From the NCBI GenBank assembly GCA_035533095.1, contig DATLUM010000071.1, positions 62,001 to 126,000 of the forward strand: 64,000 nucleotides of DNA, read 5' to 3'. Numbering within the stretch: the stretch's first letter is position 1; the number at the start of each line of letters is the position of its first letter. Shown here one piece after another: positions 1 to 64,000 of the stretch. The position numbers were made by a program, and so were the translations under genes. This stretch comes from Acidimicrobiales bacterium (GTDB lineage Bacteria > Actinomycetota > Acidimicrobiia > Acidimicrobiales > Palsa-688). The notes beneath the pieces are model-generated. The model searched no databases. It saw nothing but the letters and a program-made list of their open reading frames with translations, and was not told the origin of the DNA.

Positions 1-349
1 ATCCCATCACGTAGAAAGGCGCGCCGTTGACGGCTTCGTCCTCGCACAGCCCGAGAGCGGGGGGTGCCGGGATGCCGGCAGGGCCGAGCGCGGAGATGAT
101 CCGGTATTCCCGCTTCATGTCGTGCGCCGTCGGCAGGAGGTGCCCGGTCGGTGGCCTGCGCAGCACGTAATGGTGGTCGAGCGCGTCGGTGACCTCGAAG
201 GTGAGGTTGGATCGCCCTCCCGCGACCAGGGTGAAGTGGAGGGGGGGTTCGGCGCCGGGAATGTTGTCCTGGAACCAGGCGCTCACCTTGCCTGTGTCGA
301 TGCCTGGCGGAGTGTCGATATCGGGCGGGGTGTCGGTACCCTCGTTCAT
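1..349 (-). CDS. Phosphotransferase (APH/choline-kinase-like) family protein, N-terminal part
   Basis: The reverse strand is open from an ATG at 349 to the window edge, giving 116 residues of an incomplete protein. After an acidic/proline leader it reads FTLVAGGRSNLTFEVTD, then YVLRRPP and REYRIISAL, with a PFYVMG segment at the cut. This is the ATP-binding N-lobe pattern of the aminoglycoside-phosphotransferase-like family found beside acyl-CoA dehydrogenases (ACAD10/11 type): Gly-rich loop, R-P-P strand and a helix with a conserved Glu. The catalytic C-lobe lies outside the window, so substrate and activity cannot be judged. It is divergent from the thioredoxin-like gene, with 60 bp between the two starts. 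Confidence 0.75.
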   Translation of the reverse strand, partial: MNEGTDTPPDIDTPPGIDTGKVSAWFQDNIPGAEPPLHFTLVAGGRSNLTFEVTDALDHHYVLRRPPTGHLLPTAHDMKREYRIISALGPAGIPAPPALGLCEDEAVNGAPFYVMG

Positions 350-409
350 GTCCTGCAACCTACCTGGGCAGGGCGAGCCCCACAGTTTCCGGAAAAGGAC
401 CCGAGCGCC

Positions 410-1126
410 ATGGACGTGACAGACGACACCTTCGAGACCGATGTGCTGGACCGGTCGCAGTCGGCGACCGTGGTGGTGGACCTGTGGGCGTCGTGGTGCG
501 GGCCCTGCCGGGTGCTGGGCCCGATGCTCGAGAAGGTGGTCGGCGAGACGCCGGGCGTCGATCTGGTGAAGATCGACGTCGACGCCAACCCCCGTTCTGC
601 GGCGACGTTCCAGGTGCAGTCGATCCCGGCGGTGTACGCCATCCGCGACCGCAAGGTCGTGGACAGCTTCGTCGGCGCTCTGCCCGAGCCGGCGCTGCGC
701 CAGTGGATCGCCGGCCTCAACCCACCGCCCTCCGAGGTCGACCGCCTGGTCGCCGCCGGCGACGAAGCGTCGCTTCGGCGTGCGCTGGAGCTCGAGCCCG
801 CGAACCAGAAGGCCGTCCTCGCTCTCGCGTCGCTGCTGGTCGCCGGCGGCAACGCCGGCGAGTCGCAGAGGGAGGAGGCTCTCGCGCTGCTCGCCCGGTT
901 GCCCGAGAGCGCCGAGACCCGCCACCTCGCTGCGCAGGCGAGGCTCGGATCCGAAGCCCGGGGGATCGCGGACGACGGGGTCGAGGCGAAGCTGGACGAG
1001 CTCCTCCAGCGCGTGAACGGCGACGACGCCGCCCGCCAGGAGTTCGTGGACCTGCTCGAGGTGCTCGGACCCGACGATCCCCGCACGGCCACCTACCGCA
1101 AGGCCCTGACCGCGCGGCTCTTCTAA
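410..1126 (+). CDS. Thioredoxin-fold protein with TPR-like C-terminus (CnoX/YbbN-like)
   Basis: A 238-residue protein with an N-terminal thioredoxin domain (about residues 1-105) holding the redox motif WCGPC (Cys30 and Cys33) and the cis-proline segment SIPAVY. The C-terminal half is helical and alanine/leucine-rich (for example ALELEPANQKAVLALASLL), as in YbbN/CnoX proteins, which join thioredoxin to TPR repeats and act as redox holdases in the cytoplasm. I chose the ATG at 410 because the domain begins there. The frame stays open upstream to 122, but that part is antisense to the phosphotransferase gene. A GGAAAAGG-like ribosome site lies just upstream. Substrate is unknown. The gene runs in the same direction as folP and holA. 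Confidence 0.85.
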   Translation: MDVTDDTFETDVLDRSQSATVVVDLWASWCGPCRVLGPMLEKVVGETPGVDLVKIDVDANPRSAATFQVQSIPAVYAIRDRKVVDSFVGALPEPALRQWIAGLNPPPSEVDRLVAAGDEASLRRALELEPANQKAVLALASLLVAGGNAGESQREEALALLARLPESAETRHLAAQARLGSEARGIADDGVEAKLDELLQRVNGDDAARQEFVDLLEVLGPDDPRTATYRKALTARLF

Positions 1127-1149
1127 GAGGTTCGCTAGCGTCCGGTCCC

Positions 1150-1980
1150 GTGCTGCTCGAGCTCGGCGACCGGAAGTACGACCTCACGGCGCGGTCGTTG
1201 GTCATGGGCATCCTCAACCGGACTCCCGACTCCTTCTACGACCGCGGCGAGTACTGGGACCTCGACGCGTTCTACCGTCGAGCAGATCGGTTGGTCGCCG
1301 ACGGCGCCGACATCCTCGATGTCGGCGGGGTCAAAGCGGGCCCTGGGCCCGAGGTCGGTGAGGCGGAGGAGATGGACCGGGTGACACCGGCCATCGCAGC
1401 TCTGCACGAGCGCTTCGACGTGCCCCTTTCGGTCGACACGTGGCGCGCGTCTGTCGCCGGGGAGGCGTACCGCAGCGGCGCGGTACTGGGCAACGACATC
1501 TCCGGTTTCGGCGACCCCCAATACCTGCCTGTCGCGTCGGCAGCAGGGGCGGCCGTCGTCGCCACCCACATCCGCCTCCAGCCCAGGGTCGCCGACCCCG
1601 AACCACACTACGACGACGTGGTGAAGGACGTCGCGGCATTTCTCGTGGAACGGGCCCAACGGGCCCGGGCCGCCGGGATCCCAGACTCGCGTATCGTCCT
1701 CGACGCCGGCCTCGACCTCGGGAAGACCGCGTCGCAGTCCCTCGAACTCCTGCGCGCATCCGACCGCCTCGCTTCACTGGGATGGCCCCTGCTTTTGTCC
1801 GCGTCCAACAAGACGTTCCTGGGAGCAGTCTTCGGGCTCGAGATCGGGGAGCGACGGGAGGCCACGATCGCCGCGCACTCGCTCGGAGTCAGTCTCGGTT
1901 GCCGCATCCTGCGTGCTCACGACGTGCGCGCCGCGCGACGCGTCTGCGACGCGCTCGCAGCGGTGATGGAAGCCAAGTGA
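1150..1980 (+). CDS. folP: Dihydropteroate synthase homologue, FolP2-like
   Basis: A 276-residue TIM-barrel protein of the dihydropteroate synthase family. Canonical enzymes join p-aminobenzoate to the pterin diphosphate in folate synthesis. Here the first motif reads MGILNRTPDSFYDRG instead of the usual NVTPDSFSDGG, and the second reads DVGGVKAGPGPEV instead of DIGGESTRPG. Both changes resemble, from memory, the mycobacterial FolP2 branch, which is reported to lack synthase activity. SVDTWRA and a late LSASNKTFLG segment are kept. The start is a GTG at 1150, 23 bp after the previous stop; an ATG at 1204 would remove the first strand. holA starts 10 bp downstream, so an operon is likely. Whether it makes folate is open. 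Confidence 0.82.
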   Translation: MLLELGDRKYDLTARSLVMGILNRTPDSFYDRGEYWDLDAFYRRADRLVADGADILDVGGVKAGPGPEVGEAEEMDRVTPAIAALHERFDVPLSVDTWRASVAGEAYRSGAVLGNDISGFGDPQYLPVASAAGAAVVATHIRLQPRVADPEPHYDDVVKDVAAFLVERAQRARAAGIPDSRIVLDAGLDLGKTASQSLELLRASDRLASLGWPLLLSASNKTFLGAVFGLEIGERREATIAAHSLGVSLGCRILRAHDVRAARRVCDALAAVMEAK

Positions 1981-1990
1981 GTCCGGCGCC

Positions 1991-3013
1991 GTGAACGAGT
2001 TCCCCGTCGTGCTCGTCGACGGCGACGACCCGACCCTGGTGAGCGAAGCGCTCGCCAAGGTCCTCGACGATCTTGTCGGCCCTGCGGAGCGTGGTCTGGT
2101 GGTCGAGGACTACCGCGACGAGGGCGTCGACCTGGCGGCGGTCGCCGACAGCTGCGCCACACCCCCGTTCCTCACTGAGCGCCGGGTTGTCGTGCTGCGC
2201 GAGGCGGGACGGTTCCTGACCGAGGAGGTGGCCCCGCTGCTGGCCTACCTCGAGGACCCACTACCCACGACGGTGCTCGTGATCGGCGCCGGCGAGGGGG
2301 CGATCGCCCCGAAGCTGGTGGCCGCGGTCAAGGCCAAGGGTCACGTGGTCTCGACGAAGGTGTCGCAGCGCGAGTTGGCCGACTGGGTCCGGTCGAGGCT
2401 GCGCTCGGCACCGGTCAAGCTCGACGCCGAGGCGGAGAAGGCGGTCCGCGACCATTTCGGTGAGGACGTGAGCCGCTTGGGCTCCCTGCTGGAGGTGCTG
2501 GCGGCCGCGTACGGCGAGGGCGCCCACCTCGGCGCCGCGGATCTGGAGCCCTACCTCGGCGAGGCCGGGTCGGTTGCGCCGTGGGACTTCACCGTCGCGA
2601 TCGACACGGGTCGCACCGAGGACGCGCTCGCGTACCTGCACCGCCTCCTGGGCGCCGGCGACCGGCACCCCTTGCAGGTGCTGGCCGTGCTGCACCGCCA
2701 CGTCCAAGGGCTGCTGAGGATCGACGACCCGTCGATACGAACCGAAGCCCAAGCCGCCGAGGCGATGGGGATCGCCAAAGGGCGGAGCACCTATCCGGCG
2801 AAGAAGGCGCTCGCGGCGGCCCAGCGATGGGGCTCCGCTGGCATTGCCGACGCGATCGGGTTGCTCGCGCAGGCCGACATCGACTTGAAAGGCGCAACGG
2901 GCCTCCCTGCCGAGGCGGTCCTCGAGGTGCTCGTCGCGCGGCTCTGCTTCCGCGCCCGGGCACGCGGCGGCGGGTCGGCCGAGCGCCGCGGGGCGCTCAG
3001 CTCGGGGCGCTGA
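1991..3013 (+). CDS. holA: DNA polymerase III delta subunit
   Basis: A 340-residue protein matching HolA, the clamp-loader subunit that opens the sliding clamp. Visible features are an N-terminal DGDDPTLVSEAL segment (the usual 'G.d..l..e.l' start), a TPPFLTERRVVVLREA strand-helix in the ATPase-like domain, VPxx-type helices in the middle, and a C-terminal helical collar ending in ADIDLKGATGLPAEAVLEVLV, where DLKG is typical of the family. The GTG start at 1991 is 10 bp after folP. As in many HolA proteins no Walker A motif is seen. rpsT lies nearby in opposite orientation, a common actinobacterial arrangement. Confidence 0.9.
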   Translation: MNEFPVVLVDGDDPTLVSEALAKVLDDLVGPAERGLVVEDYRDEGVDLAAVADSCATPPFLTERRVVVLREAGRFLTEEVAPLLAYLEDPLPTTVLVIGAGEGAIAPKLVAAVKAKGHVVSTKVSQRELADWVRSRLRSAPVKLDAEAEKAVRDHFGEDVSRLGSLLEVLAAAYGEGAHLGAADLEPYLGEAGSVAPWDFTVAIDTGRTEDALAYLHRLLGAGDRHPLQVLAVLHRHVQGLLRIDDPSIRTEAQAAEAMGIAKGRSTYPAKKALAAAQRWGSAGIADAIGLLAQADIDLKGATGLPAEAVLEVLVARLCFRARARGGGSAERRGALSSGR

Positions 3014-3019
3014 AGCTCC

Positions 3020-3907
3020 GTGCAGCTATCGGGACTCGACTACCTTGCCGTCGCCGGCGCTTCGCTCGCCGCGGGCATGGTGAACGCGCTGGCGGGCGGG
3101 GGGACGCTGATCTCGTTTCCGACGCTGGTCGGCATCGGGGTGCCGGCGGTGCCGGCGAACGTGACCAACACCGTCGCCCTGTTGCCTGGGTACCTCGGCG
3201 GGAGCTGGGCGCAGCGCGACGACCTGCGCCCGCAGCTCGGAGACGCCCGGGTCCTGGCGGCGACCGGGGCCGTCGGCGGGCTCGCCGGTTCCGTGCTCCT
3301 CGTGATGATCCCGCCGCAGGCGTTCAGGCTGGCGGTCCCGTATCTGATCGTGGCGTCATGCCTGCTGCTGCTGGGCCAGGAGCGCGCCCGCAGCTTCGTA
3401 GGCGTCGCCGCGCCCGCTCCCGGTTCGCCCGGGGCGGGGGTGGGCCAATCGGGGACAGATCAGCCGGGCGTGGATCCGCCGGGGGTGGGCGCGGACACGG
3501 ACGCGGGGGCAGTCGCATCCGCGCAACCCGCGCCCACCCGTCCTGGGGCCCCTGGTCTGCACCCGGCCCTGGCGATCTCAGTGTTCGCGGCGGCAGTCTA
3601 CGGGGGGTTCTTCGGCGCGGGGCTCGGAATCGTGCTTTTGGCCGTCCTGGGGCTGTTCCACGCCGGCCCGCTGGCGCGGGTGAACGCCCTGAAGCAGGCG
3701 CTGTCGTTTGTGATCAACGTCGTGGCGGCCGTGTTCTTCGCCTTCTCGGGGCACGTGCGCTGGCAACTGGTCCCTGTGATGGCGGCCGCCAGCATCCTCG
3801 GCGGTTTCGCCGGCGGCCGGCTGGCCGGGCGGATCAGCGGCGACATGTTGCGCAAACTCGTCGTCGTGGCGGGACTGGGGGCGGCCGCGGCGCTCTGGGC
3901 GGCCTAG
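3020..3907 (+). CDS. TSUP (TauE/SafE) family membrane permease
   Basis: A 295-residue integral membrane protein of the sulfite-exporter TauE/SafE family. Both half-repeats are recognisable: N-terminal AGMVNALAGGGTLISFPTL with PANVTNTVALLPGYLGG, and C-terminal YGGFFGAGLGIVLLAVL with VNALKQALSFVINVVAAV. Members move sulfonates, sulfite or other anions; the substrate here cannot be named. The halves are joined by a roughly 50-residue Gly/Pro/Asp-rich linker (about residues 135-185), longer than usual and probably cytoplasmic. The GTG start at 3020 lies 6 bp after the holA stop, so the two are probably cotranscribed. Confidence 0.87.
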   Translation: MQLSGLDYLAVAGASLAAGMVNALAGGGTLISFPTLVGIGVPAVPANVTNTVALLPGYLGGSWAQRDDLRPQLGDARVLAATGAVGGLAGSVLLVMIPPQAFRLAVPYLIVASCLLLLGQERARSFVGVAAPAPGSPGAGVGQSGTDQPGVDPPGVGADTDAGAVASAQPAPTRPGAPGLHPALAISVFAAAVYGGFFGAGLGIVLLAVLGLFHAGPLARVNALKQALSFVINVVAAVFFAFSGHVRWQLVPVMAAASILGGFAGGRLAGRISGDMLRKLVVVAGLGAAAALWAA

Positions 3908-3938
3908 CCGTCTCGGTGAAGTCGAGCGGGGGGTGGCG

Positions 3939-4220
3939 TCAGGACTCGCCGGCGCCGGTTCCGGTCAGCGAGTTGATGCGCCGGACCAGCTTCGCCTTGC
4001 GGTTGGAGGCCTGGTTCTTGTGGATGATCCCGCGAGCGGCGGCCTTGTCGAGCCGCTTCACGGCCACGCGCAGATCCTCGGCCGTGGTGTCGCTGCCGGC
4101 TGCAGCCGAGGCGACGGCCGTCTTGATGCGGGTCTTGACCTCCGATTTGGCCGCCTTGTTGCGGACACGGGCCTTCTCGTTGGTCAGGTTGCGCTTGATC
4201 TGGCTCTTTATGTTGGCCAC
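3939..4220 (-). CDS. rpsT: 30S ribosomal protein S20
   Basis: A 93-residue basic, helical protein matching S20, which binds 16S rRNA in the small subunit. The family start MANIKSQIKRN, the central KSEVKTRIK and the RGIIHKNQASNRKAKLVRRI segment are all present. Translation starts at GTG (4220) with an AGTAGG-like site about 10 nt upstream. It converges on the TSUP gene with 31 bp between the stop codons. Length and sequence are typical. Confidence 0.97.
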   Translation of the reverse strand: MANIKSQIKRNLTNEKARVRNKAAKSEVKTRIKTAVASAAAGSDTTAEDLRVAVKRLDKAAARGIIHKNQASNRKAKLVRRINSLTGTGAGES

Positions 4221-4289
4221 AGGGAATACCTACTCACTGGTCTCTGGCCCACTCGACTGGGGAACCCGGAGATGCTAGCAGACAGCCCT

Positions 4290-4868
4290 CTAGAGCTGAT
4301 CTCCAGGTATCACCCTCGCCGGTATGCCGACCGCCGTGGCGCCGGCGGGCACGTCACAGACCACCACGGCGTTGGCGCCGATGCGTGCCTTGTCGCCCAC
4401 GGTAACCGCCCCGAGGATCTTCGCGCCGGCCCCGATGAACACGTCGTCGCCGATGATGGGACGGCGGTCGCCGCGGTAGTCCCAGCCGATCGTCACTCCT
4501 TGGTGCACCTGGCAGTTGGCGCCGATCCGCTCCGCGGACAGGATCGTGCACTGGCCGTGCGAGACGAAAAGCCCCGGCCCGATCTCGGTCCCGCTCAGGT
4601 CGAGCCCCGGCACCGTCCGCCACAGGTGCACCGCCACGCGCGCCGCGAGCGCGCCCAGCGGGTTTCCCGAAGCCAGGCGGTGGTAGTAGACGGCGCGGAA
4701 CTCCGGGAACGCGTAGAGCAGCCGGGCCAGCATCCGCGACCTGTCGTCGACCCACAGGAGGTCCGCCCAACGCTGCACGTCCGCGTCGATCGTGGCCTTC
4801 TGGTCGGTGAGGCGATAGGTCCACAGCAGCGGGTACACCGCGAGTGATCGCACGCCTTCGATCTGCAC
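4290..4868 (-). CDS. Serine acetyltransferase-like hexapeptide protein
   Basis: A 192-residue protein with an N-terminal helical part and a C-terminal left-handed beta-helix of hexapeptide repeats. The segment [28 protein letters not shown] contains, in two short stretches, the catalytic His pattern of CysE-type acetyltransferases, and it ends with [20 protein letters not shown], a typical coenzyme-A-binding end. CysE makes O-acetylserine for cysteine synthesis. The canonical N-terminal domain is shortened, so another acceptor is possible. The start is a GTG at 4868. It lies 22 bp downstream of the cytidylate-kinase-like gene on the same strand, so the two may be cotranscribed. Confidence 0.8.
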
Positions 4869-4890
4869 CAGCAGCCACGCTGCTGCGCGC

Positions 4891-5568
4891 TCAATCCCGT
4901 TCAGGATACGCCTCGGAGAATGCCCGGGCCGCGGTAGCGATGACCGCCACCGCCGGCTCGACCCCGATGACGGTCGGGTCGAGGATCATGTGGTACAGCG
5001 CAGGATCCGCCGGGTCGACGTGGTAGAGCCGCTTTACGAACAGTGTCCGGGCGCGGTCCGTCTCAGACTGGCGCTTCCTCGCGTGCTCAACGCTCAGCTT
5101 CTCGAACGGCGCCGCCCAGTTGACCCGGCGCTCGACCGGGCCGTCCAGGCGGACGTGGAACGTGCGGGGACGTTGGCGCAGCGCAATCGCACCCGCGCGC
5201 CCCAGGATCACAGCAGGGTCTCCGTGGGCCACCCCGTGCAGTCCCGCCTCGGCGTTGGCCCGGATCGTGTCGTCGTCGTCGACGATCGGCTCAGGGGCCA
5301 GCATCGCGCCGACACTGGCAGCGCGTGCGAAGTAGCTCAGAAAGCGACCCGCCGGCGTTATCTCACGCTCTCCTTCCCCGAGTCCCTCACCGGACTTGGC
5401 AGCGTCCCTGGCCTCTTGACGTGCGGCGTCCTGAGACAGGTCGGCGCTGATCAGCCGGTCGATGAACGGCACGCCCAACTCTTCCGCCAAGCGCGGCGCG
5501 ATGACGCTTCCGCCGGACCCGTAGGTGGCGGATACGGTCACCGCCAGCCGGAAGCCGGATGCCGTCAT
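4891..5568 (-). CDS. Cytidylate-kinase-like P-loop protein
   Basis: A 225-residue protein of the cytidylate-kinase-like family. It starts with [22 protein letters not shown], in which a glycine/serine-rich loop (about residues 14-20) replaces the usual GxxGxGKS/T phosphate-binding lysine, then FIDRLI, a mid-protein [12 protein letters not shown] and an arginine-rich segment VERRVNW. Members are thought to bind nucleotides, but the substrate is not established. I start at the ATG at 5568. The open frame runs on to 6375, but that part is antisense to lepA and is a shadow. It is divergent from lepA, with 120 bp between starts. Confidence 0.78.
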
Positions 5569-5688
5569 GCCGCAAACCCTAGATGCTCCGGCCGGTTGCC
5601 CGCCTTTGCGCCACACTGTTCTTTGGCCCGCGGCCGCCCGCAGCCGCCACGGGCCCGTCTTTCCCCCGAGAATCCCCCTGAAGAAACA

Positions 5689-7473
<1,785 letters not shown>

Positions 7474-7515
7474 CCGGCCTCACGGCCTGAGTGTGTGACC
7501 GGCCTCACGGCCTGA
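7474..7515. repeat. Two 17-bp direct repeats between lepA and the reductase
   Basis: The sequence CCGGCCTCACGGCCTGA occurs at 7474-7490 and again at 7499-7515, a 25-bp period. Each copy can form a short GGCC-TCAC-GGCC hairpin. The first copy follows the lepA stop at once and the second contains the reverse-strand stop of the reductase. No T-run follows, so a conventional intrinsic terminator is not shown; a weak hairpin pair between convergent genes is possible. Confidence 0.6.
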
Positions 7516-8401
7516 ATCTGACCCGGCCTGCCGCGTCGAGCTTCTCCATCTGTTCGGGGCTGAGAGCGACGGTCGCCGCTGCGCAGTTCTCCTCGAGGTG
7601 GCTCACAGACGAAGTGCCGGGGATGGGCATCATGACCGGGCTCTTGGCGAGAAGCCAGGCCAGTGATACCTGGGCCGGCGTGGCTCCGGTCCCCTTGGCT
7701 ATCTCGTCGACGGGACCGCCGGGGTTGGCGAGGTCACCCGACGCGATTGGGTACCAGGGGATGAACCCGATGCCTTCCTCGGTGCAATGGGCGAGCACGT
7801 CCTCGGACGAACGGTCGGTCAGGTTGTACAGGTTCTGCACCGTCGACACGGGGACGACCTTGCGGGCGGACTCCGTCTCGGCGACCGATACCTGCGACAG
7901 CCCGACGGCGGCGACCTTTCCCTCGTGGAGCAGATCAGCGAGGAAGCCGAACTGCTCGTCCGCCGGCACCTTCGCGTCGATACGGTGCAGCTGGAACAGG
8001 TCGAGCCGCTCGGTCCCGAGCCGGCGGAGGCTCATCTCGACCTGCTGGCGCAGGTACTCGGGACGGCCGACGGCGTGCCACTGGTTCGGGCCGGTCCGGG
8101 TCAGCCCGGCCTTTGTGGCGATCACCAGGCCAGCGGGATAGGGATGGAGCGCCTCCCGGATGAGGTCCTCGCTGACGTAGGGGCCGTACGAGTCGGCGGT
8201 GTCGATGAAGTCCACGCCCAGTTCGACAGCCCGGCGAAGGACCCGGATGCACTCGGACCGATCCCGTGGCTCGCCCCAGATCCCCCGCCCGGTGAGCCGC
8301 ATGGCGCCGAAGCCGAGCCGGTGGACGGTCATGCCGGCGAAACTGAAGCTGCCAGAGGCGGAGACAGGCTGGGCCGTGGCTGAACGGGTGTCGGGGCTCA
8401 T
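7505..8401 (-). CDS. Aldo/keto reductase
   Basis: A 298-residue NAD(P)H-dependent aldo/keto reductase with a TIM-barrel fold. Catalytic residues are visible: Asp in [10 protein letters not shown] (with Tyr), Lys in [10 protein letters not shown] and His in LFQLHRID. The C-terminal cofactor part reads [16 protein letters not shown]. The sequence resembles the oxidoreductase branch found in many Actinobacteria; the substrate is unknown. The start is the ATG at 8401, with AAAAGG a few bases upstream and a TATAAA-like stretch just before that. The same frame stays open to 9601 antisense to hrcA, which I treat as a shadow. It is divergent from hrcA. Confidence 0.9.
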
Positions 8402-8456
8402 AGACCTTTTATACCGGGGACCGGCCCGTCTATTCGGGCTGAGCGGTACCAAACCG

Positions 8457-8483
8457 CTGGCACTCGGTATCTTTGAGTGCCAA
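8457..8483 (+). promoter_or_regulatory. CIRCE operator for HrcA
   Basis: CTGGCACTC (8457-8465) and GAGTGCCAA (8475-8483) flank exactly 9 bp. The inner 8 bases of each arm are perfectly inverted. This matches the CIRCE element TTAGCACTC-N9-GAGTGCTAA bound by HrcA. TATCTT at 8468-8473 inside the spacer looks like a -10 box, which would put transcription start near 8480, so bound HrcA would cover the promoter. hrcA-dnaJ autorepression is the expected role. Confidence 0.9.
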
Positions 8484-8485
8484 CG

Positions 8486-9526
8486 ATGCTTGACGCCAAC
8501 ATGCTTGATGACCGCAAGGCCGCCATCCTCCGTGCCGTGGTGGAGGAGTACATCCAGACCGCTCAGCCGGTCGGGTCTGCCGCGGTGTCGCGCATCCCGG
8601 AGCTGTCCGTCTCCTCGGCGACCGTGCGCAACGAGATGGGTGTCCTCGAGAGAGAGGGTTATCTGGCTCAGCCCCACACGAGCGCCGGCCGCATCCCGAC
8701 CGACAAGGGCTACCGGTTCTTCGTCGACCACCTCGACCCGGCCGGGAGGTTGGGACCCGGGCAGACGCAGAAGGTGCGGGCCTTCTTCGCGAGCGCGCAC
8801 GGGGAGCTGGAGCGGATGCTCTCCGACACCAGCCGCTTCCTGTCGGGTTTGACCGATTACGCGGCGGTCGTCGTGCGCGAGGGTGACCCGGCTCGCGTGC
8901 GGTCGGTGCAGCTGGTGAGCCTTGCTCCCCGGCTCGTGCTCGTGGTGATCGTCTTCGCGACCGGAGCAGTGGACAAGCGGACCTTGGAGCTGCTCGATTC
9001 CCGCGAGGACCCCACCGAGGATCAGATCGCCGCCGCGTCGGCGAGTCTCTCCGCCTTTCTCGAAGGCGAGGTGATCGGGGGCGGCGGGCGGATACCGCCG
9101 ACGGGCGACGCTGTCGTGGACCGGCTGGCCGAGTCGGCGCGGGCGGCGCTGCAGCACGAAGAGTCGACCGGTGATGCCCACTCGCAGGTCTTCGTGGGCG
9201 GCGCGGCCCGGATGGCGGAGGCGTTCGACGCGGTCTCCACGATCCGCAAAGTGCTCGACATTCTCGAACAGCAGTACGTGCTGGTCACGGTCGTGCGCGA
9301 CGTGCTCGACCGGGGCCTGTCGGTGTCGATCGGCGCCGAGCACGGCGTGCAACCGCTGGCCGATTGCTCGATCGTCGTCGCGCCCTACGAGGTGGAGGGC
9401 GAGCGCGCCGGGACCGTGGGGATCCTCGGCCCGACGCGCATGCACTACGAGCAGGCGCTGGCTGCGGTCGCCGTCGTGAGCAAACGGCTCGGCAAGGTGC
9501 TCAGCGAAGGCACCGAGGGAAGGTAG
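8486..9526 (+). CDS. hrcA: Heat-inducible transcription repressor HrcA
   Basis: About 346 residues. The N-terminal winged-helix domain reads [18 protein letters not shown], then [17 protein letters not shown] and [18 protein letters not shown], all HrcA signatures. The rest is the GAF-like dimerisation region, ending [15 protein letters not shown]. HrcA represses chaperone genes by binding CIRCE. A GTG at 8477 is in frame but lies inside the CIRCE arm. I prefer the ATG at 8486; the ATG at 8501 (MLDDRK) also fits the family start. No clear Shine-Dalgarno precedes any of them, which agrees with a very short leader. dnaJ begins 7 bp downstream. Confidence 0.93.
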
Positions 9527-9533
9527 GTAGTCG

Positions 9534-10685
9534 GTGCCGGAGATCGGGGACCTGTACGAGCTGCTCGGAGTCAGCCGCAACGCGACGGAGGACGAGATCA
9601 AGCGCGCCTACCTGAAGCTCGCCCGCGAGCTGCACCCTGACGCGAACCCGGGTGACGTGCACGCCGAGGAGCGGTTCAAGGCGGTGAACCTCGCGTACGA
9701 GACCCTGCGCGACCCCGAACGGCGCCGGCAGTACGACATGTTCGGCATGGCCGGAGTCCGCGGGTCGGGGGCGGCCGGTACCGGCGGGGGCGACCCGTTC
9801 GCAGGGTTCGGGGGCGGCGGGATCGGAGACCTCTTCGACGCGTTCTTCGGCGGCGGCATGGGCGGCGCGGCCGGAGGCCGGGCCGCGCGGACCGGGCCGC
9901 GCAAGGGCGAGGATGCCGAGGCGACGATCCTGCTCGACTTCGCAGAAGCGGTGTTCGGGGCCCAGCGCGAGCTGACCGTCCGCTTGCCGCATACGTGCTC
10001 GACCTGCCAGGGAAGCGGCGCCCGGCCCGGCACCACCCCGATCACCTGCTCGACGTGCCAGGGCAGCGGTGAGATCCGCCGGGTCCGGCAGTCCATACTC
10101 GGTCAGATGGTCACGGCCAGCCCGTGCCACCGCTGCGGCGGCACGGGTGAGGAGATCCCGTCGCCGTGCCCGGACTGCCGGGGGGAGGGGAGGCGGCGCG
10201 AGGAGAGGTCGTTTGTGGTCGACGTGCCGGCGGGCGTCGACGAGGGCTCAACGCTGCGGCTCACGGGTCGGGGCGCCGGCGGCCTGCGCGGCGGGCCGGC
10301 GGGGGACCTTTACGCGCACGTGAGGGTGAGGCCGCATCCGGTGCTGACGCGCAGCGGCTTCGACCTGCTTGCCGTCGTGCACGTGGCCATGTCCCAGGCC
10401 GCGTTGGGCACGTCGGTCGAGTTCGAAACCCTCGACGGGGTCGAGGACGTGGTGGTGCCAGCGGGCACTCAGACCGGTCGCGAGATCAAGCTCCGCGGCC
10501 GCGGTGTGCCGCACCTGCAGGGCCGAGGTCGCGGCGACCTGATCATCACGGTCGTCGTGGACATCCCGAGCGACCTGACCAAGGAGCAGGAGGACCTGCT
10601 GCGCCAGTACGCCTCGCTCAGGGGAGAGCCGGTGTCGGCGCCCGATCCCGGCTTGATGTCCAAGCTGCGCGGCGCGTTCAAGTAA
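9534..10685 (+). CDS. dnaJ: Chaperone protein DnaJ
   Basis: A 383-residue type I J-protein, the co-chaperone that stimulates the DnaK ATPase. Domains: J domain with [19 protein letters not shown] and HPD (near residue 38); Gly/Phe-rich linker ([16 protein letters not shown]); four zinc-finger repeats [32 protein letters not shown]; and the C-terminal substrate-binding domains. The start is GTG at 9534, preceded by AAGGTAGG. It is cotranscribed with hrcA and therefore probably under the CIRCE element. dnaK and grpE are not in the window. Confidence 0.96.
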
Positions 10686-10699
10686 GGGGCTCCTCCGGT

Positions 10700-11413
10700 A
10701 TGGCCGGGTATCGAGACGCCGCCCGGCGGGCGGCGGCCCACGTCGTGGTCGCTAGCCTCGACACCCTCGACTTGGACGAGGTGGACCGCCGGCATCTGGC
10801 GTCGGTCCTGCGGCTGCGCGACGGCGAGCCGGTGAGCGCCACGGACGGGTGCGGGGGCTGGAGGATGTGCCGGTTCGACACCGCGGGCGGCGGGGCGATC
10901 GTCGCCGTCGGGGACGTGGAGCGCCGCGAGCGCATGGCTCCGCGGCTGTGCGTGGCGTTCGCGCCTGTGAAGGGCGACAGGCCGGAGTGGGCGGTCCAGA
11001 AACTCACCGAGTTCGGCGTCGACCGGATCGTGTTGTTGCGAGCCGAGCGCAGCGTGGTGCGCTGGGAGGGGGACCGCGCCGGTTCGCACCTTCGACGCCT
11101 AGCGGAGGTCGCGCGCCAGGCGGTAATGCAGAGCAGGGGTCTCTGGCTGCCCTCGGTCGAGGGGGTCACCCCATTCGAGGTCGCAGCGGCGATGCCCGGA
11201 GCGGTCCTCGCCGAGCCGGGAGGAGGACCGGTCTCGCTCGACTCGCCTATGGTGCTCGTCGGACCCGAAGGAGGGTGGTCCGATGCCGAGCAAGCGTCCG
11301 CCGGTGGTCGGTCGGTGAGCCTCGGCGCCGGCGTGCTGCGAACGGAGACGGCTGCAGTCGCCGCGGGCGTGCTGCTGACGGCGCTGCGGGCCGGCGTGAT
11401 CGGGTCGCGGTGA
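10700..11413 (+). CDS. rsmE: 16S rRNA m3U1498 methyltransferase
   Basis: A 237-residue SPOUT-fold methyltransferase of the RsmE family, which methylates U1498 of 16S rRNA. Visible are the N-terminal PUA-like part HLASVLRLRDGEPVSATDG, KGDRPEWAVQKLTEFGVD in the middle, and the knotted SAM-binding end VLVGPEGGWSDAE followed by VSLGAGVLRTETA. The ATG at 10700 is 14 bp after the dnaJ stop. The end overlaps the start of hemW by 4 bp (GTGA), indicating translational coupling. Confidence 0.94.
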   Translation: MAGYRDAARRAAAHVVVASLDTLDLDEVDRRHLASVLRLRDGEPVSATDGCGGWRMCRFDTAGGGAIVAVGDVERRERMAPRLCVAFAPVKGDRPEWAVQKLTEFGVDRIVLLRAERSVVRWEGDRAGSHLRRLAEVARQAVMQSRGLWLPSVEGVTPFEVAAAMPGAVLAEPGGGPVSLDSPMVLVGPEGGWSDAEQASAGGRSVSLGAGVLRTETAAVAAGVLLTALRAGVIGSR

Positions 11414-12546
11414 CCACTACCGAAGGCTTCGGCGTGTACGTGCACGTCCCGTTCTGCACTCGGCGCTGCGACTACTGCGCGTTCGCGACGTGGACCGACC
11501 GGTTCTCCCTCGCAGGCGCGTACGTCACCGCGTGCATCTCGGAGCTGCGTCGGGCGCGTTCGTCGGAGGACCTGCCGCCGGCGACCTCGGTCTTCTTCGG
11601 GGGCGGCACCCCGTCGTTGCTGGACCCCGACGCCATTGGTTCCATCCTTTCGGAAGTGGAGCTCGCCGCCGGCGCCGAGGTGACGGTCGAGTGCAACCCG
11701 GACACCGTGGACGAGGTGAAGCTGCGGGGGTACCGGGGCGCCGGCGTCAACCGCTTGTCGTTTGGCGTCCAGTCGATGGTGCCTCACGTGCTGCGGGGTC
11801 TCGGCCGCTCCCACTCTGCCGGTGCTGTTCGCTCGGCCGTCGAAGCCGCCGCCGGCGCCGGCTTTGCCGGCGCGTACAACGTGGACCTCATCTTCGGCGC
11901 GGCGGGCGAATCCATGGCTGACTGGTCGTCGACGCTGTCGGCCGTGCTGGAGCTCGACCCGCCGCCGGCGCACGTCAGTGCCTACGCCCTGACCGTCGAG
12001 GCGGGCACACCGCTCGCTGCTGACACGTCGAGGTACCCGGACGGCGACGACCAGGCGGACAAGTACCTGCTGGCTGACTCCGTCCTGTTCGGCGCCGGCC
12101 TCCGGTGGTACGAGATCTCGAACTGGGCGGTGCCGGGGCACGAGTGCAGCCACAACCTCTTGTACTGGAGGCAGGGCCCCTACCGGGGCATCGGCTGCGC
12201 CGCGCACTCGCATCGGGTCGACCCGCGAAGCGGTGGATCACGCCGGTGGTGGAACGTGCGCACCCCCGAGCGTTACATCCGCCTTGTTTCCGAGAACGGG
12301 TCCGCCGAGGCGGCAGGCGAGGAACTCGGCGCCGAGGTGAGTGCGGTCGAGGCGCTGCAGCTGGCGCTGCGGACCCGGGAAGGCGTGCCGGCTGCGTCGT
12401 TGCCGGCCGGCACGGCGATCGATCCGGCGCTCGAAGGGTTGGTCGAGCCTGCCGGCGAGGGGATGCTGGCGCTGACGCCCAGGGGGAGGCTTCTGGCCAA
12501 CGAGGTCGCCCTTCGCCTGCGCCGCGCGCCGATCGCCGGGAACTGA
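11410..12546 (+). CDS. hemW: Radical SAM haem chaperone HemW
   Basis: A 378-residue radical SAM protein. The cluster motif CTRRCDYC (Cys16, Cys20, Cys23) follows GVYVHVPF; FFGGGTPSLL and VTVECNPDTV come next, then NRLSFGVQS, NVDLIFGAAGES and a YEISNWAVPGHECSHN segment. These fit HemW, once annotated as coproporphyrinogen dehydrogenase HemN, which binds haem and delivers it to enzymes. It is shorter than true HemN, which supports HemW. The GTG start overlaps the rsmE stop. This is the last core gene before the pilus island. Confidence 0.92.
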   Translation: MTTTEGFGVYVHVPFCTRRCDYCAFATWTDRFSLAGAYVTACISELRRARSSEDLPPATSVFFGGGTPSLLDPDAIGSILSEVELAAGAEVTVECNPDTVDEVKLRGYRGAGVNRLSFGVQSMVPHVLRGLGRSHSAGAVRSAVEAAAGAGFAGAYNVDLIFGAAGESMADWSSTLSAVLELDPPPAHVSAYALTVEAGTPLAADTSRYPDGDDQADKYLLADSVLFGAGLRWYEISNWAVPGHECSHNLLYWRQGPYRGIGCAAHSHRVDPRSGGSRRWWNVRTPERYIRLVSENGSAEAAGEELGAEVSAVEALQLALRTREGVPAASLPAGTAIDPALEGLVEPAGEGMLALTPRGRLLANEVALRLRRAPIAGN

Positions 12547-12580
12547 CCGATGGCCGCCGGCCCGCCGGTGCGAACCTTCT

Positions 12581-13069
12581 TCAGGACGGCGGCCGGGTGG
12601 TTATGAAGCGAACCGCGACGATCAGCAGCGCGACGAAGAAGCCCGCTCCCGACAGTGCTGCGAAGACGGGGCTCACGTGCGAGCTCTGCTGGGAGGTCGT
12701 GAACGGCACCGTCGAGGGGGTGACCGGGAGGTTCCCGCCGATCGAAGGCAACGTGGTCGCCGTGGTCGTCGGCGCTGCGATGGTCGTCTTGGGGGTGGTC
12801 CTGGCTGGGGTCTGCGTGACGACCGAGGGGGTGGTCGGTGGGGCCGTCTGTGGTGGAGCCGTCGTGGCCGGCGTAGTGGGCGGCGCTGTTGTGGTGGGCG
12901 GCGCCGTGGTGGTGGGCGGCGGGCACCCACCAACACAGAAGCTGGTGGTGGTCGTGTCGTTGGGTACGGCGCCGGCTCTGCTCCCCGGCCCGGCCAGCGC
13001 GAAGCCGAGCAACAGCACCGCCGCGCCGGCGAACAGGATCGTCAGTGCTGAGAGGGCCCGGCGCAGCAT
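12581..13069 (-). CDS. Secreted Pro/Thr-rich protein with C-terminal membrane anchor
   Basis: A 162-residue protein of unknown function. Residues 1-35 form a signal-peptide-like stretch (MLRRALSALTILFAGAAVLLL then GFALAGPGSRAGA). A SFCVGGCPPP segment gives two nearby cysteines. About 70 residues of Pro/Thr/Ala repeats (PTTTAPP units) follow, and the end is a hydrophobic segment GAGFFVALLIVAVRFI before a short basic tail. The layout suggests an exported, wall-spanning stalk anchored in the membrane. A TTG two codons upstream (13075) is an alternative start. It is the third gene of the operon with the pseudokinase and the LysM protein, 24 bp after the latter. Confidence 0.72.
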   Translation of the reverse strand: MLRRALSALTILFAGAAVLLLGFALAGPGSRAGAVPNDTTTTSFCVGGCPPPTTTAPPTTTAPPTTPATTAPPQTAPPTTPSVVTQTPARTTPKTTIAAPTTTATTLPSIGGNLPVTPSTVPFTTSQQSSHVSPVFAALSGAGFFVALLIVAVRFITTRPPS

Positions 13070-13093
13070 GGCCAACAGTGTTGCCGAACCGGA

Positions 13094-13888
13094 TCACTCA
13101 GGGATGGCAACCACCTCGCCGGCGAAGATCAGGTCCGGGTTCGCCGGATCCGCGAGGTTGGGTCTGTTCAACTCGATCACCCGAAGCCACAAGGCGGCCA
13201 CCGCGTGCTCGTCGGGTTCGTGGCCGAGCCGGGCCGCCAGGACCGACGCGGAGATCGACCAGAGGTCGTCACCGGGTCGGACGACCCACCGCGTGGGCAG
13301 GCCCGGAGCCGGCGTGGACGCCGAGGGTGGCGGAGGCGCGGTCAGGTCCGCCGCGGGCGGTGTTGCCGTGGGTGGCGCTGTTGTGGTGGGCGGCGCCGTT
13401 GCCGTGGGTGGTGCTGCTGTGGTGCGCGGCGCCGTTGTCGTGGGTGGTGCTGCAGCCTGAACCGGAACGAGCAGCGGCGGCCTCGGCGCGTGCCCGCCAG
13501 CCGGGTGCCCGCCAGTTGCCACCCCGCACCCCGCCGCCCCGGCCATGGCCGCCCCGATTACCGACACGCCGGCGACGTTCCTGACCAGCCGTCCCAGCCC
13601 CGGTAGCCGCAGCCGCACGAGCCACGCGACCCGCCCCGTGCATCGGGCCGCGCCCGCTGCGACGCAAAGCAACAGCCAGTAACCGCCCGCAAGCAAACCG
13701 GCGGCTCTCAGCAAGGACATCGCCGACAGCACCGGGTCGTGCACTGACCACCAATGCAGAAGATCGGAGGGATGGAGCAACGGAGGCCATCCCAGCGGCC
13801 CCTGGCCGGCGATTGCGAGCAGGGACGTAACAGCGGCTGCCCCTAGCCATTGCCGCAGCAAGGTTGAATCCTGGCCGCGGCCGATCAC
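13094..13888 (-). CDS. Membrane-anchored Pro/Thr-rich LysM protein
   Basis: A 264-residue protein. Three hydrophobic segments (about residues 14-28, 52-82 and 101-122) are followed by a Pro/Thr/Ala linker (about 135-195) and a C-terminal LysM-like domain starting RWVVRPGDDLWSISASVLA, with LWLRVIELNRPNLADP and ending AGEVVAIPE. LysM binds peptidoglycan, so the domain should sit in the cell wall. The GTG start at 13888 overlaps the stop of the upstream pseudokinase by 4 bp (GTGA). The longer open frame to 14068 lies inside that gene. Similar LysM membrane proteins occur beside actinobacterial Tad clusters; a role in wall passage of the pilus is inference. Confidence 0.78.
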   Translation of the reverse strand: MIGRGQDSTLLRQWLGAAAVTSLLAIAGQGPLGWPPLLHPSDLLHWWSVHDPVLSAMSLLRAAGLLAGGYWLLLCVAAGAARCTGRVAWLVRLRLPGLGRLVRNVAGVSVIGAAMAGAAGCGVATGGHPAGGHAPRPPLLVPVQAAAPPTTTAPRTTAAPPTATAPPTTTAPPTATPPAADLTAPPPPSASTPAPGLPTRWVVRPGDDLWSISASVLAARLGHEPDEHAVAALWLRVIELNRPNLADPANPDLIFAGEVVAIPE

Positions 13889-15003
13889 TTGCGCCTCGGG
13901 TCGATGAGAATCGGCGCGCGACCCGAGCGTTCGACTTCGATGCGATCGCATCCGGGCGTGCCTGCCCCCGGCGAAGGAGACACCTTCAGGGTCGAGGCCA
14001 GCGGGACTGTCGCCACAAGCCGCGCCACCACCTGCTGGTGGGATCCAGGCCAGGAGTCGAAGATCCATACGTTGTCCGATGCCTTGTCGAGAACGGCGGG
14101 AGTCGAGTCGCTACTGCAGTTCCAGCGACCCAGCACGGTCGCGCCGGCGACGCCCAAGATCCGGAAACGCCCCCCGATGATCCCCGCGGTAGCGGGCAGC
14201 GCACCACATCCATCGTCTTGGCGCGGGCAAGGTGCTGGCGTTGCACCACTGTCGCGGAACCGATTCCCGGCGACACCTCGATGAGCCCCGCCGGCCCCCG
14301 CCGATCCCACGGTCGCGTACAGAACGGCCGTTGCCACGACGGCAAGAACAGCGCCCCCGATCGCGGAGCGTTTCCGCCTTGCCGGATTGCCTCGAAGCTT
14401 CGAGACGGCGACTGGAAACCGGGTCGACGGCGCGGCCGCTCCGAGTATGCGCGCGAGCGAACGAGCATCCACGGCGTTGCCGCGCCAGCCAGTGCGGCGC
14501 CTGCCGCTTGCTGCTGCTCGAAGTGCGGCGGAGACTCTCGGTCCGGGTACGTCACGGCTGGCACCGATCAGCAGGTTGGCCAGCGCGGCCACATCAGCGC
14601 GCCTCGCGTTCGCGAAGTCGGAAGCACCAGACGCACGGCGCGCTGAACCGAATCCGCACAGGATCGGCCGGTCCCGTTCGTCGATCAGGACGTGATCGGG
14701 TTCGATGGCCCCATGGGTGATCCCGATGTCGTGCAGGTCGGCGACCGTCGTTGCCAGCGCAGCTCCGATCCACACCATGTCCGCGGGGTCGAGCGGTGAC
14801 CGCTCGCCGAGTGTCTTGCCGTCCACCTTCCGCAGTTCCAGAACCTCTGGCTCAGAGGCGCCCTCGGATCCCAGTATCTGCACGACACCTGGATGAGCCC
14901 CGGCCCTGAGGATCGCCGCCTCGGAGGCGAGCCGACTCCTTTCGGCCACGCTCGTGGCCTGCTTTCGGAGGATCCCACATATGCTCTCCTTGTCGACCAT
15001 CAT
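13885..15003 (-). CDS. Transmembrane pseudokinase with extracellular domain
   Basis: A 372-residue protein with a degenerate Ser/Thr kinase-like domain (about 1-195), a transmembrane helix (about 213-231) and a roughly 140-residue outer domain with several cysteines (PCPRQDDGCG, RWNCSS, PGCDRIEVE). Kinase residues are lost. The VAVK lysine position reads ICGILR, the catalytic HRD loop reads THGAIEPDHVLID (residues 96-108), and DFG reads CGFGSAR (116-122); there is no Gly-rich loop. The fold is still clear from SEAAIL (helix C) and VADLHDIGI. It probably binds a partner rather than phosphorylating. The start is ATGATG at 15003. It is first in an operon with the LysM and Pro/Thr-rich genes and divergent from the pilus operon. 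Confidence 0.8.
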   Translation of the reverse strand: MMVDKESICGILRKQATSVAERSRLASEAAILRAGAHPGVVQILGSEGASEPEVLELRKVDGKTLGERSPLDPADMVWIGAALATTVADLHDIGITHGAIEPDHVLIDERDRPILCGFGSARRASGASDFANARRADVAALANLLIGASRDVPGPRVSAALRAAASGRRRTGWRGNAVDARSLARILGAAAPSTRFPVAVSKLRGNPARRKRSAIGGAVLAVVATAVLYATVGSAGAGGAHRGVAGNRFRDSGATPAPCPRQDDGCGALPATAGIIGGRFRILGVAGATVLGRWNCSSDSTPAVLDKASDNVWIFDSWPGSHQQVVARLVATVPLASTLKVSPSPGAGTPGCDRIEVERSGRAPILIDPRRK

Positions 15004-15024
15004 ATCTTATGAAATAGCATGTAG

Positions 15025-15083
15025 AGATCTTCCAAACAAGGGGCGAATTGGCTGCAAAGGCACGCAACGAGCATGGAAGATCT
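15025..15083. promoter_or_regulatory. 10-bp inverted repeat in the divergent pilus/pseudokinase promoter region
   Basis: AGATCTTCCA at 15025-15034 is perfectly inverted as TGGAAGATCT at 15074-15083, with 39 bp between. Each arm contains the palindrome AGATCT. The right arm ends one base before a TTGACG -35-like box. The position between two divergent operons suggests a shared operator; no regulator is identified. Confidence 0.45.
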
Positions 15084-15084
15084 G

Positions 15085-15113
15085 TTGACGACACTCATGT
15101 AGTTCGATAACAC
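15085..15113 (+). promoter_or_regulatory. Candidate promoter of the Tad operon
   Basis: TTGACG (15085-15090), a 17-bp spacer, then TAACAC (15108-15113). The -35 box is a good match and the -10 box a weak one. It lies 38 bp before the GTG start of the ATPase gene and abuts the inverted repeat described above. Confidence 0.4.
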
Positions 15114-15150
15114 TCCGGTCAGTGCGCTGGGGAGTGACGAGCGGGTAGCC

Positions 15151-16464
15151 GTGACGGTCCGTACGGCCACCGCGAACGGCTGGGCTTCACCGCTCAGAGA
15201 AGTGGAGCTCGCCGCCCAGGCACGCGCCAAATCGGAGTCCCTCGACATGGAATCCGAGGGCGCTATGGATCGCCTGCGCCAACTCTTGAACGAGGAAGTG
15301 GACGCGTGGCGTTCCGAGTACCGCAGAGGCAGGCGCCACGCCGACATCGCCGATCCGGCGCTCGCAGTGGAACGCGCGTTGAGGAACCTCGCCGGTTACG
15401 GGCCCCTCGAATCGCTCCTGGCGGACCCCGACGTGTGGGAGATCATGGTCAACGGACCGGCGTCCGTCTTCACCAAGAGGCATTCGGGAGCCGGCGGCTA
15501 TCACAGCGAGGTCTTCCACGACGACGAGCACGTCGTGCGGGTGCTGACCAAGATCCTCGACGACTCGAGCCGGTCGCACAGGAAGCTGGATCCGTCCGAA
15601 GGCCTGCAGGACGCGCAGCTGAGGAACGGTGCCCGGCTCCACATCGTCCACTCCGACGTCGGCCGGGACGGTCATCTGCTCGTGAACATCCGCAAGTTCT
15701 CAGGCGTGGTTCACAAGAACCTCCGCGAGTTGATCGAGCGCGGGATGCTCGACGTCGCGACCGCACGCTTCTTGCAGGCCTCCGTGCGCAGCAGGTTGTC
15801 GGTACTCATCGCCGGCGCTCCTGGCTCGGGCAAGACGACCCTCCTCTCTTGCCTCGCCTCCGAGCTCGACCCGGCGTTGCGGGTCGTGGTGGCCGAAGAG
15901 GTCTTCGAGACTGATATTCCGCTGCCGAACGTCGCCCACATGCAAACGCGCCCTGCGCGCGCCGATCGCGACGAGGTGGACCTGCGCCGGCTCGTCGCGG
16001 GATTCCTGCGGATGGCGCCAGACGTCGCGATAGTCGGCGAGGTGCGTGACAAGGAGGCTCTGCCGCTGCTGCTCACGCTTTCGTCTGGTGTCCAAGGGTT
16101 CACGACCATCCACTCGGCGTCGGCAAGGCAGGCGTTGTCGAGACTCCGTTTCATCTGCCAGCTCGCCGAGACCGGGTCCGAGCTGAGCGTGTCTGCGTTG
16201 TCCGCGCTGGTCAGCGAGGCGGTCGATCTCGTGGTCCACTGCTCGCGGCAGGGCCCCGAGATCCGGGTGACAGAGGTGCTCGCTGTCGAAGATCTGCAAG
16301 TTGCCTCGGGGACAGTGTCCTTCACCACTACCCCCGTGTTCACGCGCGCGAGGTTCGCCGACCCTCTCGCTTGGACTGGGAATCTCCCGGTGCGGGCGAG
16401 CCGCGCGCTGGAGTTGTGCGGCTACGACGTCCGGTCGCTGACCGCTGGGGATCTCGTCAGGTGA
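15151..16464 (+). CDS. cpaF: Tad/Flp pilus assembly ATPase (CpaF/TadA)
   Basis: A 437-residue secretion ATPase of the CpaF/VirB11-like family that powers Flp pilus assembly at the inner face of the membrane. Features: N-terminal helices; GYGPLESLLADPDVWEIMVNG, the usual entry to the N-domain; Walker A GAPGSGKTT (residues 222-230); and a Walker B/His region with DVAIVGEVRDKEALPLLLTL and GFTTIHSASA. The length is typical. The start is a GTG at 15151. Its stop overlaps the next start (GTGA), and the following two genes repeat this overlap, so the operon is tightly coupled. Confidence 0.94.
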   Translation: MTVRTATANGWASPLREVELAAQARAKSESLDMESEGAMDRLRQLLNEEVDAWRSEYRRGRRHADIADPALAVERALRNLAGYGPLESLLADPDVWEIMVNGPASVFTKRHSGAGGYHSEVFHDDEHVVRVLTKILDDSSRSHRKLDPSEGLQDAQLRNGARLHIVHSDVGRDGHLLVNIRKFSGVVHKNLRELIERGMLDVATARFLQASVRSRLSVLIAGAPGSGKTTLLSCLASELDPALRVVVAEEVFETDIPLPNVAHMQTRPARADRDEVDLRRLVAGFLRMAPDVAIVGEVRDKEALPLLLTLSSGVQGFTTIHSASARQALSRLRFICQLAETGSELSVSALSALVSEAVDLVVHCSRQGPEIRVTEVLAVEDLQVASGTVSFTTTPVFTRARFADPLAWTGNLPVRASRALELCGYDVRSLTAGDLVR

Positions 16465-17342
16465 CCAACACGACGTTGGCCGCCATCGCCGCCATCCTGA
16501 CGGTGTCGGGCGGCTACCTCATCTACAGCTCGGTCCGCTCACGGTCGGCAACCCCCCGGACGGCAGCGGCCATTTCGCTCGACGAGCGCTTCCGCTCGTG
16601 GGCTCGTGAAGCGGGCCTCGGAGCCGTCCGGCCGGCCGAATTTGCAGCTGCGGTGATCGTCGTCTTCGTCGCCGGTGGCCTGGCTGCGTACGCGTTGTTC
16701 GGCGGAGTACTCCCGGCGGTGGCTACAGGAGCGGCGTTGGCTACAAGCCCGCTGGCGACCTACAAGGCGCGCCGGCGTGCGCGCCTCGCTGAAGCAGCGG
16801 AGGCATGGCCGAGGATCCTCGAGGAGCTTCGCCTGCAGATCGGATCACTTGGTCGTTCGGTGCCGCAAGCACTCTTCGAGACAGGTCGCCGGGTCCCGGA
16901 GGAGTGGCGGCCGGCGTTCGGCGCGGCAGAGCGCGAATGGTTGTTGACGACGGACTTCCATCGCACGGCTTCGATTCTGAAGGAACGACTTGCCGATCCG
17001 ACGGCAGACGCGATTTGCGAAACGCTGCTCGTTGCCCATGAGTTTGGCGGGTCCGATGTCGACGCCCGCCTCGCGGACCTTATCGAAGACCGGGTTCTAG
17101 ATCTGCAGGGTCGAAAAGACGCCGTCAGTCGCCAAGCCGGTCTGCGTTTCGCTCGTCGCTTCGTGCTGATCGTGCCGGTGGGGATGGCCGCTGCAGGTAT
17201 GGCAATCGGTACCGGGCGCGCAGCGTACGGGACGCCGGGCGGTCAGGTGGCGATCGTGGTCGCAGTCGCCTCGGTGGCTCTGTGCTGGCTCTGGTCGTCG
17301 CGGTTGATGCGCATGCCCGCAGAGCCGAGGGTCTTCCGGTGA
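16461..17342 (+). CDS. tadB: Tad pilus assembly membrane protein TadB
   Basis: A 293-residue T2SSF-family inner-membrane platform protein. Transmembrane segments lie near the start (LAAIAAILTVSGGYLIYSSV), around residues 60-95 (AAVIVVFVAGGLAAYALFGG), and at the C-terminus (FVLIVPVGMAAAGMAIG and VAIVVAVASVALCWLW). The cytoplasmic helical domain contains WPRILEELRLQIGSLGRSVPQAL. TadB and TadC form the base on which the CpaF ATPase acts. The GTG start overlaps the cpaF stop by 4 bp; the same overlap links it to tadC. Confidence 0.9.
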   Translation: MTNTTLAAIAAILTVSGGYLIYSSVRSRSATPRTAAAISLDERFRSWAREAGLGAVRPAEFAAAVIVVFVAGGLAAYALFGGVLPAVATGAALATSPLATYKARRRARLAEAAEAWPRILEELRLQIGSLGRSVPQALFETGRRVPEEWRPAFGAAEREWLLTTDFHRTASILKERLADPTADAICETLLVAHEFGGSDVDARLADLIEDRVLDLQGRKDAVSRQAGLRFARRFVLIVPVGMAAAGMAIGTGRAAYGTPGGQVAIVVAVASVALCWLWSSRLMRMPAEPRVFR

Positions 17343-18244
17343 CGCGGCTACTGGCCGGAGCCGGGCTGCTCCTGTGGCTTGGGGCCACCCTGATCATCTC
17401 GTCACTGCCGCGATTCTCCCGGCCGGCTCTGGCGGAGCGGTTGCGGCCCTTCGCGCCCGGCGCCTCGGCGCCTCAGTCGGGTGGAGTTCTCTCGGTCGAG
17501 TCGTTCCGGGAGGTCCTGTCCCCGCTCGCGCACAGCCTGGGGGACCGTCTGGCCTCGTTGTTCGGGGTCGTCGAGCCACTCGAGGTCCGGTTGCGCCGGA
17601 TCCACTCGAGCGACGACGTGGCCGGGTTCCGCGTGAGGCAGATGACGATCGCAACAGTGATGCTCATATGCCCCGCGATGGCCGCCGCGCTCCTCCGCCC
17701 ACCACCGGTCGTATCCCTGCTGGGGGTCATAGGCGCGCCCCTGATGTCTTTCCTGGTCATAGAGCAGCGCCTCGCGCGTGCGTCCGAACGATGGCAGCGG
17801 ACCCTGGCAGCCGAGCTGCCCGTGGTCAGTGAGCAGCTTGCGATGCTGTTGAGCGCTGGTTACTCGCTGGGCACCGCGCTCTCACGGATCGCGAGAAACG
17901 GCGAAGGCTGCATGGCAGCGGACCTGAGGCTCGTGGTGAACCGGGTGCGCCAAGGACTCTCCGAAGCGCAGGCACTGCGGGAATGGGCGGAGGTGGCGCG
18001 TGTGGATTCGGTTCACCGCCTGGTGTCCGTGCTCGTCCTGAACACGGAGGCGGCCGACCTCGGTCGGTTGGTGTCCGCCGAGTCGAGAGCGGCGCGGCGC
18101 GACCTTCACCGCAAGGTGCTCGAGACCATCGAGAAGCGTGCGCAGCAGGTGTGGGTCCCGGTCACCGTAGCGACGCTGGTTCCGGGAGTGATCCTGCTCG
18201 CGGTGCCCTTCCTGGCGGCCTTGCGACTCTTCTCGAACGCGTAG
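17339..18244 (+). CDS. tadC: Tad pilus assembly membrane protein TadC
   Basis: A 301-residue T2SSF-domain protein, partner of TadB. It begins with a transmembrane helix (LLAGAGLLLWLGATLIISSL), has a second pair near residues 120-155, the conserved cytoplasmic ELPVVSEQLAMLLSAGYSLGTALSRI, a late VLNTEAADLGRLV segment, and a final membrane helix VPVTVATLVPGVILLAVPFL. The GTG start overlaps the tadB stop. The longer open frame beginning at 17282 lies inside tadB. Small exported proteins follow in the same direction. Confidence 0.9.
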   Translation: MTRLLAGAGLLLWLGATLIISSLPRFSRPALAERLRPFAPGASAPQSGGVLSVESFREVLSPLAHSLGDRLASLFGVVEPLEVRLRRIHSSDDVAGFRVRQMTIATVMLICPAMAAALLRPPPVVSLLGVIGAPLMSFLVIEQRLARASERWQRTLAAELPVVSEQLAMLLSAGYSLGTALSRIARNGEGCMAADLRLVVNRVRQGLSEAQALREWAEVARVDSVHRLVSVLVLNTEAADLGRLVSAESRAARRDLHRKVLETIEKRAQQVWVPVTVATLVPGVILLAVPFLAALRLFSNA

Positions 18245-18274
18245 AACCCAATGACACACGAGGAAGTGAATGCG

Positions 18275-18466
18275 ATGTCCTCAACCCGGCGATTGGCGAG
18301 ATTCAACGAAGCAGGTGAAGGTGTGATCTCCGCCGCGATAGCGGTGCTCATCATGGCGTTCATCGGCGTCGGCATGTGGATCGCCTTCAGCACGACGTTC
18401 CAGCACGCGGCCAAGCACGTCGACAACCAGGTCAACTGCATCGGTCAGACCAGCACCTCCTGCTGA
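18275..18466 (+). CDS. Small pilin-like membrane protein (candidate Flp pilin)
   Basis: A 63-residue protein: basic start MSSTRRLARFNEAGEG, one hydrophobic helix VISAAIAVLIMAFIGVGMWI, then a short polar end with two cysteines (NCIGQTSTSC). The Glu-Gly turn just before the helix is where a prepilin peptidase would be expected to cut Flp-type pilins, but the usual Glu-Tyr pair inside the helix is missing. The ATG at 18275 is chosen because AGGAAGTGA lies about 7 bp upstream; the in-frame ATG at 18251 would put this site inside the gene. Location straight after tadC supports a pilin role, but the family is not certain. Confidence 0.6.
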   Translation: MSSTRRLARFNEAGEGVISAAIAVLIMAFIGVGMWIAFSTTFQHAAKHVDNQVNCIGQTSTSC

Positions 18467-18488
18467 TCCGATCGGACACCGACGGGGG

Positions 18489-18875
18489 ATGCTCCTCAAG
18501 GGGAGAGGTTCGGCGGGCGTGGGTCTCATCGACACCACCGTCGGATTTCTCATCTTCTTGACGTTGCTCCTCTTCAGCGCGCAGCTGCTGGTGCGGCTGT
18601 ATGCCAGCTCGGCGCTGTCGTCTGCTGCGAGCCACGCCGCCGAGGAGGTCGCCTACGCCCCGGATCCGCCGGCCGAGGTCCCGATCGCTGAGTCGGACGC
18701 GCGACGTCGACTCGGGTCTTTCGGAGGTCCGAGGACCACTTTCGACTGGGGGCCGGTTGGTGGGGACATCGTGGTGCTGAAGGTCACGGGGCACACGCCG
18801 GCGCTGGTGCCATTCGACCGCGGGTGGACCACCATCACCAGGACTGTGACAGTGAGAGTCGAGCGGTTCAGGTGA
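18489..18875 (+). CDS. TadE-like pseudopilin
   Basis: A 128-residue protein with a short basic, glycine-rich start (MLLKGRGSAGVGLID), one hydrophobic helix TVGFLIFLTLLLFSAQLLVRLYA, and an extracellular beta-rich domain. This is the TadE-type minor pilin layout: a short leader ending in Gly, an acidic residue early in the helix, then a globular tail. Such proteins are processed by a prepilin peptidase and incorporated in, or prime, the pilus. No peptidase gene is seen here. It overlaps the following gene by 4 bp (GTGA). Confidence 0.7.
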   Translation: MLLKGRGSAGVGLIDTTVGFLIFLTLLLFSAQLLVRLYASSALSSAASHAAEEVAYAPDPPAEVPIAESDARRRLGSFGGPRTTFDWGPVGGDIVVLKVTGHTPALVPFDRGWTTITRTVTVRVERFR

Positions 18876-19330
18876 GAGCAGGCCGGGTGATACGGAAGGC
18901 TGACGAGGCCGGATTCGCCGGGGGCCTGGCCGGCCTGCTCTTCGGATTCCTCATCTTCGGGCTGGGGACTCTCCTCGTCGGATACGGCTGGGCGGTGGTG
19001 CAGACGAAGGCCGCCGTGGTCGACGCAGCTCGCCAGGCGGCGCGTAGCTACGTCGAGGCTCCAGACGCTCCCGATGCGTACGACTCGGCCCGTACGGCGG
19101 CCGACGCCTCGTTGAGCGCGAGGGGGCGGGATCCGGGACAAGCCTCGCTGCAGCTTTCCTCGGGGGCGTTCGGCCGGTGCGCGAGGATCACGGTCACCGT
19201 CGGCTACCCGGCGCCCGTCTTGGTCCTCCCCCTGTCGGGGCTGTTCGGAGGATCGACGGTGAAAGCGGAGCACTCGGAGCTGGTCGACCCGTACCGCTCC
19301 GGTCTGCCCGGGAGCGCCCAATGCGCCTGA
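18872..19330 (+). CDS. TadE-like membrane protein
   Basis: A 152-residue protein with a leader ending DEAGFAGGLAG, a long hydrophobic helix LLFGFLIFGLGTLLVGYGWAVV, then an exported domain containing AVVDAARQAARSYVEA, a pattern common to TadE-like proteins, and a short ARITVTVGYPAPV strand. The GTG start at 18872 overlaps the previous stop; GTG 18887 (VIRKADEAG) is possible. It ends 10 bp inside the next gene. Function as a minor pilin is inferred from fold layout and position. Confidence 0.7.
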   Translation: MRAGRVIRKADEAGFAGGLAGLLFGFLIFGLGTLLVGYGWAVVQTKAAVVDAARQAARSYVEAPDAPDAYDSARTAADASLSARGRDPGQASLQLSSGAFGRCARITVTVGYPAPVLVLPLSGLFGGSTVKAEHSELVDPYRSGLPGSAQCA

Positions 19331-19878
19331 AGAGGTCCGCAGAATCGCCGGCACGTACCTTCTCGCAAGCACGTCGCTGGCATCCAGAATCGGGAAGCGT
19401 GCTGGCGCTGGTCCCTGCGGGTCTGCTTGTCCTCGTGTTGCTCGGCGCCCTGGCCGTCGACAGCGCCGTCACTTACCTGGGCCAGCAGCAACTCCACGAC
19501 GCGCTGACAGCAGCGGCGAACGACGCCGCTGGCGCTGCAATCGACAGCAGCATCTTCTATCGCGAGGGGCGGGTGGTGCTCGACGGCTCCGAAGCTCAAA
19601 CGATCGTCTGCGAGAGCATCGATGCTCAGCACTTCTCCCAGCTGCGCGACGTCCATGTGTGGGTGACCGTCGCGGGGCCCGACATCACGGTGCGCGGGAC
19701 CGCCGTCGTCGACGGCGTGTTCGGACGGGCCCTGCCAGGATTCTCGACGCGCACGGTCAGCGCCGGAGTCGATGCCGTCGCCGTCACGGGGGCGACGTCC
19801 GGCGCCGTGCAGGCGCGGCCCGGCGCAGCGTCGGTCCCGGGCGCAGTCGCCACGACCTCGAGCTGCGGCATGCCTTGA
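19321..19878 (+). CDS. TadG-like exported protein
   Basis: A 185-residue protein. The N-terminal segment SGSVLALVPAGLLVLVLLGALAVDSAV with YLGQQQLHDALTAAANDAAGA matches the TadE/TadG N-terminal helix and the following conserved helix. The rest is predicted extracellular and threonine/alanine-rich towards the end. TadG-like proteins are pilus-associated and often much larger; this one lacks a von Willebrand domain. The ATG at 19321 overlaps the previous gene by 10 bp, closing the forward operon. Confidence 0.72.
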   Translation: MRLKRSAESPARTFSQARRWHPESGSVLALVPAGLLVLVLLGALAVDSAVTYLGQQQLHDALTAAANDAAGAAIDSSIFYREGRVVLDGSEAQTIVCESIDAQHFSQLRDVHVWVTVAGPDITVRGTAVVDGVFGRALPGFSTRTVSAGVDAVAVTGATSGAVQARPGAASVPGAVATTSSCGMP

Positions 19879-19881
19879 ACC

Positions 19882-20337
19882 CTACGCGGTCGTCCTCAAG
19901 CCGCCGGCGAGCTGGATGAGTGCATCCCCAGCGGCCGCGATCGCCGATCGCAGCCCGGTCAGTTGCACGTCGTATGAAGGGCTACCTGCGGCGGCAACCG
20001 TCGCCTCGCTGCTGGCGACGACCGAGCCGACGCGCGTGAGCGTGGCGTTCCAGCCGGGACGAAGAGCCTGCGCGGGCGGCGGGCCGAGCGACTTCGCAGA
20101 GGCGAGATCGGCCTGAAGCGCGGCTGCGTCGCGGGCCATCCGAGGCGCGGCGGGTGATCCAGGCGCGGCGTCGCTGCCCAGGGAGGTCAGGTCACCGACG
20201 AGGCGTGTCAGCGCTGGAAGGGCGTGTGAGCTCCATCGGAACTGCGCGTCGTCGTGATGGCGCGGCGCGGATGACCCGCCGGCGAGGAGCGCGACGGCGC
20301 CGAGTACCACCGCTGCGACGGCGAGCTCGACGGCCAC
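19882..20337 (-). CDS. Membrane-anchored protein of unknown function
   Basis: A 151-residue product from GTG 20337: a hydrophobic helix [20 protein letters not shown], then an Ala/Ser/Leu-rich helical domain probably outside the membrane (for example [19 protein letters not shown]). I do not recognise the family. The frame stays open to about 20595 with no ATG, GTG or TTG. The extension reads as a plausible Pro/Arg-rich cytoplasmic tail ([18 protein letters not shown]), so the true start may lie upstream at an unusual codon. It converges on the TadG-like gene with 3 bp between stops. Confidence 0.5.
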
Positions 20338-20636
20338 CGTGCGGATCCTTCGTCGAGTCAGTGGTGCTGCGCCAGGATGACCGACGACCGGTGGCGGCGG
20401 GGGAGGGGCGAAGAACCGGCGGCGCAGGGGGCGAACCCGAGACGGCTGCCGGTCCGCTTGACCGGGGTCGGGGCGCGGCGGGCGGCCCCACTCGCCGGTC
20501 GGGAGCGGCGTGCTCGGGGGCGCATGCCGGCCGGATTCCGGAACGTCGGCGTCGGGAACGGTCGCCAGGTGACCAAGGGTACGCGGGCCGCCTTCGTCTC
20601 ACGGCGATGATGCAGGGTCGGCAACAATGGCGCTCC

Positions 20637-21296
20637 ATGCGCCTCGTCGTCGCAACATGCTCGGTCGACTATGTCGGGCGCCTCTCCGCCCACCTTCCGG
20701 CCGCCCGCCGCCTCCTGATGGTCAAGGCCGACGGTTCGGTGTCGGTGCACTCCGACGGTGGTGCCTACAAGCCCCTCAACTGGATGGTGCCTCCCTGTCG
20801 GTTCACGGTCGAACCGGATCGGTGGGTGGTGACCAATGCAAAGGGCGAGACGTTGACCATCGACATCGAGGAGATCCACTCCGACGAGATGCACGAGCTG
20901 GGCGTCGACCCCGGTCTGGAAAAAGACGGCGTCGAAGCGCACCTCCAGGAGTTGCTGGCGGCCAACCCGGGGACGCTTGCAGGCGGTCTCGAGCTCATCC
21001 GGCGCGAATATCAAACCGACATCGGTCCGGTCGACCTGCTGTGCCGCGACAGCGCGGGGCGGATCGTCGCCGTCGAGATCAAGCGGCGAGGTGACATCGA
21101 CGGCGTCGAGCAACTGGCGCGTTACCTGGAGCGGCTGGACATGGACGGCAGGTTCCGGCCGGTGCGCGGGATCTTCGCGGCCCAGCAGATCAAGCCACAG
21201 GCGCGTGTCCTGGCCTCGGCGCGGGGGATCGAGTGTGTCGAGGTCGACTACGAGCAGTTGAGAGGCGAGGGCAACGGCCGCCTGACCTTGTTCTGA
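20637..21296 (+). CDS. nucS: Mismatch-specific endonuclease NucS (EndoMS)
   Basis: A 219-residue protein close in length to known NucS. It starts [21 protein letters not shown] and continues with [18 protein letters not shown] and YKPLNWM; the C-terminal nuclease domain has [20 protein letters not shown] followed by [20 protein letters not shown], giving the D...E-x-K catalytic motif. NucS replaces MutS/MutL mismatch repair in Actinobacteria and Archaea by cutting both strands at mismatches. The ATG at 20637 is the family start; the frame is open further upstream but without homology. It stands between the pilus operon and the reverse-strand cpaE gene, a position that looks incidental. Confidence 0.95.
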
Positions 21297-21303
21297 ATCT
21301 CAG

Positions 21304-22623
21304 TCATGCGTTGCCGGTTTCGAACTCCGACGCCTCGGGCCAGTGCCCGAGAGACCCCGGCGCGATGCGAGCCGGGACGGGCTCCGCAGGCGCCGTGTCG
21401 GCTAGCCGTTCGCAAAGTGCCGACACGGCGCGATGGAGTGGGTCGACCAGAGCCGATGGCATCGCCGTGCTGTCACGCAGGCACTCTTCGAGCTTGCGCT
21501 CGGGCAGTGGCATTAGGTTCGCGAGTGACAAGTTCTCTGCCGTGCTCCCGACATCGGTCAGCGACGCGAAGGCACGCGACATCTCGGCCCTGGCCCGCGG
21601 GCTTCTCGGAGCCCGGTTGATCACGGGCAGTATCCGCTCCGTCCGCACGCCGGCAGCGATGAGACTTCTCGCCAGGCGCGCGAGCGAATGCACGCCCTTC
21701 ATCCCCGGGGCCCCTACCGCGACTACCACCGTGCTGTGCAGCGCGGCGGACCTGGCCAGGTGGTTTCTCTCCTCGACGTCGGCGGAACCTCCTTCGGTCT
21801 CTCCCTCGAAGTCGCCCTCGACGTCGCAAACGACCGCCTGAAACGACCTTCGCAATCCCCGGATTGCCGCGTCCACCGCGCGCGGGCGCAGCGCGGACCA
21901 TGCTTCGGGGCGCCGCAGTCCGAGCAGCAGCTGGTACCCGCGCCGTGGGACCTCGAAGGTCATCCCTCTCACCTCCGAGGGCTCGATCTCGCTGAGGCGG
22001 CAGGCCTCCACCAGTTCCTGGATGCCGGGGCCCAGGTCGGTCGCGTTGTGGAGCATCGCCTGGTCGGCGTGCCGGGCCAGGTCCGCCAGCAGGACCCGTC
22101 TCGCGTTTCTCGCATCGGAAGCCATGCCCTGAGCCAGCGCCATGGCGGCGGTGGATGCCCCCGTGCCTCCGGGACCGCAGACCGTCACCATCTCCGCCAA
22201 CCACAGCGGGGAGGGGGCGTCCGTCAACGCCGGCGGCAACCGGTCGCCGGCGCCGACCGCCCGGCAGTGCGCAGCCAGCGTGTCGAGCAGCTGGTCGCGG
22301 TCGAAGTCCGCGGGAAGCTCCGCTGCGGCTCCGAGGTCCGCCGCCGAAGGGCCTCCGCGCCTGGTGTCGCGGACGACGATGACCGGTGTCCCGGCCGCGC
22401 CGGCGGCGTGCACGAGGTCACGGTCGAGCGACGGGAGCGTGGCATCCACCACCAGGGCGGAATGAAGCCTGCCCGAGCCAAGCCGGGCGCGGACTTCCTC
22501 CGCCGAGACGCACTTGACGAACTCCGCTGCCAGAGCCGCCGAGTTGGACCATTGCGATACGGCGTCGAACCACTGCGAGCGCACCGGCGCCAGGCCGAGC
22601 ACCACGTAGCGGTCGCTGCTCAC
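21304..22623 (-). CDS. TadZ/CpaE-like atypical MinD-family ATPase
   Basis: A 439-residue protein. The N-terminal half is receiver-like without clear phosphorylation residues (VVDATLPSLDRDLVHAAGAA). The second half is a ParA/MinD-type domain starting MVTVCGPGGTGASTAAMALA: the P-loop lacks the usual lysine of GKT/S. VLLADLARHADQAMLHN and FQAVVCDVEGDFEGE follow as the A'/B regions. TadZ proteins localise Tad pili to the pole and often have degenerate P-loops. The GTG start at 22623 follows the CpaB-like stop by 7 bp on the same strand; the open frame beyond overlaps that gene. It probably works with the forward pilus operon. Confidence 0.82.
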   Translation of the reverse strand: MSSDRYVVLGLAPVRSQWFDAVSQWSNSAALAAEFVKCVSAEEVRARLGSGRLHSALVVDATLPSLDRDLVHAAGAAGTPVIVVRDTRRGGPSAADLGAAAELPADFDRDQLLDTLAAHCRAVGAGDRLPPALTDAPSPLWLAEMVTVCGPGGTGASTAAMALAQGMASDARNARRVLLADLARHADQAMLHNATDLGPGIQELVEACRLSEIEPSEVRGMTFEVPRRGYQLLLGLRRPEAWSALRPRAVDAAIRGLRRSFQAVVCDVEGDFEGETEGGSADVEERNHLARSAALHSTVVVAVGAPGMKGVHSLARLARSLIAAGVRTERILPVINRAPRSPRARAEMSRAFASLTDVGSTAENLSLANLMPLPERKLEECLRDSTAMPSALVDPLHRAVSALCERLADTAPAEPVPARIAPGSLGHWPEASEFETGNA

Positions 22624-22630
22624 GGGCCGG

Positions 22631-23401
22631 TCACTGACCGGTGCCGCCCGAGCCGGCGCTGCCCGAGCTGGCACTGCCCGAACCGGGGCCGACGCCGTCC
22701 GTTGGTGACGCCGCCACGATCGTCAACGCCCCCGCGTGCGCGGCGGCCACGACCGACTCCACCTCGTCGAGAGAACTGACTCCGAGCGTGACCGTCGCCG
22801 AGGCAGGGCCGGAGAGCGGGTTGGAGCCCGGCTTGGACAGAGCGAGCAGGATGGCGCCGCGCAGCACCAGGGTCACCGCGGTGGACGAATCCGAGCCGGT
22901 CGTCTGGAGCACGTCGACGGGCTCACCGGCGTAGAGCCCCGTCAGCGTCGCCGGGTCGGCGGCCACGGTGACGGGTCTGAGGGCGGGGGCCTGGCCCGCC
23001 GGGACGAGCATGGACGCCTGCAGCAGCTCGCCCCGGACAACCGGCACGGCCAGGGTGCGTCCGCTCAGCGATGCGGCGGATCCGTACATCTCGGCGCTCG
23101 CCGCCCGGGGTACCCGGACGACGACCGTCGTGAGGTCGCCCGGCTCGACCAGCGCGCCCGCCTGCAGGGAGTGGACCGCGACCACGAACCTGCCGGTGTC
23201 GCCCTGGTTGGTGCCTGTCAGGGCGGCGGCCGCAACGGCCACCGCTGCCGCGGCCACCAGCAGGCCTCCTACCACGGCTCGCCCGGTGGGCAGCGCCCGC
23301 CGCCTTCCCGCCAGCCGGCGACCGCCCTGAACGGACATTTCGGTCTCGGAGACGCCGTTGCGAGCGTGCTGCGCCCTCCCCGGCGCTTCCCCCAGCCTCA
23401 C
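22631..23401 (-). CDS. CpaB/RcpC-like SAF-domain pilus protein
   Basis: A 256-residue protein with one membrane helix (AVVGGLLVAAAAVAVAAAAL) and an extracytoplasmic SAF domain: FVVAVHSLQAGALVEPGDLT, then GRTLAVPVVRGELLQASML and LYAGEPVDVL. This is the CpaB/RcpC layout. In Tad systems CpaB sits outside the membrane, and SAF domains may bind the wall or pilus. The tail is Gly/Ser-rich. The GTG at 23401 is used; ATG 23338 is an alternative that keeps the helix. It is the first gene of a two-gene unit with the CpaE-like ATPase. Confidence 0.82.
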   Translation of the reverse strand: MRLGEAPGRAQHARNGVSETEMSVQGGRRLAGRRRALPTGRAVVGGLLVAAAAVAVAAAALTGTNQGDTGRFVVAVHSLQAGALVEPGDLTTVVVRVPRAASAEMYGSAASLSGRTLAVPVVRGELLQASMLVPAGQAPALRPVTVAADPATLTGLYAGEPVDVLQTTGSDSSTAVTLVLRGAILLALSKPGSNPLSGPASATVTLGVSSLDEVESVVAAAHAGALTIVAASPTDGVGPGSGSASSGSAGSGGTGQ

Positions 23402-23458
23402 ACATGAAATCTAACGAGAACCCACTTGCTTGTCTATAGGTCCGATATGATGCTTTCC

Positions 23459-23716
23459 ATGAGCGAGGCGATCCGCTGGATGGGCACACGAGAGGCCTGC
23501 GACAAGTTGGGGGTGACCCTGCGCACGCTTTACAGGTTCATCGACGAGGGCCAGCTCCCCGCCTACAAGATGGGCAGGGTCATCCGGGTACAGGAGGCGG
23601 ACGTCGAGGACTTCATCACCCGCATGCGGATCGAGCCGGGCACCCTCGACCACCTCTACCCCGAGCCCAAGCCCCGCGACCGCCCCCGTGACCAGGAGAG
23701 CGACACGGCGCGCTGA
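23459..23716 (+). CDS. BldC-like helix-turn-helix protein
   Basis: An 85-residue protein with a MerR/excisionase-type HTH: EAIRWMGTREACDKLGVTLR, TLYRFIDEGQLPAYKMGRVI, then VQEADVEDFI. This is the pattern of BldC-like developmental regulators in Actinobacteria, small proteins that bind DNA cooperatively. TATGAT at 23446-23451 is a good -10 box whose expected start site (about 23458) coincides with the ATG at 23459, so the mRNA is probably leaderless. In-frame ATGs at 23447 and 23450 would overlap that box. It is divergent from the CpaB-like gene. Confidence 0.8.
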   Translation: MSEAIRWMGTREACDKLGVTLRTLYRFIDEGQLPAYKMGRVIRVQEADVEDFITRMRIEPGTLDHLYPEPKPRDRPRDQESDTAR

Positions 23717-23745
23717 CCCGCTCTGCCGGCCTCGCAGGAGGAGGC

Positions 23746-24357
23746 TCAGCGCAGCTCGCAGTACTCCACGTTCTCCAGCGCCACGAGGGTCGACCGCTCA
23801 GAACCGTCGCGTTCCCTGACGGTCAGGACGTCCTCACCCACCCCCACGAGGTCCCCGCTGATGTGGTGGCCGCCGGCGACCGCCAAGGTCACCGGTGCGC
23901 GGTCCTCGGCGAGGAGGGCCATCGCGGCCGCCATGGACAGCCGCAGGGAAGGGAACCGGCTGCCGGCCGGTGCCCGTGAGCGCGCCGGCGGGTCGGGCCA
24001 GACAGCGCTCACCCGGTCGAGCCGGGCGAGGAGCGGGCGGCGGCCCGCTCGTATCAGCACGCAGAAGTCGGCTCCGACCGCCTCGAGCGTGCCGGTCAGT
24101 CGCCTCCCCCCGATCGACATCGAGATACGCGACCCGGCCTCCGCGAGGTCGACCAGGGAGCCCGCCCACGTGGCGCCCGAGGCAGCCTGCTCGCGAAGGG
24201 TTCGCTCATGGATCCTCCCGCGCGCCGCTCGGCTCGCACGCTCTCCGGCTGACCAGCGGGCGAACTGCGCGACGAGATCGTCCCCGACAGGACCGCCCGC
24301 GATCAGACCGTCGTCGTCGGGCGGCCGATCACTCTCGACGGATCCGTCACCCTCCAC
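23746..24357 (-). CDS. Conserved hypothetical protein
   Basis: A 203-residue soluble protein I cannot assign. An acidic N-terminus (about 1-35) precedes a helical, Arg/Ala-rich stretch (RASRAARGRIHERTLREQAA). Two small beta-rich units follow: GRRLTGTLEAVGADFCVL and GHHISGDLVGVGEDVLTVRE. The paired '..G.l..vG.D.l.v' strands look like Sm/SH3-like folds. The GTG start at 24357 is 26 bp from the divergent HIT gene; the frame continues to 24447 inside that gene and is ignored. No signal peptide or membrane helix is seen. Confidence 0.6.
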   Translation of the reverse strand: MEGDGSVESDRPPDDDGLIAGGPVGDDLVAQFARWSAGERASRAARGRIHERTLREQAASGATWAGSLVDLAEAGSRISMSIGGRRLTGTLEAVGADFCVLIRAGRRPLLARLDRVSAVWPDPPARSRAPAGSRFPSLRLSMAAAMALLAEDRAPVTLAVAGGHHISGDLVGVGEDVLTVRERDGSERSTLVALENVEYCELR

Positions 24358-24382
24358 AGCGCGCGACGGTAGCGTCGCGTTG

Positions 24383-24727
24383 ATGGCTGACTGCCTGTTC
24401 TGCAAGATCCTGGTCGGCGAGGTGCCCTCCAAGGAGGTGTTGTCCACCGAGCGGACCTACGTCTTCTACGACATCAACCCCGCGGCGCCGGTGCACGTCC
24501 TCGTGATCCCGCGCCAGCACATCCCCAACGCGGCGGAGATCGGCCCCGAGCACGGGGACATCCTCGCCGAGATGATGACCACTGCTCGTGGCGTGGCCGA
24601 GCAACTCGGGATCGCGACGACCGGCTACCGGTTGGTGTTCAACGTCGGCGACCATGCGCTCAACAGCGTTCCCCACCTGCACATGCATGTGCTGGGAGGC
24701 CATCAAATGGGGTGGCCGCCCGGTTGA
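24383..24727 (+). CDS. HIT family hydrolase (HinT-like)
   Basis: A 114-residue histidine-triad protein. CLFCKILVGEVPSKEV at the start gives the paired cysteines of the HinT zinc site; FYDINPAAPVHVLVIPRQHI and the C-terminal triad HLHMHVLGG complete the family pattern. HinT-like enzymes hydrolyse purine nucleoside phosphoramidates. Length is normal. The ATG at 24383 is the clear start. It heads the phoH-ybeY-corC-era gene order typical of Actinobacteria; phoH starts 28 bp after its stop. Confidence 0.95.
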   Translation: MADCLFCKILVGEVPSKEVLSTERTYVFYDINPAAPVHVLVIPRQHIPNAAEIGPEHGDILAEMMTTARGVAEQLGIATTGYRLVFNVGDHALNSVPHLHMHVLGGHQMGWPPG

Positions 24728-24755
24728 GACGGTACCCTGGGTCTCGAGCACGCCC

Positions 24756-25706
24756 GTGTCCACGACCGTAACCGTCACAGTCCCCAACCATTTGATGCCC
24801 CGCCTCGTTGGCCCGCTCAACGAGAACCTGCGGCTGGTGGAGGATGCCTTCGAGGGGACGTCGATCCACGCCAGGGGCAACGAGTTCACCATCGACGGCG
24901 AAGACGCCGCGCTCGCCGCGCGCCTCGTCGACGAGCTGCGCCTGCTCCTGGAGCAGGGCCACAGCGTCGATCCGCAGGTGGTGCACCGCACGATCGACAT
25001 GGTGCGTGCGGACGAACGACCCTCGGAGGTGCTGACCGCGGAGGTGCTGCGGTCGGCGCGGGGCCGCTCGGTACGCCCCAAGACCAGCGGGCAGAAGCGC
25101 TACACGGACGCCATCCGCGACAGCATCGTCACCTTCGGCATAGGCCCTGCGGGTACCGGCAAGAGCTACCTGGCCGTTGCCCTTGCCGTGCAGGCGCTCC
25201 AGGAGAAGAAGGCCGACCGCATCATCCTCACCCGCCCGGCGGTCGAGGCCGGCGAGCGCCTCGGGTTCCTGCCGGGCGACCTGATGGCCAAGGTCGACCC
25301 GTACCTGAGGCCGCTCTACGATGCGCTCTACGACATGATGGGCACGGAAGCCGCGCGGAGGCTTCTCGAAGCCGGAACCGTCGAAGTCGCGCCTCTTGCG
25401 TACATGCGCGGCCGCACGCTCAACAACAGCTTCATCATCCTCGACGAGGCGCAGAACACGACGCCGGAGCAGATGAAGATGTTCCTCACGCGCATCGGGT
25501 TCGGGTCGAAGGTCGTCGTCACCGGCGACGATACGCAGATCGACCTGCCTGGAGGTCGTTCGGGCCTCATCGGTCTGGAGGTCGTGCTGTCGGGTATTGA
25601 CGGCCTCTCGTGGGTGAAGCTCGGCCGGCGCGACGTCGTCCGGCACAAGATCGTCGCCGACATCGTCCACGCGTACGAGGCCGCCGACGCGATACGGGGC
25701 GTCTGA
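24756..25706 (+). CDS. phoH: PhoH family ATPase
   Basis: A 316-residue PhoH-like protein. The N-terminal domain has [20 protein letters not shown] and ARGNEFTI; the ATPase follows with [19 protein letters not shown] (Walker A GPAGTGKS), [39 protein letters not shown] (Walker B) and [12 protein letters not shown]. PhoH proteins are thought to act in RNA metabolism, often beside the rRNA-processing factor YbeY, as here. The start is uncertain: GTG 24756 keeps the first strand, ATG 24795 does not. The frame is open into the HIT gene. ybeY starts 13 bp downstream. Confidence 0.93.
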
Positions 25707-25719
25707 TGGGGACCTCTCG

Positions 25720-26262
25720 ATGCCGGTAGTGGTATTCGCTGCTGACGAGCAGTCGTCGCACCCGGTGGACACTCTGCGGTGGATCCGCCTTGCCGAGAAG
25801 GTCCTCGCTGACGAGGGGGTGAGGGGGGAGGCCGAGGTGTCGTTGTTGTTCGTGGACGAGGAGGCGATCTCGGATCTGAACTCGCGGTTCCTCGGCAAGG
25901 AAGGGCCGACGGACGTTCTCGCGTTCCCGATCGACGACGAGCCGGTGGAGAGCGGCCGTTCACCTGACTCCGGCGGCACCGGTCCCGGGTTCGCCTCCGA
26001 GCCCGACGAGGCGCCGATGCTGCTCGGTGACGTGGTGATCTGCCCGGCGGTGGCGGAGCGCAACGCGCCCGAGCACGCGGGGACGTACGACGACGAGCTG
26101 GCGTTGCTGGTCGTGCACGGCCTGCTGCACATCATCGGGATGGACCACGAGGACCCCGAAGAGGCGGAGGTCATGGAAGCGCGCGAGCGCGAGTTGCTCG
26201 ACCGACACCACAAGCCGCCGCCGCCGCCCCCGTCCGCGGCTCACGAGGACCCCCCGAGTTGA
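25720..26262 (+). CDS. ybeY: Endoribonuclease YbeY
   Basis: A 180-residue metalloprotein of the YbeY family (16S rRNA maturation and ribosome quality control). The zinc-binding motif HGLLHIIGMDHEDPEEAE has the three histidines of HGxLHxxGxDH; FLGKEGPTDVLAFP and LLGDVVICP are the other family blocks. Between these two blocks lies an acidic Gly/Ser-rich insertion of about 25 residues. The C-terminus ends in a poly-proline run. It overlaps the next gene by 4 bp (TTGA). Confidence 0.94.
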   Translation: MPVVVFAADEQSSHPVDTLRWIRLAEKVLADEGVRGEAEVSLLFVDEEAISDLNSRFLGKEGPTDVLAFPIDDEPVESGRSPDSGGTGPGFASEPDEAPMLLGDVVICPAVAERNAPEHAGTYDDELALLVVHGLLHIIGMDHEDPEEAEVMEARERELLDRHHKPPPPPPSAAHEDPPS

Positions 26263-27665
26263 CGAAGCACCACTTCGGCACGGAGGACACGGTCCTGCTC
26301 GCCGTGGTCGCCGTGCTGATCATCCTCACGGGTTTTCTCGCCATGGCCGAGACGGCGCTCACCCGCACGTCCAAGGTCAAGGCGATGACTCTCGCCGAGG
26401 AAAAGCGCCGGGCTGCGGGGACCCTGCTGGGGCTCGTCCAGCGAATAGACCGGGTACTGCCGGTGATCCTCTTCACGCTCGAGCTGTGCACCCTCGTGGC
26501 CGCAACGATGGTGGGCGTAGTGGCGGCTCACGCGTTCGGCGGGTTGGGAGTTCTCGTGGCGACCGCGTTCGAGGTGGTCGTGATCTTCATCGTCGCCGAG
26601 CTTGCGCCCAAGACATGGGCCGTCCAGCATGCCGATCGGGCAGCGCTTTCGACTGCGCCGTTCGTAAGAGTCCTGGTCGCGTTTCCGCCCTTGCGATGGC
26701 TCACACGCGCGCTGATCGGAATAACCAACACCGTGTTGCCCGGCAAGGGGATACGGGCCGGTCCCTACATGTCGGACGAGATGCTTCGAGCCATGGCCGA
26801 CGAAGCAGCAGAGGAGGAGGTGATCGAGCACGAGGAGCGCACGCTCATCCACTCGATCATTGACTTCGGCGACACCGTCGTACGCGACGTCATGGTCCCG
26901 CGGCCGGACATGGTCGCGGTCGAGTCGTATGCGCGCATCACCGACGTGATCGACGTGGTGATCCCCGCTGGATTCAGCCGTATACCGGTGTACGCGCAGG
27001 GCATAGACGACATCGTCGGGATCGTCTACGTCAAGGATCTGATGCGTGCGGAGCGGGAGGGCCAGGGCCAGTCCGAGGTGTCCACGGTCATGCGCGAGGC
27101 GCAGTTCACACCCGAGAGCAAGCGGGTGTCGGAGCTCATGCGCGAGATGCAGGCGGGGAAGTTTCACATGGCGATCGTGGTCGACGAGTTCGGCGGCACG
27201 GCGGGCCTCGTGACCCTCGAGGATCTCATCGAGGAGCTTGTGGGAGAGATAACCGACGAGTACGACGTCGAGGAGGTTCCGCCGGAGCGGTTCGAAGACG
27301 GAACGCTCGTTGTCAACGCGCGGATGCCCGTCCAGGAGGTGAACGAGCTGCTGGAACCCTCTGAGCTCCCGGAGGGCGAGGATTGGGACACGGTGGGCGG
27401 ACTGCTCTACAGCCTGCTGGGTCACGTCCCGACGGAGGGCGAGGCAGCCGAGGTCGACGGGTTCCGTCTCGCGGCGGAGCGGGTGCAGGGTAGGCGCATC
27501 GGTCGTGTCCGCATCTCGGCGGTCACACGGGGAGAGTCGAGAGCGGGCACCTACCGTGACCATGACGGTGTGGGGGATGCCGGAGTGAAAGGACCCGACA
27601 CCAGCACGGCCGGTGACGATGGTGTGCCAGACAGGGCCCACACCACCGGCCGCGGCGAACGGTGA
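26259..27665 (+). CDS. CorC/HlyC-type CBS-domain membrane protein (CNNM-like)
   Basis: A 468-residue protein: an N-terminal DUF21 membrane domain (VVAVLIILTGFLAMAETALT, then three more hydrophobic segments to about residue 150), paired CBS domains (VRDVMVPRPDMVAV and VSELMREMQAGKFHMAIVVD, EFGGTAGLVTLEDLIEELVG) and a C-terminal CorC_HlyC transporter-associated domain. Such proteins are linked to magnesium/cobalt export. The TTG start at 26259 overlaps the ybeY stop. The last about 30 residues are a polar extension that reaches into the era start (GTGA overlap), so all three genes are coupled. Confidence 0.92.
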   Translation: MTKHHFGTEDTVLLAVVAVLIILTGFLAMAETALTRTSKVKAMTLAEEKRRAAGTLLGLVQRIDRVLPVILFTLELCTLVAATMVGVVAAHAFGGLGVLVATAFEVVVIFIVAELAPKTWAVQHADRAALSTAPFVRVLVAFPPLRWLTRALIGITNTVLPGKGIRAGPYMSDEMLRAMADEAAEEEVIEHEERTLIHSIIDFGDTVVRDVMVPRPDMVAVESYARITDVIDVVIPAGFSRIPVYAQGIDDIVGIVYVKDLMRAEREGQGQSEVSTVMREAQFTPESKRVSELMREMQAGKFHMAIVVDEFGGTAGLVTLEDLIEELVGEITDEYDVEEVPPERFEDGTLVVNARMPVQEVNELLEPSELPEGEDWDTVGGLLYSLLGHVPTEGEAAEVDGFRLAAERVQGRRIGRVRISAVTRGESRAGTYRDHDGVGDAGVKGPDTSTAGDDGVPDRAHTTGRGER

Positions 27666-28501
27666 AGTCCGGCTTCGCCACGCTGGTCGGCCGGCCCAAT
27701 GTGGGGAAGTCGACACTGCTCAACACCATCCTCGGGCAGAAGGTGTCGATAACGTCACCGGTGGTCCAGACGACCCGCAACCAGGTGCGCGGGGTGCTCA
27801 CCCGTCCCGGAGTGCAGGTGGTCTTCGTCGACACGCCTGGGGTGCACAAGCCGCGCAGCGTGTTGGGCCAGCGGCTCAACGACGCCGCTGCCGACGCCCT
27901 CACCGGCGTCGAACTCACCCTCCTCGTGCTCGACGCGACAGCACCCCTCGGGCGGGGAGACCGGTTCGTCGCGTCGATGATCTCGGGAGATTCGATATGC
28001 GTCGTCAACAAGATCGACGCGGCGCCGCGGGCGAAGGTCCTGGAACAGCTCAGCTCGGCCGCGGATGCGTTTGACGCCGCCGAATACTTCCCCGTCTCGG
28101 CGCGGACCGGCGCGGGAGTGCCCGAACTGGTGGAAGCGATCGTCGAGCGGATGCCGGAAGGGCCGCAGATGTATCCCGACGACATGGTCACCGACGTGCC
28201 CGAAGCGTTCTGGGTCGCGGAGCTGGTTCGTGAGCAACTGCTCGCGGTGACGCGCGAAGAGGTGCCCCACTCGATCGCGTGCAGGGTGACCGAGTGGGAG
28301 TGGCCGCGTATCCGATGCGAGATACTGGTCGAGCGCGAATCGCAGAAGGGCATAGTCATCGGGCGCGGCGGCTCGGTCCTCAAAGAAGTCGGCACCCGAG
28401 TGCGTGAGCAGCTGCCCGACGGCGCCTACCTCGAGCTATTCGTCAAGGTCGACCCGAACTGGCAGAGCCGCCCCAAGGCACTGGAGCGCTTGGGCTACTG
28501 A
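27662..28501 (+). CDS. era: GTPase Era
   Basis: A 279-residue Era GTPase, which binds 16S rRNA during 30S assembly. GTPase motifs: GRPNVGKST (10-18), QTTRNQVRGV switch, DTPGVH, and NKID. The C-terminal KH domain has ESQKGIVIGRGGSVLKEVGT. Length is slightly short at the N-terminus but complete. The GTG start overlaps the corC stop by 4 bp. The stop codon's last base begins a perfect 20-bp palindrome that probably ends the transcript. Confidence 0.96.
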   Translation: MKSGFATLVGRPNVGKSTLLNTILGQKVSITSPVVQTTRNQVRGVLTRPGVQVVFVDTPGVHKPRSVLGQRLNDAAADALTGVELTLLVLDATAPLGRGDRFVASMISGDSICVVNKIDAAPRAKVLEQLSSAADAFDAAEYFPVSARTGAGVPELVEAIVERMPEGPQMYPDDMVTDVPEAFWVAELVREQLLAVTREEVPHSIACRVTEWEWPRIRCEILVERESQKGIVIGRGGSVLKEVGTRVREQLPDGAYLELFVKVDPNWQSRPKALERLGY

Positions 28502-28523
28502 AGAGGTTCGCGAACCTCTTTAA
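28501..28523. terminator. Bidirectional terminator between era and the helicase gene
   Basis: AAGAGGTTCG at 28501-28510 is followed at once by its exact reverse complement CGAACCTCTT at 28511-28520, then TAAT. The folded RNA would have a stem of about 8 bp with a TTCGCGAA-type loop region, flanked by A and T residues on both sides. It lies exactly between the convergent stops (era TGA 28499-28501, helicase TAA 28520-28522) and can serve both strands. Confidence 0.7.
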
Positions 28524-30481
28524 TCCGGCCAGCCGCTGAGTTCGCCGGCGAGGGACGCCAGGAACTGCTCGACGTCCGAGCGCTTGCGCGTCCTGCGCAT
28601 AGGTGGCAACGCCTTGACCAGGGCCCACCGGTAGGAGGCGCGCCCGAGCCGCGTGTCGAGGACGGCGACCACGCCCCGGTCGCTGCGGCTCCTGATCAGC
28701 CGCCCGACACCCTGGGCGAGCAAGGTTGCGGCCCTCGGTATGTCTATCAAGGAGAAGGCGTCGCTTCCGAGGCTCGCCCGGCGCGCCTGGAGCAGCGGAT
28801 CGTCCGGGCGGGGAAACGGCAGCCGGTCGATGGTCACGACGGAGAGCGCGCTGCCCGGGACATCCACTCCCTGCCAGAAACCCATCGTCGCGAACAGGCA
28901 GGAATGCTCGTCCTCGGTGAACTTTCGCACCAGGGCCGGCTTGGGAAGGTCCGATTGGGTCATCAAGGGCCAGCGGATGCGCGGTCTGAGCGCGTCGGCG
29001 GCCGCCTTCATCGCCCGCCAGCTGGTGAACAAGGCCAGGGTCCTCCCGCCCGCGGCTTCTATGAGGAACGCGAGTTCATCGTGCATCGCTTTCTCGTAAG
29101 CGCCGTCGCGGGGATCGGGAAGATGCATCGGGCAGTACAACAACGCCTGCTCGTCGTATGCGAACGGGCTCCCCACGTCGAGTTCCTCGTACGACCCCGC
29201 AGGCAGCCCGAGTCGTTCTGCGAGCCGGGGTGGGATGGTGGCGCTGGTCATTACAGCCGTCGGGGCGCCCTCTTTCTTCCAGAGCTTCTCGGTCATCTCC
29301 GCGCCGACGTCCAGTGGAGCCACCTTCAGCACGGGGGAGTGGGCCGGCCCTTCGACCCATGCCACCTCGGAGTCTGCTAGCTCGAGAACCTCGACGAGGT
29401 CGCGTTCGAGGTGGCCCGCCGACTGTTGTGCGCGCAGGTACCTCGCTCGCACTCCGGCCTCGATCGACTCGTCGGCAGCCTTCTCCGACCGCAGGGCCTT
29501 GCGCACCTCTGAGAGGAGGCGGGTGACCCGCTGCCGGACGAGGTTCAGGCGTTCCTGGGTCGTCTCGTCGAGCGGCCGGGGGAGAGCGGAACCGATGTGA
29601 GGCTCCAGGGTATCGATCAGAAGTAGGCCTGCTTCTTCGACGGCCAGCGACGCCGAAGGGTCGTCGAGCACCGGCCTTGTGGCCCGCGCGAGGGCCTGGA
29701 GCCTGCCAGCGCCGATCTCGAAGCCAAACGACGCCGACGCGATGTCCTCGAGCTCGTGCGCCTCGTCGAACACCACGAGGTCGTGCATCGGCAGCATCTC
29801 ACCTCCTGCCGCAACCGATGTGGCATAGAGGTGCGTGTTCACCACGACCACGTCTGCTTGGGCGGCCCTGTCGCGCGCGGCCTCCGCGAAGCACCGGTCG
29901 CCCGATGGGCAGCGGGCCGCTCCGGGGCAGTCTCTTGCGCCAACGCTCACCTGCGCCCACGCGACCGGAGACGGCTCCCACTCGAGATCGGCGCGGTCGC
30001 CGGTCTCCGCTCGCGACGCCCAGCCGACCAGCCGGCGGATCTCGCGGCCGAGCGGGCCAAGAGCGGACCGGTCTGCGCCGGCGGCGTCCGGGCCGCCGTC
30101 GTGGAACGCCAGCTGCTCGTCGCCGCCCGCTATCTCCGAGACCCGCTGCATGCAGACGTAGTTCGAGCGCCCCTTGAGGACGGCGAACTGCACCGGGACA
30201 CCAAGGGAGTGCGCGAGTTGCGGGAGGTCGCGCTTTGCCAGCTGGTCCTGCAAAGCCTTGGTGGCGGTAGAGATGACCGCGCGGGTCCCGAGGGCGAGCG
30301 CCGGCACGAGGTAGGCAAGGCTCTTGCCGGTCCCGGTTCCCGCCTGAACCACGAGGTGGCGGTGTCCGCGGATGGCCCGGCTGACCGCCTCCGCCATCTC
30401 GCGTTGCGAAGGCCGGTCCTCCCGCCGTGCCAGCGCGTTCGTCGCCCGCTCGAGGGCGGCTTCGATCTGCGGGTCCGGCAT
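28520..30481 (-). CDS. DinG/XPD-like ATP-dependent DNA helicase
   Basis: A 653-residue superfamily 2 helicase. Walker A is GTGTGKS (48-54), followed by ISTATKALQDQL (motif Ia). An Fe-S cluster is indicated by four cysteines in NYVCMQ and RDCPGAARCPSGDRCF. Walker B/DEAH is VVFDEAHELED, motif III VMTSATIPPRL, and motif VI QGVGRLIRS. XPD/DinG enzymes unwind forked or R-loop DNA 5' to 3'. The start is set at ATG 30481 (MPDPQIEAAL); 24 more codons are open upstream but reach into the divergent promoter region. It is convergent with era. Confidence 0.92.
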   Translation of the reverse strand: MPDPQIEAALERATNALARREDRPSQREMAEAVSRAIRGHRHLVVQAGTGTGKSLAYLVPALALGTRAVISTATKALQDQLAKRDLPQLAHSLGVPVQFAVLKGRSNYVCMQRVSEIAGGDEQLAFHDGGPDAAGADRSALGPLGREIRRLVGWASRAETGDRADLEWEPSPVAWAQVSVGARDCPGAARCPSGDRCFAEAARDRAAQADVVVVNTHLYATSVAAGGEMLPMHDLVVFDEAHELEDIASASFGFEIGAGRLQALARATRPVLDDPSASLAVEEAGLLLIDTLEPHIGSALPRPLDETTQERLNLVRQRVTRLLSEVRKALRSEKAADESIEAGVRARYLRAQQSAGHLERDLVEVLELADSEVAWVEGPAHSPVLKVAPLDVGAEMTEKLWKKEGAPTAVMTSATIPPRLAERLGLPAGSYEELDVGSPFAYDEQALLYCPMHLPDPRDGAYEKAMHDELAFLIEAAGGRTLALFTSWRAMKAAADALRPRIRWPLMTQSDLPKPALVRKFTEDEHSCLFATMGFWQGVDVPGSALSVVTIDRLPFPRPDDPLLQARRASLGSDAFSLIDIPRAATLLAQGVGRLIRSRSDRGVVAVLDTRLGRASYRWALVKALPPMRRTRKRSDVEQFLASLAGELSGWPD

Positions 30482-30533
30482 CGGGCTCAGGCTAGGAGGC
30501 TGCCGGGTCGTGGGCGGGTGCAATGATGGCCCG

Positions 30534-31466
30534 ATGAAGTTGCGGATATTCACCGAACCCCAACAGGGCGCGAGCTACGACCATCTCGCTGCCGCCGCCC
30601 GATGCGCGGAGGAGGAGGGTTTCGACGCTTTCTTCCGCTCTGACCACTACCTGAGGATGTCGCCCGGCGACGGTCTGCCCGGTCCTACCGACTCGTGGAT
30701 CACTCTTGCCGGGCTGGCGCGCGACACCTCCCGGATCCGCCTCGGCACCCTGGTCACCTCCGCGACCTTCCGGCTGCCCGGGTTGCTCGCGATCTCCGTG
30801 GCTCAGGTGGACGCGATGAGCGGTGGCCGCGTGGAGCTCGGGCTCGGAGCCGGATGGTTCGACGCGGAGCACAAGGCCTACGGGTTCCCCTTCCCGCCCA
30901 CCAAGGAGCGCTTCGACCGTCTCGAGGAGCAGCTGGCCATCGTCACCGGACTGTGGGCGACGCCGCCGGGAGCCAAGTTCGAGTTCGCCGGCAGGTACTA
31001 CCGCCTCGAGGACAGCCCGGCTCTGCCGAAGCCTGTCCAGTCACCGAGGCCTCCGGTGATCGTCGGCGGTGTCGGCCCCATCCGCACGCCGTCGTTGGCA
31101 GCCCGTTTCGCGGACGAGTTCAACACCCCGTTCCTGCAGCCGGGAGACGTCAAGACCCAGTTCGAGCGTGTCATGAAGGAGTGCGAGGCCCTTGGCCGCG
31201 ATCCTGCCTCGATGAAGTTGACGTCCGCGGTGGCGGTGTGCTGCGGGGCTGACGCCGCTGATATCCAGCGGCGCGCAGAGAACATCGGCCAGACCGTCGA
31301 GCACCTGAGATCCTTCGGTGCCTGCGGCACGCCTGAGGAGGTTGCCGAAAGGTTGCGCCAGTACGCCGCCGCCGGAGCCGAGGCGATCTACATGCAGCTC
31401 ATCGACATGACCGATCTGGACCAGATCCGCCTCCTCGGGCGGGAATTGCCCGGGCTCTTGTCCTGA
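30534..31466 (+). CDS. F420-dependent LLM-class oxidoreductase
   Basis: A 310-residue luciferase-like monooxygenase-fold protein. It starts MKLRIFTEPQQGASYDHLAA and has AARCAEEEGFDAFFRSDHYL, the barrel segment IRLGTLVTSATFRLPGLLAI, MSGGRVELGLGAGWFDAEH and VIVGGVG. These are the features of the TIGR03560-type F420-dependent subgroup common in Actinobacteria; the reaction is unknown. The ATG at 30534 is well placed. The frame is open upstream into the divergent helicase gene, ignored here. Confidence 0.88.
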   Translation: MKLRIFTEPQQGASYDHLAAAARCAEEEGFDAFFRSDHYLRMSPGDGLPGPTDSWITLAGLARDTSRIRLGTLVTSATFRLPGLLAISVAQVDAMSGGRVELGLGAGWFDAEHKAYGFPFPPTKERFDRLEEQLAIVTGLWATPPGAKFEFAGRYYRLEDSPALPKPVQSPRPPVIVGGVGPIRTPSLAARFADEFNTPFLQPGDVKTQFERVMKECEALGRDPASMKLTSAVAVCCGADAADIQRRAENIGQTVEHLRSFGACGTPEEVAERLRQYAAAGAEAIYMQLIDMTDLDQIRLLGRELPGLLS

Positions 31467-31524
31467 CCTCGTCTGCCCAGCAGTCGAGGGCCGGAGGGGG
31501 ACAGGCAGCCGCTACCGTTCCATC

Positions 31525-32271
31525 GTGCTCCTTGACGGCCTCGACCCGAACCGCATCCCGCGCCACGTGGCATGCGTCATGGACGGCAATGGTCGCTGGG
31601 CAACCAAACAGGGGCTCCCGCGGACCGAGGGCCACCGCGCGGGCGAGGAAGCTCTCTTCGACGCGGCCTGCGGAGCTCTCGAGCTCGGCATCGAGTACTT
31701 CACGGTGTACGCGTTCTCGACGGAGAACTGGCGCCGGCCGCACGAGGAAGTCCGCTTCCTCCTCAACGTCATCGCCGACCAGCTGCTCACCCGCCGCCGC
31801 GACGAGCTGCACCGCATGGGAGTGCGCATCCGCTTCATCGGCCGCAGGGACTGGCGCGTCCCCCGCTGGGTGGTCAAGCGCATGGACGAGGCGGCGGCCC
31901 TGACGGCACGCAACAGGTCGATGACGTTGACCATCGCGTTCAACTACGGCGGCCGGGCTGAGATCGTCGACGCGGTCAAGGCGATCATCGAGTCGGGCGT
32001 GTCCGCGTCGAAGGTCGACGAGCGGACCGTGCACCGGCATCTCTACCTACCGGATCTTCCCGACCCGGACCTGGTGATCCGAACGTCGGGCGAGTACCGG
32101 GTGTCGAACTTCCTCCTGTGGGAGCTCGCCTACAGCGAGCTGATCTTCACGGACGTCCTGTGGCCCGACTTCCGCCGCCACCACCTCACCGAAGCGGTGC
32201 GCGAGTTCCAGGCGCGGGATCGCCGGTACGGGACGACCGGGGGCCATCGGGAAGAGGGGATCCCCAGCTAG
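31525..32271 (+). CDS. uppS: Polyprenyl diphosphate synthase (UppS)
   Basis: A 248-residue cis-prenyltransferase making the polyprenyl diphosphate carrier for wall synthesis. Catalytic VMDGNGRWATKQGLPRTEGH holds the conserved Asp and Arg/His residues, YAFSTENWRRP and FNYGGRAEIVDAVK follow, and the C-terminal block is PDLVIRTSGEYRVSNFLLWE. The start is GTG at 31525, 58 bp after the LLM gene. recO starts directly after the stop codon with no gap, so the two are cotranscribed. Confidence 0.96.
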   Translation: MLLDGLDPNRIPRHVACVMDGNGRWATKQGLPRTEGHRAGEEALFDAACGALELGIEYFTVYAFSTENWRRPHEEVRFLLNVIADQLLTRRRDELHRMGVRIRFIGRRDWRVPRWVVKRMDEAAALTARNRSMTLTIAFNYGGRAEIVDAVKAIIESGVSASKVDERTVHRHLYLPDLPDPDLVIRTSGEYRVSNFLLWELAYSELIFTDVLWPDFRRHHLTEAVREFQARDRRYGTTGGHREEGIPS

Positions 32272-32994
32272 ATGGCTTTGTACCGCGACGAAGGCGTGGT
32301 GCTCAGGACCCACAAGCTCGGCGAAGCCGACCGCGTCGTGGTGCTGCTCACCCGGGGGCGGGGCAAGATCCGCGCCGTGGCGAAGGGTGTGCGCAAGACC
32401 AAGAGCCGCTTCGGTGCGCGGCTGGAGCCGCCGGGCCACGTGAACCTGCTCATGTACGAGGGCCGGGACCTGCACACCATCAACCAGGCGGAAACCGTCG
32501 ACCACTACCGCTCGCTGCGGGAGGACCTGGAGCGCCTGACAGATGCCATGGCCATCCTCGAGTCCGTCGACCAGGTGGCCCAGGACGGCGAGCCCAACCC
32601 GGCGCTTTTCCGCATGCTCACCGGAGCGCTGCGGGCGTTGGGCGAGGCGCCGGCGCGGCCGGCTCTCCTCGTGGGCGCGTTCTACTGGAAGCTGCTCGCG
32701 CTCGACGGTGTCGCTCCGCTGCTCGACCGTTGCGCTGTCTGCGACGCGGGCCCGGAGGAGTTGGTCGCGTTCGACTTCGTCGAGGGTGGAGCGTTGTGCC
32801 GCCAGCACAGGCGCGGGCCGGCGGTCGATCCCGCCGCGCTCGGCCTGGTTCGCCGGATCCTCGGCGGCGGCCTCGCCGGCGTGCTTGCAGAACCTGCCGG
32901 CCCGGCTACCGCCGCTGCCTCCGCACTCGGGACGTCCGCGCTCGAGGCTCACCTCGAGCGCCGGCTGCGGGCGGTTCATCTGCTAGGGAACTAG
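32272..32994 (+). CDS. recO: DNA repair protein RecO
   Basis: A 240-residue RecO, the recombination mediator that loads RecA with RecR. The N-terminal OB-fold reads YRDEGVVLRTHKLGEADRVV and LLTRGRGKIRAVAKGVRKTK; the C-terminal part has CAVCDAGPEELVAFDF and CRQHRRG, a partial zinc-like cysteine set. The ATG at 32272 abuts the uppS stop. The stop lies in the palindrome GGAACTAGTTCC (32987-32998), which may form a weak hairpin. Confidence 0.94.
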   Translation: MALYRDEGVVLRTHKLGEADRVVVLLTRGRGKIRAVAKGVRKTKSRFGARLEPPGHVNLLMYEGRDLHTINQAETVDHYRSLREDLERLTDAMAILESVDQVAQDGEPNPALFRMLTGALRALGEAPARPALLVGAFYWKLLALDGVAPLLDRCAVCDAGPEELVAFDFVEGGALCRQHRRGPAVDPAALGLVRRILGGGLAGVLAEPAGPATAAASALGTSALEAHLERRLRAVHLLGN

Positions 32995-33024
32995 TTCCTT
33001 CCTCGGGCACTAGCCTCGAAACCT

Positions 33025-34347
33025 ATGGCAGCGCCCGCAATGGACGAGATCGTGAGGCTGTGCAAGCACCGCGGCTTCATCTTCCCTTCCGCCGAGATCT
33101 ACGGGGGCTTCCGCTCCACCTACGACTACGGCCCCCTCGGCGTGCTCATGCTGCGCAATGTCAAGAACGCCTGGTGGCGCTCCATGGTCCAGCTGCGCCA
33201 AGACGTGGTCGGCCTCGACGCGGCCATCCTGTCCGGCCCCCGGATCTGGGAGGCGTCGGGCCACCTCACCAACTTCACCGACCCTCTCGTCGACTGCCGC
33301 AACTGCAAGGAACGCTGGCGGGCCGACCACCTGGAGCCCGACCCGAAGGACGGTGCCATCCACTGCCCGAACTGCGGCAGCACCGACCTGACCGAGGCGC
33401 GCGCGTTCAACCTGATGTTCAAGACCCACGCCGGCCCGGTCGAGGACGAGGGCAGCGTCGCCTACCTGCGGCCGGAGACGGCGCAGGGCCACTTCGTCAA
33501 TTTTCTGAACGTCCTGCAGACCTCGCGCAAGAAGCCGCCGTTCGGGATCGCTCAGATCGGCAAGTCGTTTCGCAACGAGATCACCCCCGGCAACTTCGTC
33601 TTCCGCACGCGCGAGTTCGAGCAGATGGAGCTCGAGTACTTCGTCCCTCCGCAGGAGGCGACGAAATGGTTCGAGTACTGGTGCGAGGAGCGCCTCAACT
33701 GGTACGTCGACCTCGGTATACCGCGCGACCAGCTGCGCCTGCGTGCGCACGACCAGGAAGAGCTTTCCCACTACTCGGCCGGCACGTCCGACGTCGAGTA
33801 CATGTTCCCGTGGGGTTGGGGCGAACTGGAGGGCATCGCCAACAGGACCGACTTCGACCTGAAGGCCCATGCCGCGCACAGCGGCGAGAGGCTCGAGTTC
33901 TACGACCAGGCGACCAGCGAGCGCTACGTCCCCTACGTGATCGAGCCGGCCGCCGGCGCCACCAGGACGATGATGGCGTTCCTCCTCGCCGCGTACGACG
34001 AGGACGAGATCGGCGGCGAGAAGCGCACCGTGTTGCGGCTGCATCCCCGGATCGCCCCGTACCAGGTGGCGATCCTGCCGCTGTCGCGCAAGGACACGCT
34101 CATACCGACCGCGCAGGAGGTTCTGGGCCTGCTGCAGCCGATCGCCATGTGCGACTACGACGAGACCCAGTCGATCGGCAAGCGGTACCGCCGGCAGGAC
34201 GAGATAGGCACGCCTCTGGCCGTGACGATCGACTTCGACTCACTCGAGGACCGGGCGGTGACGATCCGGGAGAGGGACACGACCGAGCAGGTCCGGGTGC
34301 CGATCGACAAGCTGGTGGAGGAGGTCACCGGCCGCCTGGCCCTCTGA
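33025..34347 (+). CDS. glyS: Glycyl-tRNA synthetase (alpha2 type)
   Basis: A 440-residue class II glycyl-tRNA synthetase of the single-chain dimeric type. Motifs: YGGFRSTYDYGPLGVLM near the start; the zinc-like pair CRNC and CPNC; motif 2 region SFRNEITPGNFVFRTREFEQ; and motif 3 in ALGx-like form as ERYVPYVIEPAAGATRTMM. The anticodon-binding domain begins LHPRIAPYQVAILPL. Length is typical. ATG at 33025. It is 43 bp ahead of ppdK, same strand. Confidence 0.96.
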   Translation: MAAPAMDEIVRLCKHRGFIFPSAEIYGGFRSTYDYGPLGVLMLRNVKNAWWRSMVQLRQDVVGLDAAILSGPRIWEASGHLTNFTDPLVDCRNCKERWRADHLEPDPKDGAIHCPNCGSTDLTEARAFNLMFKTHAGPVEDEGSVAYLRPETAQGHFVNFLNVLQTSRKKPPFGIAQIGKSFRNEITPGNFVFRTREFEQMELEYFVPPQEATKWFEYWCEERLNWYVDLGIPRDQLRLRAHDQEELSHYSAGTSDVEYMFPWGWGELEGIANRTDFDLKAHAAHSGERLEFYDQATSERYVPYVIEPAAGATRTMMAFLLAAYDEDEIGGEKRTVLRLHPRIAPYQVAILPLSRKDTLIPTAQEVLGLLQPIAMCDYDETQSIGKRYRRQDEIGTPLAVTIDFDSLEDRAVTIRERDTTEQVRVPIDKLVEEVTGRLAL

Positions 34348-34390
34348 CGGCCGGATTTCCCGGTGCAGCGCGGGTCTTAGACTCGGGCAC

Positions 34391-37018
34391 ATGCCCCTCG
34401 TCTACTCGTTCGACCACAAGCACCGGCGGCCCCCGATGCAGCTCAAGGACCTCCTCGGCGGGAAGGGGGCGAACCTGGCGGAAATGACCTCCGTGCTGCA
34501 GCTGCCGGTACCCCCGGGTTTCACGATCACGACCGACGCCTGCCGGGAGTACATGGAGGGGGGCTGGCCGGAGGGTCTCAGCGCCGAGGTGGACCGCCAC
34601 GTCCGCCGGCTCGAGAAGGCGATGGGGAAAAGACTCGGCGACGCGGCCGACCCGCTCCTCGTGAGCGTCCGCTCGGGTGCCAAGTTCTCCATGCCGGGCA
34701 TGATGGACACGGTCCTCAACCTTGGGCTCAACGACGCGTCAGTGAAGGGGCTCGCCGACCAGACCAGCGACGAGCGTTTCGCCTACGACTCGTACCGGCG
34801 CTTCATTTCCATGTACGGCCGCATCGTCTTGGGGATCGAAGGCGAGAAGTTCGACCAGCCGTTCGATCGGGCGAAGGAGAAGGCGGGCGGGGCAAGCGAC
34901 GCCGAACTGTCGGCGGGCACGCTCAGCGAGCTCTGCGACGTGTTCAAGTCGGTGGTCGAGAAGGAGACCGGGCAGCCCTTCCCCCAGGAGCCGCAGGAGC
35001 AGCTGCGCGGTGCCATCGAGGCGGTGTTCAAGTCGTGGAACGGCGCCCGCGCTCTTGCGTACCGCGTCCGTGAACGGATCCCTCACGATCTCGGCACCGC
35101 CGTCAACGTGCAGACCATGGTGTTCGGCAACCGCGACGACGACTCCGGTACAGGTGTCGGGTTCACCCGCGACCCGGCGACCGGTGCGCAAGGCGAGTAC
35201 GGAGACTTCCTCGTCAACGCCCAAGGTGAGGACGTCGTCGCGGGCATTCGCAACACCCTGCCCCTCGCTGAGCTCAAGAGCCGGTTCCCGAAGATCTTCA
35301 AGGAGCTGATGGACATCTTCGCCCGTCTCGAGGCGCACTACCGCGACATGTGCGACACCGAGTTCACGATCGAGCAGGGCAAGCTCTGGATGCTCCAGAC
35401 CCGAGTGGGCAAGCGGACAGGCGTCGCCGCGCTCCGGATGGCGGTCGACATGACCAAACAGCGCGGGTGGAAGCTCAGCCACGAGGAAGCGGTCTTGCGC
35501 ATCACCGCCGACCACCTCGACCAGGTGCTCCACCCGCAGTTCGCCGAGAAGCCGGCGAAGCTCCTGGGCAAGGGCCTGGCCGCGTCACCCGGGGCCGCGG
35601 TCGGCCACGTCGTGTTCAGTGCCAACGCCGCTGCGCAGGCAGGCGATCGCGGCGAGCGGGTGATCCTGGTGCGGTCCGAGACGTCGCCGGAGGACGTGCA
35701 CGGCATGATCGCCGCGCAGGGCATCCTCACCACGCGTGGGGGTCTCGTCAGCCACGCGGCGGTCGTCGCGCGCGGCTGGGGGAAGCCGGCCGTAGTGGGC
35801 GCGGAGGCTGTGCGCATAGGGCAGGGCGAGTTCACCATCGCCGGCGCGACCGTGCGCGAGGGGGACTACATCTCCATCGACGGCAACACCGGCGACATCG
35901 CCCTCGGCGAGGTGCCCCTGAAGCTGGGGGAACCCCCCGAGGAGTTCAAGACCGTCCTCACGTGGGCGGACAAGATCCGCAAGGGCAAGCTCGCCGTGCG
36001 CGCCAACGCCGACAACGGCCCCGACGCCGCCAACGCGCGCGGGTTCGGCGCCGAAGGAATCGGCTTGTGCCGGACGGAGCACATGTTCCTGGCCGAGGAC
36101 CGGCTCCCGATCGTGCGCCGGATGATCCTCGCGGACTCGGAAGAGGAGGAGGCCGCCGCGCTCGAGGAGCTGAGGGAGGCCCAGAAGGAGGACTTCGTCT
36201 CGATCCTCGAGGCCATGGACGGGCTCCCGGTCACCGTCCGCCTGCTCGACCCGCCGCTTCACGAGTTCCTGCCCTCCATCGAGGAGCTGGAGATCAAGAA
36301 GGCGACACAAGGCCTGTCGCCGGAGGAGGAGAAGCTCTTCGAAGCTGCGCAGTCGTGGCACGAGTTCAACCCCATGCTGGGGATCCGCGGCGTCCGCCTC
36401 GGTGTCATCAAGCCGGGGTTGTACGGCATGCAGGTACGGGCGCTGATGCAAGCGGCCGCTGAGCGGATCGCCGCCGGCGGCAAGCCGAAGGTCGAGATCA
36501 TGATCCCCCTGACGGTCACCCGCCAGGAGCTCGGCCTCGCCCGCAGCTGGACCGTCGAGGCCATCAAGGCCGAAAGCCGCGGTCTCAAGCGCAAGCTCGA
36601 CGTCACGATCGGCACGATGATCGAGACACCAAGAGCTGCGGTACGCGCAGACGAGATAGCCGAGGAAGCCGACTTCTTCAGCTTCGGGACCAACGACCTG
36701 ACCCAGATGACATTCGGTTTCTCCCGCGACGACGTCGAGGGCCGCATGATGTCCGCCTATCTCGAAGACGGGCTGCTCAAGCGCAACCCGTTCGAGACGA
36801 TCGACCAGGACGGTGTCGGTCAGCTCGTTCACGACGCTGTGGAGAGGGGAAGGCGCACCAAGTCCGGGCTCAAGATCGGCGTTTGCGGCGAGCACGGCGG
36901 CGATCCGGAGTCGATCGACTTCTTCTACCGGGCGGGGCTCGACTACGTGTCCTGCTCGCCGTTCCGTGTGCCGATTGCCAGGCTGGCAGCGGCCCAAGCG
37001 GTAATAGCGAACGGTTAA
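34391..37018 (+). CDS. ppdK: Pyruvate, phosphate dikinase
   Basis: An 875-residue enzyme that interconverts pyruvate, ATP and phosphate with PEP, AMP and diphosphate. Domains in order: ATP-grasp (GGKGANLAEMTSVLQLPVPP near residue 20, FSMPGMMDTVLNLGLND); the phospho-histidine swivelling domain with LTTRGGLVSHAAVVARGWGK; and the PEP-binding barrel with EGIGLCRTEHMF, TIGTMIETPRAA, FFSFGTNDLTQMT and the final GVCGEHGGDPES. Length is standard for bacterial PPDK. The start is ATG 34391. It supports gluconeogenesis or glycolysis with pyrophosphate. Confidence 0.97.
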   Translation: MPLVYSFDHKHRRPPMQLKDLLGGKGANLAEMTSVLQLPVPPGFTITTDACREYMEGGWPEGLSAEVDRHVRRLEKAMGKRLGDAADPLLVSVRSGAKFSMPGMMDTVLNLGLNDASVKGLADQTSDERFAYDSYRRFISMYGRIVLGIEGEKFDQPFDRAKEKAGGASDAELSAGTLSELCDVFKSVVEKETGQPFPQEPQEQLRGAIEAVFKSWNGARALAYRVRERIPHDLGTAVNVQTMVFGNRDDDSGTGVGFTRDPATGAQGEYGDFLVNAQGEDVVAGIRNTLPLAELKSRFPKIFKELMDIFARLEAHYRDMCDTEFTIEQGKLWMLQTRVGKRTGVAALRMAVDMTKQRGWKLSHEEAVLRITADHLDQVLHPQFAEKPAKLLGKGLAASPGAAVGHVVFSANAAAQAGDRGERVILVRSETSPEDVHGMIAAQGILTTRGGLVSHAAVVARGWGKPAVVGAEAVRIGQGEFTIAGATVREGDYISIDGNTGDIALGEVPLKLGEPPEEFKTVLTWADKIRKGKLAVRANADNGPDAANARGFGAEGIGLCRTEHMFLAEDRLPIVRRMILADSEEEEAAALEELREAQKEDFVSILEAMDGLPVTVRLLDPPLHEFLPSIEELEIKKATQGLSPEEEKLFEAAQSWHEFNPMLGIRGVRLGVIKPGLYGMQVRALMQAAAERIAAGGKPKVEIMIPLTVTRQELGLARSWTVEAIKAESRGLKRKLDVTIGTMIETPRAAVRADEIAEEADFFSFGTNDLTQMTFGFSRDDVEGRMMSAYLEDGLLKRNPFETIDQDGVGQLVHDAVERGRRTKSGLKIGVCGEHGGDPESIDFFYRAGLDYVSCSPFRVPIARLAAAQAVIANG

Positions 37019-37033
37019 ACCCCGCCGGGGGTT
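37018..37033 (+). terminator. Weak hairpin after ppdK
   Basis: AACCCC (37018-37023), loop GCCG, GGGGTT (37028-37033) forms a 6-bp stem immediately after the ppdK stop and 13 bp before the dnaG start. There is no T-run, so it may attenuate rather than end transcription. Confidence 0.4.
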
Positions 37034-37046
37034 CTAGGGTCGCACC

Positions 37047-38891
37047 GTGGGCATCGTCGACGAGGACATCGCAAAGGTCCGGGCGGCTACGGACTTCGTT
37101 GCGCTCGCCGGCGAGCATCTTGCCCTTCGCCGGGTCGGCACCCGGTGGGTGGGGTTGTGCCCGTTCCACGCGGAGAACTCCCCGTCGTTTTCGGTCAACT
37201 CGGAGCTCGGGCTCTACTACTGCTTCGGATGCGGCGCCAAGGGAGACGTGATCACCTTCGTCCGCGAGATCGAACACCTCGATTTCGTGGAAGCGGTGGA
37301 GAAGCTCGCAGGCCGCTCCGGTATCACGCTGCGATACGACGATCAGGGCGGCGGGCGCAGCGGCGACCAGCTGCGGCGTGCACGGATCTACGAGACGCTC
37401 GAGAAGGCGATCGAGTGGTACCACCAGCGGCTGCTGTCGGGATCGGACAGCTCGCGAGCGCGCCACTATCTGCGGGCCGAGCGAGGATACGACGGCGACC
37501 TGGTCCGGCGCTTCCGCATCGGCTGGGCGCCCGACGGATGGGACACCCTGGTGAAGAACCTCGGGGTGCCGAAGAAGGACCTCGTCGACGCCGGGCTGGC
37601 GACCGTCGACTCGTCCGGCCGGCACACCGACTTCTTCCGCGCACGGATCCTCTTCCCCATCTTCGAACCGGCCGGAAAGCCGATCGGGGCCGGCGGGCGG
37701 ATGCTTCCCGGAGGGCGTCCACCCAAGTACAAGAACACGAGCGGTACAGCGGTCTACGACAAGAGCCGGGTCCTCTACGGGTTGAACTGGGCGAAGAAGG
37801 ACGTGGTGGACAAGGGACGGGTCGTCGTCTGTGAGGGATACACCGACGTGATCGGCCTGCACGAGGCGGGCGTCGGCGAGGCCGTGGCGACCTGCGGGAC
37901 AGCTCTGGCCGACGGCCACATCCGCCTGCTCACCAACTTCGCCCGCAAGATCGTCCTCGCCTACGACGCCGACGTGGCCGGGCAGGCTGCAGCCGAGCGG
38001 TTCTACGAGTGGGAGGACCGGTTCCAGGTCGACATCCGGGTGGCAGCCATCCCCGCCGGCGCTGACCCCGCCGACCTGGCCCGTTCGGATCCCGAGGCGC
38101 TGCTCAAAGCCGTAGAGGAGGCCCGGCCATTCCTCGGCTTCAGGATCGAACGCCTCCTCGCGCGCTCGGACCTGTCATCCCCGGAGTCGCGCGTGCGCGC
38201 CGCCGGCGAAGCGATGGCGCTCATACGCGAGCACCCGAGCGAGCTTGTCAGAGACCAGTACCTGATGACCGTCGCCGATCGATGCCGTATCGACCCGAAC
38301 CGGCTGAGGAACATGTCCTCGCAGCGACCCGTCGCGGACCATCGCGAGGCAGATCGGGAGCACGTGCAGCGTCCTGCACCGGTGACGGTGAGTGGTGCCG
38401 AACTGGAGGCCCTCCGGTTGGCTGTTCACCGGCCCGAAGAGGTCGCGTCACAGCTGGAAGCAGTGCTGTTCGAGCATCCGATCGCTCGTTCCGCGTTCGA
38501 CGTGCTGTCGAGCGCATCCACGCTGCACGAGGCGATCGACGCGGCCGATCCGCAGACGGCGGATCTCCTTCAACGGCTCGCGGTGGAGGACAGCGAAGCC
38601 GCGGCCGGCGACGTGATGACTCGGCTCGTCGAACGGGCCGGCCAGCGTGCCCTGAAGGAGTTGCAGGCGCAGATGCGCCAGGTCGACGCGTCGGCCCAGG
38701 CCGATTTCGCCCCGACGATCGCGTGGCTGAAGCTGGCCTTGGAGTCATTGCGCCCAGAGGACGGGAAACTCGCCGACGCGACCGACGCCCAGAAGGGGTT
38801 GGTACGCTGGCTGTCGGCCTGGGAGCAGACAGGTACTGCGACAGGTATCGCGCAAGCCGGTACCAATACCCAGTCGGAGGCGAGCAGTTGA
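37047..38891 (+). CDS. dnaG: DNA primase
   Basis: A 614-residue DnaG that makes RNA primers at the fork. The CHC2 zinc domain reads [16 protein letters not shown] then [11 protein letters not shown]; the Toprim core has [25 protein letters not shown] and [14 protein letters not shown]. The C-terminal third is the helical DnaB-binding region. The start is GTG at 37047. The stop overlaps the next start (TTGA), linking it to the sigma factor as in the classical dnaG-rpoD macromolecular synthesis operon. Confidence 0.97.
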
Positions 38892-40168
38892 TCGAGGGGG
38901 GGACGACACCTTTCACGCCGGAAGGCGAGCTGACGGGGCATTTCGTCGCTCTCCTCCTGGCTGGCAAGGAGCGCGGCTTCCTGACCCCCGACGATCTGAT
39001 GCCGCTCATGGAATCCGTGGAATTGACGCCGGACGTGATCACCGCCGCCGTCGGGAGGGTTAAGGCCGCGGGCATCGAGTGGCGAGACGACAGCTATCTC
39101 GAAGTAACTGCTGAGCTCAACGGCGAGGTTGCCGAGGATTCCTCGCTCGCGCTGGCGCGCATTGCCGGCGCGCCGTTGCTTCGGGCTCGTACCAGGGGCA
39201 CCACACGAGCCGAGGTGGACCTCGGGCCTGGCGGAACCGGGAGCAGTTCCGACCCGGTGCGCATGTACCTGAAGGAGATCGGGAAGGTATCGCTGCTCAC
39301 TGCGGCGGAGGAGGTGATCCTCGCTCGTTGCGTCGAGCAGGGTTTCCTCGCCACGCAGCGCTTGGCCGCCTGCGAGGAGGAGACTGCTCTTCTACGCGAC
39401 CGCGAGGGAATCGGGCGCGACGAGCGGCTGCGCCGCGAGGGTCTTGTCGCGAAGCGGATCCTCGTAGAGGCGAACCTCCGCCTTGTCGTATCCATCGCCA
39501 AGCGCTACCGCAACCGCGGCATGGCCTTCCTGGACCTCATCCAGGAGGGGAACCTCGGCTTGATGCGCGCGGTCGACAAGTTCGACTACACGAAGGGCTT
39601 CAAGTTCTCCACCTACGCCACGTGGTGGATCCGGCAGGCGATCACCCGCGCGATCGCCGACCAAGCCCGGACGATCCGCATCCCGGTTCACATGGTCGAC
39701 ACGATCAACAAGGTGATGCGAGCGCAACGGCAGTTGCTCCAGGACCTCGGAAGGGAACCGACTGTCGAGGAGGTTGCCGAGAGAGCCGAGATGACGCCGG
39801 AGAAGGTCCGTGACATCCTGCGGGTGAGCCAGGAGACGGTGTCGCTCGAGCAGCCGATGGGCGAGGACGACTTCAGCCTTTCCGACCTCATCGAGGACGA
39901 GGCCGCGGTGGCGCCGGCGGAGGCGGCCGCGCGTGCCATGCTCAACCAGGCGGTCACCGAGGCGCTGTCAGAGCTGTCCGACCGTGAAAGGCGGGTGGTC
40001 AGGCTCCGCTTCGGGCTCGACGACGGCCAGATGCGGACCCTCGAGGAGGTCGGGCGGGAGTTCGGTGTCACCAGGGAACGGATCCGCCAGATCGAGTCGA
40101 AGACGCTCGCCAAGCTGCGCCATCCGATGCACAGCGGGCATCTTCGTGACTACCTGCACGACGAGTAG
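38888..40168 (+). CDS. rpoD: Primary RNA polymerase sigma factor
   Basis: A 426-residue sigma-70 protein. Regions: a short N-terminal domain (about 1-110) with the region 1.1-like [20 protein letters not shown], region 1.2 [17 protein letters not shown], region 2 with [20 protein letters not shown] and [20 protein letters not shown] and [13 protein letters not shown], region 3, and region 4 ending [20 protein letters not shown]. The start is TTG at 38888, supported by CGGAGG about 8 bp upstream and by overlap with the dnaG stop. The longer open frame from 38282 lies inside dnaG. It is the likely housekeeping sigma factor. Confidence 0.94.
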
Positions 40169-40194
40169 ATCACCGGCTGACTTTGTTGTCTCGG

Positions 40195-40270
40195 TGGCTC
40201 CGGGGGAGAGACTCGAACTCTCAACCAGCGGCTTAACAGGCCGTCGCTCTGCCGATTGAGCTACCCCGGA
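40195..40270 (-). tRNA. tRNA-Asn (GTT)
   Basis: The reverse strand gives a 76-nt cloverleaf: acceptor TCCGGGG/CCCCGGA, D arm GCTC...GAGC, anticodon loop CTGTTAA (anticodon GTT), T arm GAGAG-TTCGAGT-CTCTC, discriminator G and an encoded CCA. The anticodon stem ACGGC/GCCGC has one A-C mismatch at its top pair. The 5' end overlaps the 3' end of the upstream HTH gene by 10 nt. Confidence 0.95.
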
Positions 40271-40911
40271 CCGACTTGCGAGGATAGCAGAGCATCAATC
40301 AGCCCAATGATCGCCCGGTGGGTGTCGCTGCTGCAGTATCGGACGTAGACGCAACCATGCTCGTGCTTCGTCTGGCGGTATCCGGAGTTGGGCACGGCTC
40401 GGTATGGCTTGCTGAACTGGGAGGGTGGTATTTCGGTTACCTCGGACCAATATTGCTCAGCCGCTCCGAGGTCCAAACCCTGGTGGAGATAGACGCGGGC
40501 CCTCAGTCTGGTCTCATCGATCTGGAAGAACGCTCGTAGCCAGGAGCAGAAGAACTGCACCAGACGGAAGTCAGTGTTGGCGAAAACGACGGCGCCGTCC
40601 CGCTTGGCGCCCTCGCCGGCGTACAACGCCGCACCCGCCGCCAGGAATGCCTGTTCGTTCAGCTCTCCGAGGCGTAGGACGCCCTCCTGGCGGAGTTGCT
40701 CGATCTCATCTGCCTTCCGGCGCTGCAGGACGTTCGGACCACGCCGGCGCGCGGTGCGTCGGGGATTCGGCTGGAACGCCACGTCCCGTACCCACAGCGA
40801 TACCGAGGACTTGGAAACACCGAGCTTTTCGGCGATGTCGGTGAGCGTCCACGACTGTGCCCGAAGGCTGCGAGCCGCCTCCTGCTCTGATAGCTTGCCA
40901 CGGTATCCCAT
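40261..40911 (-). CDS. HTH protein with LAGLIDADG-like C-terminal region
   Basis: A 216-residue protein. The N-terminal helix-turn-helix reads WTLTDIAEKLGVSKSSVSLW, then a basic linker RRTARRRGPNVLQRRK. The C-terminal part FLAAGAALYAGEGAKRDGAV, FANTDFRLVQFFCSWLRAFF and RARVYLHQGLDL resembles the LAGLIDADG fold as also used in WhiA, but I see no certain nuclease residues. Related HTH proteins are, from memory, frequent in Acidimicrobiia; function is unknown. The stop TAG (40261-40263) is bases 8-10 of tRNA-Asn, so the two are transcribed together. The start is ATG 40911. Confidence 0.7.
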   Translation of the reverse strand: MGYRGKLSEQEAARSLRAQSWTLTDIAEKLGVSKSSVSLWVRDVAFQPNPRRTARRRGPNVLQRRKADEIEQLRQEGVLRLGELNEQAFLAAGAALYAGEGAKRDGAVVFANTDFRLVQFFCSWLRAFFQIDETRLRARVYLHQGLDLGAAEQYWSEVTEIPPSQFSKPYRAVPNSGYRQTKHEHGCVYVRYCSSDTHRAIIGLIDALLSSQVGPG

Positions 40912-40968
40912 CGACTTTGAGTCTAGGCTTAGGTTGGGAACATATGTACGATTGATGCCGAGAATCTC

Positions 40969-43900
40969 TCACCTGAAGACGAGGTCGGCTGGCAGCGGGA
41001 GCGAGTACAGGAAGCCCTGTACCTGGGTGCAGCCGAGCTCTCGCAGCATCCTCTCCTGGTCCTTTGTTTCGACGCCTTCCGCGACCGTCGCCAGGCCGAG
41101 GGCGTCGGCGAGGCTGATCACTGCCCGTACGATCGCCTCGTCCTCCGAGCTGATCCCGAGGCCCCGCACGAAGGTCTGGTCGATCTTGAGGAAGTCGAGC
41201 GGGAGCCGCTTGAGATAGACGAGAGACGAGTACCCGGTGCCGAAGTCGTCGATGCCGATCCGGCAGCCCACCGCCCGGAGCTGTTCGAGGCACGGCCTGA
41301 TCGGTTCCATGATGTCGATGAGGGCCACCTCGGTGATCTCCAGAGCGATCGAGCCGGGGTCGACTCCGGTCTCCTCGATGGTCGCGGCCACGCTGTCGGC
41401 GAACCCGGCAGTGACGAGCTGGCGCGGCGAGACGTTGACGCCGATGCTCAGCGCGGGATTGCTGCTCGCCTCGCGCAGCTTGCCCAACGCCCGGCACGAT
41501 TCGCGGAGGACCCACGCGCCGAGCGGGACGATGAGACCTGTTTCTTCGGCGACGGTGATGAAGCTCGCCGGCGACACCAGGCCCTCGCGCCCGTCGTAGC
41601 GGATCAGCGATTCCGCTCCCACGGGGTTGCCCGTCTCCATCTCGTAGATCGGCTGGAAGTGGAGGACCATCCGCTCGGTGTCCATCGCGTCACGAAGGTC
41701 CCGCTCGGCCCGCTCGCGCCCCTGCGCCCGCCGGCGGAGGTGTTCGCCGAACACCTCCCACCGCGCACGGCCTTTGTCCTTGGCGCGGTACAGGGCGGTG
41801 TCGGCGTCACGCAGCAGCGAGGGCCCGTCGTCGTCGAGGCCCGCGATGGTGATCCCGATGCTGGTAGTCACCCTCACATTGACGTCCGGGCTCACCTGTA
41901 TCGGCTGGTGCAGGATCTCCTCCACCCGGGTGGCTATGCCCCGGACCTCGTCGCGGTCTTCCAGATCGTCGACGACGAGCACGAACTCGTCTCCCCCGAG
42001 GCGGGCGAGGATGTCCTCCCCGCGTGTGACGCTGCGCAACCTGGCGGCGATCTCCTCGAGGACTCGATCGCCGGCGCCGTGTCCGAGGGAGTCATTGATG
42101 ACCTTGAAGTTGTCGAGGTCGAGGTAGAAGACGGCGAGATGTGTGCCGCGCCTTCGCGCCCGTGCCAATGAGTGGGGGAGGCGCTCGAGGAAGAGCCAAC
42201 GGTTGTCCAGCCGCGTCAAGGGGTCCGTGAACGCCTGGTGCCTGAGCGCTTCCTCGGCTTGGCGCTTCAAGGTGATATCGACCAGCTGGGCGATCGCGTA
42301 ATCGGGCTCGCCTTCCTCGTCGCGGATGAGCCCCAGGTGCAAATTGACCCAGATCCATCTGCCGTCGGCATGGGCGTATCGCTTCTCGACCTGGTAGACG
42401 TCCGCCTCCTTGCGCTCAAAGCGACGCCTCGCCTCCAGATCCGAGCGGTAGTCGTCCGGATGCGTCAGGTCTTTGACCGTCTTGGTCTTCAACTCCTCAC
42501 GGGTGTAGCCGAGCATTCGAGCCATCGCCTCGTTGACCCGGGTGTAATGGCCGAGGCTCTCAGGGCGCTGGCCTATGAGCGCCATCCCGATCGGAGCGTT
42601 GTCGAACGCAAGCCGGAACTCCTCGGCAGCCTGCGCGAGGCGCTGCTCCGCTTGGCGCCGGTCTGTGACGTCGTGCATGTTCACGACGATCGCTTCGACT
42701 GCCCTGTCGTCGAGACGGTTGGTGTAGGAGATCTCGATGTGCCGCCAACTTCCGTCCGTGTGGAGCATCCGGCATTCGGTGGAACCGCGCCCGCCGGGCT
42801 TCTGCGCGATGCGAAGGAAGAGTTGGGTCAACCCGTCCAGGTCGTCGGGGTGTATGAGGCTGCGGCTCCGCCCGCCGACAACTTCGTCAGGCGCGGTGCC
42901 GAGAAGGTTCTCGATGGAGGGGCTCGCGTAGCGCATGACGCCGGTCGCGTCAGCCAGGACGGTGACGTCCGACGAGTGCTCGATGAGGGCCCGGAAACGC
43001 TCCGCGTTACCGGAAACGTGTTCCAAGGTGGCGCCTGCGAGCGTCGCGACGAAGGTTGCGAGCTGCCTCTCGGTCTCTCCGAAGAGCCCGCCGACCTCCT
43101 TGTGGGTCGCGTAGAAGCAGGCGACGACCTTGCCGTCACATTGGATAGGCGCGCACAGCAGCGACCTCACGCCCGCGAGTACGAGGCTGTCGGTCGCGTC
43201 AGCTTCCGACGCCGGCTGCCTGGTGACGACACTCCCGGTCGTGACCGCCTCCGCTACCGCTGACGCCGATATCCCTTCTACGTGCTCGCCGGAAACCGTT
43301 ACGAGTTCCTGCGTACCGAGCTCGCCGATCTCCAGCACCTGGCACCGATCGGCTCCGAGGAGGTCTCTTGCTGCGTTCTCCACCGCGTTGAACACCGCTT
43401 TATTGCTTGTCGCAGCGGCGAGGACCCTTCCAGTCTCGAGCAGGTTGTCGAACCTCGCGGCGAGGGAGAGGGTGAGGCCTGCCTCGGTTCGGCGGGCACT
43501 CGTAGGAGACTCGATCTGCTCGAGCTCTCGTTCGGCCCAGTGAAGCTCCGCAGCGGCGCCCGGGCTGCCCAGCGCGGTGGCGATCCTCGCGAGCTCGAGG
43601 CTGCTGCGCGTCTCCTCCCAACCTGCTCCCTGCTCCGACGCGATCTCGACGGAACGACGCAGCAACCGTCGAGCTCGCGCCATCCGCCCGGCGCTTGCAT
43701 AACTCAACGCGAGCTCCCGAAGGGCGTGCGGGGCGTTGTTTCGATAGGCGCGCGAGATCCGTACCGCCTGCCTGGCCGTACGGCGTTGGCGCTTCCGGAG
43801 CTCACCTAGGTGCGGGTTGTTCGCGTCGGCTGCCTCCACCTCGGCGCGGATCGCCGTCGCGAGCCAAGGGATAACCGGAACCACATACTCCTGCCTGAGA

Positions 43901-46900
43901 CCCGCCTGTTTCACCCCCGCCCACGCCTCTTCGAGGAGCGCTACTGCCGCGGCGGCCTGACCCGAGCCCAAGAGCCGCAACGCTTCCGCAAGGAGGATCT
44001 CGGTGGTGGTGTGGCGGTCCTCGTTGTGACGGGCCAGCGCGCGGGCGGTTGCCTCCACAGGAATATGGCCGTCGGTCGCACGTGACCAGGCGGAGAGTGC
44101 GATCCCCGCGGAGGACATGTCCCCGATGCTCTCCGCGTCGTAGTGCACCTCCGATGCGAGACGAGCAGCTTCGCCGTATCGGCCCAGGCGGTAGTGGCAG
44201 AACGCGATGTGCCACCTTGCGGTGTTCATCTCCCACTGGTCCCCGGTGAGGGCGAGGAGTTGCACGGCTTCCCGGCAGGCGTTCAGCGCCTCCTCGTACC
44301 GCGAGGCAGCGTAGAGGACCACGCCGTAGAAACCGAGCGACTGGCCCTGTCCCCAGATGTCTCCCAGTTCCCGTCGTAGTTCAAGTGACTTCTTCGCGTA
44401 CGCGATTCCCCGTGAGTACCAGGGGATCATGGTCATCACCGGCGCGTGCTCGGACCATGCCTGCGCGAGCTCGAGGGAGGGGCCGAATCGCTCGGCGATG
44501 TTCATCTCGCGTATGTGCGTCCACAGGCAGGGAACGCGACCTTTGCGGAACCAGTACGCATAGGCGAGCCGGCTGTAGAAGCGCATCGCCAAACGGTCCG
44601 TGTCCGTGGGCGGGGGGCGCCGCCGCACGGCCCACGGAGCGACCGTGTGGACGAACTGCACCAGTAGTTCCCAAGTCGCCGCGACCAGGTATACCAGTGC
44701 GTTCCTCGGCACCCAGCGCCCGAGCCCCCGCAAGGCCAGTTCCAACTGCGCGCACGCAGCAACCTGGTCGCCGCGCCGGAACGCGACCTCTCCCAGCTTC
44801 CCCTCGATGGCCGCCCGGCTCATGGGGTCACGAGCGCGCTTCGCGGCCTGGGACAGGCACTCCTCGGCTTCCGAGTATCGACCGGCTAGCGCCAGGACCT
44901 CACCGAGCCCTTCCGCGACTAGCCCTTCAGTGCCACTGTCTTGCGCACCTCTCGCCGCCATGCGGTAATACGTCTCAGCGCTGTCGAGGGCGTGGCGGGC
45001 GCGCGACTGCTCTGCGGCAGCGAGCGCATGGGGTAGAGCCTCCTCCGGCCGTCCTGCCGCATCGAGGTGGTAGGCGAGGTCGTACGGGGTCCCCGACCCT
45101 TCGAGCAGCCGGGCAGCTCCCAGGTGCAAGGCGGCGCTGGTGTCTTCGCCGAGACTTTCGAGGACGGCCTCTCTCAGCTTGTCGTGGAGGAACCTGGCTC
45201 GCCGGCGGTCCTCGTCGATCCACAGGATCCGCCGTTGCCTCACCTCGTCGACAGAACGCACGACGTCGTCGGGGCTGATCGCGCTCAAGGTCACAGCAAG
45301 GTCGAGATCGAAGCTCTTGCCCAGCACCGCGCCAGCGGCCAGGAGGTGCCGAGCCGGCCCCGGCAGCAGGTCCAACCTCCGTGCCAGCACAAGTGCGGCG
45401 CGCCGGGAGGTCTCGACCGCCTCGAGGAGCGGGACGTTGACGTCCCACCGGTCTCCGTCGTGGACAAGAGCAGAGCTCTCGACCATGCCCCGCAGAACCG
45501 CTTGGGCCATGAACGCGTTGCCTTCGCTCAGGCGCAGCACCGCCGCGGCCGCAGCTTCGGGTAGCGGCCCGGCCATCGACGACACGAGGTCCCGGACCTC
45601 GCGCTCGCGGAGCGCCGACAACTGCACGTTGGCCTTCGCGTTAGCGGATCGAAGCGGGCTCGAGTCGGGAACCTCGTCCGAGCGGAACGCAGAGATCACG
45701 AGCACCCAGCGATGGGTGTTGCGAGGCCGGGCAAATCGCGCGAGCACTTCCGCCGCGCTGGACTGCGCCCACTGGCAATCGTCGAGTACCACCAGTGCTG
45801 GCTCTTCCTTGTGGCCCGCCGCGTCCAGGAGCGTCGCGAGCGCCTCTATCGACCGCGCGCGCCCGTACTCTTCCGGGAGCAGCGCCACCGCGCTGCCCTC
45901 TAGAAGCGGTTCGAGAGCGGGAACAGCCGATAGCAGGGCTTCGGCGAAATCACCTATCGCTTCGCGGACCGACGCGAACCGCTCCGGGTCGGACACCGCT
46001 CGGGCGGCAATGCCGGCTCCGACCCCGTCGAACAGCTGAAAGGGTCTCTGGGCCTCGCGATCCTCACCCTGTCCGTGAAAGACCGTGAAACCGAGCTCGC
46101 TCGCGTGCCTTACCAGTTCGTCGAGGAGCCGGGTCTTGCCGGCCCCCGACTCGCCCTCGACCATGACGAGCGAACCCTTGCCTGCTGCTGCATCCAGCAA
46201 CGCCGTGCGAAGGGCTGCCATCTCGGCGGAACGCCCGACGAACCCCGGTTCGGCCAGGGAGCCCCTCCGGTCGTGCAGGCCGATGACGATCCGCGGGTCT
46301 TCGACGCCGTTACGCCTCGCCCTCTGGATCGTCTCGACATCGGCTAGCACGGCGGCTGCAGACTGGTAGCGGTCGTCAGGGTCGGTCCGGCAGAGACGGT
46401 CGACGAGCGCGCACAACGCCGCCGGCGCGTCGCGAGGTCTGTGCTCCGACAGGGCGGCTGCACCGGCCAGCTTCTGGCGCAGCACCGCGCCGACGTCCCG
46501 CCCGTCGAACACGGGGTGACCGGTGAGGCATTCGTGCAAGGTGGCACCGAGGGCGTAGAGGTCCGAGCGCGCGTCCACAGGCACGTCGAGCAGCCCCGCC
46601 TGTTCCGGCGAGCAGTAGAGGGCGGTGCCGACGAGGGTTTCGCGAACCGACGGGTCGAGGGTGACGCTTCGCGACAACCCGAAGTCGATGAGCTTGGCCG
46701 TATTCGGTGAAGGATCCCCGTTGTCGGATACCGCCTGGACGACGATGTTCCCGGGTTTTACGTCGCGGTGCACGACACCCGCTTCATGCGCGCTGACCAG
46801 AGCCGACAGGACGCCGTGCGCGACGGCCAGCATCTCGTCGGCGCTCAGGGGGCCCCTCGCCAAGCGCTGAGCCAGGGTCTCGCCGCCGTAGTACGGCTGC

Positions 46901-47214
46901 GCCAGCCAGATCCAGCCGCCGTCCGTCCCGTGGTCGAGCAGGTAAGGGTTGCCATCAGGGTCGGATAGGCCTGCCAGCACCTCGGCTTCGTGGGCGAGCC
47001 GGATCCCCTGCGCCGCGCTGAGGGAGGACACCGGGGCGCGCTTCACGACCACCGGCTCGTCACCCCCGGGCGAGCCGGCGAGGAACGTCTCCACGCCGGA
47101 GCTGCTCTTGAGGAGGCGCGTTAGCCGGTAACGCCCGGCGAGAAGCTCGCCGCGCATCGCCGTGTCCATAGAGTCCACGGAGTCTTGTTCGGAATCTGAT
47201 GGAGCGTTCGGCAC
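40969..47214 (-). CDS. Giant Ser/Thr kinase-AAA-TPR-GAF-PAS-PAS-GGDEF-EAL signalling protein
   Basis: A 2081-residue soluble protein. The kinase domain (about 28-297) is intact: VVVKR (Lys58), VVHRDVKPGN (HRD 149-151), KLIDFGLSR (DFG 177-179). An AAA/MalT-like ATPase follows (Walker A GESGAGKT, 354-361; VVLDDCQWAQ), then a long TPR-like region to about 1230, a GAF domain (about 1260-1400), and two PAS domains with PAC parts (about 1405-1650). GGDEF is intact (RLGGDEF at 1740-1744) with the inhibitory site RGED five residues before it. EAL (from about 1849) reads ESL instead of EAL, but ITE, IDDFGTGYSS, LKID and AEGVET are present. It should make and/or break c-di-GMP under control of kinase, nucleotide and ligand inputs. 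Its start is GTG 47214; an ATG at residue 16 is possible. Confidence 0.93.
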   Translation of the reverse strand: MPNAPSDSEQDSVDSMDTAMRGELLAGRYRLTRLLKSSSGVETFLAGSPGGDEPVVVKRAPVSSLSAAQGIRLAHEAEVLAGLSDPDGNPYLLDHGTDGGWIWLAQPYYGGETLAQRLARGPLSADEMLAVAHGVLSALVSAHEAGVVHRDVKPGNIVVQAVSDNGDPSPNTAKLIDFGLSRSVTLDPSVRETLVGTALYCSPEQAGLLDVPVDARSDLYALGATLHECLTGHPVFDGRDVGAVLRQKLAGAAALSEHRPRDAPAALCALVDRLCRTDPDDRYQSAAAVLADVETIQRARRNGVEDPRIVIGLHDRRGSLAEPGFVGRSAEMAALRTALLDAAAGKGSLVMVEGESGAGKTRLLDELVRHASELGFTVFHGQGEDREAQRPFQLFDGVGAGIAARAVSDPERFASVREAIGDFAEALLSAVPALEPLLEGSAVALLPEEYGRARSIEALATLLDAAGHKEEPALVVLDDCQWAQSSAAEVLARFARPRNTHRWVLVISAFRSDEVPDSSPLRSANAKANVQLSALREREVRDLVSSMAGPLPEAAAAAVLRLSEGNAFMAQAVLRGMVESSALVHDGDRWDVNVPLLEAVETSRRAALVLARRLDLLPGPARHLLAAGAVLGKSFDLDLAVTLSAISPDDVVRSVDEVRQRRILWIDEDRRRARFLHDKLREAVLESLGEDTSAALHLGAARLLEGSGTPYDLAYHLDAAGRPEEALPHALAAAEQSRARHALDSAETYYRMAARGAQDSGTEGLVAEGLGEVLALAGRYSEAEECLSQAAKRARDPMSRAAIEGKLGEVAFRRGDQVAACAQLELALRGLGRWVPRNALVYLVAATWELLVQFVHTVAPWAVRRRPPPTDTDRLAMRFYSRLAYAYWFRKGRVPCLWTHIREMNIAERFGPSLELAQAWSEHAPVMTMIPWYSRGIAYAKKSLELRRELGDIWGQGQSLGFYGVVLYAASRYEEALNACREAVQLLALTGDQWEMNTARWHIAFCHYRLGRYGEAARLASEVHYDAESIGDMSSAGIALSAWSRATDGHIPVEATARALARHNEDRHTTTEILLAEALRLLGSGQAAAAVALLEEAWAGVKQAGLRQEYVVPVIPWLATAIRAEVEAADANNPHLGELRKRQRRTARQAVRISRAYRNNAPHALRELALSYASAGRMARARRLLRRSVEIASEQGAGWEETRSSLELARIATALGSPGAAAELHWAERELEQIESPTSARRTEAGLTLSLAARFDNLLETGRVLAAATSNKAVFNAVENAARDLLGADRCQVLEIGELGTQELVTVSGEHVEGISASAVAEAVTTGSVVTRQPASEADATDSLVLAGVRSLLCAPIQCDGKVVACFYATHKEVGGLFGETERQLATFVATLAGATLEHVSGNAERFRALIEHSSDVTVLADATGVMRYASPSIENLLGTAPDEVVGGRSRSLIHPDDLDGLTQLFLRIAQKPGGRGSTECRMLHTDGSWRHIEISYTNRLDDRAVEAIVVNMHDVTDRRQAEQRLAQAAEEFRLAFDNAPIGMALIGQRPESLGHYTRVNEAMARMLGYTREELKTKTVKDLTHPDDYRSDLEARRRFERKEADVYQVEKRYAHADGRWIWVNLHLGLIRDEEGEPDYAIAQLVDITLKRQAEEALRHQAFTDPLTRLDNRWLFLERLPHSLARARRRGTHLAVFYLDLDNFKVINDSLGHGAGDRVLEEIAARLRSVTRGEDILARLGGDEFVLVVDDLEDRDEVRGIATRVEEILHQPIQVSPDVNVRVTTSIGITIAGLDDDGPSLLRDADTALYRAKDKGRARWEVFGEHLRRRAQGRERAERDLRDAMDTERMVLHFQPIYEMETGNPVGAESLIRYDGREGLVSPASFITVAEETGLIVPLGAWVLRESCRALGKLREASSNPALSIGVNVSPRQLVTAGFADSVAATIEETGVDPGSIALEITEVALIDIMEPIRPCLEQLRAVGCRIGIDDFGTGYSSLVYLKRLPLDFLKIDQTFVRGLGISSEDEAIVRAVISLADALGLATVAEGVETKDQERMLRELGCTQVQGFLYSLPLPADLVFR

Positions 47215-47248
47215 GGCTATTTCCGGAATGACCCGAAAAATGTGACCT

Positions 47249-47282
47249 CCGGATCATCCGGTCGGGTCGTAGTGACTAGTCA
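47249..47282. promoter_or_regulatory. Two palindromes upstream of the giant kinase gene
   Basis: CCGGATCATCCGG (47249-47261) has 6-bp arms around one base; TGACTAGTCA (47273-47282) is a perfect 10-bp palindrome. Further upstream, GCGGAAATCTC occurs twice (47354-47364 and 47389-47399, 35 bp apart). All lie in the 235 bp between the kinase start and the insertion element. No promoter boxes are clear. A regulatory role is inference from position. Confidence 0.35.
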
Positions 47283-47449
47283 GGCGGTTTGTGCAATGAC
47301 CGTGCCCCTGCCCCCGGTGCACATAGTCGGCGCACACCATACGACTTTGTGGCGCGGAAATCTCGGAAAGTGGCTGGCCATTCGTACCGCGGAAATCTCT
47401 ACCGGGACCTCACTAACCTTGGCAAAAGGGCAAAACCGCTAATCAGCTA

Positions 47450-48671
47450 GTGCCCTGACCTGAATCGTTCGCGTCCACCACTTTGGAGGTGGGGGTCGCG
47501 CAGACTCGGTCATGTCCAAACCTGTCCGAGTCCGAAGACTCACAGACATCGAGGGCCGTGAGCTACAGCGAATCGTCCGTCGTGGCAGCGGTAAGAGCGA
47601 TAACTCGGTGGTGAAGTGGCGTCGAGCGCTGGTGGTGTTGGCCTCCGCTGGCGGCAACGACGTGGCGGTGATCGCCCGGATGGTGCAGACCTCGCCGGAT
47701 CGGGTGCGGGAGATGATCCACCGTTTCAACGAAGAGGTGATGAAAAGTCTGGACCCCGCGTGGGCGGGTGGCCGACCCCGCCGGATCACGACGACTGAAC
47801 GCGAGCTGATCGTCTCGTCGGCCAAAGCCCGCCCGGCCACGCTGGGCCAGCCCTTCACTCGCTGGAGTATCCGCAAGCTGCAGGCCTACTTGGCCGTCCA
47901 CAAAAAGGTGGTCATCTCCCGGGAGCGGCTGCGCCAGATCCTGGCCGAGGAACAGATCACTTTTCAGGCCACCAAGACCTGGAAGGAATCGCCAGACCCT
48001 CAGCGCGAGGAGAAGCTGGACCGTATCGAGGAGGTCCTGGAAAATCACCGGGACCGCACCTTCGCGTTCGACGAGTTCGGACCTTTGGCAATCAAGCCCG
48101 AGGGCGGGCACGCCTGGGCAGGGCGGGGCCGTCCGCAGCGGCTGCGGGCCAACTATCACAAGCCACATGGGACCCGGCAGTTCTTCGCCTGGTACTCGGT
48201 CGGTGACGACCACCTCTATGGCCGGATCGAACGGCGGAAGGGATCCGCGCCGACCCTGCGGGCGCTGCAGGCGATCCGTCGGCTGAGTCCCGACGGCGAG
48301 CCGGTCTATGTGATCTTGGACAACTTGAACCACCACAAAGGCCGCGAGATCCGCCGGTGGTGCGCCGAGAACAACGTCGAGCTTTGCTTCACACCCACCT
48401 ACGCGTCATGGGCCAACCCGATCGAGGCGCACTTCGGGCCGCTACGGGAGTTCGTCATCGCCAACAGCGACTACCCCGACCACCCCAGGTTGACCAAGGC
48501 CATCCGCCGCTACCTCTCCTGGCGCAACGCCAACACCCGCGACCCTGAACTCCTCGCTCTCGAACGAAAGCATCGAGCCAAGATCCGAGGCGAAGCCCGA
48601 CGGCGCTGGGGACAGCCCAAGCACCGAGCCGCATGATCAGCCAAACGCGCGAACCTTTGTGGTCAGGGCAC
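47450..48671 (+). mobile_element. IS630-family insertion sequence, complete
   Basis: A 1222-bp element. Ends at 47450-47473 and 48648-48671 are inverted repeats of 24 bp: both begin GTGCCCTGACC, differ over six bases, and share GTTCGCG. TA dinucleotides flank it at 47448-47449 and 48672-48673, the target duplication of IS630/Tc1-type transposition. The single transposase gene fills it. It is inserted 2 bp beyond the stop of the ECF sigma gene, in the gap before the giant kinase gene, and interrupts no reading frame. Confidence 0.93.
47512..48636 (+). CDS. IS630-family DDE transposase
   Basis: A 374-residue transposase. The N-terminal HTH parts include NDVAVIARMVQTSPDRVREM and VVISRERLRQILAEEQI. 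The catalytic DDE triad is seen in FAFDEFGPLAI (first Asp), YVILDNLNHHKG (second Asp) and WANPIEAHFGPLREF (Glu). It ends in a basic tail. The frame is intact and both element ends are present, so it may still be active. ATG at 47512 begins 62 bp inside the left end. Confidence 0.95.
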   Translation: MSKPVRVRRLTDIEGRELQRIVRRGSGKSDNSVVKWRRALVVLASAGGNDVAVIARMVQTSPDRVREMIHRFNEEVMKSLDPAWAGGRPRRITTTERELIVSSAKARPATLGQPFTRWSIRKLQAYLAVHKKVVISRERLRQILAEEQITFQATKTWKESPDPQREEKLDRIEEVLENHRDRTFAFDEFGPLAIKPEGGHAWAGRGRPQRLRANYHKPHGTRQFFAWYSVGDDHLYGRIERRKGSAPTLRALQAIRRLSPDGEPVYVILDNLNHHKGREIRRWCAENNVELCFTPTYASWANPIEAHFGPLREFVIANSDYPDHPRLTKAIRRYLSWRNANTRDPELLALERKHRAKIRGEARRRWGQPKHRAA

Positions 48672-48675
48672 TAGC

Positions 48676-49557
48676 TCAGAGCACCTGCACGCGAAGTGCC
48701 GCGACCACGCTTGGGTTGGTGACGATCTCGATCTCGGCGATGGTGTTGCCCACGACGCGGAAGGCGAATATGGCTCGGGGTCGCCCGCCGGGAGCCCAGA
48801 CTGCCCCGGGCGTGCCGTCGATGAGCGCTAGCTCGGCGGCCCGCGCCCGACCCACCAGGGCGTTAGCCACGGCCCGGCCGCCACGCACCTCGGGCGCCAG
48901 GAGGGGCGCTCCCTTCTCGCGGTTCGCGGTTGCCGCTTCCACCGCGCTCCGGTCGGCGCGCAGAACTGCGTCGGGATCGAGCAGGGTGACGAGTGCTTCG
49001 AAGTCCCCGTCGCGGGACGCGGCCAGGAAGGCCTCGACTACCTCCTGCTGGCGGCGCCGGTCTGCTGGGTGTACTTCATCGCTGCCTTGGACGCGCCGCC
49101 GGGCCCGGCTGGCCAGCTGGCGGGCAGCGGCAGGAGAGCGGCCGACGATCAGCGCGATGTCCTCGAATGGCACAGAGAACAGGTCGTGGAGCACGAAGGC
49201 GAGACGCTCTGATGGATTTAGTGTCTCGAGCACAAGGAGCAGCGCCGGGCCCATCGTGTCGGCGAGGACCGCCTCTTCTTCGGGACCAACCATTTCGGCC
49301 TCGGGCTCGTAGTTCTCGTCAACGGGCGTTTCGTAGTGGGTCCGGCGGGATCGGAGTACCCCGAGGCAGACGCGAGATACGACCGTGGTGAGCCACCCGC
49401 CGAGGTTGTCGATGCTCTGAGGGTCCGAACGGCTCAGGCGGATCCACGTGTCTTGCACCGCGTCCTCTGCCTCAGTCAGGGATCCGAGCATGCGGTAGGC
49501 GACCGCCTGTAGCTTCGGCCGGTTGGCTTCGAACTCGGCGGCGAGACTCTCGTCCAT
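48676..49557 (-). CDS. ECF41-type RNA polymerase sigma factor (SigJ-like)
   Basis: A 293-residue sigma factor: region 2 with FEANRPKLQAVAYRMLGSLT and EAEDAVQDTWIRL and GGWLTTVVSRVCLGVLRSRR, region 4 with LNPSERLAFVLHDLFSVPFE and DIALIVGRSPAAARQLASRA, then a C-terminal SnoaL-like domain (ASRDGDFEALVTLLDPDAVL). This fusion defines ECF41 factors, whose C-domain acts as a built-in regulator. The ATG at 49557 is chosen because the ECF41-type promoter at 49570-49596 would lie inside the longer frame to 49599. The promoter places transcription start only a few bases before this ATG. Divergent partner: AhpD-like gene. Confidence 0.9.
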   Translation of the reverse strand: MDESLAAEFEANRPKLQAVAYRMLGSLTEAEDAVQDTWIRLSRSDPQSIDNLGGWLTTVVSRVCLGVLRSRRTHYETPVDENYEPEAEMVGPEEEAVLADTMGPALLLVLETLNPSERLAFVLHDLFSVPFEDIALIVGRSPAAARQLASRARRRVQGSDEVHPADRRRQQEVVEAFLAASRDGDFEALVTLLDPDAVLRADRSAVEAATANREKGAPLLAPEVRGGRAVANALVGRARAAELALIDGTPGAVWAPGGRPRAIFAFRVVGNTIAEIEIVTNPSVVAALRVQVL

Positions 49558-49569
49558 TCTGATCAGATT

Positions 49570-49596
49570 GACGCGCCAAGCGGCCAGAATGTGACA
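49570..49596 (-). promoter_or_regulatory. ECF41-type promoter of the sigma factor gene
   Basis: On the reverse strand TGTCACA (49596-49590), a 16-bp spacer and CGTC (49573-49570). This is the -35/-10 pair known for ECF41 sigma factors. Position just before ATG 49557 implies autoregulation and a near-leaderless transcript. Confidence 0.82.
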
Positions 49597-49624
49597 CAAA
49601 CCTGAGATCGGCTATTACCGAGGC

Positions 49625-49651
49625 TGTCACATATCGGCGCTGTGACGCGTC
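49625..49651 (+). promoter_or_regulatory. ECF41-type promoter of the AhpD-like gene
   Basis: TGTCACA (49625-49631), a 16-bp spacer and CGTC (49648-49651), identical in boxes and spacing to the copy that drives the sigma factor on the other strand. The ATG of the AhpD-like gene lies 10 bp further on, so its transcript should have almost no leader. Confidence 0.85.
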
Positions 49652-49660
49652 AGAGAGGGC

Positions 49661-50116
49661 ATGACAGCAAGACTCAACAACCCAGCCAACCTGCTCCCTG
49701 ACTCGATGACCGGTATCCAGTCCATCATCAAGGCGGCTCACAGCGCCGGGGTGCCCCGCTCCACCTTGGAACTCGCCCACCTGCGGGCCAGCCAGATCAA
49801 CGGCTGCAGCCCCTGCGTCTACAGCGGAGCGATCAGCGCCAAGAGGGCGGGCGAGAGCGACGAGCGGCTCTTCGCCGTGGCCGCCTGGCGCGAGACAGAC
49901 CTCTTCACCACCGAGGAGAGAGCGGCGCTGGCCCTAGCCGAATCGATGACCCGACTCGCCGACCGGGTTGACCCCATCCCCGACGAGGTTTGGGACGAGG
50001 CAGCGAAATACTTCGACGAAAAGCAACTTGCCGGACTGGTTCTGTGGGTCGCCACGACCAACCTCTTCAACCGAGTCAACGCCGCGACCAAGCAGCCCGC
50101 CGGCGCCGTCTGGTGA
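49661..50116 (+). CDS. Carboxymuconolactone decarboxylase/AhpD-like protein
   Basis: A 151-residue alkylhydroperoxidase-like protein. INGCSPCVYSGAISAKRAGE contains the CxxC redox pair and the following helix; LELAHLRASQ precedes it and the C-terminal part ends LVLWVATTNLFNRVNAATKQ. The redox pair suggests a peroxide-related or disulfide role. Linkage of CMD/AhpD genes with ECF41 sigma factors is well known and is confirmed here by the matching promoter. ATG at 49661. Confidence 0.92.
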   Translation: MTARLNNPANLLPDSMTGIQSIIKAAHSAGVPRSTLELAHLRASQINGCSPCVYSGAISAKRAGESDERLFAVAAWRETDLFTTEERAALALAESMTRLADRVDPIPDEVWDEAAKYFDEKQLAGLVLWVATTNLFNRVNAATKQPAGAVW

Positions 50117-50138
50117 CAGTCAGGTCCCATAGCTCCCA

Positions 50139-50174
50139 GATCCGGAACGACATCCTGATCCGGAACGACACCGT
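50139..50174. repeat. 18-bp tandem duplication
   Basis: GATCCGGAACGACA occurs at 50139-50152 and at 50157-50170, an 18-bp period, in the gap between the AhpD-like gene and the small downstream gene. No function is evident. Confidence 0.6.
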
Positions 50175-50198
50175 CTCCATCTGAAAGGAAGCAGACCG

Positions 50199-50384
50199 AT
50201 GAAGACAATGACATGCAAAGACCTGGGCGGCCCATGTGAGTTCGCTCATCATGGAAGCACCGCTGACGAGATCATCAGGTCGCAGTTCGCCTCTTCGCGA
50301 CAGAAGCCTCGTCGCCATCGCTGCGCGATGAGGGATGAGCTTCGGTCCACCTGGAGATGCGCGTGCGTGCCGTTCGCCGCCTGA
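50199..50384 (+). CDS. DUF1059-like small protein, C-terminus altered
   Basis: A 61-residue product. Residues 1-29 (MKTMTCKDLGGPCEFAHHGS, then TADEIIRSQ) match the conserved start of DUF1059 proteins. After that the sequence turns Arg/Cys-rich and unlike the family, whose members end with a Met-Lys-Gly-Arg-Trp-type motif. An alternative frame beyond residue 29 does not restore a full tail either, because it meets a stop. A frameshift or degraded end is likely. A strong ribosome site AAAGGAAG lies upstream. It may share the ECF41-controlled transcript of the AhpD-like gene. Confidence 0.55.
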   Translation: MKTMTCKDLGGPCEFAHHGSTADEIIRSQFASSRQKPRRHRCAMRDELRSTWRCACVPFAA

Positions 50385-50427
50385 TCGAGGAGATCGCCCC
50401 GCGTCGTGGCCGCGCTAGCTTCTCGGT

Positions 50428-51345
50428 GTGACGCCAGTGGAGAAGCGTGTCGTTCAGCTGCACGGCCACCGGGTCGTCTACCGCATCGGCGGGGACGACC
50501 CGGCGAGCAAGCGCCCGGTGCTGCTGCTGATACACGGGATGGCCGGCAGCTCGGTCACCTGGCGTGAGGTCATGCCGGCGTTGACGCAGCGCTACACGGT
50601 CGTCGCTCCCGACCTTCCCGGCCACGGAGAATCCGACAAGCCACGCCAGGACTATTCGCTGGGAGCTCACGCGAACGCTCTGCGGGACCTCCTTGCCGCC
50701 ATCGGAATTGACGGCGCCACGGTCGTCGGCCAATCACTTGGCGGTGGGGTGGCGATGCAGCTTGCTTACCAACATCCCAGGCACTGCGAACGCCTGGTGC
50801 TGGTCTCGAGCGGCGGACTAGGCCAGGAGGTCTCGTGGATCCTCCGCGCTCTCACGTTCCCCGGTGTCGAGTTCCTCATGCCGATCCTCTTCCCGTCGTT
50901 CGTGCGTGACGCCGGGAACGCGATCAGCCGCAGCTTGCGCGGCTTGGGCCTCCGGGCGCCGCGCCTCGAGGAAGAGTGGCGGGGCTACGTCTCACTGACC
51001 GACTCCGAGACCCGCGCGGCGTTCTTGCGGACGCTTCGGGCTGTCGTCGACATGGGTGGTCAAGCGGTGAGCGCTCACGACCGGCTCTACCTGTCGTCTC
51101 TGCTGCCCACCCTCATCGTGTGGGGTGAACGCGACGGGATCATCCCTGTCGCCCACGCCCACGAAGCGCACCAGGCGATGCCCGGCAGCCAACTCGTGCT
51201 CTTCGAAGAATCCGGCCATTTCCCCCACGTCGAGGAGCCTCAACGTTTCATAGAAGCGCTGACCGGGTTCGTGGAGACCACCGAGGCGACGCACCTCGAT
51301 GGTCGCGTCTGGCACGAGCTGTTGACCGCCGGCCCACAAGGTTGA
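50428..51345 (+). CDS. Alpha/beta hydrolase
   Basis: A 305-residue alpha/beta hydrolase. LLIHGMAGSSVTWREVMPAL gives the oxyanion HG region, VVAPDLPGHGESDKP the following loop, VVGQSLGGGVAMQLAYQHP the nucleophile elbow (Ser in GQSLGG), WGERDGIIP the acid and EESGHFPHVEEP the His. No signal peptide is present, so it is cytoplasmic. The substrate is unknown. The start is GTG 50428. It runs in the same direction as the AhpD-like gene. Confidence 0.9.
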   Translation: MTPVEKRVVQLHGHRVVYRIGGDDPASKRPVLLLIHGMAGSSVTWREVMPALTQRYTVVAPDLPGHGESDKPRQDYSLGAHANALRDLLAAIGIDGATVVGQSLGGGVAMQLAYQHPRHCERLVLVSSGGLGQEVSWILRALTFPGVEFLMPILFPSFVRDAGNAISRSLRGLGLRAPRLEEEWRGYVSLTDSETRAAFLRTLRAVVDMGGQAVSAHDRLYLSSLLPTLIVWGERDGIIPVAHAHEAHQAMPGSQLVLFEESGHFPHVEEPQRFIEALTGFVETTEATHLDGRVWHELLTAGPQG

Positions 51346-51406
51346 GTTCAGGTGTCGCCCCCGGCTGGCCACCGACGTAATGAGAACGCGACAGTCCATT
51401 AGGCGG

Positions 51407-51848
51407 TTACCCAAGGCGCCGTTGCAGGATCGACGCCCCCGGACCGGTGAGATCGGCAGCCACGCCGCGGCGACCAGCTAGGACCATGAGGACCGCTTCC
51501 GCGGGACCTCGCGCTTCGGGCCCTGCGCCACGCGACCAGTCGAGGTCGGTGGCGACTAGTCGTACGCCGCGGGCATTCCAGAACCCCCGCAACGGTGGAG
51601 CGGTCACCGCGAACGGCAGCGCACAGAGCAGCCGCTCGGCCGGAATCTGCCGTCGTATGCCGAGCGGTCGGCGCATGTCCTGATGGTGAATCAGAGCATC
51701 GACCAGCCCAACCCGGCCGCCGAATCGCGCGGTGGCACCACGGGGCGTCAGCCCACCCCAGACACAGACTCGGGTGATCCCACTACTCCAATCGCAACGA
51801 TGCCAGGAAGTCGGCCATCTCGGTCCGCTCCTGACGGGCCATCGCCAT
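51407..51848 (-). pseudogene. Remnant of a maleylpyruvate-isomerase-like (TIGR03083/DinB-type) gene
   Basis: The reverse strand from ATG 51848 reads MAMARQERTEMADFLASLRL, then Glu and an in-frame TAG (51785-51783), followed by WDHPSLCLGW, the family's usual 'W..PSLC.GW' block. Near 51750 the frame changes and about 50-60 residues seem missing. The rest continues LTPRGATARFGGRVGLVDAL, IHHQDMRRPLGI and DLDWSRGAGPEARGPAEAVL to a stop at 51407. Both halves belong to the same family, so one gene was broken by a stop and a deletion/frameshift. I see no gene in the flanking 51849-52092. Confidence 0.75.
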
Positions 51849-52092
51849 CACATCCACGAGGCCTTTGCTATCACCGGCGGGATCTCGATACAACGACGAG
51901 GCTGCCGGTGCCACCAACCCAGATCGTCGTTCCCGGGGCATGAGCTTGCGAGGGCTTTGAAGGTTCACCCAGAAGGGTCGCCGTCTTCTTCCACACCGAG
52001 ACGTGGGACATGCCCGCCAGCTCTCGTCATAGAGTACGGCGACGCTCTCACCGAAATGGTCTTGCGGCATCGGTCAAGAGTCGCAGTTCCCC

Positions 52093-53076
52093 CTATCTGC
52101 TGCCAGACGATTCTGGGTCGTCGGAATATGAAGCGCTTGTTGTGGGAGGGATCCGCCTCCTGGCTACCGCCAGAATGGTCACGTACTCCTTGGTGACAAC
52201 ATCTCCAAGGTGCCTGCTGATCAGCCTCCTGATGCCGTCGAGAAGCTCGTCGCGCGTGCGCTCATCCATCAAGGCGTAGGAGGATTGCGAGGCGAGCATG
52301 GCTAGGTAGCCGTCGGGGTCGTAGCTGACAATCCACCGATAGGTATGGACCGTCGGTGATTCGAAGAGATCCGCGACAGGTGGAGGATCCCAGAGCCGGC
52401 GGTCCACTCGTCCCCATACCTCGGCGATATCGCCGCCAGTCTTGGCTCTGAGATCGATCTCGTCGGCGTTGGGAAACGTCCAGGCGCCTACCTCTGGAGC
52501 GAGGCGGCGGTGGAGGTCTCGTACTGCTTCACCGAATACCTCAGCCGTATGGGTGCCCCCGGCACTGTGGGCGTTGGTCAGCAGGGCCAAGTGGCCACCG
52601 GGTCGGAGCACGCTGGCCGCCTTGGCGTACGACAGGTTCGGGTCGATCCAGTGAAACGCCGTTGCCGACACCACGACGTCGAAGCTGGCGGGCCTGCACG
52701 CAAAGGATTCGAACGTTGAAGTGGTGACCTCGACGTTCGGGGACCTCGACAGGTTCCTTCGAGCGAGTTCGGCCAGTTCTGCGCCGGCTTCCACGCAGCG
52801 AATCTGCGCCCCCATCGCAGCGAGATCGCGCGTCAGCTGCCCTGTGCCGCATCCGATTTCCAGCACTTCGCTGGGCTCTGCAATCCGGCACAGCGCACGC
52901 AGATCGGCGACAGCCGCAGCTGGGTACCCGGGCCGAGCACAGTCGTAGAGCCGTGCGATGCGGTCGAAGACCGAACGGGCCTGCACAGCAGGGTCGGACA
53001 GGCCCTCGGGAAGCGGTATGTACGCCGCCTCGCCTCCCTCGATGCCGACCGTTTCTTTCTTCGTCGGGCTGCCCAC
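52093..53076 (-). CDS. Class I SAM-dependent methyltransferase
   Basis: A 327-residue methyltransferase. YIPLPEGLSDPAVQARSVFD precedes the fold; motif I is VLEIGCGTGQLTRDLAAMGA, followed by RCVEAGAELAELARRNL, FDVVVSATAFHWID (motif with a conserved His-Trp) and VLRPGGHLALLTN. This matches the Methyltransf_11/UbiE-like group with a long C-terminal helical part. The substrate is unknown. The start is GTG at 53076. It has 81 bp to the next reverse gene upstream. Confidence 0.88.
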   Translation of the reverse strand: MGSPTKKETVGIEGGEAAYIPLPEGLSDPAVQARSVFDRIARLYDCARPGYPAAAVADLRALCRIAEPSEVLEIGCGTGQLTRDLAAMGAQIRCVEAGAELAELARRNLSRSPNVEVTTSTFESFACRPASFDVVVSATAFHWIDPNLSYAKAASVLRPGGHLALLTNAHSAGGTHTAEVFGEAVRDLHRRLAPEVGAWTFPNADEIDLRAKTGGDIAEVWGRVDRRLWDPPPVADLFESPTVHTYRWIVSYDPDGYLAMLASQSSYALMDERTRDELLDGIRRLISRHLGDVVTKEYVTILAVARRRIPPTTSASYSDDPESSGSR

Positions 53077-53157
53077 ATACCAACGCTATCCACCGGGCGC
53101 TGGAAGTGCCTTCACGCCCCAAGTAGTCGGCGTGGTGAAATACGACCCCCAACCACG

Positions 53158-54261
53158 TCAGCCGGAGGCGGCCGCCTTGGCCATCTCCTCGATGTGGGCC
53201 CGGTGCTGCTGGTCGAACTCCTCGGCGGCGGCCTCATCGCTCGCCATCTCCGCGTCGATGTCGCTATCGGCGAACCCCATGACGCCCATGTCCTCGAACG
53301 CCCGGCGGATCTTCGGCCCCCACAGCCCGATGTCCCGGATGATCGGCACGATGCGCGTGAAGAGGTAGACGCGGAACTGCAGGAACAGGTCGCTCTCATC
53401 CACCCATTTGGTGGCTTCGGGGGGTAGCCCGAGGCGCTCCCAGACCTCCTCCGCCATGAAGCGATCCCGCATGCGGTAGCAGGCGTCAACGCAGAAGTCT
53501 TCCCGCTCCTCCCGCTCTGTCTCGGTCAGCTGCGGGTAGTAGTCGCGCAAGGCCAACCGGCCGAACATGACGTGACGGGCCTCGTCCTGCATCACGTAGG
53601 CGTTGATGGCCTTGGCCAAAGGCTCGGCGGCCATGTTGCGGATCAGACCGAACGAGGCCAGCGCCAGACCCTCGATCAGGACCTGCATCCCTAGATAGGT
53701 GATGTCCCAGCGACTGTCGCTGACGGTGTCTTGGAGCAGGCTGGCCAGGTTGCCGTTGATTGGATACACCAGGCCGATCTTGTCGTGCAGGTAACGGCTG
53801 TAGACCTCGACGTGGCGGGCTTCGTCGATGGTCTGAGTGGCCGCGTAGAACTTGGAGTCGATGTTCGGCACCGACTGCACGATCTTGGCCACCGAGATCA
53901 GGGCGCCCTGCTCGCCGTGCATGAACTGGCTGAGCCGCCACGCCTCGAACTCCCGATGGGCAAGGTCCTTCTCCTTGCGGTCGAACTTGTCCCACCACGG
54001 CGACCCGCAGAGAGGATGGGCCTCGTCCGGCATGCCGATCGGCCGGTTGGGATCGACATCCTGATCCCAATCGAGGCGCTCGGAACCGATCCACTGCCGG
54101 CGGGTGCCTTTGTCGTAAAGGCGGAGGAGTTGGTCCCTCCCGCTGGTGTAGTCGAAGTCGAACATGGCCGTGGTCGGCGACGGGACTCCCCATGCCTTGG
54201 CCGAGTCAGACACGGTTTCGGCAACGGTGGGTGCGCCCGGCGCGCCGTGGTCATTTGACAT
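53158..54261 (-). CDS. Ferritin-like diiron-carboxylate protein
   Basis: A 367-residue helical protein. Metal ligands are visible as Glu in HGEQGALIS, Glu/His in TIDEARHVEVYSRYLHDK, Glu in VLIEGLALASFGL and Glu/His in VMQDEARHVMFGRLALRDYY, that is, the E...DExRH...E...DExRH set of diiron oxygenases and ribonucleotide-reductase-R2-like proteins. A likely role is an O2-using oxidation; AurF-type N-oxygenases use a related motif. The start is ATG 54261. It is divergent from a TetR regulator (30 bp between starts), which probably controls it. Confidence 0.8.
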   Translation of the reverse strand: MSNDHGAPGAPTVAETVSDSAKAWGVPSPTTAMFDFDYTSGRDQLLRLYDKGTRRQWIGSERLDWDQDVDPNRPIGMPDEAHPLCGSPWWDKFDRKEKDLAHREFEAWRLSQFMHGEQGALISVAKIVQSVPNIDSKFYAATQTIDEARHVEVYSRYLHDKIGLVYPINGNLASLLQDTVSDSRWDITYLGMQVLIEGLALASFGLIRNMAAEPLAKAINAYVMQDEARHVMFGRLALRDYYPQLTETEREEREDFCVDACYRMRDRFMAEEVWERLGLPPEATKWVDESDLFLQFRVYLFTRIVPIIRDIGLWGPKIRRAFEDMGVMGFADSDIDAEMASDEAAAEEFDQQHRAHIEEMAKAAASG

Positions 54262-54283
54262 ATCGCTGCTCCTCCCCCAAAAC

Positions 54284-54298
54284 GTGACGCTGTGTCAC
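54284..54298. promoter_or_regulatory. Candidate operator between the diiron and TetR genes
   Basis: GTGAC (54284-54288), 5 bp, then GTCAC (54294-54298), an inverted repeat in the 30-bp gap between the divergent starts. It overlaps the GTG at 54292. The arms are short, so the assignment is weak. Confidence 0.3.
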
Positions 54299-54951
54299 AG
54301 ATTCGCACCACCGGTAGGCTCCGTCAAGTGGCAGTCGTGGACTCGAGCAATCACCCCGGGCGCCGCCAGGCCCGGAGGGAGGCGACGAAGCGGACGATTA
54401 TGGACGCCGTCGAGCGGCTGCTCGGCGATCGGCCCTACGCCGATCTGCGCGTCGAAGACGTGATGGCCGCCTCGGGGCTTACCAGGACCGCCTTCTACCG
54501 CTACTTCCCCGACCTCGAATCCGTGTTGCTGGCCTTGCTCGCCAGTGTCCGCACCGAACTCGCTGACGCGGCCAACCGGTGGCTCCTGCTCGACACCGAC
54601 CCGGACGGGGGCATCCTCGAAGCCAACACCGCGCTGGCGCGGGTGTGGTCTCGCCACTGGGCCCTGCTGCTCGCCTTCAGTGACGCCGCCACCAGCGGCA
54701 GCCGGATCCAGGTGGCATGGCACGAGATGGTCGAGTCTTTTCTCGACCCTGTGGAGAGGCGGTTCGCCGATCTGGCCCGGCGCGGCCTCACCTCGCTGGA
54801 GTATCCGGCCGAGACGGCTCGAGCCCTGGTGTGGATGAACGAGCGGTACCTCTTCGAGACGTTTGCCCGCAATCGGGACGTCTCCGTCGAAGTGGCGGCG
54901 GCCACGCTGGCCCAGACCTGGCGCCGCGTGCTCTTCTCGGCACCGGGCTAA
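54292..54951 (+). CDS. TetR family regulator
   Basis: Up to 219 residues. The N-terminal DNA-binding domain reads ATKRTIMDAVERLLGDRPYA, DLRVEDVMAASGLTRTAFYR and YFPDLESVLLALL, typical TetR helix-turn-helix. The ligand-binding part is helical. The GTG at 54292 lies within the possible operator; GTG at 54328 (VAVVDSSNH) or 54337 may be the true start, because the domain only begins about residue 25. It is divergent from the diiron-protein gene. Confidence 0.85.
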   Translation: MSQIRTTGRLRQVAVVDSSNHPGRRQARREATKRTIMDAVERLLGDRPYADLRVEDVMAASGLTRTAFYRYFPDLESVLLALLASVRTELADAANRWLLLDTDPDGGILEANTALARVWSRHWALLLAFSDAATSGSRIQVAWHEMVESFLDPVERRFADLARRGLTSLEYPAETARALVWMNERYLFETFARNRDVSVEVAAATLAQTWRRVLFSAPG

Positions 54952-54989
54952 CGGCGAAGGAGGGCCGCCAAAGTGGAGACCCCATAGCG

Positions 54990-55256
54990 GTGAAACTGAA
55001 GCTCGATTTACACGACCTCTACAACCGGGGGGATGAGATCGATCGAGCCCTGCGGGCCGTGATCGACGAGGCTGTGCGTAAGAAGGCGACGTTGGTCGAG
55101 ATCATCCCCGGCAAGGGAAGCGGACAGCTGAAGAAGAGGGTGCTGCGGTTCCTTGACCAAAAGGATGTGAAGGTCCTCTACGACCGAGTGGAGAAGGACT
55201 CCGACAACTTCGGGCGGGTGTTCGTGCACTTCCGCTGGAGGAAAGCGGGCCGCTGA
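54990..55256 (+). CDS. Smr-domain protein
   Basis: An 88-residue stand-alone Smr domain: KLKLDLHDLYNRGDEIDRAL, ATLVEIIPGKGSGQLKKRVL and RVEKDSDNFGRVFVHFRWR. The first block matches the LDLHG motif, and the second the HGKGxG motif with proline in place of histidine. Smr domains bind or cut nucleic acids, and small ones occur alone. The GTG start at 54990 has a GGAG sequence about 13 bp upstream. The open frame beyond (to 54717) runs inside the TetR gene. Confidence 0.85.
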   Translation: MKLKLDLHDLYNRGDEIDRALRAVIDEAVRKKATLVEIIPGKGSGQLKKRVLRFLDQKDVKVLYDRVEKDSDNFGRVFVHFRWRKAGR

Positions 55257-55333
55257 TCGAGTCCGAGGACCCGCCGTGGTCTTGGTTGTACGGCGATCAG
55301 GACACCCGGGCCACACCGGCAAGACTGTCTGCC

Positions 55334-55660
55334 ATGGCGTTCGGTCAGCAGTCAGGCCCACCAGCGACCTCGAAGCAGGTTCAGGAGCTGCTCGAGCTGC
55401 TCAAGGAAGCGGGCCACACCGACTTCCGGGACGCGCGCGGCCCAATGGGTTTCACCCAGCGTCAGGCCGCGGGCAGGTTCACTCGTGACGAGGCGGAGGC
55501 GTTCATCGACCGGTTACAAGATGCAGAGTCTGACGGGGCCACCCCCGCCGCGGTCCCGGCGTGGCGGCTCTCTGCGCAGGAGCAGATCATCGCCCACGTC
55601 CCTGCTGAGAAGCTCGCCGTCGAGCTTCGTCGCCGCGGCTGGACCGTGATCGAGCCCTAG
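55334..55660 (+). CDS. Conserved actinobacterial hypothetical protein
   Basis: A 108-residue protein with recognisable blocks QVQELLELLKEAGHTDFRDA, RGPMGFTQRQAAGRFTRDEA and a final LAVELRRRGWTVIEP, a small conserved family known to me from Actinobacteria without a function. A central helix AEAFIDRLQD precedes a Pro/Ala linker, and the C-terminal helix repeats the pattern 'L..ELRRRGW'. ATG at 55334 is preferred to the in-frame upstream ATG at 55286. It overlaps the convergent ligase gene by 4 bp (CTAG). Confidence 0.75.
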   Translation: MAFGQQSGPPATSKQVQELLELLKEAGHTDFRDARGPMGFTQRQAAGRFTRDEAEAFIDRLQDAESDGATPAAVPAWRLSAQEQIIAHVPAEKLAVELRRRGWTVIEP

Positions 55661-57756
55661 ACAGCCGGTGTTCTGGGAAAGTCCGGGGGGCCTCCTAGTG
55701 CTTGGCGCAGAACCCGGTGCAGGGGCTTGCCCATGCCGTTGTGGGGGATGGAGTCTACGAACACCACCTGCCGGGGAACCATATAGCGGGGCAGTCTCTG
55801 ACGGAGGTAGCGGCGGATATCGTCGGAGTCGGTGCGTGGCCCCGGCCCCGGAACGATGAAAGCGACGACACGCTCGCCGTAGCGTGGGTCGGGCACGCCT
55901 ATAACCGCAGCATCGGTGATGGCCGGATGTGTCATCAGGATGTCCTCGATTGGCTGGGGGTAGACGTTCTCGCCGCCCGAGATGATCATGTCGTCTTCCC
56001 GGCTGTCTACGTGCAGGCGACCCATGACGTCGAAGTGCCCCAGGTCCCCGGTCGGCATGAGTTGCAGGTCGGCCCCTGGCGAGGGTCGCTTGCCATCCTG
56101 GACGGCTAGGGGGCCTCCGACGAGGATCCGCCCGGTTACGCCCGCTGGGAGATCGGCGCTGTTTGAGTCGCGCACCCGCACTGTGACCCCGCGCAGAGGC
56201 CGCCCGACCGTCCCTGGCGCGGCGCGTAGGTCCTGTGGCCGGGCGACTGTGGCGAAGGCGGCCTCGGTCGAGCCGTAGAGGTTGTACAGGACGTCCCCGT
56301 AGATGTCCATGAACCTGACGGCTAGATCTCCTCGCAAAGCGGCGCCGCTGCAGACGGCGACGCGCAGCGATGACGTGTCGTAGCGACCGCGGACGTCGGC
56401 GGGCAGCTCCACGAGCTGGCTGACCATGGCGGGGACTACTACCAGGACCTCGATATGGTGCCGTGCTATTAGTTTCAGCACCGCCTCGGGGTCGAATGTC
56501 GGGCGCAGCACGATCGTGGCCGAAAGCAGCCACGCGAATGAGAGCTGGCCGAACCCGAGCGCGTGGAACATCGGCGAGGCGATGAGCGTCGTATCTCCGA
56601 CCCGCATAGGAACTCGGTCGACGAACCCGACGACCGGGTCCAAAGTGAGAGGTACTGGCCGGCTGGCACTTTTGGGCTCGCTGGTGGTGCCCGATGTGAG
56701 CAGCACGTAATGCGTTCCTGGCCTCCCAGGTCGGGGAACTGGCCCAGTTGGCTGACCGTCCAGGTCTGTCAGGGCCGCGACGGCCAGGTCCCTCCGACCG
56801 TCGGTCGCGACCACCCTGGGTAGGGGGATGCCTTCCATCAGGGGCAGGAACTCGGCGTCCGCGATCAAACAGGCGACTCGTTCGCGCTCGACGACGGACG
56901 CCACCTGGGGGGCCGCCAAGGAGGTGTTGAGCAGGATCACGTCGGCGCCTATGCGCGACAGGGCGGCCACGGACTCCACGAAGCCACGATGGTTGCGGCA
57001 CATGACCGCCACACGGTCGGACTCCGACACCCCTCGGCGCGAGAGCGACCCGGCCAGGGATCGCACCCGACGGTCCATCTCAGCGAAGGTCAAGCTGCCC
57101 TTCTCGTCGATCACGGCGGGCCGATCGGCGAAGCGGGCGGCGCCGAAGACGTATGCGCCGGCCGGCGTGATGCCCGTGCGGGAAAGTTCAACGCCTGAGC
57201 GGATAGCCGCTGCTCCTGTCGCAGCCGTGAATAGCCCTGCCCGGGCCAGCGTGGCGGCCACCCCTAGCGGACCGAGCCTGACTGGAGCCGGTGGTGCCGG
57301 CCGCTCGATAGGAACGCCGGTCGCGCCCTCCACCTCCGAGCGCAGCGCGGCCAGCGTGCCGGCGAGGGCGCGCCGGACCATGGGGCCCGCGGCGATGGCC
57401 ATGAGAGCACCCAGCGGACCGGGGACCCGGTAGGTCACGGTCAGGTGTACGTCGCTCGCGTTGCCCGCAGGCTGGATGTCCCACCGCCCTTCGGTCGCCA
57501 GCCCCCTGACCGTCCGCCAGTCGATCCGCCGCCCCGGCTCAGAGGCGACCACTTCCAGCAGTCCGCCAACAGGAGCGGTGCCAATATCCATCCGGAACTC
57601 CACGCGTGACCCCACGGTGAGACGGTCCGACTGGGGCTCCCAACGGGACAGTCCCGGTATGGAACTGGCGTACCAGGCGGGGTCGGTTATGGCGGCCCAC
57701 ACCCGCCCCGGTGATGCGGCGACCCGCATCTGGCTCCTCTCGTGCATGCCAAACAT
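55657..57756 (-). CDS. SRPBCC-domain/acyl-AMP ligase fusion protein
   Basis: A 699-residue protein. Residues about 8-150 form an SRPBCC (polyketide-cyclase-like) lipid-binding domain (VAASPGRVWAAITDPAWYAS, SRVEFRMDIGTAPV). A linker leads to an ANL-type adenylating enzyme: YVLLTSGTTSEPKSA (A3, with Ser for the usual Gly after Lys), LYGSTEAA (A5), MPTGDLGHFD (A7), SREDDMIISGGENVYPQPIE and the C-terminal NGMGKPLHR with its catalytic Lys. It should activate a hydrophobic acid. Fusion to SRPBCC is unusual. The ATG at 57756 overlaps the upstream acyltransferase stop (TGATG), so the pair is coupled. Confidence 0.85.
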   Translation of the reverse strand: MFGMHERSQMRVAASPGRVWAAITDPAWYASSIPGLSRWEPQSDRLTVGSRVEFRMDIGTAPVGGLLEVVASEPGRRIDWRTVRGLATEGRWDIQPAGNASDVHLTVTYRVPGPLGALMAIAAGPMVRRALAGTLAALRSEVEGATGVPIERPAPPAPVRLGPLGVAATLARAGLFTAATGAAAIRSGVELSRTGITPAGAYVFGAARFADRPAVIDEKGSLTFAEMDRRVRSLAGSLSRRGVSESDRVAVMCRNHRGFVESVAALSRIGADVILLNTSLAAPQVASVVERERVACLIADAEFLPLMEGIPLPRVVATDGRRDLAVAALTDLDGQPTGPVPRPGRPGTHYVLLTSGTTSEPKSASRPVPLTLDPVVGFVDRVPMRVGDTTLIASPMFHALGFGQLSFAWLLSATIVLRPTFDPEAVLKLIARHHIEVLVVVPAMVSQLVELPADVRGRYDTSSLRVAVCSGAALRGDLAVRFMDIYGDVLYNLYGSTEAAFATVARPQDLRAAPGTVGRPLRGVTVRVRDSNSADLPAGVTGRILVGGPLAVQDGKRPSPGADLQLMPTGDLGHFDVMGRLHVDSREDDMIISGGENVYPQPIEDILMTHPAITDAAVIGVPDPRYGERVVAFIVPGPGPRTDSDDIRRYLRQRLPRYMVPRQVVFVDSIPHNGMGKPLHRVLRQALGGPPDFPRTPAV

Positions 57757-58619
57757 CACCCCAGCACCGGGAACCGCCGCCGCTCGGACATCGAGTCCAG
57801 GGCGCTTTGCATCAGGGATCTCACATGACGGTAGGCACCTTCGACGTCGCGGTCGCCAAAGAACTCATGTAGGTCGACAGGCTCGAGGACCTGGACCTGC
57901 AGCTTCGCCGGAAGGGGTAGATGCCCCAAGAAATCGCCGACGTTGATTCCCCACGGCAGGGCCAGGGAGACCGGCAGGACTTTGAGCTGGAACAGGCGGT
58001 CCAAACCCAGCGCGCGAGCCAACCTCTGGCCACTGGACAGGAACAAGGCCGTCTCCTGGCCCCCCACAGAGACCACCGGCACGACAGGGACCCCCCGCTG
58101 CAAGGCCAGGTGGATGAACCCGCTCCGCCCCGCGAGTTCGACCTTCCCAGACTCCCAAGAGGGACGGTGCACCTCGACGTCGCCGCCCGGGTAGACGAGC
58201 ACGGCGGCCCCCCGGTCGAGGGCAGCCCGGGCATTCGACTCGGCAGCCAACATCATCCCGAACTTGCGCAGCGGCTGCAGCACCGGCTGAGCCATCACCA
58301 GGTTGTGCGCCAACTGGTAAAAGGGGCGGTCTGCTCCGAAGTAGCCGCAGAAGGCCAGCACTAACACCATCGTGTCCGGCGTCATGTTCCCGCCCGAATG
58401 GTTGCCGACCAACAAGACAGGGCCGGAAGCGGGGATGTTCTCCAAGCCATGGACGTCGGCCCTGAACCAGAGGGTCGCGGCCAGCCACGCCGCCGGCAGC
58501 ACGGCCCGGATAAAATCCGGGTCCCGATCCTCCAAGCGACCGTTCGGCACAATGCGGCCAAAGGGGTGTCGTGACTCCCCGCTGAATTCTTCCGGACCGG
58601 CTGTCTTCCACAGAACCAC
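57756..58619 (-). CDS. Lysophospholipid acyltransferase-like protein
   Basis: A 287-residue LPLAT/PlsC-like acyltransferase. LLVGNHSGGNMTPDTMVLVL contains the catalytic NHxxxxD-type motif; later blocks are AAVLVYPGGDVEVHRPSWES and VPVVPVVSVGGQETALFLSS, close to the DGAT-like branch found in Actinobacteria. It probably acylates a membrane lipid or glycerol acceptor. The start is GTG 58619. It runs ahead of the acyl-AMP ligase fusion, with the stop and start overlapping, suggesting the ligase supplies activated acids for the transferase. Confidence 0.85.
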   Translation of the reverse strand: MVLWKTAGPEEFSGESRHPFGRIVPNGRLEDRDPDFIRAVLPAAWLAATLWFRADVHGLENIPASGPVLLVGNHSGGNMTPDTMVLVLAFCGYFGADRPFYQLAHNLVMAQPVLQPLRKFGMMLAAESNARAALDRGAAVLVYPGGDVEVHRPSWESGKVELAGRSGFIHLALQRGVPVVPVVSVGGQETALFLSSGQRLARALGLDRLFQLKVLPVSLALPWGINVGDFLGHLPLPAKLQVQVLEPVDLHEFFGDRDVEGAYRHVRSLMQSALDSMSERRRFPVLG

Positions 58620-58802
58620 TGGTCCAATTGCACCTTCGCCGGCACAGTCCGCCTAGGGCCGTTAGCCCACAATCCGTCTCCGCCTGCCTCTTGCTCGATG
58701 GAAATGCAGCGATATGGGCTGGAACGGCGACGTAGGGGAAGGGTTGAGCTCTTTGTCTTTGAGTGGCCCGTGGGATCGAGCTGATGCGATGCTGTGGTCG
58801 CC

Positions 58803-59792
58803 ATGAAGTATCCGCTGTCGATCTTGGACCTTGCGACGGTTAGTGAGCATCAGACCGTTCGTGAGAGCTTGGAAGCGACCGTGGTCCTCGCCAAACGGGC
58901 AGAGCAAGCCGGGTACAACAGGGTCTGGTACGCCGAACACCACAACATGGCCTCTGTCGCGTCGTCGGCGACGAGCGTCCTCATCGCCAATGTCGCAGCG
59001 CACACGGAACGTATACGGCTCGGCGCGGGCGGGATCATGTTGCCGAACCATCCACCGTTGATCATCGCCGAGCAGTTCGGGACGCTCGCCGAGCTGCACA
59101 TGGGCCGGATCGACCTTGGCGTAGGTCGGGCGCCGGGGAGCGACCAGCTCACGCAGCGGGCATTGCGGCGCGACCCGATGGCCGCCGAGAACTTTCCGCA
59201 CGACGTGGTTGAGCTCCAGGGCTACCTCAGCGGGCCGAGCCGGGTGCCAGGGGTGGAAGCGACGCCTGGTAAGGGCACCAACGTCCCCCTTTATGTCTTG
59301 GGTTCTTCGCTGTTTGGGGCGTCCCTGGCCGCCGCCCTCGGGCTGCCTTTCGCCTTTGCTTCGCACTTCGCGCCCGATGCGCTCGAGCAGGCGATCGCCC
59401 TGTACCGCGAACGGTTCCGACCGTCAGAACAGCTCGATCGGGCCTATGTGATCGCAGGGGTCAATGTCGTCGTGGCCAACACCACCGCCCAGGCGGACGC
59501 TCATCTGCTGTATGCCCAACGGCGCCGGGTCGCTCGTTTTCTCGCTCGGGGCGACCAGGTGACCGATGAGCAAGCTGACGCCCTATTGGACTCACGGGCA
59601 GGCCAGCAGGTTCTGCAGATGATGGAGTACACCGCTGTCGGCGATCCGCCCGCCGTCAGGCGTTATCTGGACAGTTTCGCCAAGCACGCCGACGCCGATG
59701 AGCTGATCGTCACTCTCATGTCCCCGGGATTCGAAAACCGGCTGCGCGCGGCAACCCTCCTGGCAGAGGTGGCCGAGTTGCCAGCCGCCTGA
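58803..59792 (+). CDS. LLM-class oxidoreductase (MsnO8-like)
   Basis: A 329-residue luciferase-like protein. It starts MKYPLSILDLATVSEHQTVR and has YNRVWYAEHHNMASVASSAT, the flavin-binding-type segment IRLGAGGIMLPNHPPLIIAE and QFGTLAELHMGRIDLGVGRAP. These features match the YhbW/MsnO8 subgroup of FMN-dependent LLM proteins. The ATG at 58803 is chosen; a GTG at 58794 is three codons earlier. The reaction is unknown. It is divergent from the acyltransferase gene across 183 bp, where I see no other feature. Confidence 0.87.
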   Translation: MKYPLSILDLATVSEHQTVRESLEATVVLAKRAEQAGYNRVWYAEHHNMASVASSATSVLIANVAAHTERIRLGAGGIMLPNHPPLIIAEQFGTLAELHMGRIDLGVGRAPGSDQLTQRALRRDPMAAENFPHDVVELQGYLSGPSRVPGVEATPGKGTNVPLYVLGSSLFGASLAAALGLPFAFASHFAPDALEQAIALYRERFRPSEQLDRAYVIAGVNVVVANTTAQADAHLLYAQRRRVARFLARGDQVTDEQADALLDSRAGQQVLQMMEYTAVGDPPAVRRYLDSFAKHADADELIVTLMSPGFENRLRAATLLAEVAELPAA

Positions 59793-60024
59793 AGAACGGC
59801 GAAGAGACCCGTCGGGGCAGCGGCGACGCTATCGCCCAACCCGCACCCGGGCGATAGTCACCCAGCAAAGGCGGCCGCTCCTGCTCCAAACAAGTACACG
59901 CGAAGGTGCTCGTCATCCCGTCGCTCTGGTCGGATTACGGAGTGCTTGTCTGTGACGTAAGCCCAGTCGATCGGCTACCTGGCTAGGTGCTGCCGGGTTG
60001 TGGTGGTTGGGTGATGATGGAGAG

Positions 60025-60834
60025 ATGGAGTCGACACCCGAGTTCCGGTCCGGCCTGTATCAGGGCACGGCCCGCTACTACGACCGCTGCCGGGTTCCCT
60101 ATCCGTCCCTGCTGATCGACGACCTAGTCATCCGGGCCGTCCTGAGCGGCACCGGCCGGCTCCTGGACCTGGCGTGTGGGCCAGGCCGGGTGACCTTCGC
60201 CCTCTCCGAGCACTTCGCTGATGTCCTCGCAATCGACCAAGAGGAAGAGTCGGTCAGCTTCGCCAAGGACCTCGCCGCCGAGCGAGGAGCCGCTCACATC
60301 AACTGGCGGACCGGCCGAGCCGAAGACCTCGATGTCGCAGGCCACTTTGAGCTGGTGACAGTTGGCGACGCGTTCCACCGCCTCGACCGCCGCCGCATCG
60401 CCGCTCTCGCGATCCAGTGGCTTCAGCCCGCCGGTCACATCGCCCTACTGTGGACATCAATGCCCTGGCAGGGACCCGCCCCCTGGCAAAAGGCCGCCTT
60501 GGAGTTGGTGGTTCACTGGATGCAGGTCACCGGATCCCACGAGAACATCCCATCGAATCTCGCGGAAACGCTGACCCAGGCACCGAACCTCACAGTGCTC
60601 GCCAGCGCCGGCCTCACGGTGATCGGCACCTACGAGTTCACGGCGCCCCACATCTGGACTCTTGAGACCCTGGCCGGATTCGCCCACTCCACCTCCATCC
60701 TGTCCCGGTCGGCCTTGGGCGACCACGTCGAGGCCTTCGAGCGTGACCTGCGAGATCGCCTCCTTGCTGTACAGCCCGACGGCAACTTCGAAGAATCCGT
60801 CAGCTTCACGTATGACCTTGCCGTCAAGCCGTAG
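60025..60834 (+). CDS. Class I SAM-dependent methyltransferase
   Basis: A 269-residue methyltransferase: RSGLYQGTARYYDRCRVPYP, motif I LLDLACGPGRVTFALSEHFA, VLAIDQEEESVSFAKDLAAE, TGRAEDLD and FELVTVGDAFHRLDRR. It resembles the group of 'trans-aconitate-like' methyltransferases whose members contain LDLACG.G. The ATG at 60025 follows GGAGAG; the frame opens at 59998. The substrate is unknown. In the preceding gap 59793-60024 I find no gene. Confidence 0.85.
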   Translation: MESTPEFRSGLYQGTARYYDRCRVPYPSLLIDDLVIRAVLSGTGRLLDLACGPGRVTFALSEHFADVLAIDQEEESVSFAKDLAAERGAAHINWRTGRAEDLDVAGHFELVTVGDAFHRLDRRRIAALAIQWLQPAGHIALLWTSMPWQGPAPWQKAALELVVHWMQVTGSHENIPSNLAETLTQAPNLTVLASAGLTVIGTYEFTAPHIWTLETLAGFAHSTSILSRSALGDHVEAFERDLRDRLLAVQPDGNFEESVSFTYDLAVKP

Positions 60835-61176
60835 AGCACGCGTAGGTGCCGATAGCGCTCCAAGCGTCGACTCCAGGTACAGCACTACCAGTTACAGGGT
60901 TCCGGTCCAGGTGTATTTGAACACCGCCGAGGCGGTTCTTGACGGCATGGTCAACGCTTTGCCTAGCGGCGAGGTCGGTGTCTACTTCTCCCACGACCAG
61001 TGGAACAGGTTCCTCGGCGGCCTCGATTTCATCCAATACACCTCCGGCTACGACTGCGACATCGCCTGCGTCTGATACCCGCTAGTCGGCCGCGTGGGAC
61101 GCGCACGTCTGCTACAGGACGGGGGTAGCCCCGCCGATGACTCGTAGTGGACCCAAGCACCTATCGGGGGCAGCGG
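60835..61176. other. Intergenic stretch of 342 bp without a confident gene
   Basis: This stretch lies between the methyltransferase and the response regulator. A short frame from GTG 60911 to 61075 would encode 54 residues (MYLNTAEAVLDGMVNALPSG and FIQYTSGYDC...), with balanced composition but no family I know and no ribosome site. I do not call it a gene. Confidence 0.3.
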
Positions 61177-61833
61177 ATGGAAGACTCGACATCGCCAGTA
61201 GTGCTGATTATCGACGATGAGCCTGTGATCCTGCGGTTCCTGAGGGTGTTGCTCGAAGAGGAGGGGTTCACAGTCTTCGAGGCCATGACCGGACCGATCG
61301 GCTTGGGCCTGATCCCGGTCGTTTCTCCTCAGGCGGTCGTGCTGGATGTGATGATGCCAGACATGGACGGCGTCGAAGTCTGTGCTCGAATCGCTGCGAA
61401 GTATCCCATCCTGCCCGTGGTGATACTGACCGCGCGGGACGATCCCGCGGTCGAGGATCGCTGCATTGCAGCGGGAGCCCGCCACTTCTTCACCAAGCCA
61501 GTTGTCCCCGACAGGCTCACTGACGCCCTGAGGAGGTCTTGCGGCATGGAGAACCTAGCCGTGCCGTCGAGGCCGAGAGTCGCTGTTGACTGCCCCAGTA
61601 CCTCGATGTCGCCGGAGCCCGAAGCAAACCAGCAGGCCAACTCGTCCGACACATGTCTGACCCGGGACGAAGACGAGGAGCTCCGCCGTCTGCACTGGTT
61701 CTCAGAGGTCGGAACGCTCGCCGATCGCAAACATGAGCGAATCGTCGCACTTCGGCTGCGCGATCGCCGGAAGGAGATCCGTCCTCCCCGCGACTCAGTC
61801 GCGGAAAGAGAGGAGACCGGCCAGAGCAACTAG
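61177..61833 (+). CDS. Response regulator receiver protein, no output domain
   Basis: A 218-residue protein. The receiver domain (about 8-120) has IIDDEPVILRFLRVLLEEEG, the phospho-acceptor Asp in VVLDVMMPDMDG, Thr in VVILTARDD and Lys in HFFTKPVVP. The C-terminal about 90 residues are charged and of low complexity (DEDEELRRLHWF, RDRRKEIRPPRDS) with no DNA-binding domain I recognise. The ATG at 61177 is chosen over GTG 61147. No cognate histidine kinase is in the window. Confidence 0.82.
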   Translation: MEDSTSPVVLIIDDEPVILRFLRVLLEEEGFTVFEAMTGPIGLGLIPVVSPQAVVLDVMMPDMDGVEVCARIAAKYPILPVVILTARDDPAVEDRCIAAGARHFFTKPVVPDRLTDALRRSCGMENLAVPSRPRVAVDCPSTSMSPEPEANQQANSSDTCLTRDEDEELRRLHWFSEVGTLADRKHERIVALRLRDRRKEIRPPRDSVAEREETGQSN

Positions 61834-61911
61834 CGGCGCCGGCACCGCGAAGCATCTCCCGGAGCTGACTGGCAAACGCGCTGATGGCCACCTGCGTCCG
61901 TTCGGGGTCGG

Positions 61912-62364
61912 TCAGGGAGACCCGGTTCGCTCCGCTCCCTTGGCGAGGTCGGCCGACCATCGCTTGAGAACCCAGCGCACGACTAGAACCCAAAACCAAC
62001 CAGTCACGCCGTGGGTGCCGAATCGAGATTCCCAGGTAATCCGGGTTCCTCCGCCAGGGAGCGCTTTGAGGTAAACGTCGGAGCGGTAGTCGTCCAACGG
62101 CTGGCCTGAGAGCAAGGTGTAGCCGAAGTGGGTTGGAGCCTCGAAGGCCACGACCTCTTCGCGATTGCATTTGGTCGGCTTGGCCGGATCGACACCGAGC
62201 ACACGGATGGCGCCAACCCCGTCAGCAGTAGGGCTGCCGTCTCGCTCAAGGCGAGCCATCTTGTGGCGTGACCACGTGGGCCACTCCCCGACGGTGCTCA
62301 GCAGCTGCCAGACGATCTCGATCGGGGCGGAGCTCTCCGCCTCCGCCCGGGCGAGGTGACTCAT
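61912..62364 (-). CDS. SRPBCC family protein
   Basis: A 150-residue START-like domain protein: SSAPIEIVWQLLSTVGEWPT and WSRHKMARLERDG, then YRSDVYLKALPGGGTRITWE and a C-terminal helix WFWVLVVRWVLKRWSADLAK. Such proteins bind hydrophobic ligands or aromatic intermediates. The ATG start at 62364 overlaps the TetR stop by 4 bp (ATGA), so both are on one transcript controlled by the adjacent operator. The ligand is unknown. Confidence 0.85.
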   Translation of the reverse strand: MSHLARAEAESSAPIEIVWQLLSTVGEWPTWSRHKMARLERDGSPTADGVGAIRVLGVDPAKPTKCNREEVVAFEAPTHFGYTLLSGQPLDDYRSDVYLKALPGGGTRITWESRFGTHGVTGWFWVLVVRWVLKRWSADLAKGAERTGSP

Positions 62365-62990
62365 GGGCTCTTTCCTGGTCTCGATGTGGCCATTGCGAGG
62401 GAGGGGGCGGGCGGTGTCAGCGCGCGCACGACGAACTCGGCGAGCTGGCGCGCGAACGAAGCGTCAGCCTCAACCCTCATCAGGTTGATGCGAAACAGCA
62501 TCGTTCCCACCAAGACGTCAGCAACCAGGTCCGGTGCGACCGGGACTGTCGCCTCGCCTCGAGCGTGAGCGGCATCGAGCACCGCGGCAAAACCGGCCCG
62601 CATCGGTTTGTACCACCGTTCCTGCAGCCGCGCTTCGAGAGCGGGGTCGCGACCACGTTCGCCTAGCAGCCCCGGTATCGCTGCGACGGCTTCAGGCGTC
62701 GTATTCGCTTCCTGCAACATCGCAGTCAGGGCCTCGACGTCTCCAAGCAATGACCCCGTCGCCGGCGCACCCCCATAGCCGCTCGGGTAACGCTCAAAGA
62801 CGACTTCGTGCACCAAGGCCGCCTTGCTGGACCATCGGCGATACAGGCTGTCCTTCCCTACCCCAGCCCGCTTCGCCACTTCCCCCATCGTCAACTTGGC
62901 GTAACCCACCTCACGAAGCAGATCGATCGCCGCCGCCGCGATCGATGCGTCCACGCCGGCAGATCGAGGTCTCGGCACGCCTAGAACCAT
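62361..62990 (-). CDS. TetR family regulator
   Basis: A 209-residue TetR protein. The DNA-binding domain is SIAAAAIDLLREVGYAKLTM and GEVAKRAGVGKDSLYRRWSS with KAALVHEVVFERYP; a C-terminal TetR_C-type ligand domain with PEAVAAIPGLLGERGRDPAL follows. The ATG start (62988-62990) lies inside a perfect 26-bp palindromic operator, so autorepression is likely. It is cotranscribed with the SRPBCC gene. Confidence 0.92.
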   Translation of the reverse strand: MVLGVPRPRSAGVDASIAAAAIDLLREVGYAKLTMGEVAKRAGVGKDSLYRRWSSKAALVHEVVFERYPSGYGGAPATGSLLGDVEALTAMLQEANTTPEAVAAIPGLLGERGRDPALEARLQERWYKPMRAGFAAVLDAAHARGEATVPVAPDLVADVLVGTMLFRINLMRVEADASFARQLAEFVVRALTPPAPSLAMATSRPGKSP

Positions 62991-63010
62991 ACGGGACGAC
63001 CCGTATGGTT
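62985..63010. promoter_or_regulatory. 26-bp palindromic operator of the TetR/SRPBCC operon
   Basis: AACCATACGGG (62985-62995), 4 bp, and CCCGTATGGTT (63000-63010) are perfectly inverted over 11 bp. It overlaps the ATG of the TetR gene, the classic autoregulatory location. The 4-bp spacer gives a centre-to-centre arm spacing suited to a TetR dimer. Confidence 0.82.
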
Positions 63011-63382
63011 ATCAAGCAAGCTCGTACGGCAAGCTGGGAAGATGTCCGACGGCGAGTCCTCGTATCCGGTCAGGATGTGGCTCTGTCCGCTGTCGCGGGG
63101 TGGTTCGGGGCACCGACTGGCCTCACGAGGAGCTTCAACGTCGTTACCGCGGCTGGTTCGCCTGGTGGCTGCAACAGAAGTCGACGCGGCACAGCTACTG
63201 GGTAATCGTGGATCTTCTCCTCATTGTTAGAAGAAGCCGATGGATCACATGGGATATGGACGTCGAAGCTACCGTCGCGTCCCTGCCGGCAGGGCTCTTA
63301 TCTCGGGGAGGCGCCTGTCATTGCGCATGCCCACCGGAGGGCTTAGCGTCTGCGGCGCGCGACCAGGACACGGGGGGTGGGC
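63011..63382. other. 372-bp stretch without a confident gene
   Basis: This stretch lies between the TetR operator and the lipoprotein. Frames here (for example ATG 63042, or a Trp-rich frame through 63100-63270 reading YRGWFAWWLQQKSTRHSYWV) overlap each other and match no family I know. They may be remnants of a decayed gene. No terminator or RNA gene is evident. Confidence 0.3.
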
Positions 63383-64000
63383 ATGACAGAAACGGGCACC
63401 ATTCCGCGCCGGAGGAGGCGAGCTCGCCGGGGCTTCGTAGGAGCGGTGGCCTGCCTTGCTGTTGCCGGCATGCTGACCGCCTGCAGCAGTAGGTTGTCGC
63501 CGCGCGCCCTTCTCGTCGGGACCTTCCACGGGGTCAAGGGGCAGTACTCCACCATCCAGGCCGCGGTGGATGCCGCCAAGCGGGGTGACTACATCCTGAT
63601 CGCCCCGGGCGACTACCACGAACAGGACGACCTGGCCCACCCGCCCAGCGCGGCCCAAGCGGCCCTCGGCGAATACGGCGGCGTCCTGGTGCGAACGCCG
63701 GACATCTGGATCCGCGGCATGGACCGGTCCTCGGTCATCGTCGACGGGACCAAGTCCGGCGCCCCGGTGCCGTGCGACCCGCAGGCTCAGTGGCAGGAGC
63801 TCGGGCCGGCGGCACCGGGGGGCAAGCACTACGGGACCAACGGCATCGTCGCCTATCAGGCCGACAACGTGTGGATCCAGAACCTGACCGTCTGCAACTA
63901 CCTCAGCGGGACCGGCTCGTCGGGCAACGAGATCTGGTGGAACGGCGGGTCGGGTATCGGCAAGATCGGCATGAACGGCTACTGGGGGAATTACCTGACA
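63383..64000 (+). CDS. Secreted lipoprotein with right-handed beta-helix, cut by window end
   Basis: 206 codons are visible before the edge. The N-terminus has an arginine-rich start ([14 protein letters not shown]), a hydrophobic stretch VACLAVAGMLTAC and a lipobox LTAC (Cys 33), so it should be a lipoprotein. The mature part has STIQAAVDAAKRGDYILIAP, GDYHE, VRTPDIWIRGMDRSSVIVDG and NVWIQNLTVCNY, the pattern of parallel beta-helix proteins of the pectate-lyase-like group. A GGGGGGTGG site precedes ATG 63383. Function is unknown; the remaining repeats lie beyond the window. Confidence 0.75.
   Translation, partial: MTETGTIPRRRRRARRGFVGAVACLAVAGMLTACSSRLSPRALLVGTFHGVKGQYSTIQAAVDAAKRGDYILIAPGDYHEQDDLAHPPSAAQAALGEYGGVLVRTPDIWIRGMDRSSVIVDGTKSGAPVPCDPQAQWQELGPAAPGGKHYGTNGIVAYQADNVWIQNLTVCNYLSGTGSSGNEIWWNGGSGIGKIGMNGYWGNYLT

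Follow-up and report, generated by a model that had tools for sequence, protein, structure and literature searches.

A membrane pseudokinase and an overlapping LysM gene as candidate accessory parts of the Tad pilus machine in Acidimicrobiales

The transmembrane pseudokinase EssB/YukC is an interaction hub of T7SSb (PMC9600267, PMC12599244). A further pseudokinase fold is found in TraF, a protein of the monoderm T4SS encoded by plasmid pIP501, which co-elutes most of the T4SS proteins (PMC13037476). We describe a locus of an Acidimicrobiales bacterium in which the genes for a predicted membrane pseudokinase and a LysM protein lie beside the genes of a Tad pilus. We discuss the sequence and fold of the encoded proteins, their distribution relative to Tad genes, the probable origin of the pseudokinase, and the roles that these proteins may play.

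Single-membrane bacteria have no secretin, and to our knowledge it is not known by what means their Tad pili pass through the thick wall and take hold in it. The pseudokinase–LysM pair provides named candidates for an inner-membrane hub and a wall anchor. If these roles are true, the Tad machine would join those of EssB and TraF as the third case of a pseudokinase serving as a machine part.

The window, by which we mean the whole stretch of DNA analysed, comprises 64,000 nt from an Acidimicrobiales bacterium (Palsa-688; assembly GCA_035533095.1, contig DATLUM010000071.1, positions 62,001-126,000 of the forward strand). Its relevant features, in window coordinates, are the following.

13885-15003, minus strand: predicted transmembrane pseudokinase gene, 372 aa, with a cytoplasmic kinase-like domain, one TM helix and an extracytoplasmic domain (from the ORF, the model and orthologues)
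14416-15003, minus strand: kinase-like domain, residues 1-196; HRD changed to HGA, catalytic Asn to His and DFG to GFG; Lys and alpha-C Glu kept; without a Gly loop
14308-14364, minus strand: predicted TM helix of the pseudokinase, residues 214-232 (helix 218-231 in the model, with low pLDDT there)
13888-14241, minus strand: extracytoplasmic FG-GAP/VCBS-like domain of the pseudokinase
13094-13888, minus strand: LysM gene, 264 aa, GTG start; membrane protein with a Pro/Thr/Ala linker and a C-terminal LysM
12581-13069, minus strand: Pro/Thr-rich protein gene, 162 aa from ATG; N-terminal hydrophobic segment and C-terminal TM helix
15151-16464, plus strand: CpaF/TadA-type ATPase, divergent from the pseudokinase gene (T2SSE 105.6 bits)
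16371-17342, plus strand: TadB-like membrane protein
17282-18244, plus strand: TadC (T2SSF 41 bits, above cut-off)
18251-18466, plus strand: short pilin-like (Flp-like) protein, without a Pfam match
18489-18875, plus strand: TadE-like minor pilin (weak Pfam match)
18824-19330, plus strand: second TadE-like protein
21304-22674, minus strand: TadZ-like ATPase
22631-23401, minus strand: CpaB (SAF domain 25.2 bits)

As an earlier note on this DNA had described, three genes point away from the pilus genes: they are three minus-strand ORFs, and the CpaF run proceeds in the opposite direction from 15151. The spacing given there is likewise seen in the sequence, where GTGA is common to the pseudokinase stop and the LysM start, and a gap of 24 bases separates the LysM gene from the Pro/Thr-rich gene. 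CpaB and TadZ (21304-23401, minus strand) lie outside the plus-strand Tad run, and the window's genome contains one prepilin peptidase match above cut-off. Promoter and terminator scans returned nothing beyond chance. The Tad region also holds a 151-residue ORF without a Pfam match (19882-20337, minus strand) and, read by eye, a NucS/EndoMS-like mismatch endonuclease (20622-21296, plus strand) in the interval that separates TadZ from the plus-strand Tad genes.

The product of 13885-15003 is predicted to be a membrane pseudokinase with a PknB-like fold and a truncated N-lobe. The Pfam Pkinase profile matches residues 12-129 at 24.9 bits, below its curated cut-off of 31.7. When a profile built from 22 orthologues was run against the PDB, it recovered Ser/Thr kinases with a best E of 4.5e-14. 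An AlphaFold2 model built on 15 sequences reaches block-mean pLDDT values mostly of 86-96 over residues 11-170. The best structural match of its kinase part is the PknB catalytic domain (Z 19.2, rmsd 3.1, 183 residues aligned), and the Gly loop is absent because the domain begins at PknB residue 22. Failure of this part to fold as a kinase, which the earlier note had named as an outcome that would speak against it, was not seen in the model.

The letters at the catalytic sites of the window protein are LRK / HGAIEPDH / GFG, such that the HRD Asp, the Asn, and the DFG Asp expected of a PknB-type Ser/Thr kinase are missing. The first reading of HRD as HGA and DFG as GFG was correct; its extension, that all catalytic motifs are lost, is slightly too strong, since the beta-3 (VAIK) Lys and the alpha-C Glu are retained. 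Each of these two residues is kept in 31/37 family members, and the window protein has both. Across the same 37 members, HRD is mostly HGA or HGR and its Asp is gone in most; His replaces the catalytic-loop Asn in 36; and at the position of the DFG Asp, all 37 have Gly, Ser, or Asn. Some exceptions in the family carry mixed catalytic residues. His104 and Cys116 are conserved near the former active site. With the beta-3 Lys and alpha-C Glu in place, nucleotide binding may still be possible.

The extracytoplasmic domain is more degenerate in the window copy, where the DxDGDG/DxDxDG-type loops of its relatives are degraded and Pfam gives no match over the ectodomain. The orthologue L073 exceeds the Pfam cut-offs, with 31.4 bits for FG-GAP (cut-off 22.1) and 28.5 bits for FG-GAP_3. 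In the family alignment, Cys296, Trp318, and Cys352 are invariant. A model of the ectodomain alone contains seven beta-strands and no helix. Foldseek found nothing significant with this model (E > 0.2), and most of the proteins listed by VIA-align were beta-propellers, at Z 8-9, which is close to what the tool gives as background. With moderate confidence, we take the ectodomain to be one or two blades of a propeller-type fold.

The second gene encodes a protein with membrane-like segments at 59-80 and 105-123, both in its first half. Its Pfam LysM score is 15.1 bits against a cut-off of 20.9; we assign the domain because the orthologue L042 passes the same cut-off at 26.1 bits and because the family alignment agrees. 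In loci chosen from search hits, and hence in a sample that is not an unbiased survey, the 4-base NTGA overlap of the pseudokinase and LysM genes is kept in 39/46 pairs. Such an overlap, kept so widely, suggests that the pseudokinase and the LysM protein are made in step with each other.

The third gene encodes a protein with hydrophobic helices at 8-26 and 135-153. The C-terminal helix sits within the motif TPSTVPF..T..QS.HV.P.FA.LS..GF..ALLI...RF..TRP, which is conserved in six same-family relatives. Because this TM helix is conserved, the protein is probably membrane-anchored, and the suggestion that the Pro/Thr stalk is secreted has to be given up. A sortase substrate was considered and set aside, as no LPXTG lies directly before the C-terminal helix. 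Among the relatives searched, the protein was found only within the window's own genome family. Weaker motif matches occur directly after the pseudokinase at three loci (L061, L067, and L070), at which no LysM gene was detected. Locus L088, of Acidiferrimicrobium sp. IK, combines the motif with pseudokinase, LysM, and Tad genes. We propose that the Pro/Thr gene is a family-level addition to the pseudokinase–LysM module.

Pseudokinase orthologues with 23-41% identity adjoin Tad genes throughout Acidimicrobiales. Co-occurrence beside Tad genes, the comparison suggested at the outset, was examined in a sample of 248 genomes of the order; 121 genomes matched the ectodomain profile and 121 the TadZ profile, and five weak matches to the latter were then removed. 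Both were present in 99 genomes, the ectodomain only in 22, and neither in 110; in the remaining 17, TadZ was present and the ectodomain was not detected. This association has an odds ratio of 29 and a Fisher p of 4e-29, with genomes treated as independent and phylogeny ignored. Where both lie on one contig, they are within 20 kb of each other in 51/54 genomes. For LysM and TadZ, both were present in 94 genomes, LysM only in 13, TadZ only in 22, and neither in 119, with LysM positions picked by hand from the search output and most very long frames left out.

Gene order adds to this picture. In the sample of loci drawn from search hits, the pseudokinase gene is collinear downstream of TadE in 24 loci, whereas 8 loci, one of them that of the window, have it diverging from CpaF. 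The window's divergent order is therefore the minority form; more commonly, the pseudokinase gene belongs to the 3' end of the Tad cluster. At three collinear loci (L041, L057, and L071), an ORF of ~145 residues occupies the roughly 500-base gap between TadE2 and the pseudokinase.

The LysM gene adjoins the pseudokinase and Tad together in 33 genomes. In genomes where these two separate, which often means different contigs of a draft assembly, it adjoins Tad alone in 16 genomes and the pseudokinase alone in 37. LysM genes also adjoin divergent second Tad clusters, suggesting that LysM is a recurrent Tad partner in Acidimicrobiales. Divergent second clusters were noted at L179, L181, L186, L187, and L188; at L186-L188, CpaB or TadE has a clear LysM gene as its neighbor.

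The link to pili had been drawn from position, and it now gains further support from the neighborhood, the co-occurrence, the 24 collinear loci, and the LysM overlap. Part of this linkage could reflect hitchhiking or positional inertia, because the neighborhood is itself conserved: in many genomes, with or without Tad, the genes are bordered by hrcA-dnaJ and often by hemW and phoH.

About 20/121 genomes have the pseudokinase but lack this Tad type, and the LysM gene is mostly not beside it there. Standard Tad fragments occur in four such carriers, as CpaF of 60-70% identity in G122, G158, and G239 and as TadE beside the gene in G088. Divergent Tad clusters, made up of TadC, TadE, or CpaB pieces around other CpaF genes, were present in 7/7 examined genomes (G154, G126, G231, G262, G160, G132, and G087), of which G160, G132, and G087 have a clear LysM gene alongside. 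Homologues scattered in Tad-free genomes, an outcome that the earlier note had held to be damaging, were not seen: none of the examined carriers is shown to be Tad-free. Such second clusters may be common, and their presence is no proof of dependence on Tad.

In a quick tree with several long end branches, 65 locus pseudokinases fall into one clade (SH-aLRT 99), and the clade is kept after removal of the columns from the catalytic loop to DFG. Outside this clade fall the kinases that keep their catalytic residues, some of which have Tad and LysM genes as neighbors. Searched against other families of the phylum, the ectodomain profile found kinase-TM-ectodomain proteins adjoining TadZ/CpaB at L156-L160, with LysM as well in 4/5. 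L158 and L159 retain all key residues, and the Pkinase scores of L159 and L157 are 121 and 93 bits, well above the cut-off. L157-L160 share the same ectodomain, have intact or part-intact active sites, and stand beside CpaB/TadZ and LysM. Within Acidimicrobiales, proteins of kinase-TM-ectodomain form with intact catalytic Asp, Asn, and DFG Asp occur at L116, L122, L123, and L126, where no Tad gene was detected in the stretches read; to judge by their residues, they are possible active paralogues.

Read economically, these sequences suggest a single loss of the catalytic residues in a receptor kinase linked to Tad. The change from an active-site-intact kinase to a pseudokinase would thereby be traceable across living relatives. 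A broader account, which we hold tentatively and at somewhat short of an even chance, is that a catalytically competent PknB-like kinase with an FG-GAP-like ectodomain, situated beside Tad and LysM genes as its counterparts in other families of the phylum still are, lost its catalytic residues in a single event at the root of the Acidimicrobiales clade and turned into a structural component of the machine. The Tad pilus would then be the third monoderm export machine to have independently recruited a membrane pseudokinase hub.

The analysis itself shows the gene structure, the fold, the absence of three catalytic residues (the catalytic Asp, the Asn, and the DFG Asp), the conservation, the synteny, the overlap, and the single clade. 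On function, we lean slightly towards the reading that the first two genes form an accessory module of the Acidimicrobiales Tad pilus machine, composed of a non-catalytic membrane hub and a co-translated LysM wall anchor, with the third gene supplying a tether or spacer. Bacteria of the monoderm type have no secretin. The cytoplasmic kinase-like domain would dock to machine components near the CpaF/TadB/TadC base; the single TM helix would cross the membrane; and the beta-propeller-like ectodomain would contact wall-side partners. The co-translated LysM protein would grip peptidoglycan and in this manner fix the Tad machine in the wall, with the Pro/Thr protein as a possible tether or spacer. 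Complex formation and a scaffold role of the pseudokinase are proposed by analogy with the EssB/YukC hub and TraF, and wall anchoring by the LysM protein may reasonably be inferred. The gating of pilus passage that the earlier note offered as an alternative finds no support in these results.

The nucleotide binding that the retained Lys and alpha-C Glu may allow counts against a pure scaffold, because a scaffold would not need it, and since these residues are kept, a role in sensing or as a nucleotide switch is the main rival. The protein would then be a general envelope-sensing receptor, whose ectodomain senses the state of the wall or surface and whose cytoplasmic part switches a partner allosterically, perhaps with a nucleotide bound; Tad would be one client among several, or a mere neighbor at a stable dnaJ-hemW-phoH locus. 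Such a receptor fits the retention of the beta-3 Lys and the alpha-C Glu, each in 31/37 members, the genomes that keep the gene at the locus without this Tad type, and the relatives away from Tad that preserve their catalytic residues and the ectodomain. It fits poorly with an overlap-coupled LysM gene (39/46) that tracks Tad strongly, with the 24 loci collinear with Tad genes, and with the divergent Tad clusters in 7/7 examined genomes that lack this Tad type; we consider it unlikely, if still a serious contender. Position alone could also be made to carry the linkage, with a membrane protein unrelated to the pilus held in place by a conserved chromosomal block, as the flanking hrcA-dnaJ and frequent hemW and phoH would allow. 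Co-occurrence of the pseudokinase with TadZ and linkage of LysM to separate Tad clusters speak against this account, which we find very improbable; so do the Tad-LysM-kinase neighborhoods in other families of the phylum, where the stretches read gave no sign of the block.

The retained Lys and Glu would suit, too, an enzyme with an atypical reaction, for instance AMPylation or glutamylation in the manner of SelO or SidJ, in place of a dead kinase. SelO likewise has HG where HRD is expected (Table 1, PMC12599244), and the conserved His104 and Cys116 lie by the former active site. Yet hardly any member has kept the metal-binding Asn or the DFG Asp, whereas SelO keeps DYG/DFG, and the Gly loop is absent, which leaves this explanation with a slim chance of being right. 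The accessory module with a non-catalytic hub remains the reading that we prefer.

Several described proteins resemble parts of this locus. EssB/YukC, from Bacillota, likewise has a pseudokinase domain in the cytoplasm whose motifs and Gly loop are degraded, a single TM helix, and an extracytoplasmic domain, and it is part of an envelope-spanning machine of monoderms (PMC9600267, PMC3694306, PMC12599244). The C-terminal segment of EssB is helical (PMC3694306), in contrast to the beta-propeller-like ectodomain predicted here, and its catalytic-site letters are LDMR/Ytfvlapd/TRG against LRK/HGAIEPDH/GFG. EssB belongs to the T7SSb locus with EssC and WXG100 partners. The neighbors read here are housekeeping and Tad genes, and no gene among those annotated was recognized as a T7SS gene. 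TraF is likewise a membrane pseudokinase fold and co-purifies with most machine components (PMC13037476), but it belongs to another machine and another phylum and has a predominantly helical C-terminal domain. EssB, MviN, and TraF were absent among the structural and profile matches listed, and EssB also among the best PDB matches, which does not exclude them.

TscD of T7SSc and TshM of T7SSh are membrane kinase-like parts of secretion loci, and T7SSh adjoins Tad genes (PMC11217815). TscD differs in keeping its active site. TshM was set aside as a counterpart, having no ectodomain (PMC11217815). PknB-type receptor kinases share the kinase-TM-ectodomain topology and give the best structural match of the kinase part; they carry PASTA repeats where the window protein has an FG-GAP-like ectodomain, and the catalytic residues are lost here.

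Actinobacterial pseudokinases offer a further comparison. The MviN pseudokinase (ActPs3) is tied to the cell wall, but it is contained within a large membrane protein needed for peptidoglycan synthesis, and its motifs, VALT/Lsidhpsr/Y-- (PMC12599244), are not matched by those of the window protein. ActPs2 has the beta-3 Lys changed to Arg, HRN, and an activation-loop extension of ~250 residues; here, the Lys is kept, the motif is HGA, and the whole domain spans ~196 residues. In ActPs1, all three catalytic residues are substituted and many members have a C-terminal PQQ domain; the window protein keeps the beta-3 Lys, and Pfam found no PQQ domain in it. The Tad/Flp loci of Micrococcus luteus share the CpaF-TadB-TadC-Flp-TadE core, and the words kinase and peptidoglycan are not in the text of the paper that describes them (PMC4322843).

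Searches of the open-licence literature on pseudokinases and Tad pili, on Tad together with LysM or peptidoglycan in Actinobacteria, and on Tad pili of Acidimicrobi- taxa returned no paper that could be recognized by title and abstract as a description of this system. Within that literature, the earlier statement that no system of this shape had been described holds for the Tad pilus; it needs amending for other monoderm machines, in which EssB/YukC and TraF are pseudokinase hubs. The parts of the locus are of known kinds; the pseudokinase–LysM–Tad combination and the pseudokinase family appear to be new. By analogy, the best reading is that the pseudokinase would work like EssB/YukC or TraF while being a member of neither.

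Follow-up and report, generated by a model that had tools for sequence, protein, structure and literature searches.

The 2081-aa protein encoded in the window (the whole 64,000-nucleotide stretch of Acidimicrobiales DNA analysed here) carries, in one uninterrupted frame, a Ser/Thr kinase, an ATPase, TPR, GAF, two PAS, a GGDEF and an EAL domain in that order (Pfam), and comparison with its relatives indicates that its novelty is an output swap on a known platform, PAS-PAS-GGDEF-EAL now standing where the platform usually has a histidine kinase. The sequence-only reading that first drew attention to the locus had described a single open reading frame with all of these domains, and both the frame and its coordinates were confirmed (Table 1); the strand, which that reading had not given, is minus, the plus strand over the same interval being full of stops.

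Table 1. Features of the 2081-aa protein and their positions in the window.
Feature	Residues	Positions	Strand	Basis or remark
Whole gene	2081 aa	40969..47214	minus	GTG start; open frame runs 13 codons further upstream
Hanks-type Ser/Thr kinase domain	~23-300	46315..47148	minus	Pfam and motif residues
STAND module (nucleotide-binding oligomerisation domain, then TPR superhelix like MalT domain III)	306-1245	43480..46299	minus	Pfam, motifs, model
GAF domain	1249-1397	43024..43470	minus	Pfam match 1275-1397
PAS domain 1	1405-1516	42667..43002	minus	Pfam
PAS domain 2	~1531-1648	42271..42624	minus	Pfam PAS_3 1559-1641
GGDEF diguanylate cyclase domain	1657-1821	41752..42246	minus	Pfam and motifs
EAL phosphodiesterase domain	1838-2073	40996..41703	minus	Pfam and catalytic residues

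The kinase-STAND-GAF platform is common to at least 70 proteins from the Planctomycetota, Myxococcota and Actinomycetota, nearly all of which end in a histidine kinase. The 2081-aa protein shares their Hanks-type kinase, nucleotide-binding domain, TPR and GAF in the same order and with family-wide similarity, at about 36-55% identity to relatives in the three phyla over residues ~10-1400. Among the readable C-termini (n = 79), 69 present HisKA/HATPase, nine GGDEF and one none of these, and the nine with a c-di-GMP output, to which the 2081-aa protein belongs, are all from Actinomycetota. Pfam returned no HisKA or HATPase match in this protein, and GGDEF and EAL instead; it is therefore a relative of the dual kinases, not a dual kinase. 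The same order, with GGDEF-EAL, was recovered complete in five other genomes of the Actinomycetota (L047, L049, L054, L106 and L109), two of which, Nocardioides silvaticus and N. stalactiti, are isolates, and uniqueness of the architecture was accordingly rejected. The expectation that such a joining would be rare in an actinobacterium stands in so far as the platform was found in 6 of 395 other genomes of the phylum and 3 of 394 of the class (E<=1e-80), but the protein is no isolated novelty, its N-terminal 1400 residues belonging to a widespread dual-kinase family. A literature search, outside which most subscription journals lay, found no paper on a kinase/GGDEF-EAL fusion in Actinobacteria.

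Tree tests rejected one origin for all GGDEF fusions, with an AU p of 6e-9 for the platform and a p of 1e-36 for GGDEF-EAL. When restricted to the six GGDEF platforms on the Acidimicrobiia side, a single clade was not rejected (p 0.33), and grouping of the GGDEF-EAL module of the 2081-aa protein with the Nocardioides/Acidimicrobiia fusion modules was only mildly rejected (p 0.017), these groups having been defined once the trees had been seen. These phylogenies indicate that the output of the platform has changed repeatedly, with GGDEF-EAL recruited at least twice.

The C-terminal part presents strong matches to GGDEF (residues 1661-1817, 3e-42, 144.6 bits against a Pfam cut-off of 23.8) and EAL (1838-2073, 7e-67, 225.6 bits against 31.3). 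As the sequence-only reading had claimed, the GGDEF motif is exact (1740-1744), with an RxxD I-site (RGED, 1731-1734) five residues upstream, and the first EAL motif is ESL (1868-1870), which retains its Glu, the remaining catalytic residues (N1927, E1959, DD1989-1990, K2010, E2046 and Q2066) being kept. ESL occurs in two of 60 compared sequences, with ELL, EGL or EVL in six more, and reads as a mild variant of the motif. The A-site and I-site of a diguanylate cyclase and the E, N, E, DD, K, E and Q residues of an EAL phosphodiesterase are all in place, and both activities are predicted; judged by its residues each domain is catalytically complete, and the net sign of the output is not readable from them. 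The protein might chiefly be a c-di-GMP phosphodiesterase in which GGDEF serves as a GTP-binding regulator of EAL and activation lowers c-di-GMP, a reading that we hold to be plausible if somewhat improbable. The complete EAL residues are consistent with it, as are the equivalog matches of the C-terminal half, which are mostly to phosphodiesterases (DibA, tlr1612-type, DosP), all under the NCBIfam curated cut-offs. The exact GGDEF motif and I-site argue against it, as does the closest platform relative, L048, which has GGDEF without EAL and therefore suggests that the cyclase output is the part retained.

The kinase domain (Pkinase, residues 53-287, 3e-27) was described in the sequence-only reading as active-looking, with Lys58, HRD and DFG kept. 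These residues are indeed present, as part of a set comprising K58, E76, H149-R150-D151, K153, N156 and D177-F-G (177-179), but the Gly-loop, LLKSSSGVETFLA, is degenerate, with glycines of the canonical loop lost, and in the sister protein L048 the kinase has decayed (K58 to R, E76 to D, N156 to S). Because of this degenerate loop and the losses in L048, kinase activity may be dispensable. The same observations, together with the incomplete residue set of 27 of 71 aligned family kinases, would fit a pseudokinase acting as an ATP-binding regulator of the STAND switch, with phosphorylation irrelevant to c-di-GMP control. Such a role seems unlikely to us, given that K58, E76, D151, K153, N156 and D177 are all kept here, in each of the five other complete GGDEF-EAL fusions and in 44 of the 71 family members.

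The middle part, which had been read as an AAA ATPase followed by TPR-like repeats, does contain an ATPase (AAA_16, residues 325-506, 1e-20; Walker A GESGAGKT at 354-361, Walker B VVLDDCQWA at 475-483) and TPR (TPR_12), but modelling indicates that it is more precisely a MalT/PknK-type STAND module than a generic AAA and TPR pair. The AlphaFold model of residues 306-1245 (pLDDT 88.5, pTM 0.82) has as its top Foldseek match 6mfv, a STAND protein with a TPR sensor (E 1e-11). VIA comparison, in which unrelated TPR proteins also fill many of the high-Z rows, placed it close to MalT domain III (1hz4; Z 24.5, rmsd 3.4, 311 aligned), 6mfv (Z 20.1, rmsd 10.6, 600 aligned), the maltose-system regulator structure 8bob (Z 18.8, rmsd 4.8, 362 aligned) and Apaf-1 (3sfz; Z 17.2, rmsd 6.2, 393 aligned). 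Whole-length TM scores to 6mfv are low (0.31/0.42) because the TPR superhelices differ in curvature, and the separate modules match better. Walker A and B motifs, a NOD fold and a superhelical sensor are thereby combined in the modelled region. STAND proteins are activated by inducer-dependent assembly, and PknK is a STAND kinase (PMC4381067). With a STAND sensor in the middle of the chain, the likely mechanism shifts from an ATP-dependent signal to inducer-triggered oligomerisation.

The protein is probably a cytosolic one-protein switch, a kinase-STAND-GAF platform of dual-kinase type with its histidine kinase replaced by PAS-PAS-GGDEF-EAL. This reading draws on the observed domain order, intact frame, catalytic motifs, kinship with the histidine-kinase family and repeated change of output, and on the modelled STAND fold; from these we infer the resting state, inducer binding, oligomerisation, passage of the signal and c-di-GMP turnover. 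At rest, the STAND module would be closed and the protein monomeric or GGDEF-inhibited. Binding of an inducer, which could be a protein, a peptide or a metabolite, to the TPR sensor would be followed by exchange of ADP for ATP and oligomerisation of the opened platform. GGDEF domains need to dimerise, and the signal, relayed by GAF and then PAS, would reach a GGDEF dimer that makes c-di-GMP, with the I-site capping output, EAL hydrolysing c-di-GMP in the other state and the kinase probably phosphorylating its own protein or partners to tune the switch. The STAND and phosphorylation input that feeds His-Asp relays in the relatives would thus be read out here as c-di-GMP. As to the earlier proposal that kinase or ATP-dependent signals would pass straight to c-di-GMP, the joining of a kinase to a complete GGDEF-EAL pair is real, but inducer-triggered oligomerisation is the likelier route. 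A stronger version, in which STAND inducer sensing and Ser/Thr phosphorylation both converge on c-di-GMP in one chain, the kinase targeting its own PAS-GGDEF-EAL, and which was rebuilt convergently in actinobacteria by output swap, is tentative and in our estimate doubtful.

Among known systems, the dual protein kinases cbSTKIII and HstK combine a Ser/Thr kinase, GAF and a histidine kinase (PMC2176072, PMC1262709); they share with the 2081-aa protein an N-terminal Ser/Thr kinase followed by GAF (and PAS) and a C-terminal output, which is GGDEF-EAL here in place of their HisKA/HATPase. Relatives from several phyla that end in HisKA-HATPase are roughly 40-50% identical to it over residues ~10-1400. 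The published cyanobacterial kinases are, by description, 'KD' kinases, whereas HRD is found here. With PknK of Mycobacterium tuberculosis and MalT the protein shares, by model, a MalT-type STAND NOD and helical sensor, preceded by a kinase as in PknK, but GAF, PAS and c-di-GMP domains are not described for PknK in PMC4381067, and MalT is a transcription factor. A Ser/Thr kinase-c-di-GMP link was reported in 2005 in an 1826-aa Clostridium thermocellum protein with a kinase, six TPR and GGDEF (PMC1262709); by description it resembles ours in uniting a Ser/Thr kinase and TPR with a GGDEF domain at the C-terminus of a single chain, with no EAL, GAF or PAS reported, so the 2081-aa protein varies an already known kind. 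Likeness to PAS-GGDEF-EAL proteins of the MucR, MorA and DosP type is confined to the C-terminal half, for which MucR (5m3c) and MorA (4rnh) are the nearest solved chains, kinase and STAND being present only here. The TOMM system kinase/cyclase fusion protein (TIGR03903) likewise joins a Ser/Thr kinase to a nucleotide cyclase, but the match, which scores 173 bits where the cut-off is 706, lies in the kinase part and the cyclase is of a different type.

One platform with two exchangeable outputs, His-Asp in most lineages and c-di-GMP in some actinobacteria, amounts to a natural domain-swap experiment. It lets one ask how a STAND switch controls enzymes activated by dimerisation, and it may connect Ser/Thr kinases directly with c-di-GMP. 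The architecture occurs in two cultured Nocardioides species and is so open to bench study.

An Avs-like anti-phage STAND protein, sensing a phage protein and replying with a nucleotide signal, would account for Avs3 (8dgc) among the Foldseek matches, the PADLOC kinase models matched and the position of the gene beside a tRNA and a transposase. We consider this very improbable, as the PADLOC matches are generic and limited to the kinase domain, the histidine kinases at the ends of the relatives are a regulatory output, the whole module finds its best fold matches in MalT-type proteins, and the flanking genes examined include no defence genes; the Pfam scan found no nuclease or protease effector domain in the protein.

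A sequencing or assembly fusion was a refuting condition set by the sequence-only reading. That a dual-kinase gene and a distinct GGDEF-EAL gene were joined by misassembly or a frameshift is hardly credible even in a draft genome of 142 contigs, because the complete order recurs in the five independent Actinomycetota assemblies, two of them from isolates, and the gene is internal to a 126-kb contig, has even GC along its length and is aligned over the whole join by L048 (identity 50% in GAF, 44% in PAS-PAS and 51% in GGDEF). Horizontal import, as judged by GC, was rejected, there being no anomaly. A promoter and terminator scan returned nothing exceeding chance. In-frame ATG codons near residues 16-20 provide alternative starts, and the gene adjoins a tRNA and a transposase.

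The gene is a single GTG-initiated minus-strand frame of 2,081 residues with no internal stops, while the plus strand of the same interval is closed by many stops. Pfam matches to Pkinase, AAA_16, TPR_12, GAF, two PAS, GGDEF and EAL, all exceeding curated cut-offs, bear out the one kinase-to-EAL frame proposed in the sequence-only reading. The motifs named there are all present (K58, HRD 149-151, DFG 177-179, GGDEF 1740-1744 and an RxxD site, RGED, at 1731-1734), as is the altered ESL motif at 1868-1870. The remaining catalytic residues of the EAL domain are also kept, and the set is complete (E1868, N1927, E1959, D1989, D1990, K2010, E2046, Q2066), so ESL by itself is no sign of inactivity. 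Among 60 GGDEF-EAL sequences compared, the first motif reads EAL in 51, ESL, ELL, EGL and EVL in two each, and EAV in one.

An assembly artefact was rejected, since the gene is interior to a 126-kb contig and the same order is complete in other genomes (see table). The closest relative of the window protein, the sister protein L048, is 50% identical to it in the kinase, 52% in the NOD, 58% in the TPR, 50% in the GAF, 44% in the PAS-PAS and 51% in the GGDEF region. The receiver domain of L049 suggests that its output may take His-Asp input in addition. Judged by the relatives tabulated here, Acidimicrobiia is the most likely class for the window.

Platform gene, its surroundings in the window, and related loci in other genomes
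Feature	Coordinates	Strand	Remarks
dnaG - rpoD - tRNA-Asn block	37047-40270		adjoins platform gene
Helix-turn-helix protein, 216 aa	40261-40911	-	between tRNA-Asn and platform gene, same strand as gene
Platform gene	40969-47214	-	kinase through EAL
IS630-like transposase (DDE_3, HTH_29/32)	47512-48636	+	directly upstream of platform gene, opposite side from rpoD block
L048 (= L042), genome G005, labelled Acidimicrobiaceae	425-6199		stops after GGDEF, without EAL
L047, Acidimicrobiaceae MAG			full order through EAL complete
L049, Acidimicrobiia MAG	7980-14264		full order through EAL complete; extra receiver domain after EAL
L054, Nocardioides silvaticus			full order through EAL complete
L109, N. 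stalactiti			full order through EAL complete
L106, Solirubrobacteraceae MAG			full order through EAL complete
L058			GGDEF-EAL order, interrupted within kinase by contig edge
L169 (G559)			GGDEF-EAL order divided between two overlapping frames

Residues 306-1245 were modelled with AlphaFold from 36 aligned sequences (pLDDT 88.5, pTM 0.82). In Foldseek, the model's top PDB match was the TPR-sensor STAND protein 6mfv (VIA-align Z 20.1, rmsd 10.6 over 600), and VIA-align also matched it to MalT domain III (1hz4; Z 24.5, rmsd 3.4 over 311), 8bob of the maltose system (Z 18.8, rmsd 4.8 over 362) and Apaf-1 (Z 17.2, rmsd 6.2 over 393). These matches and the two Walker motifs, GESGAGKT (A) and VVLDDCQWA (B), identify the region, as modelled, as a MalT/PknK-type STAND module. 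PknK has been named as a STAND kinase, and STAND assembly is driven by inducer (PMC4381067).

The description of the kinase as active-looking holds for K58, HRD and DFG but not for the glycine loop, which is degenerate (LLKSSSGVETFLA). The full set K58, E76, D151, K153, N156 and D177 is present in the window protein and the five complete GGDEF-EAL fusions; it is kept in 44 of 71 aligned family kinases and incomplete in 27, including L048 and many Planctomycetota. The window kinase is thus catalytically plausible, but across the family the kinase is under no universal constraint. L048 has lost the equivalents of K58, E76 and N156, so that its kinase appears to have decayed while its GGDEF domain persisted. 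Planctomycetota loci such as L078, L092, L098 and L121 present platform kinases with a broken HRD or VAIK Lys, and a predicted pseudokinase state is frequent within the family ending in histidine kinases (HK).

GGDEF domains need dimerisation. From this need and STAND biology (PMC4381067), we infer a mechanism in which an inducer at the TPR sensor would open the NOD, ATP-bound molecules would assemble, and the GAF-PAS stalk would relay the change to GGDEF-EAL, with feedback from the I-site and removal of c-di-GMP by EAL. The kinase may tune this switch in cis or in trans, and the sign of the output (GGDEF or EAL) could go either way.

For relatives sharing this kinase-STAND-GAF platform, 84,980 species genomes were scanned with two search peptides. 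Most of the relatives kept (best 80 of 113) align to residues ~10-1410 and belong to the Planctomycetota, Myxococcota and Actinomycetota. With the window and two further genomes counted in, 79 C-termini were readable: HisKA and/or HATPase, accompanied by varying receiver and Hpt domains, in 69, GGDEF in nine, all from Actinomycetota, and nothing detected in one. Resting on two search peptides, this tally is a lower bound. The platform is rare in whole-genome samples, occurring in 3/394 other genomes of the class and 6/395 of the phylum (one with GGDEF-EAL, others with HK or cut ends), in agreement with the rarity in actinobacteria initially proposed.

The GGDEF-bearing rows did not form a single clade on a first platform tree, which labelled a few rows with unreadable ends HK by default, and such a clade was rejected (AU p 6e-9) on a careful tree with L077 unlabelled. 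On the platform tree, the Nocardioides pair has a Jatrophihabitans HK protein as its neighbour (100/100), and the Solirubrobacteraceae GGDEF protein has a Thermoleophilia HK protein (95/93). The six GGDEF proteins on the Acidimicrobiia side could make up one clade (p 0.33). On the GGDEF-EAL tree, where a single clade of platform modules was likewise rejected (p 1e-36), the Solirubrobacteraceae module falls among paralogues of the genome that carries it (support 100). A second group (92) unites the Nocardioides modules, three from Acidimicrobiia and a single stand-alone Nocardioides protein; the window module lies apart from it, its inclusion being mildly rejected (p 0.017) for groups chosen after the trees had been seen. 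A cautious reading has platform output changing at least three times and puts the recruitments of GGDEF-EAL at two or more, probably three. Output type may follow the host's use of c-di-GMP; GGDEF-EAL was not found at 1e-40 in MAGs G429 and G430, the genomes of the HK-ending actinobacterial neighbours L071 and L052.

Dual Ser/Thr-His kinases are known from cyanobacteria and others (PMC1262709, PMC2176072), and a C. thermocellum protein reported in 2005 shares kinase, TPR and GGDEF in one chain with the window protein (PMC1262709). The literature searched yielded no description of the kinase-STAND-GAF-PAS-GGDEF-EAL order, of its recurrence in Actinomycetota or of repeated output exchange on the kinase-STAND-GAF platform.

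In five genomes of the family rpoD is likewise paired with tRNA-Asn, although the orientation of the tRNA varies, and the platform gene was not seen in any of the five. Only two other proteins of the window's genome resemble the IS630-like transposase, both distantly (26-28%), and the GC of the platform gene is unremarkable. These surroundings fit patchy gain or loss, and do not prove transfer. The same genome has a cluster of three further GGDEF-EAL frames, 615-889 aa long, within 7 kb of contig C37 (37.7-44.3 kb).
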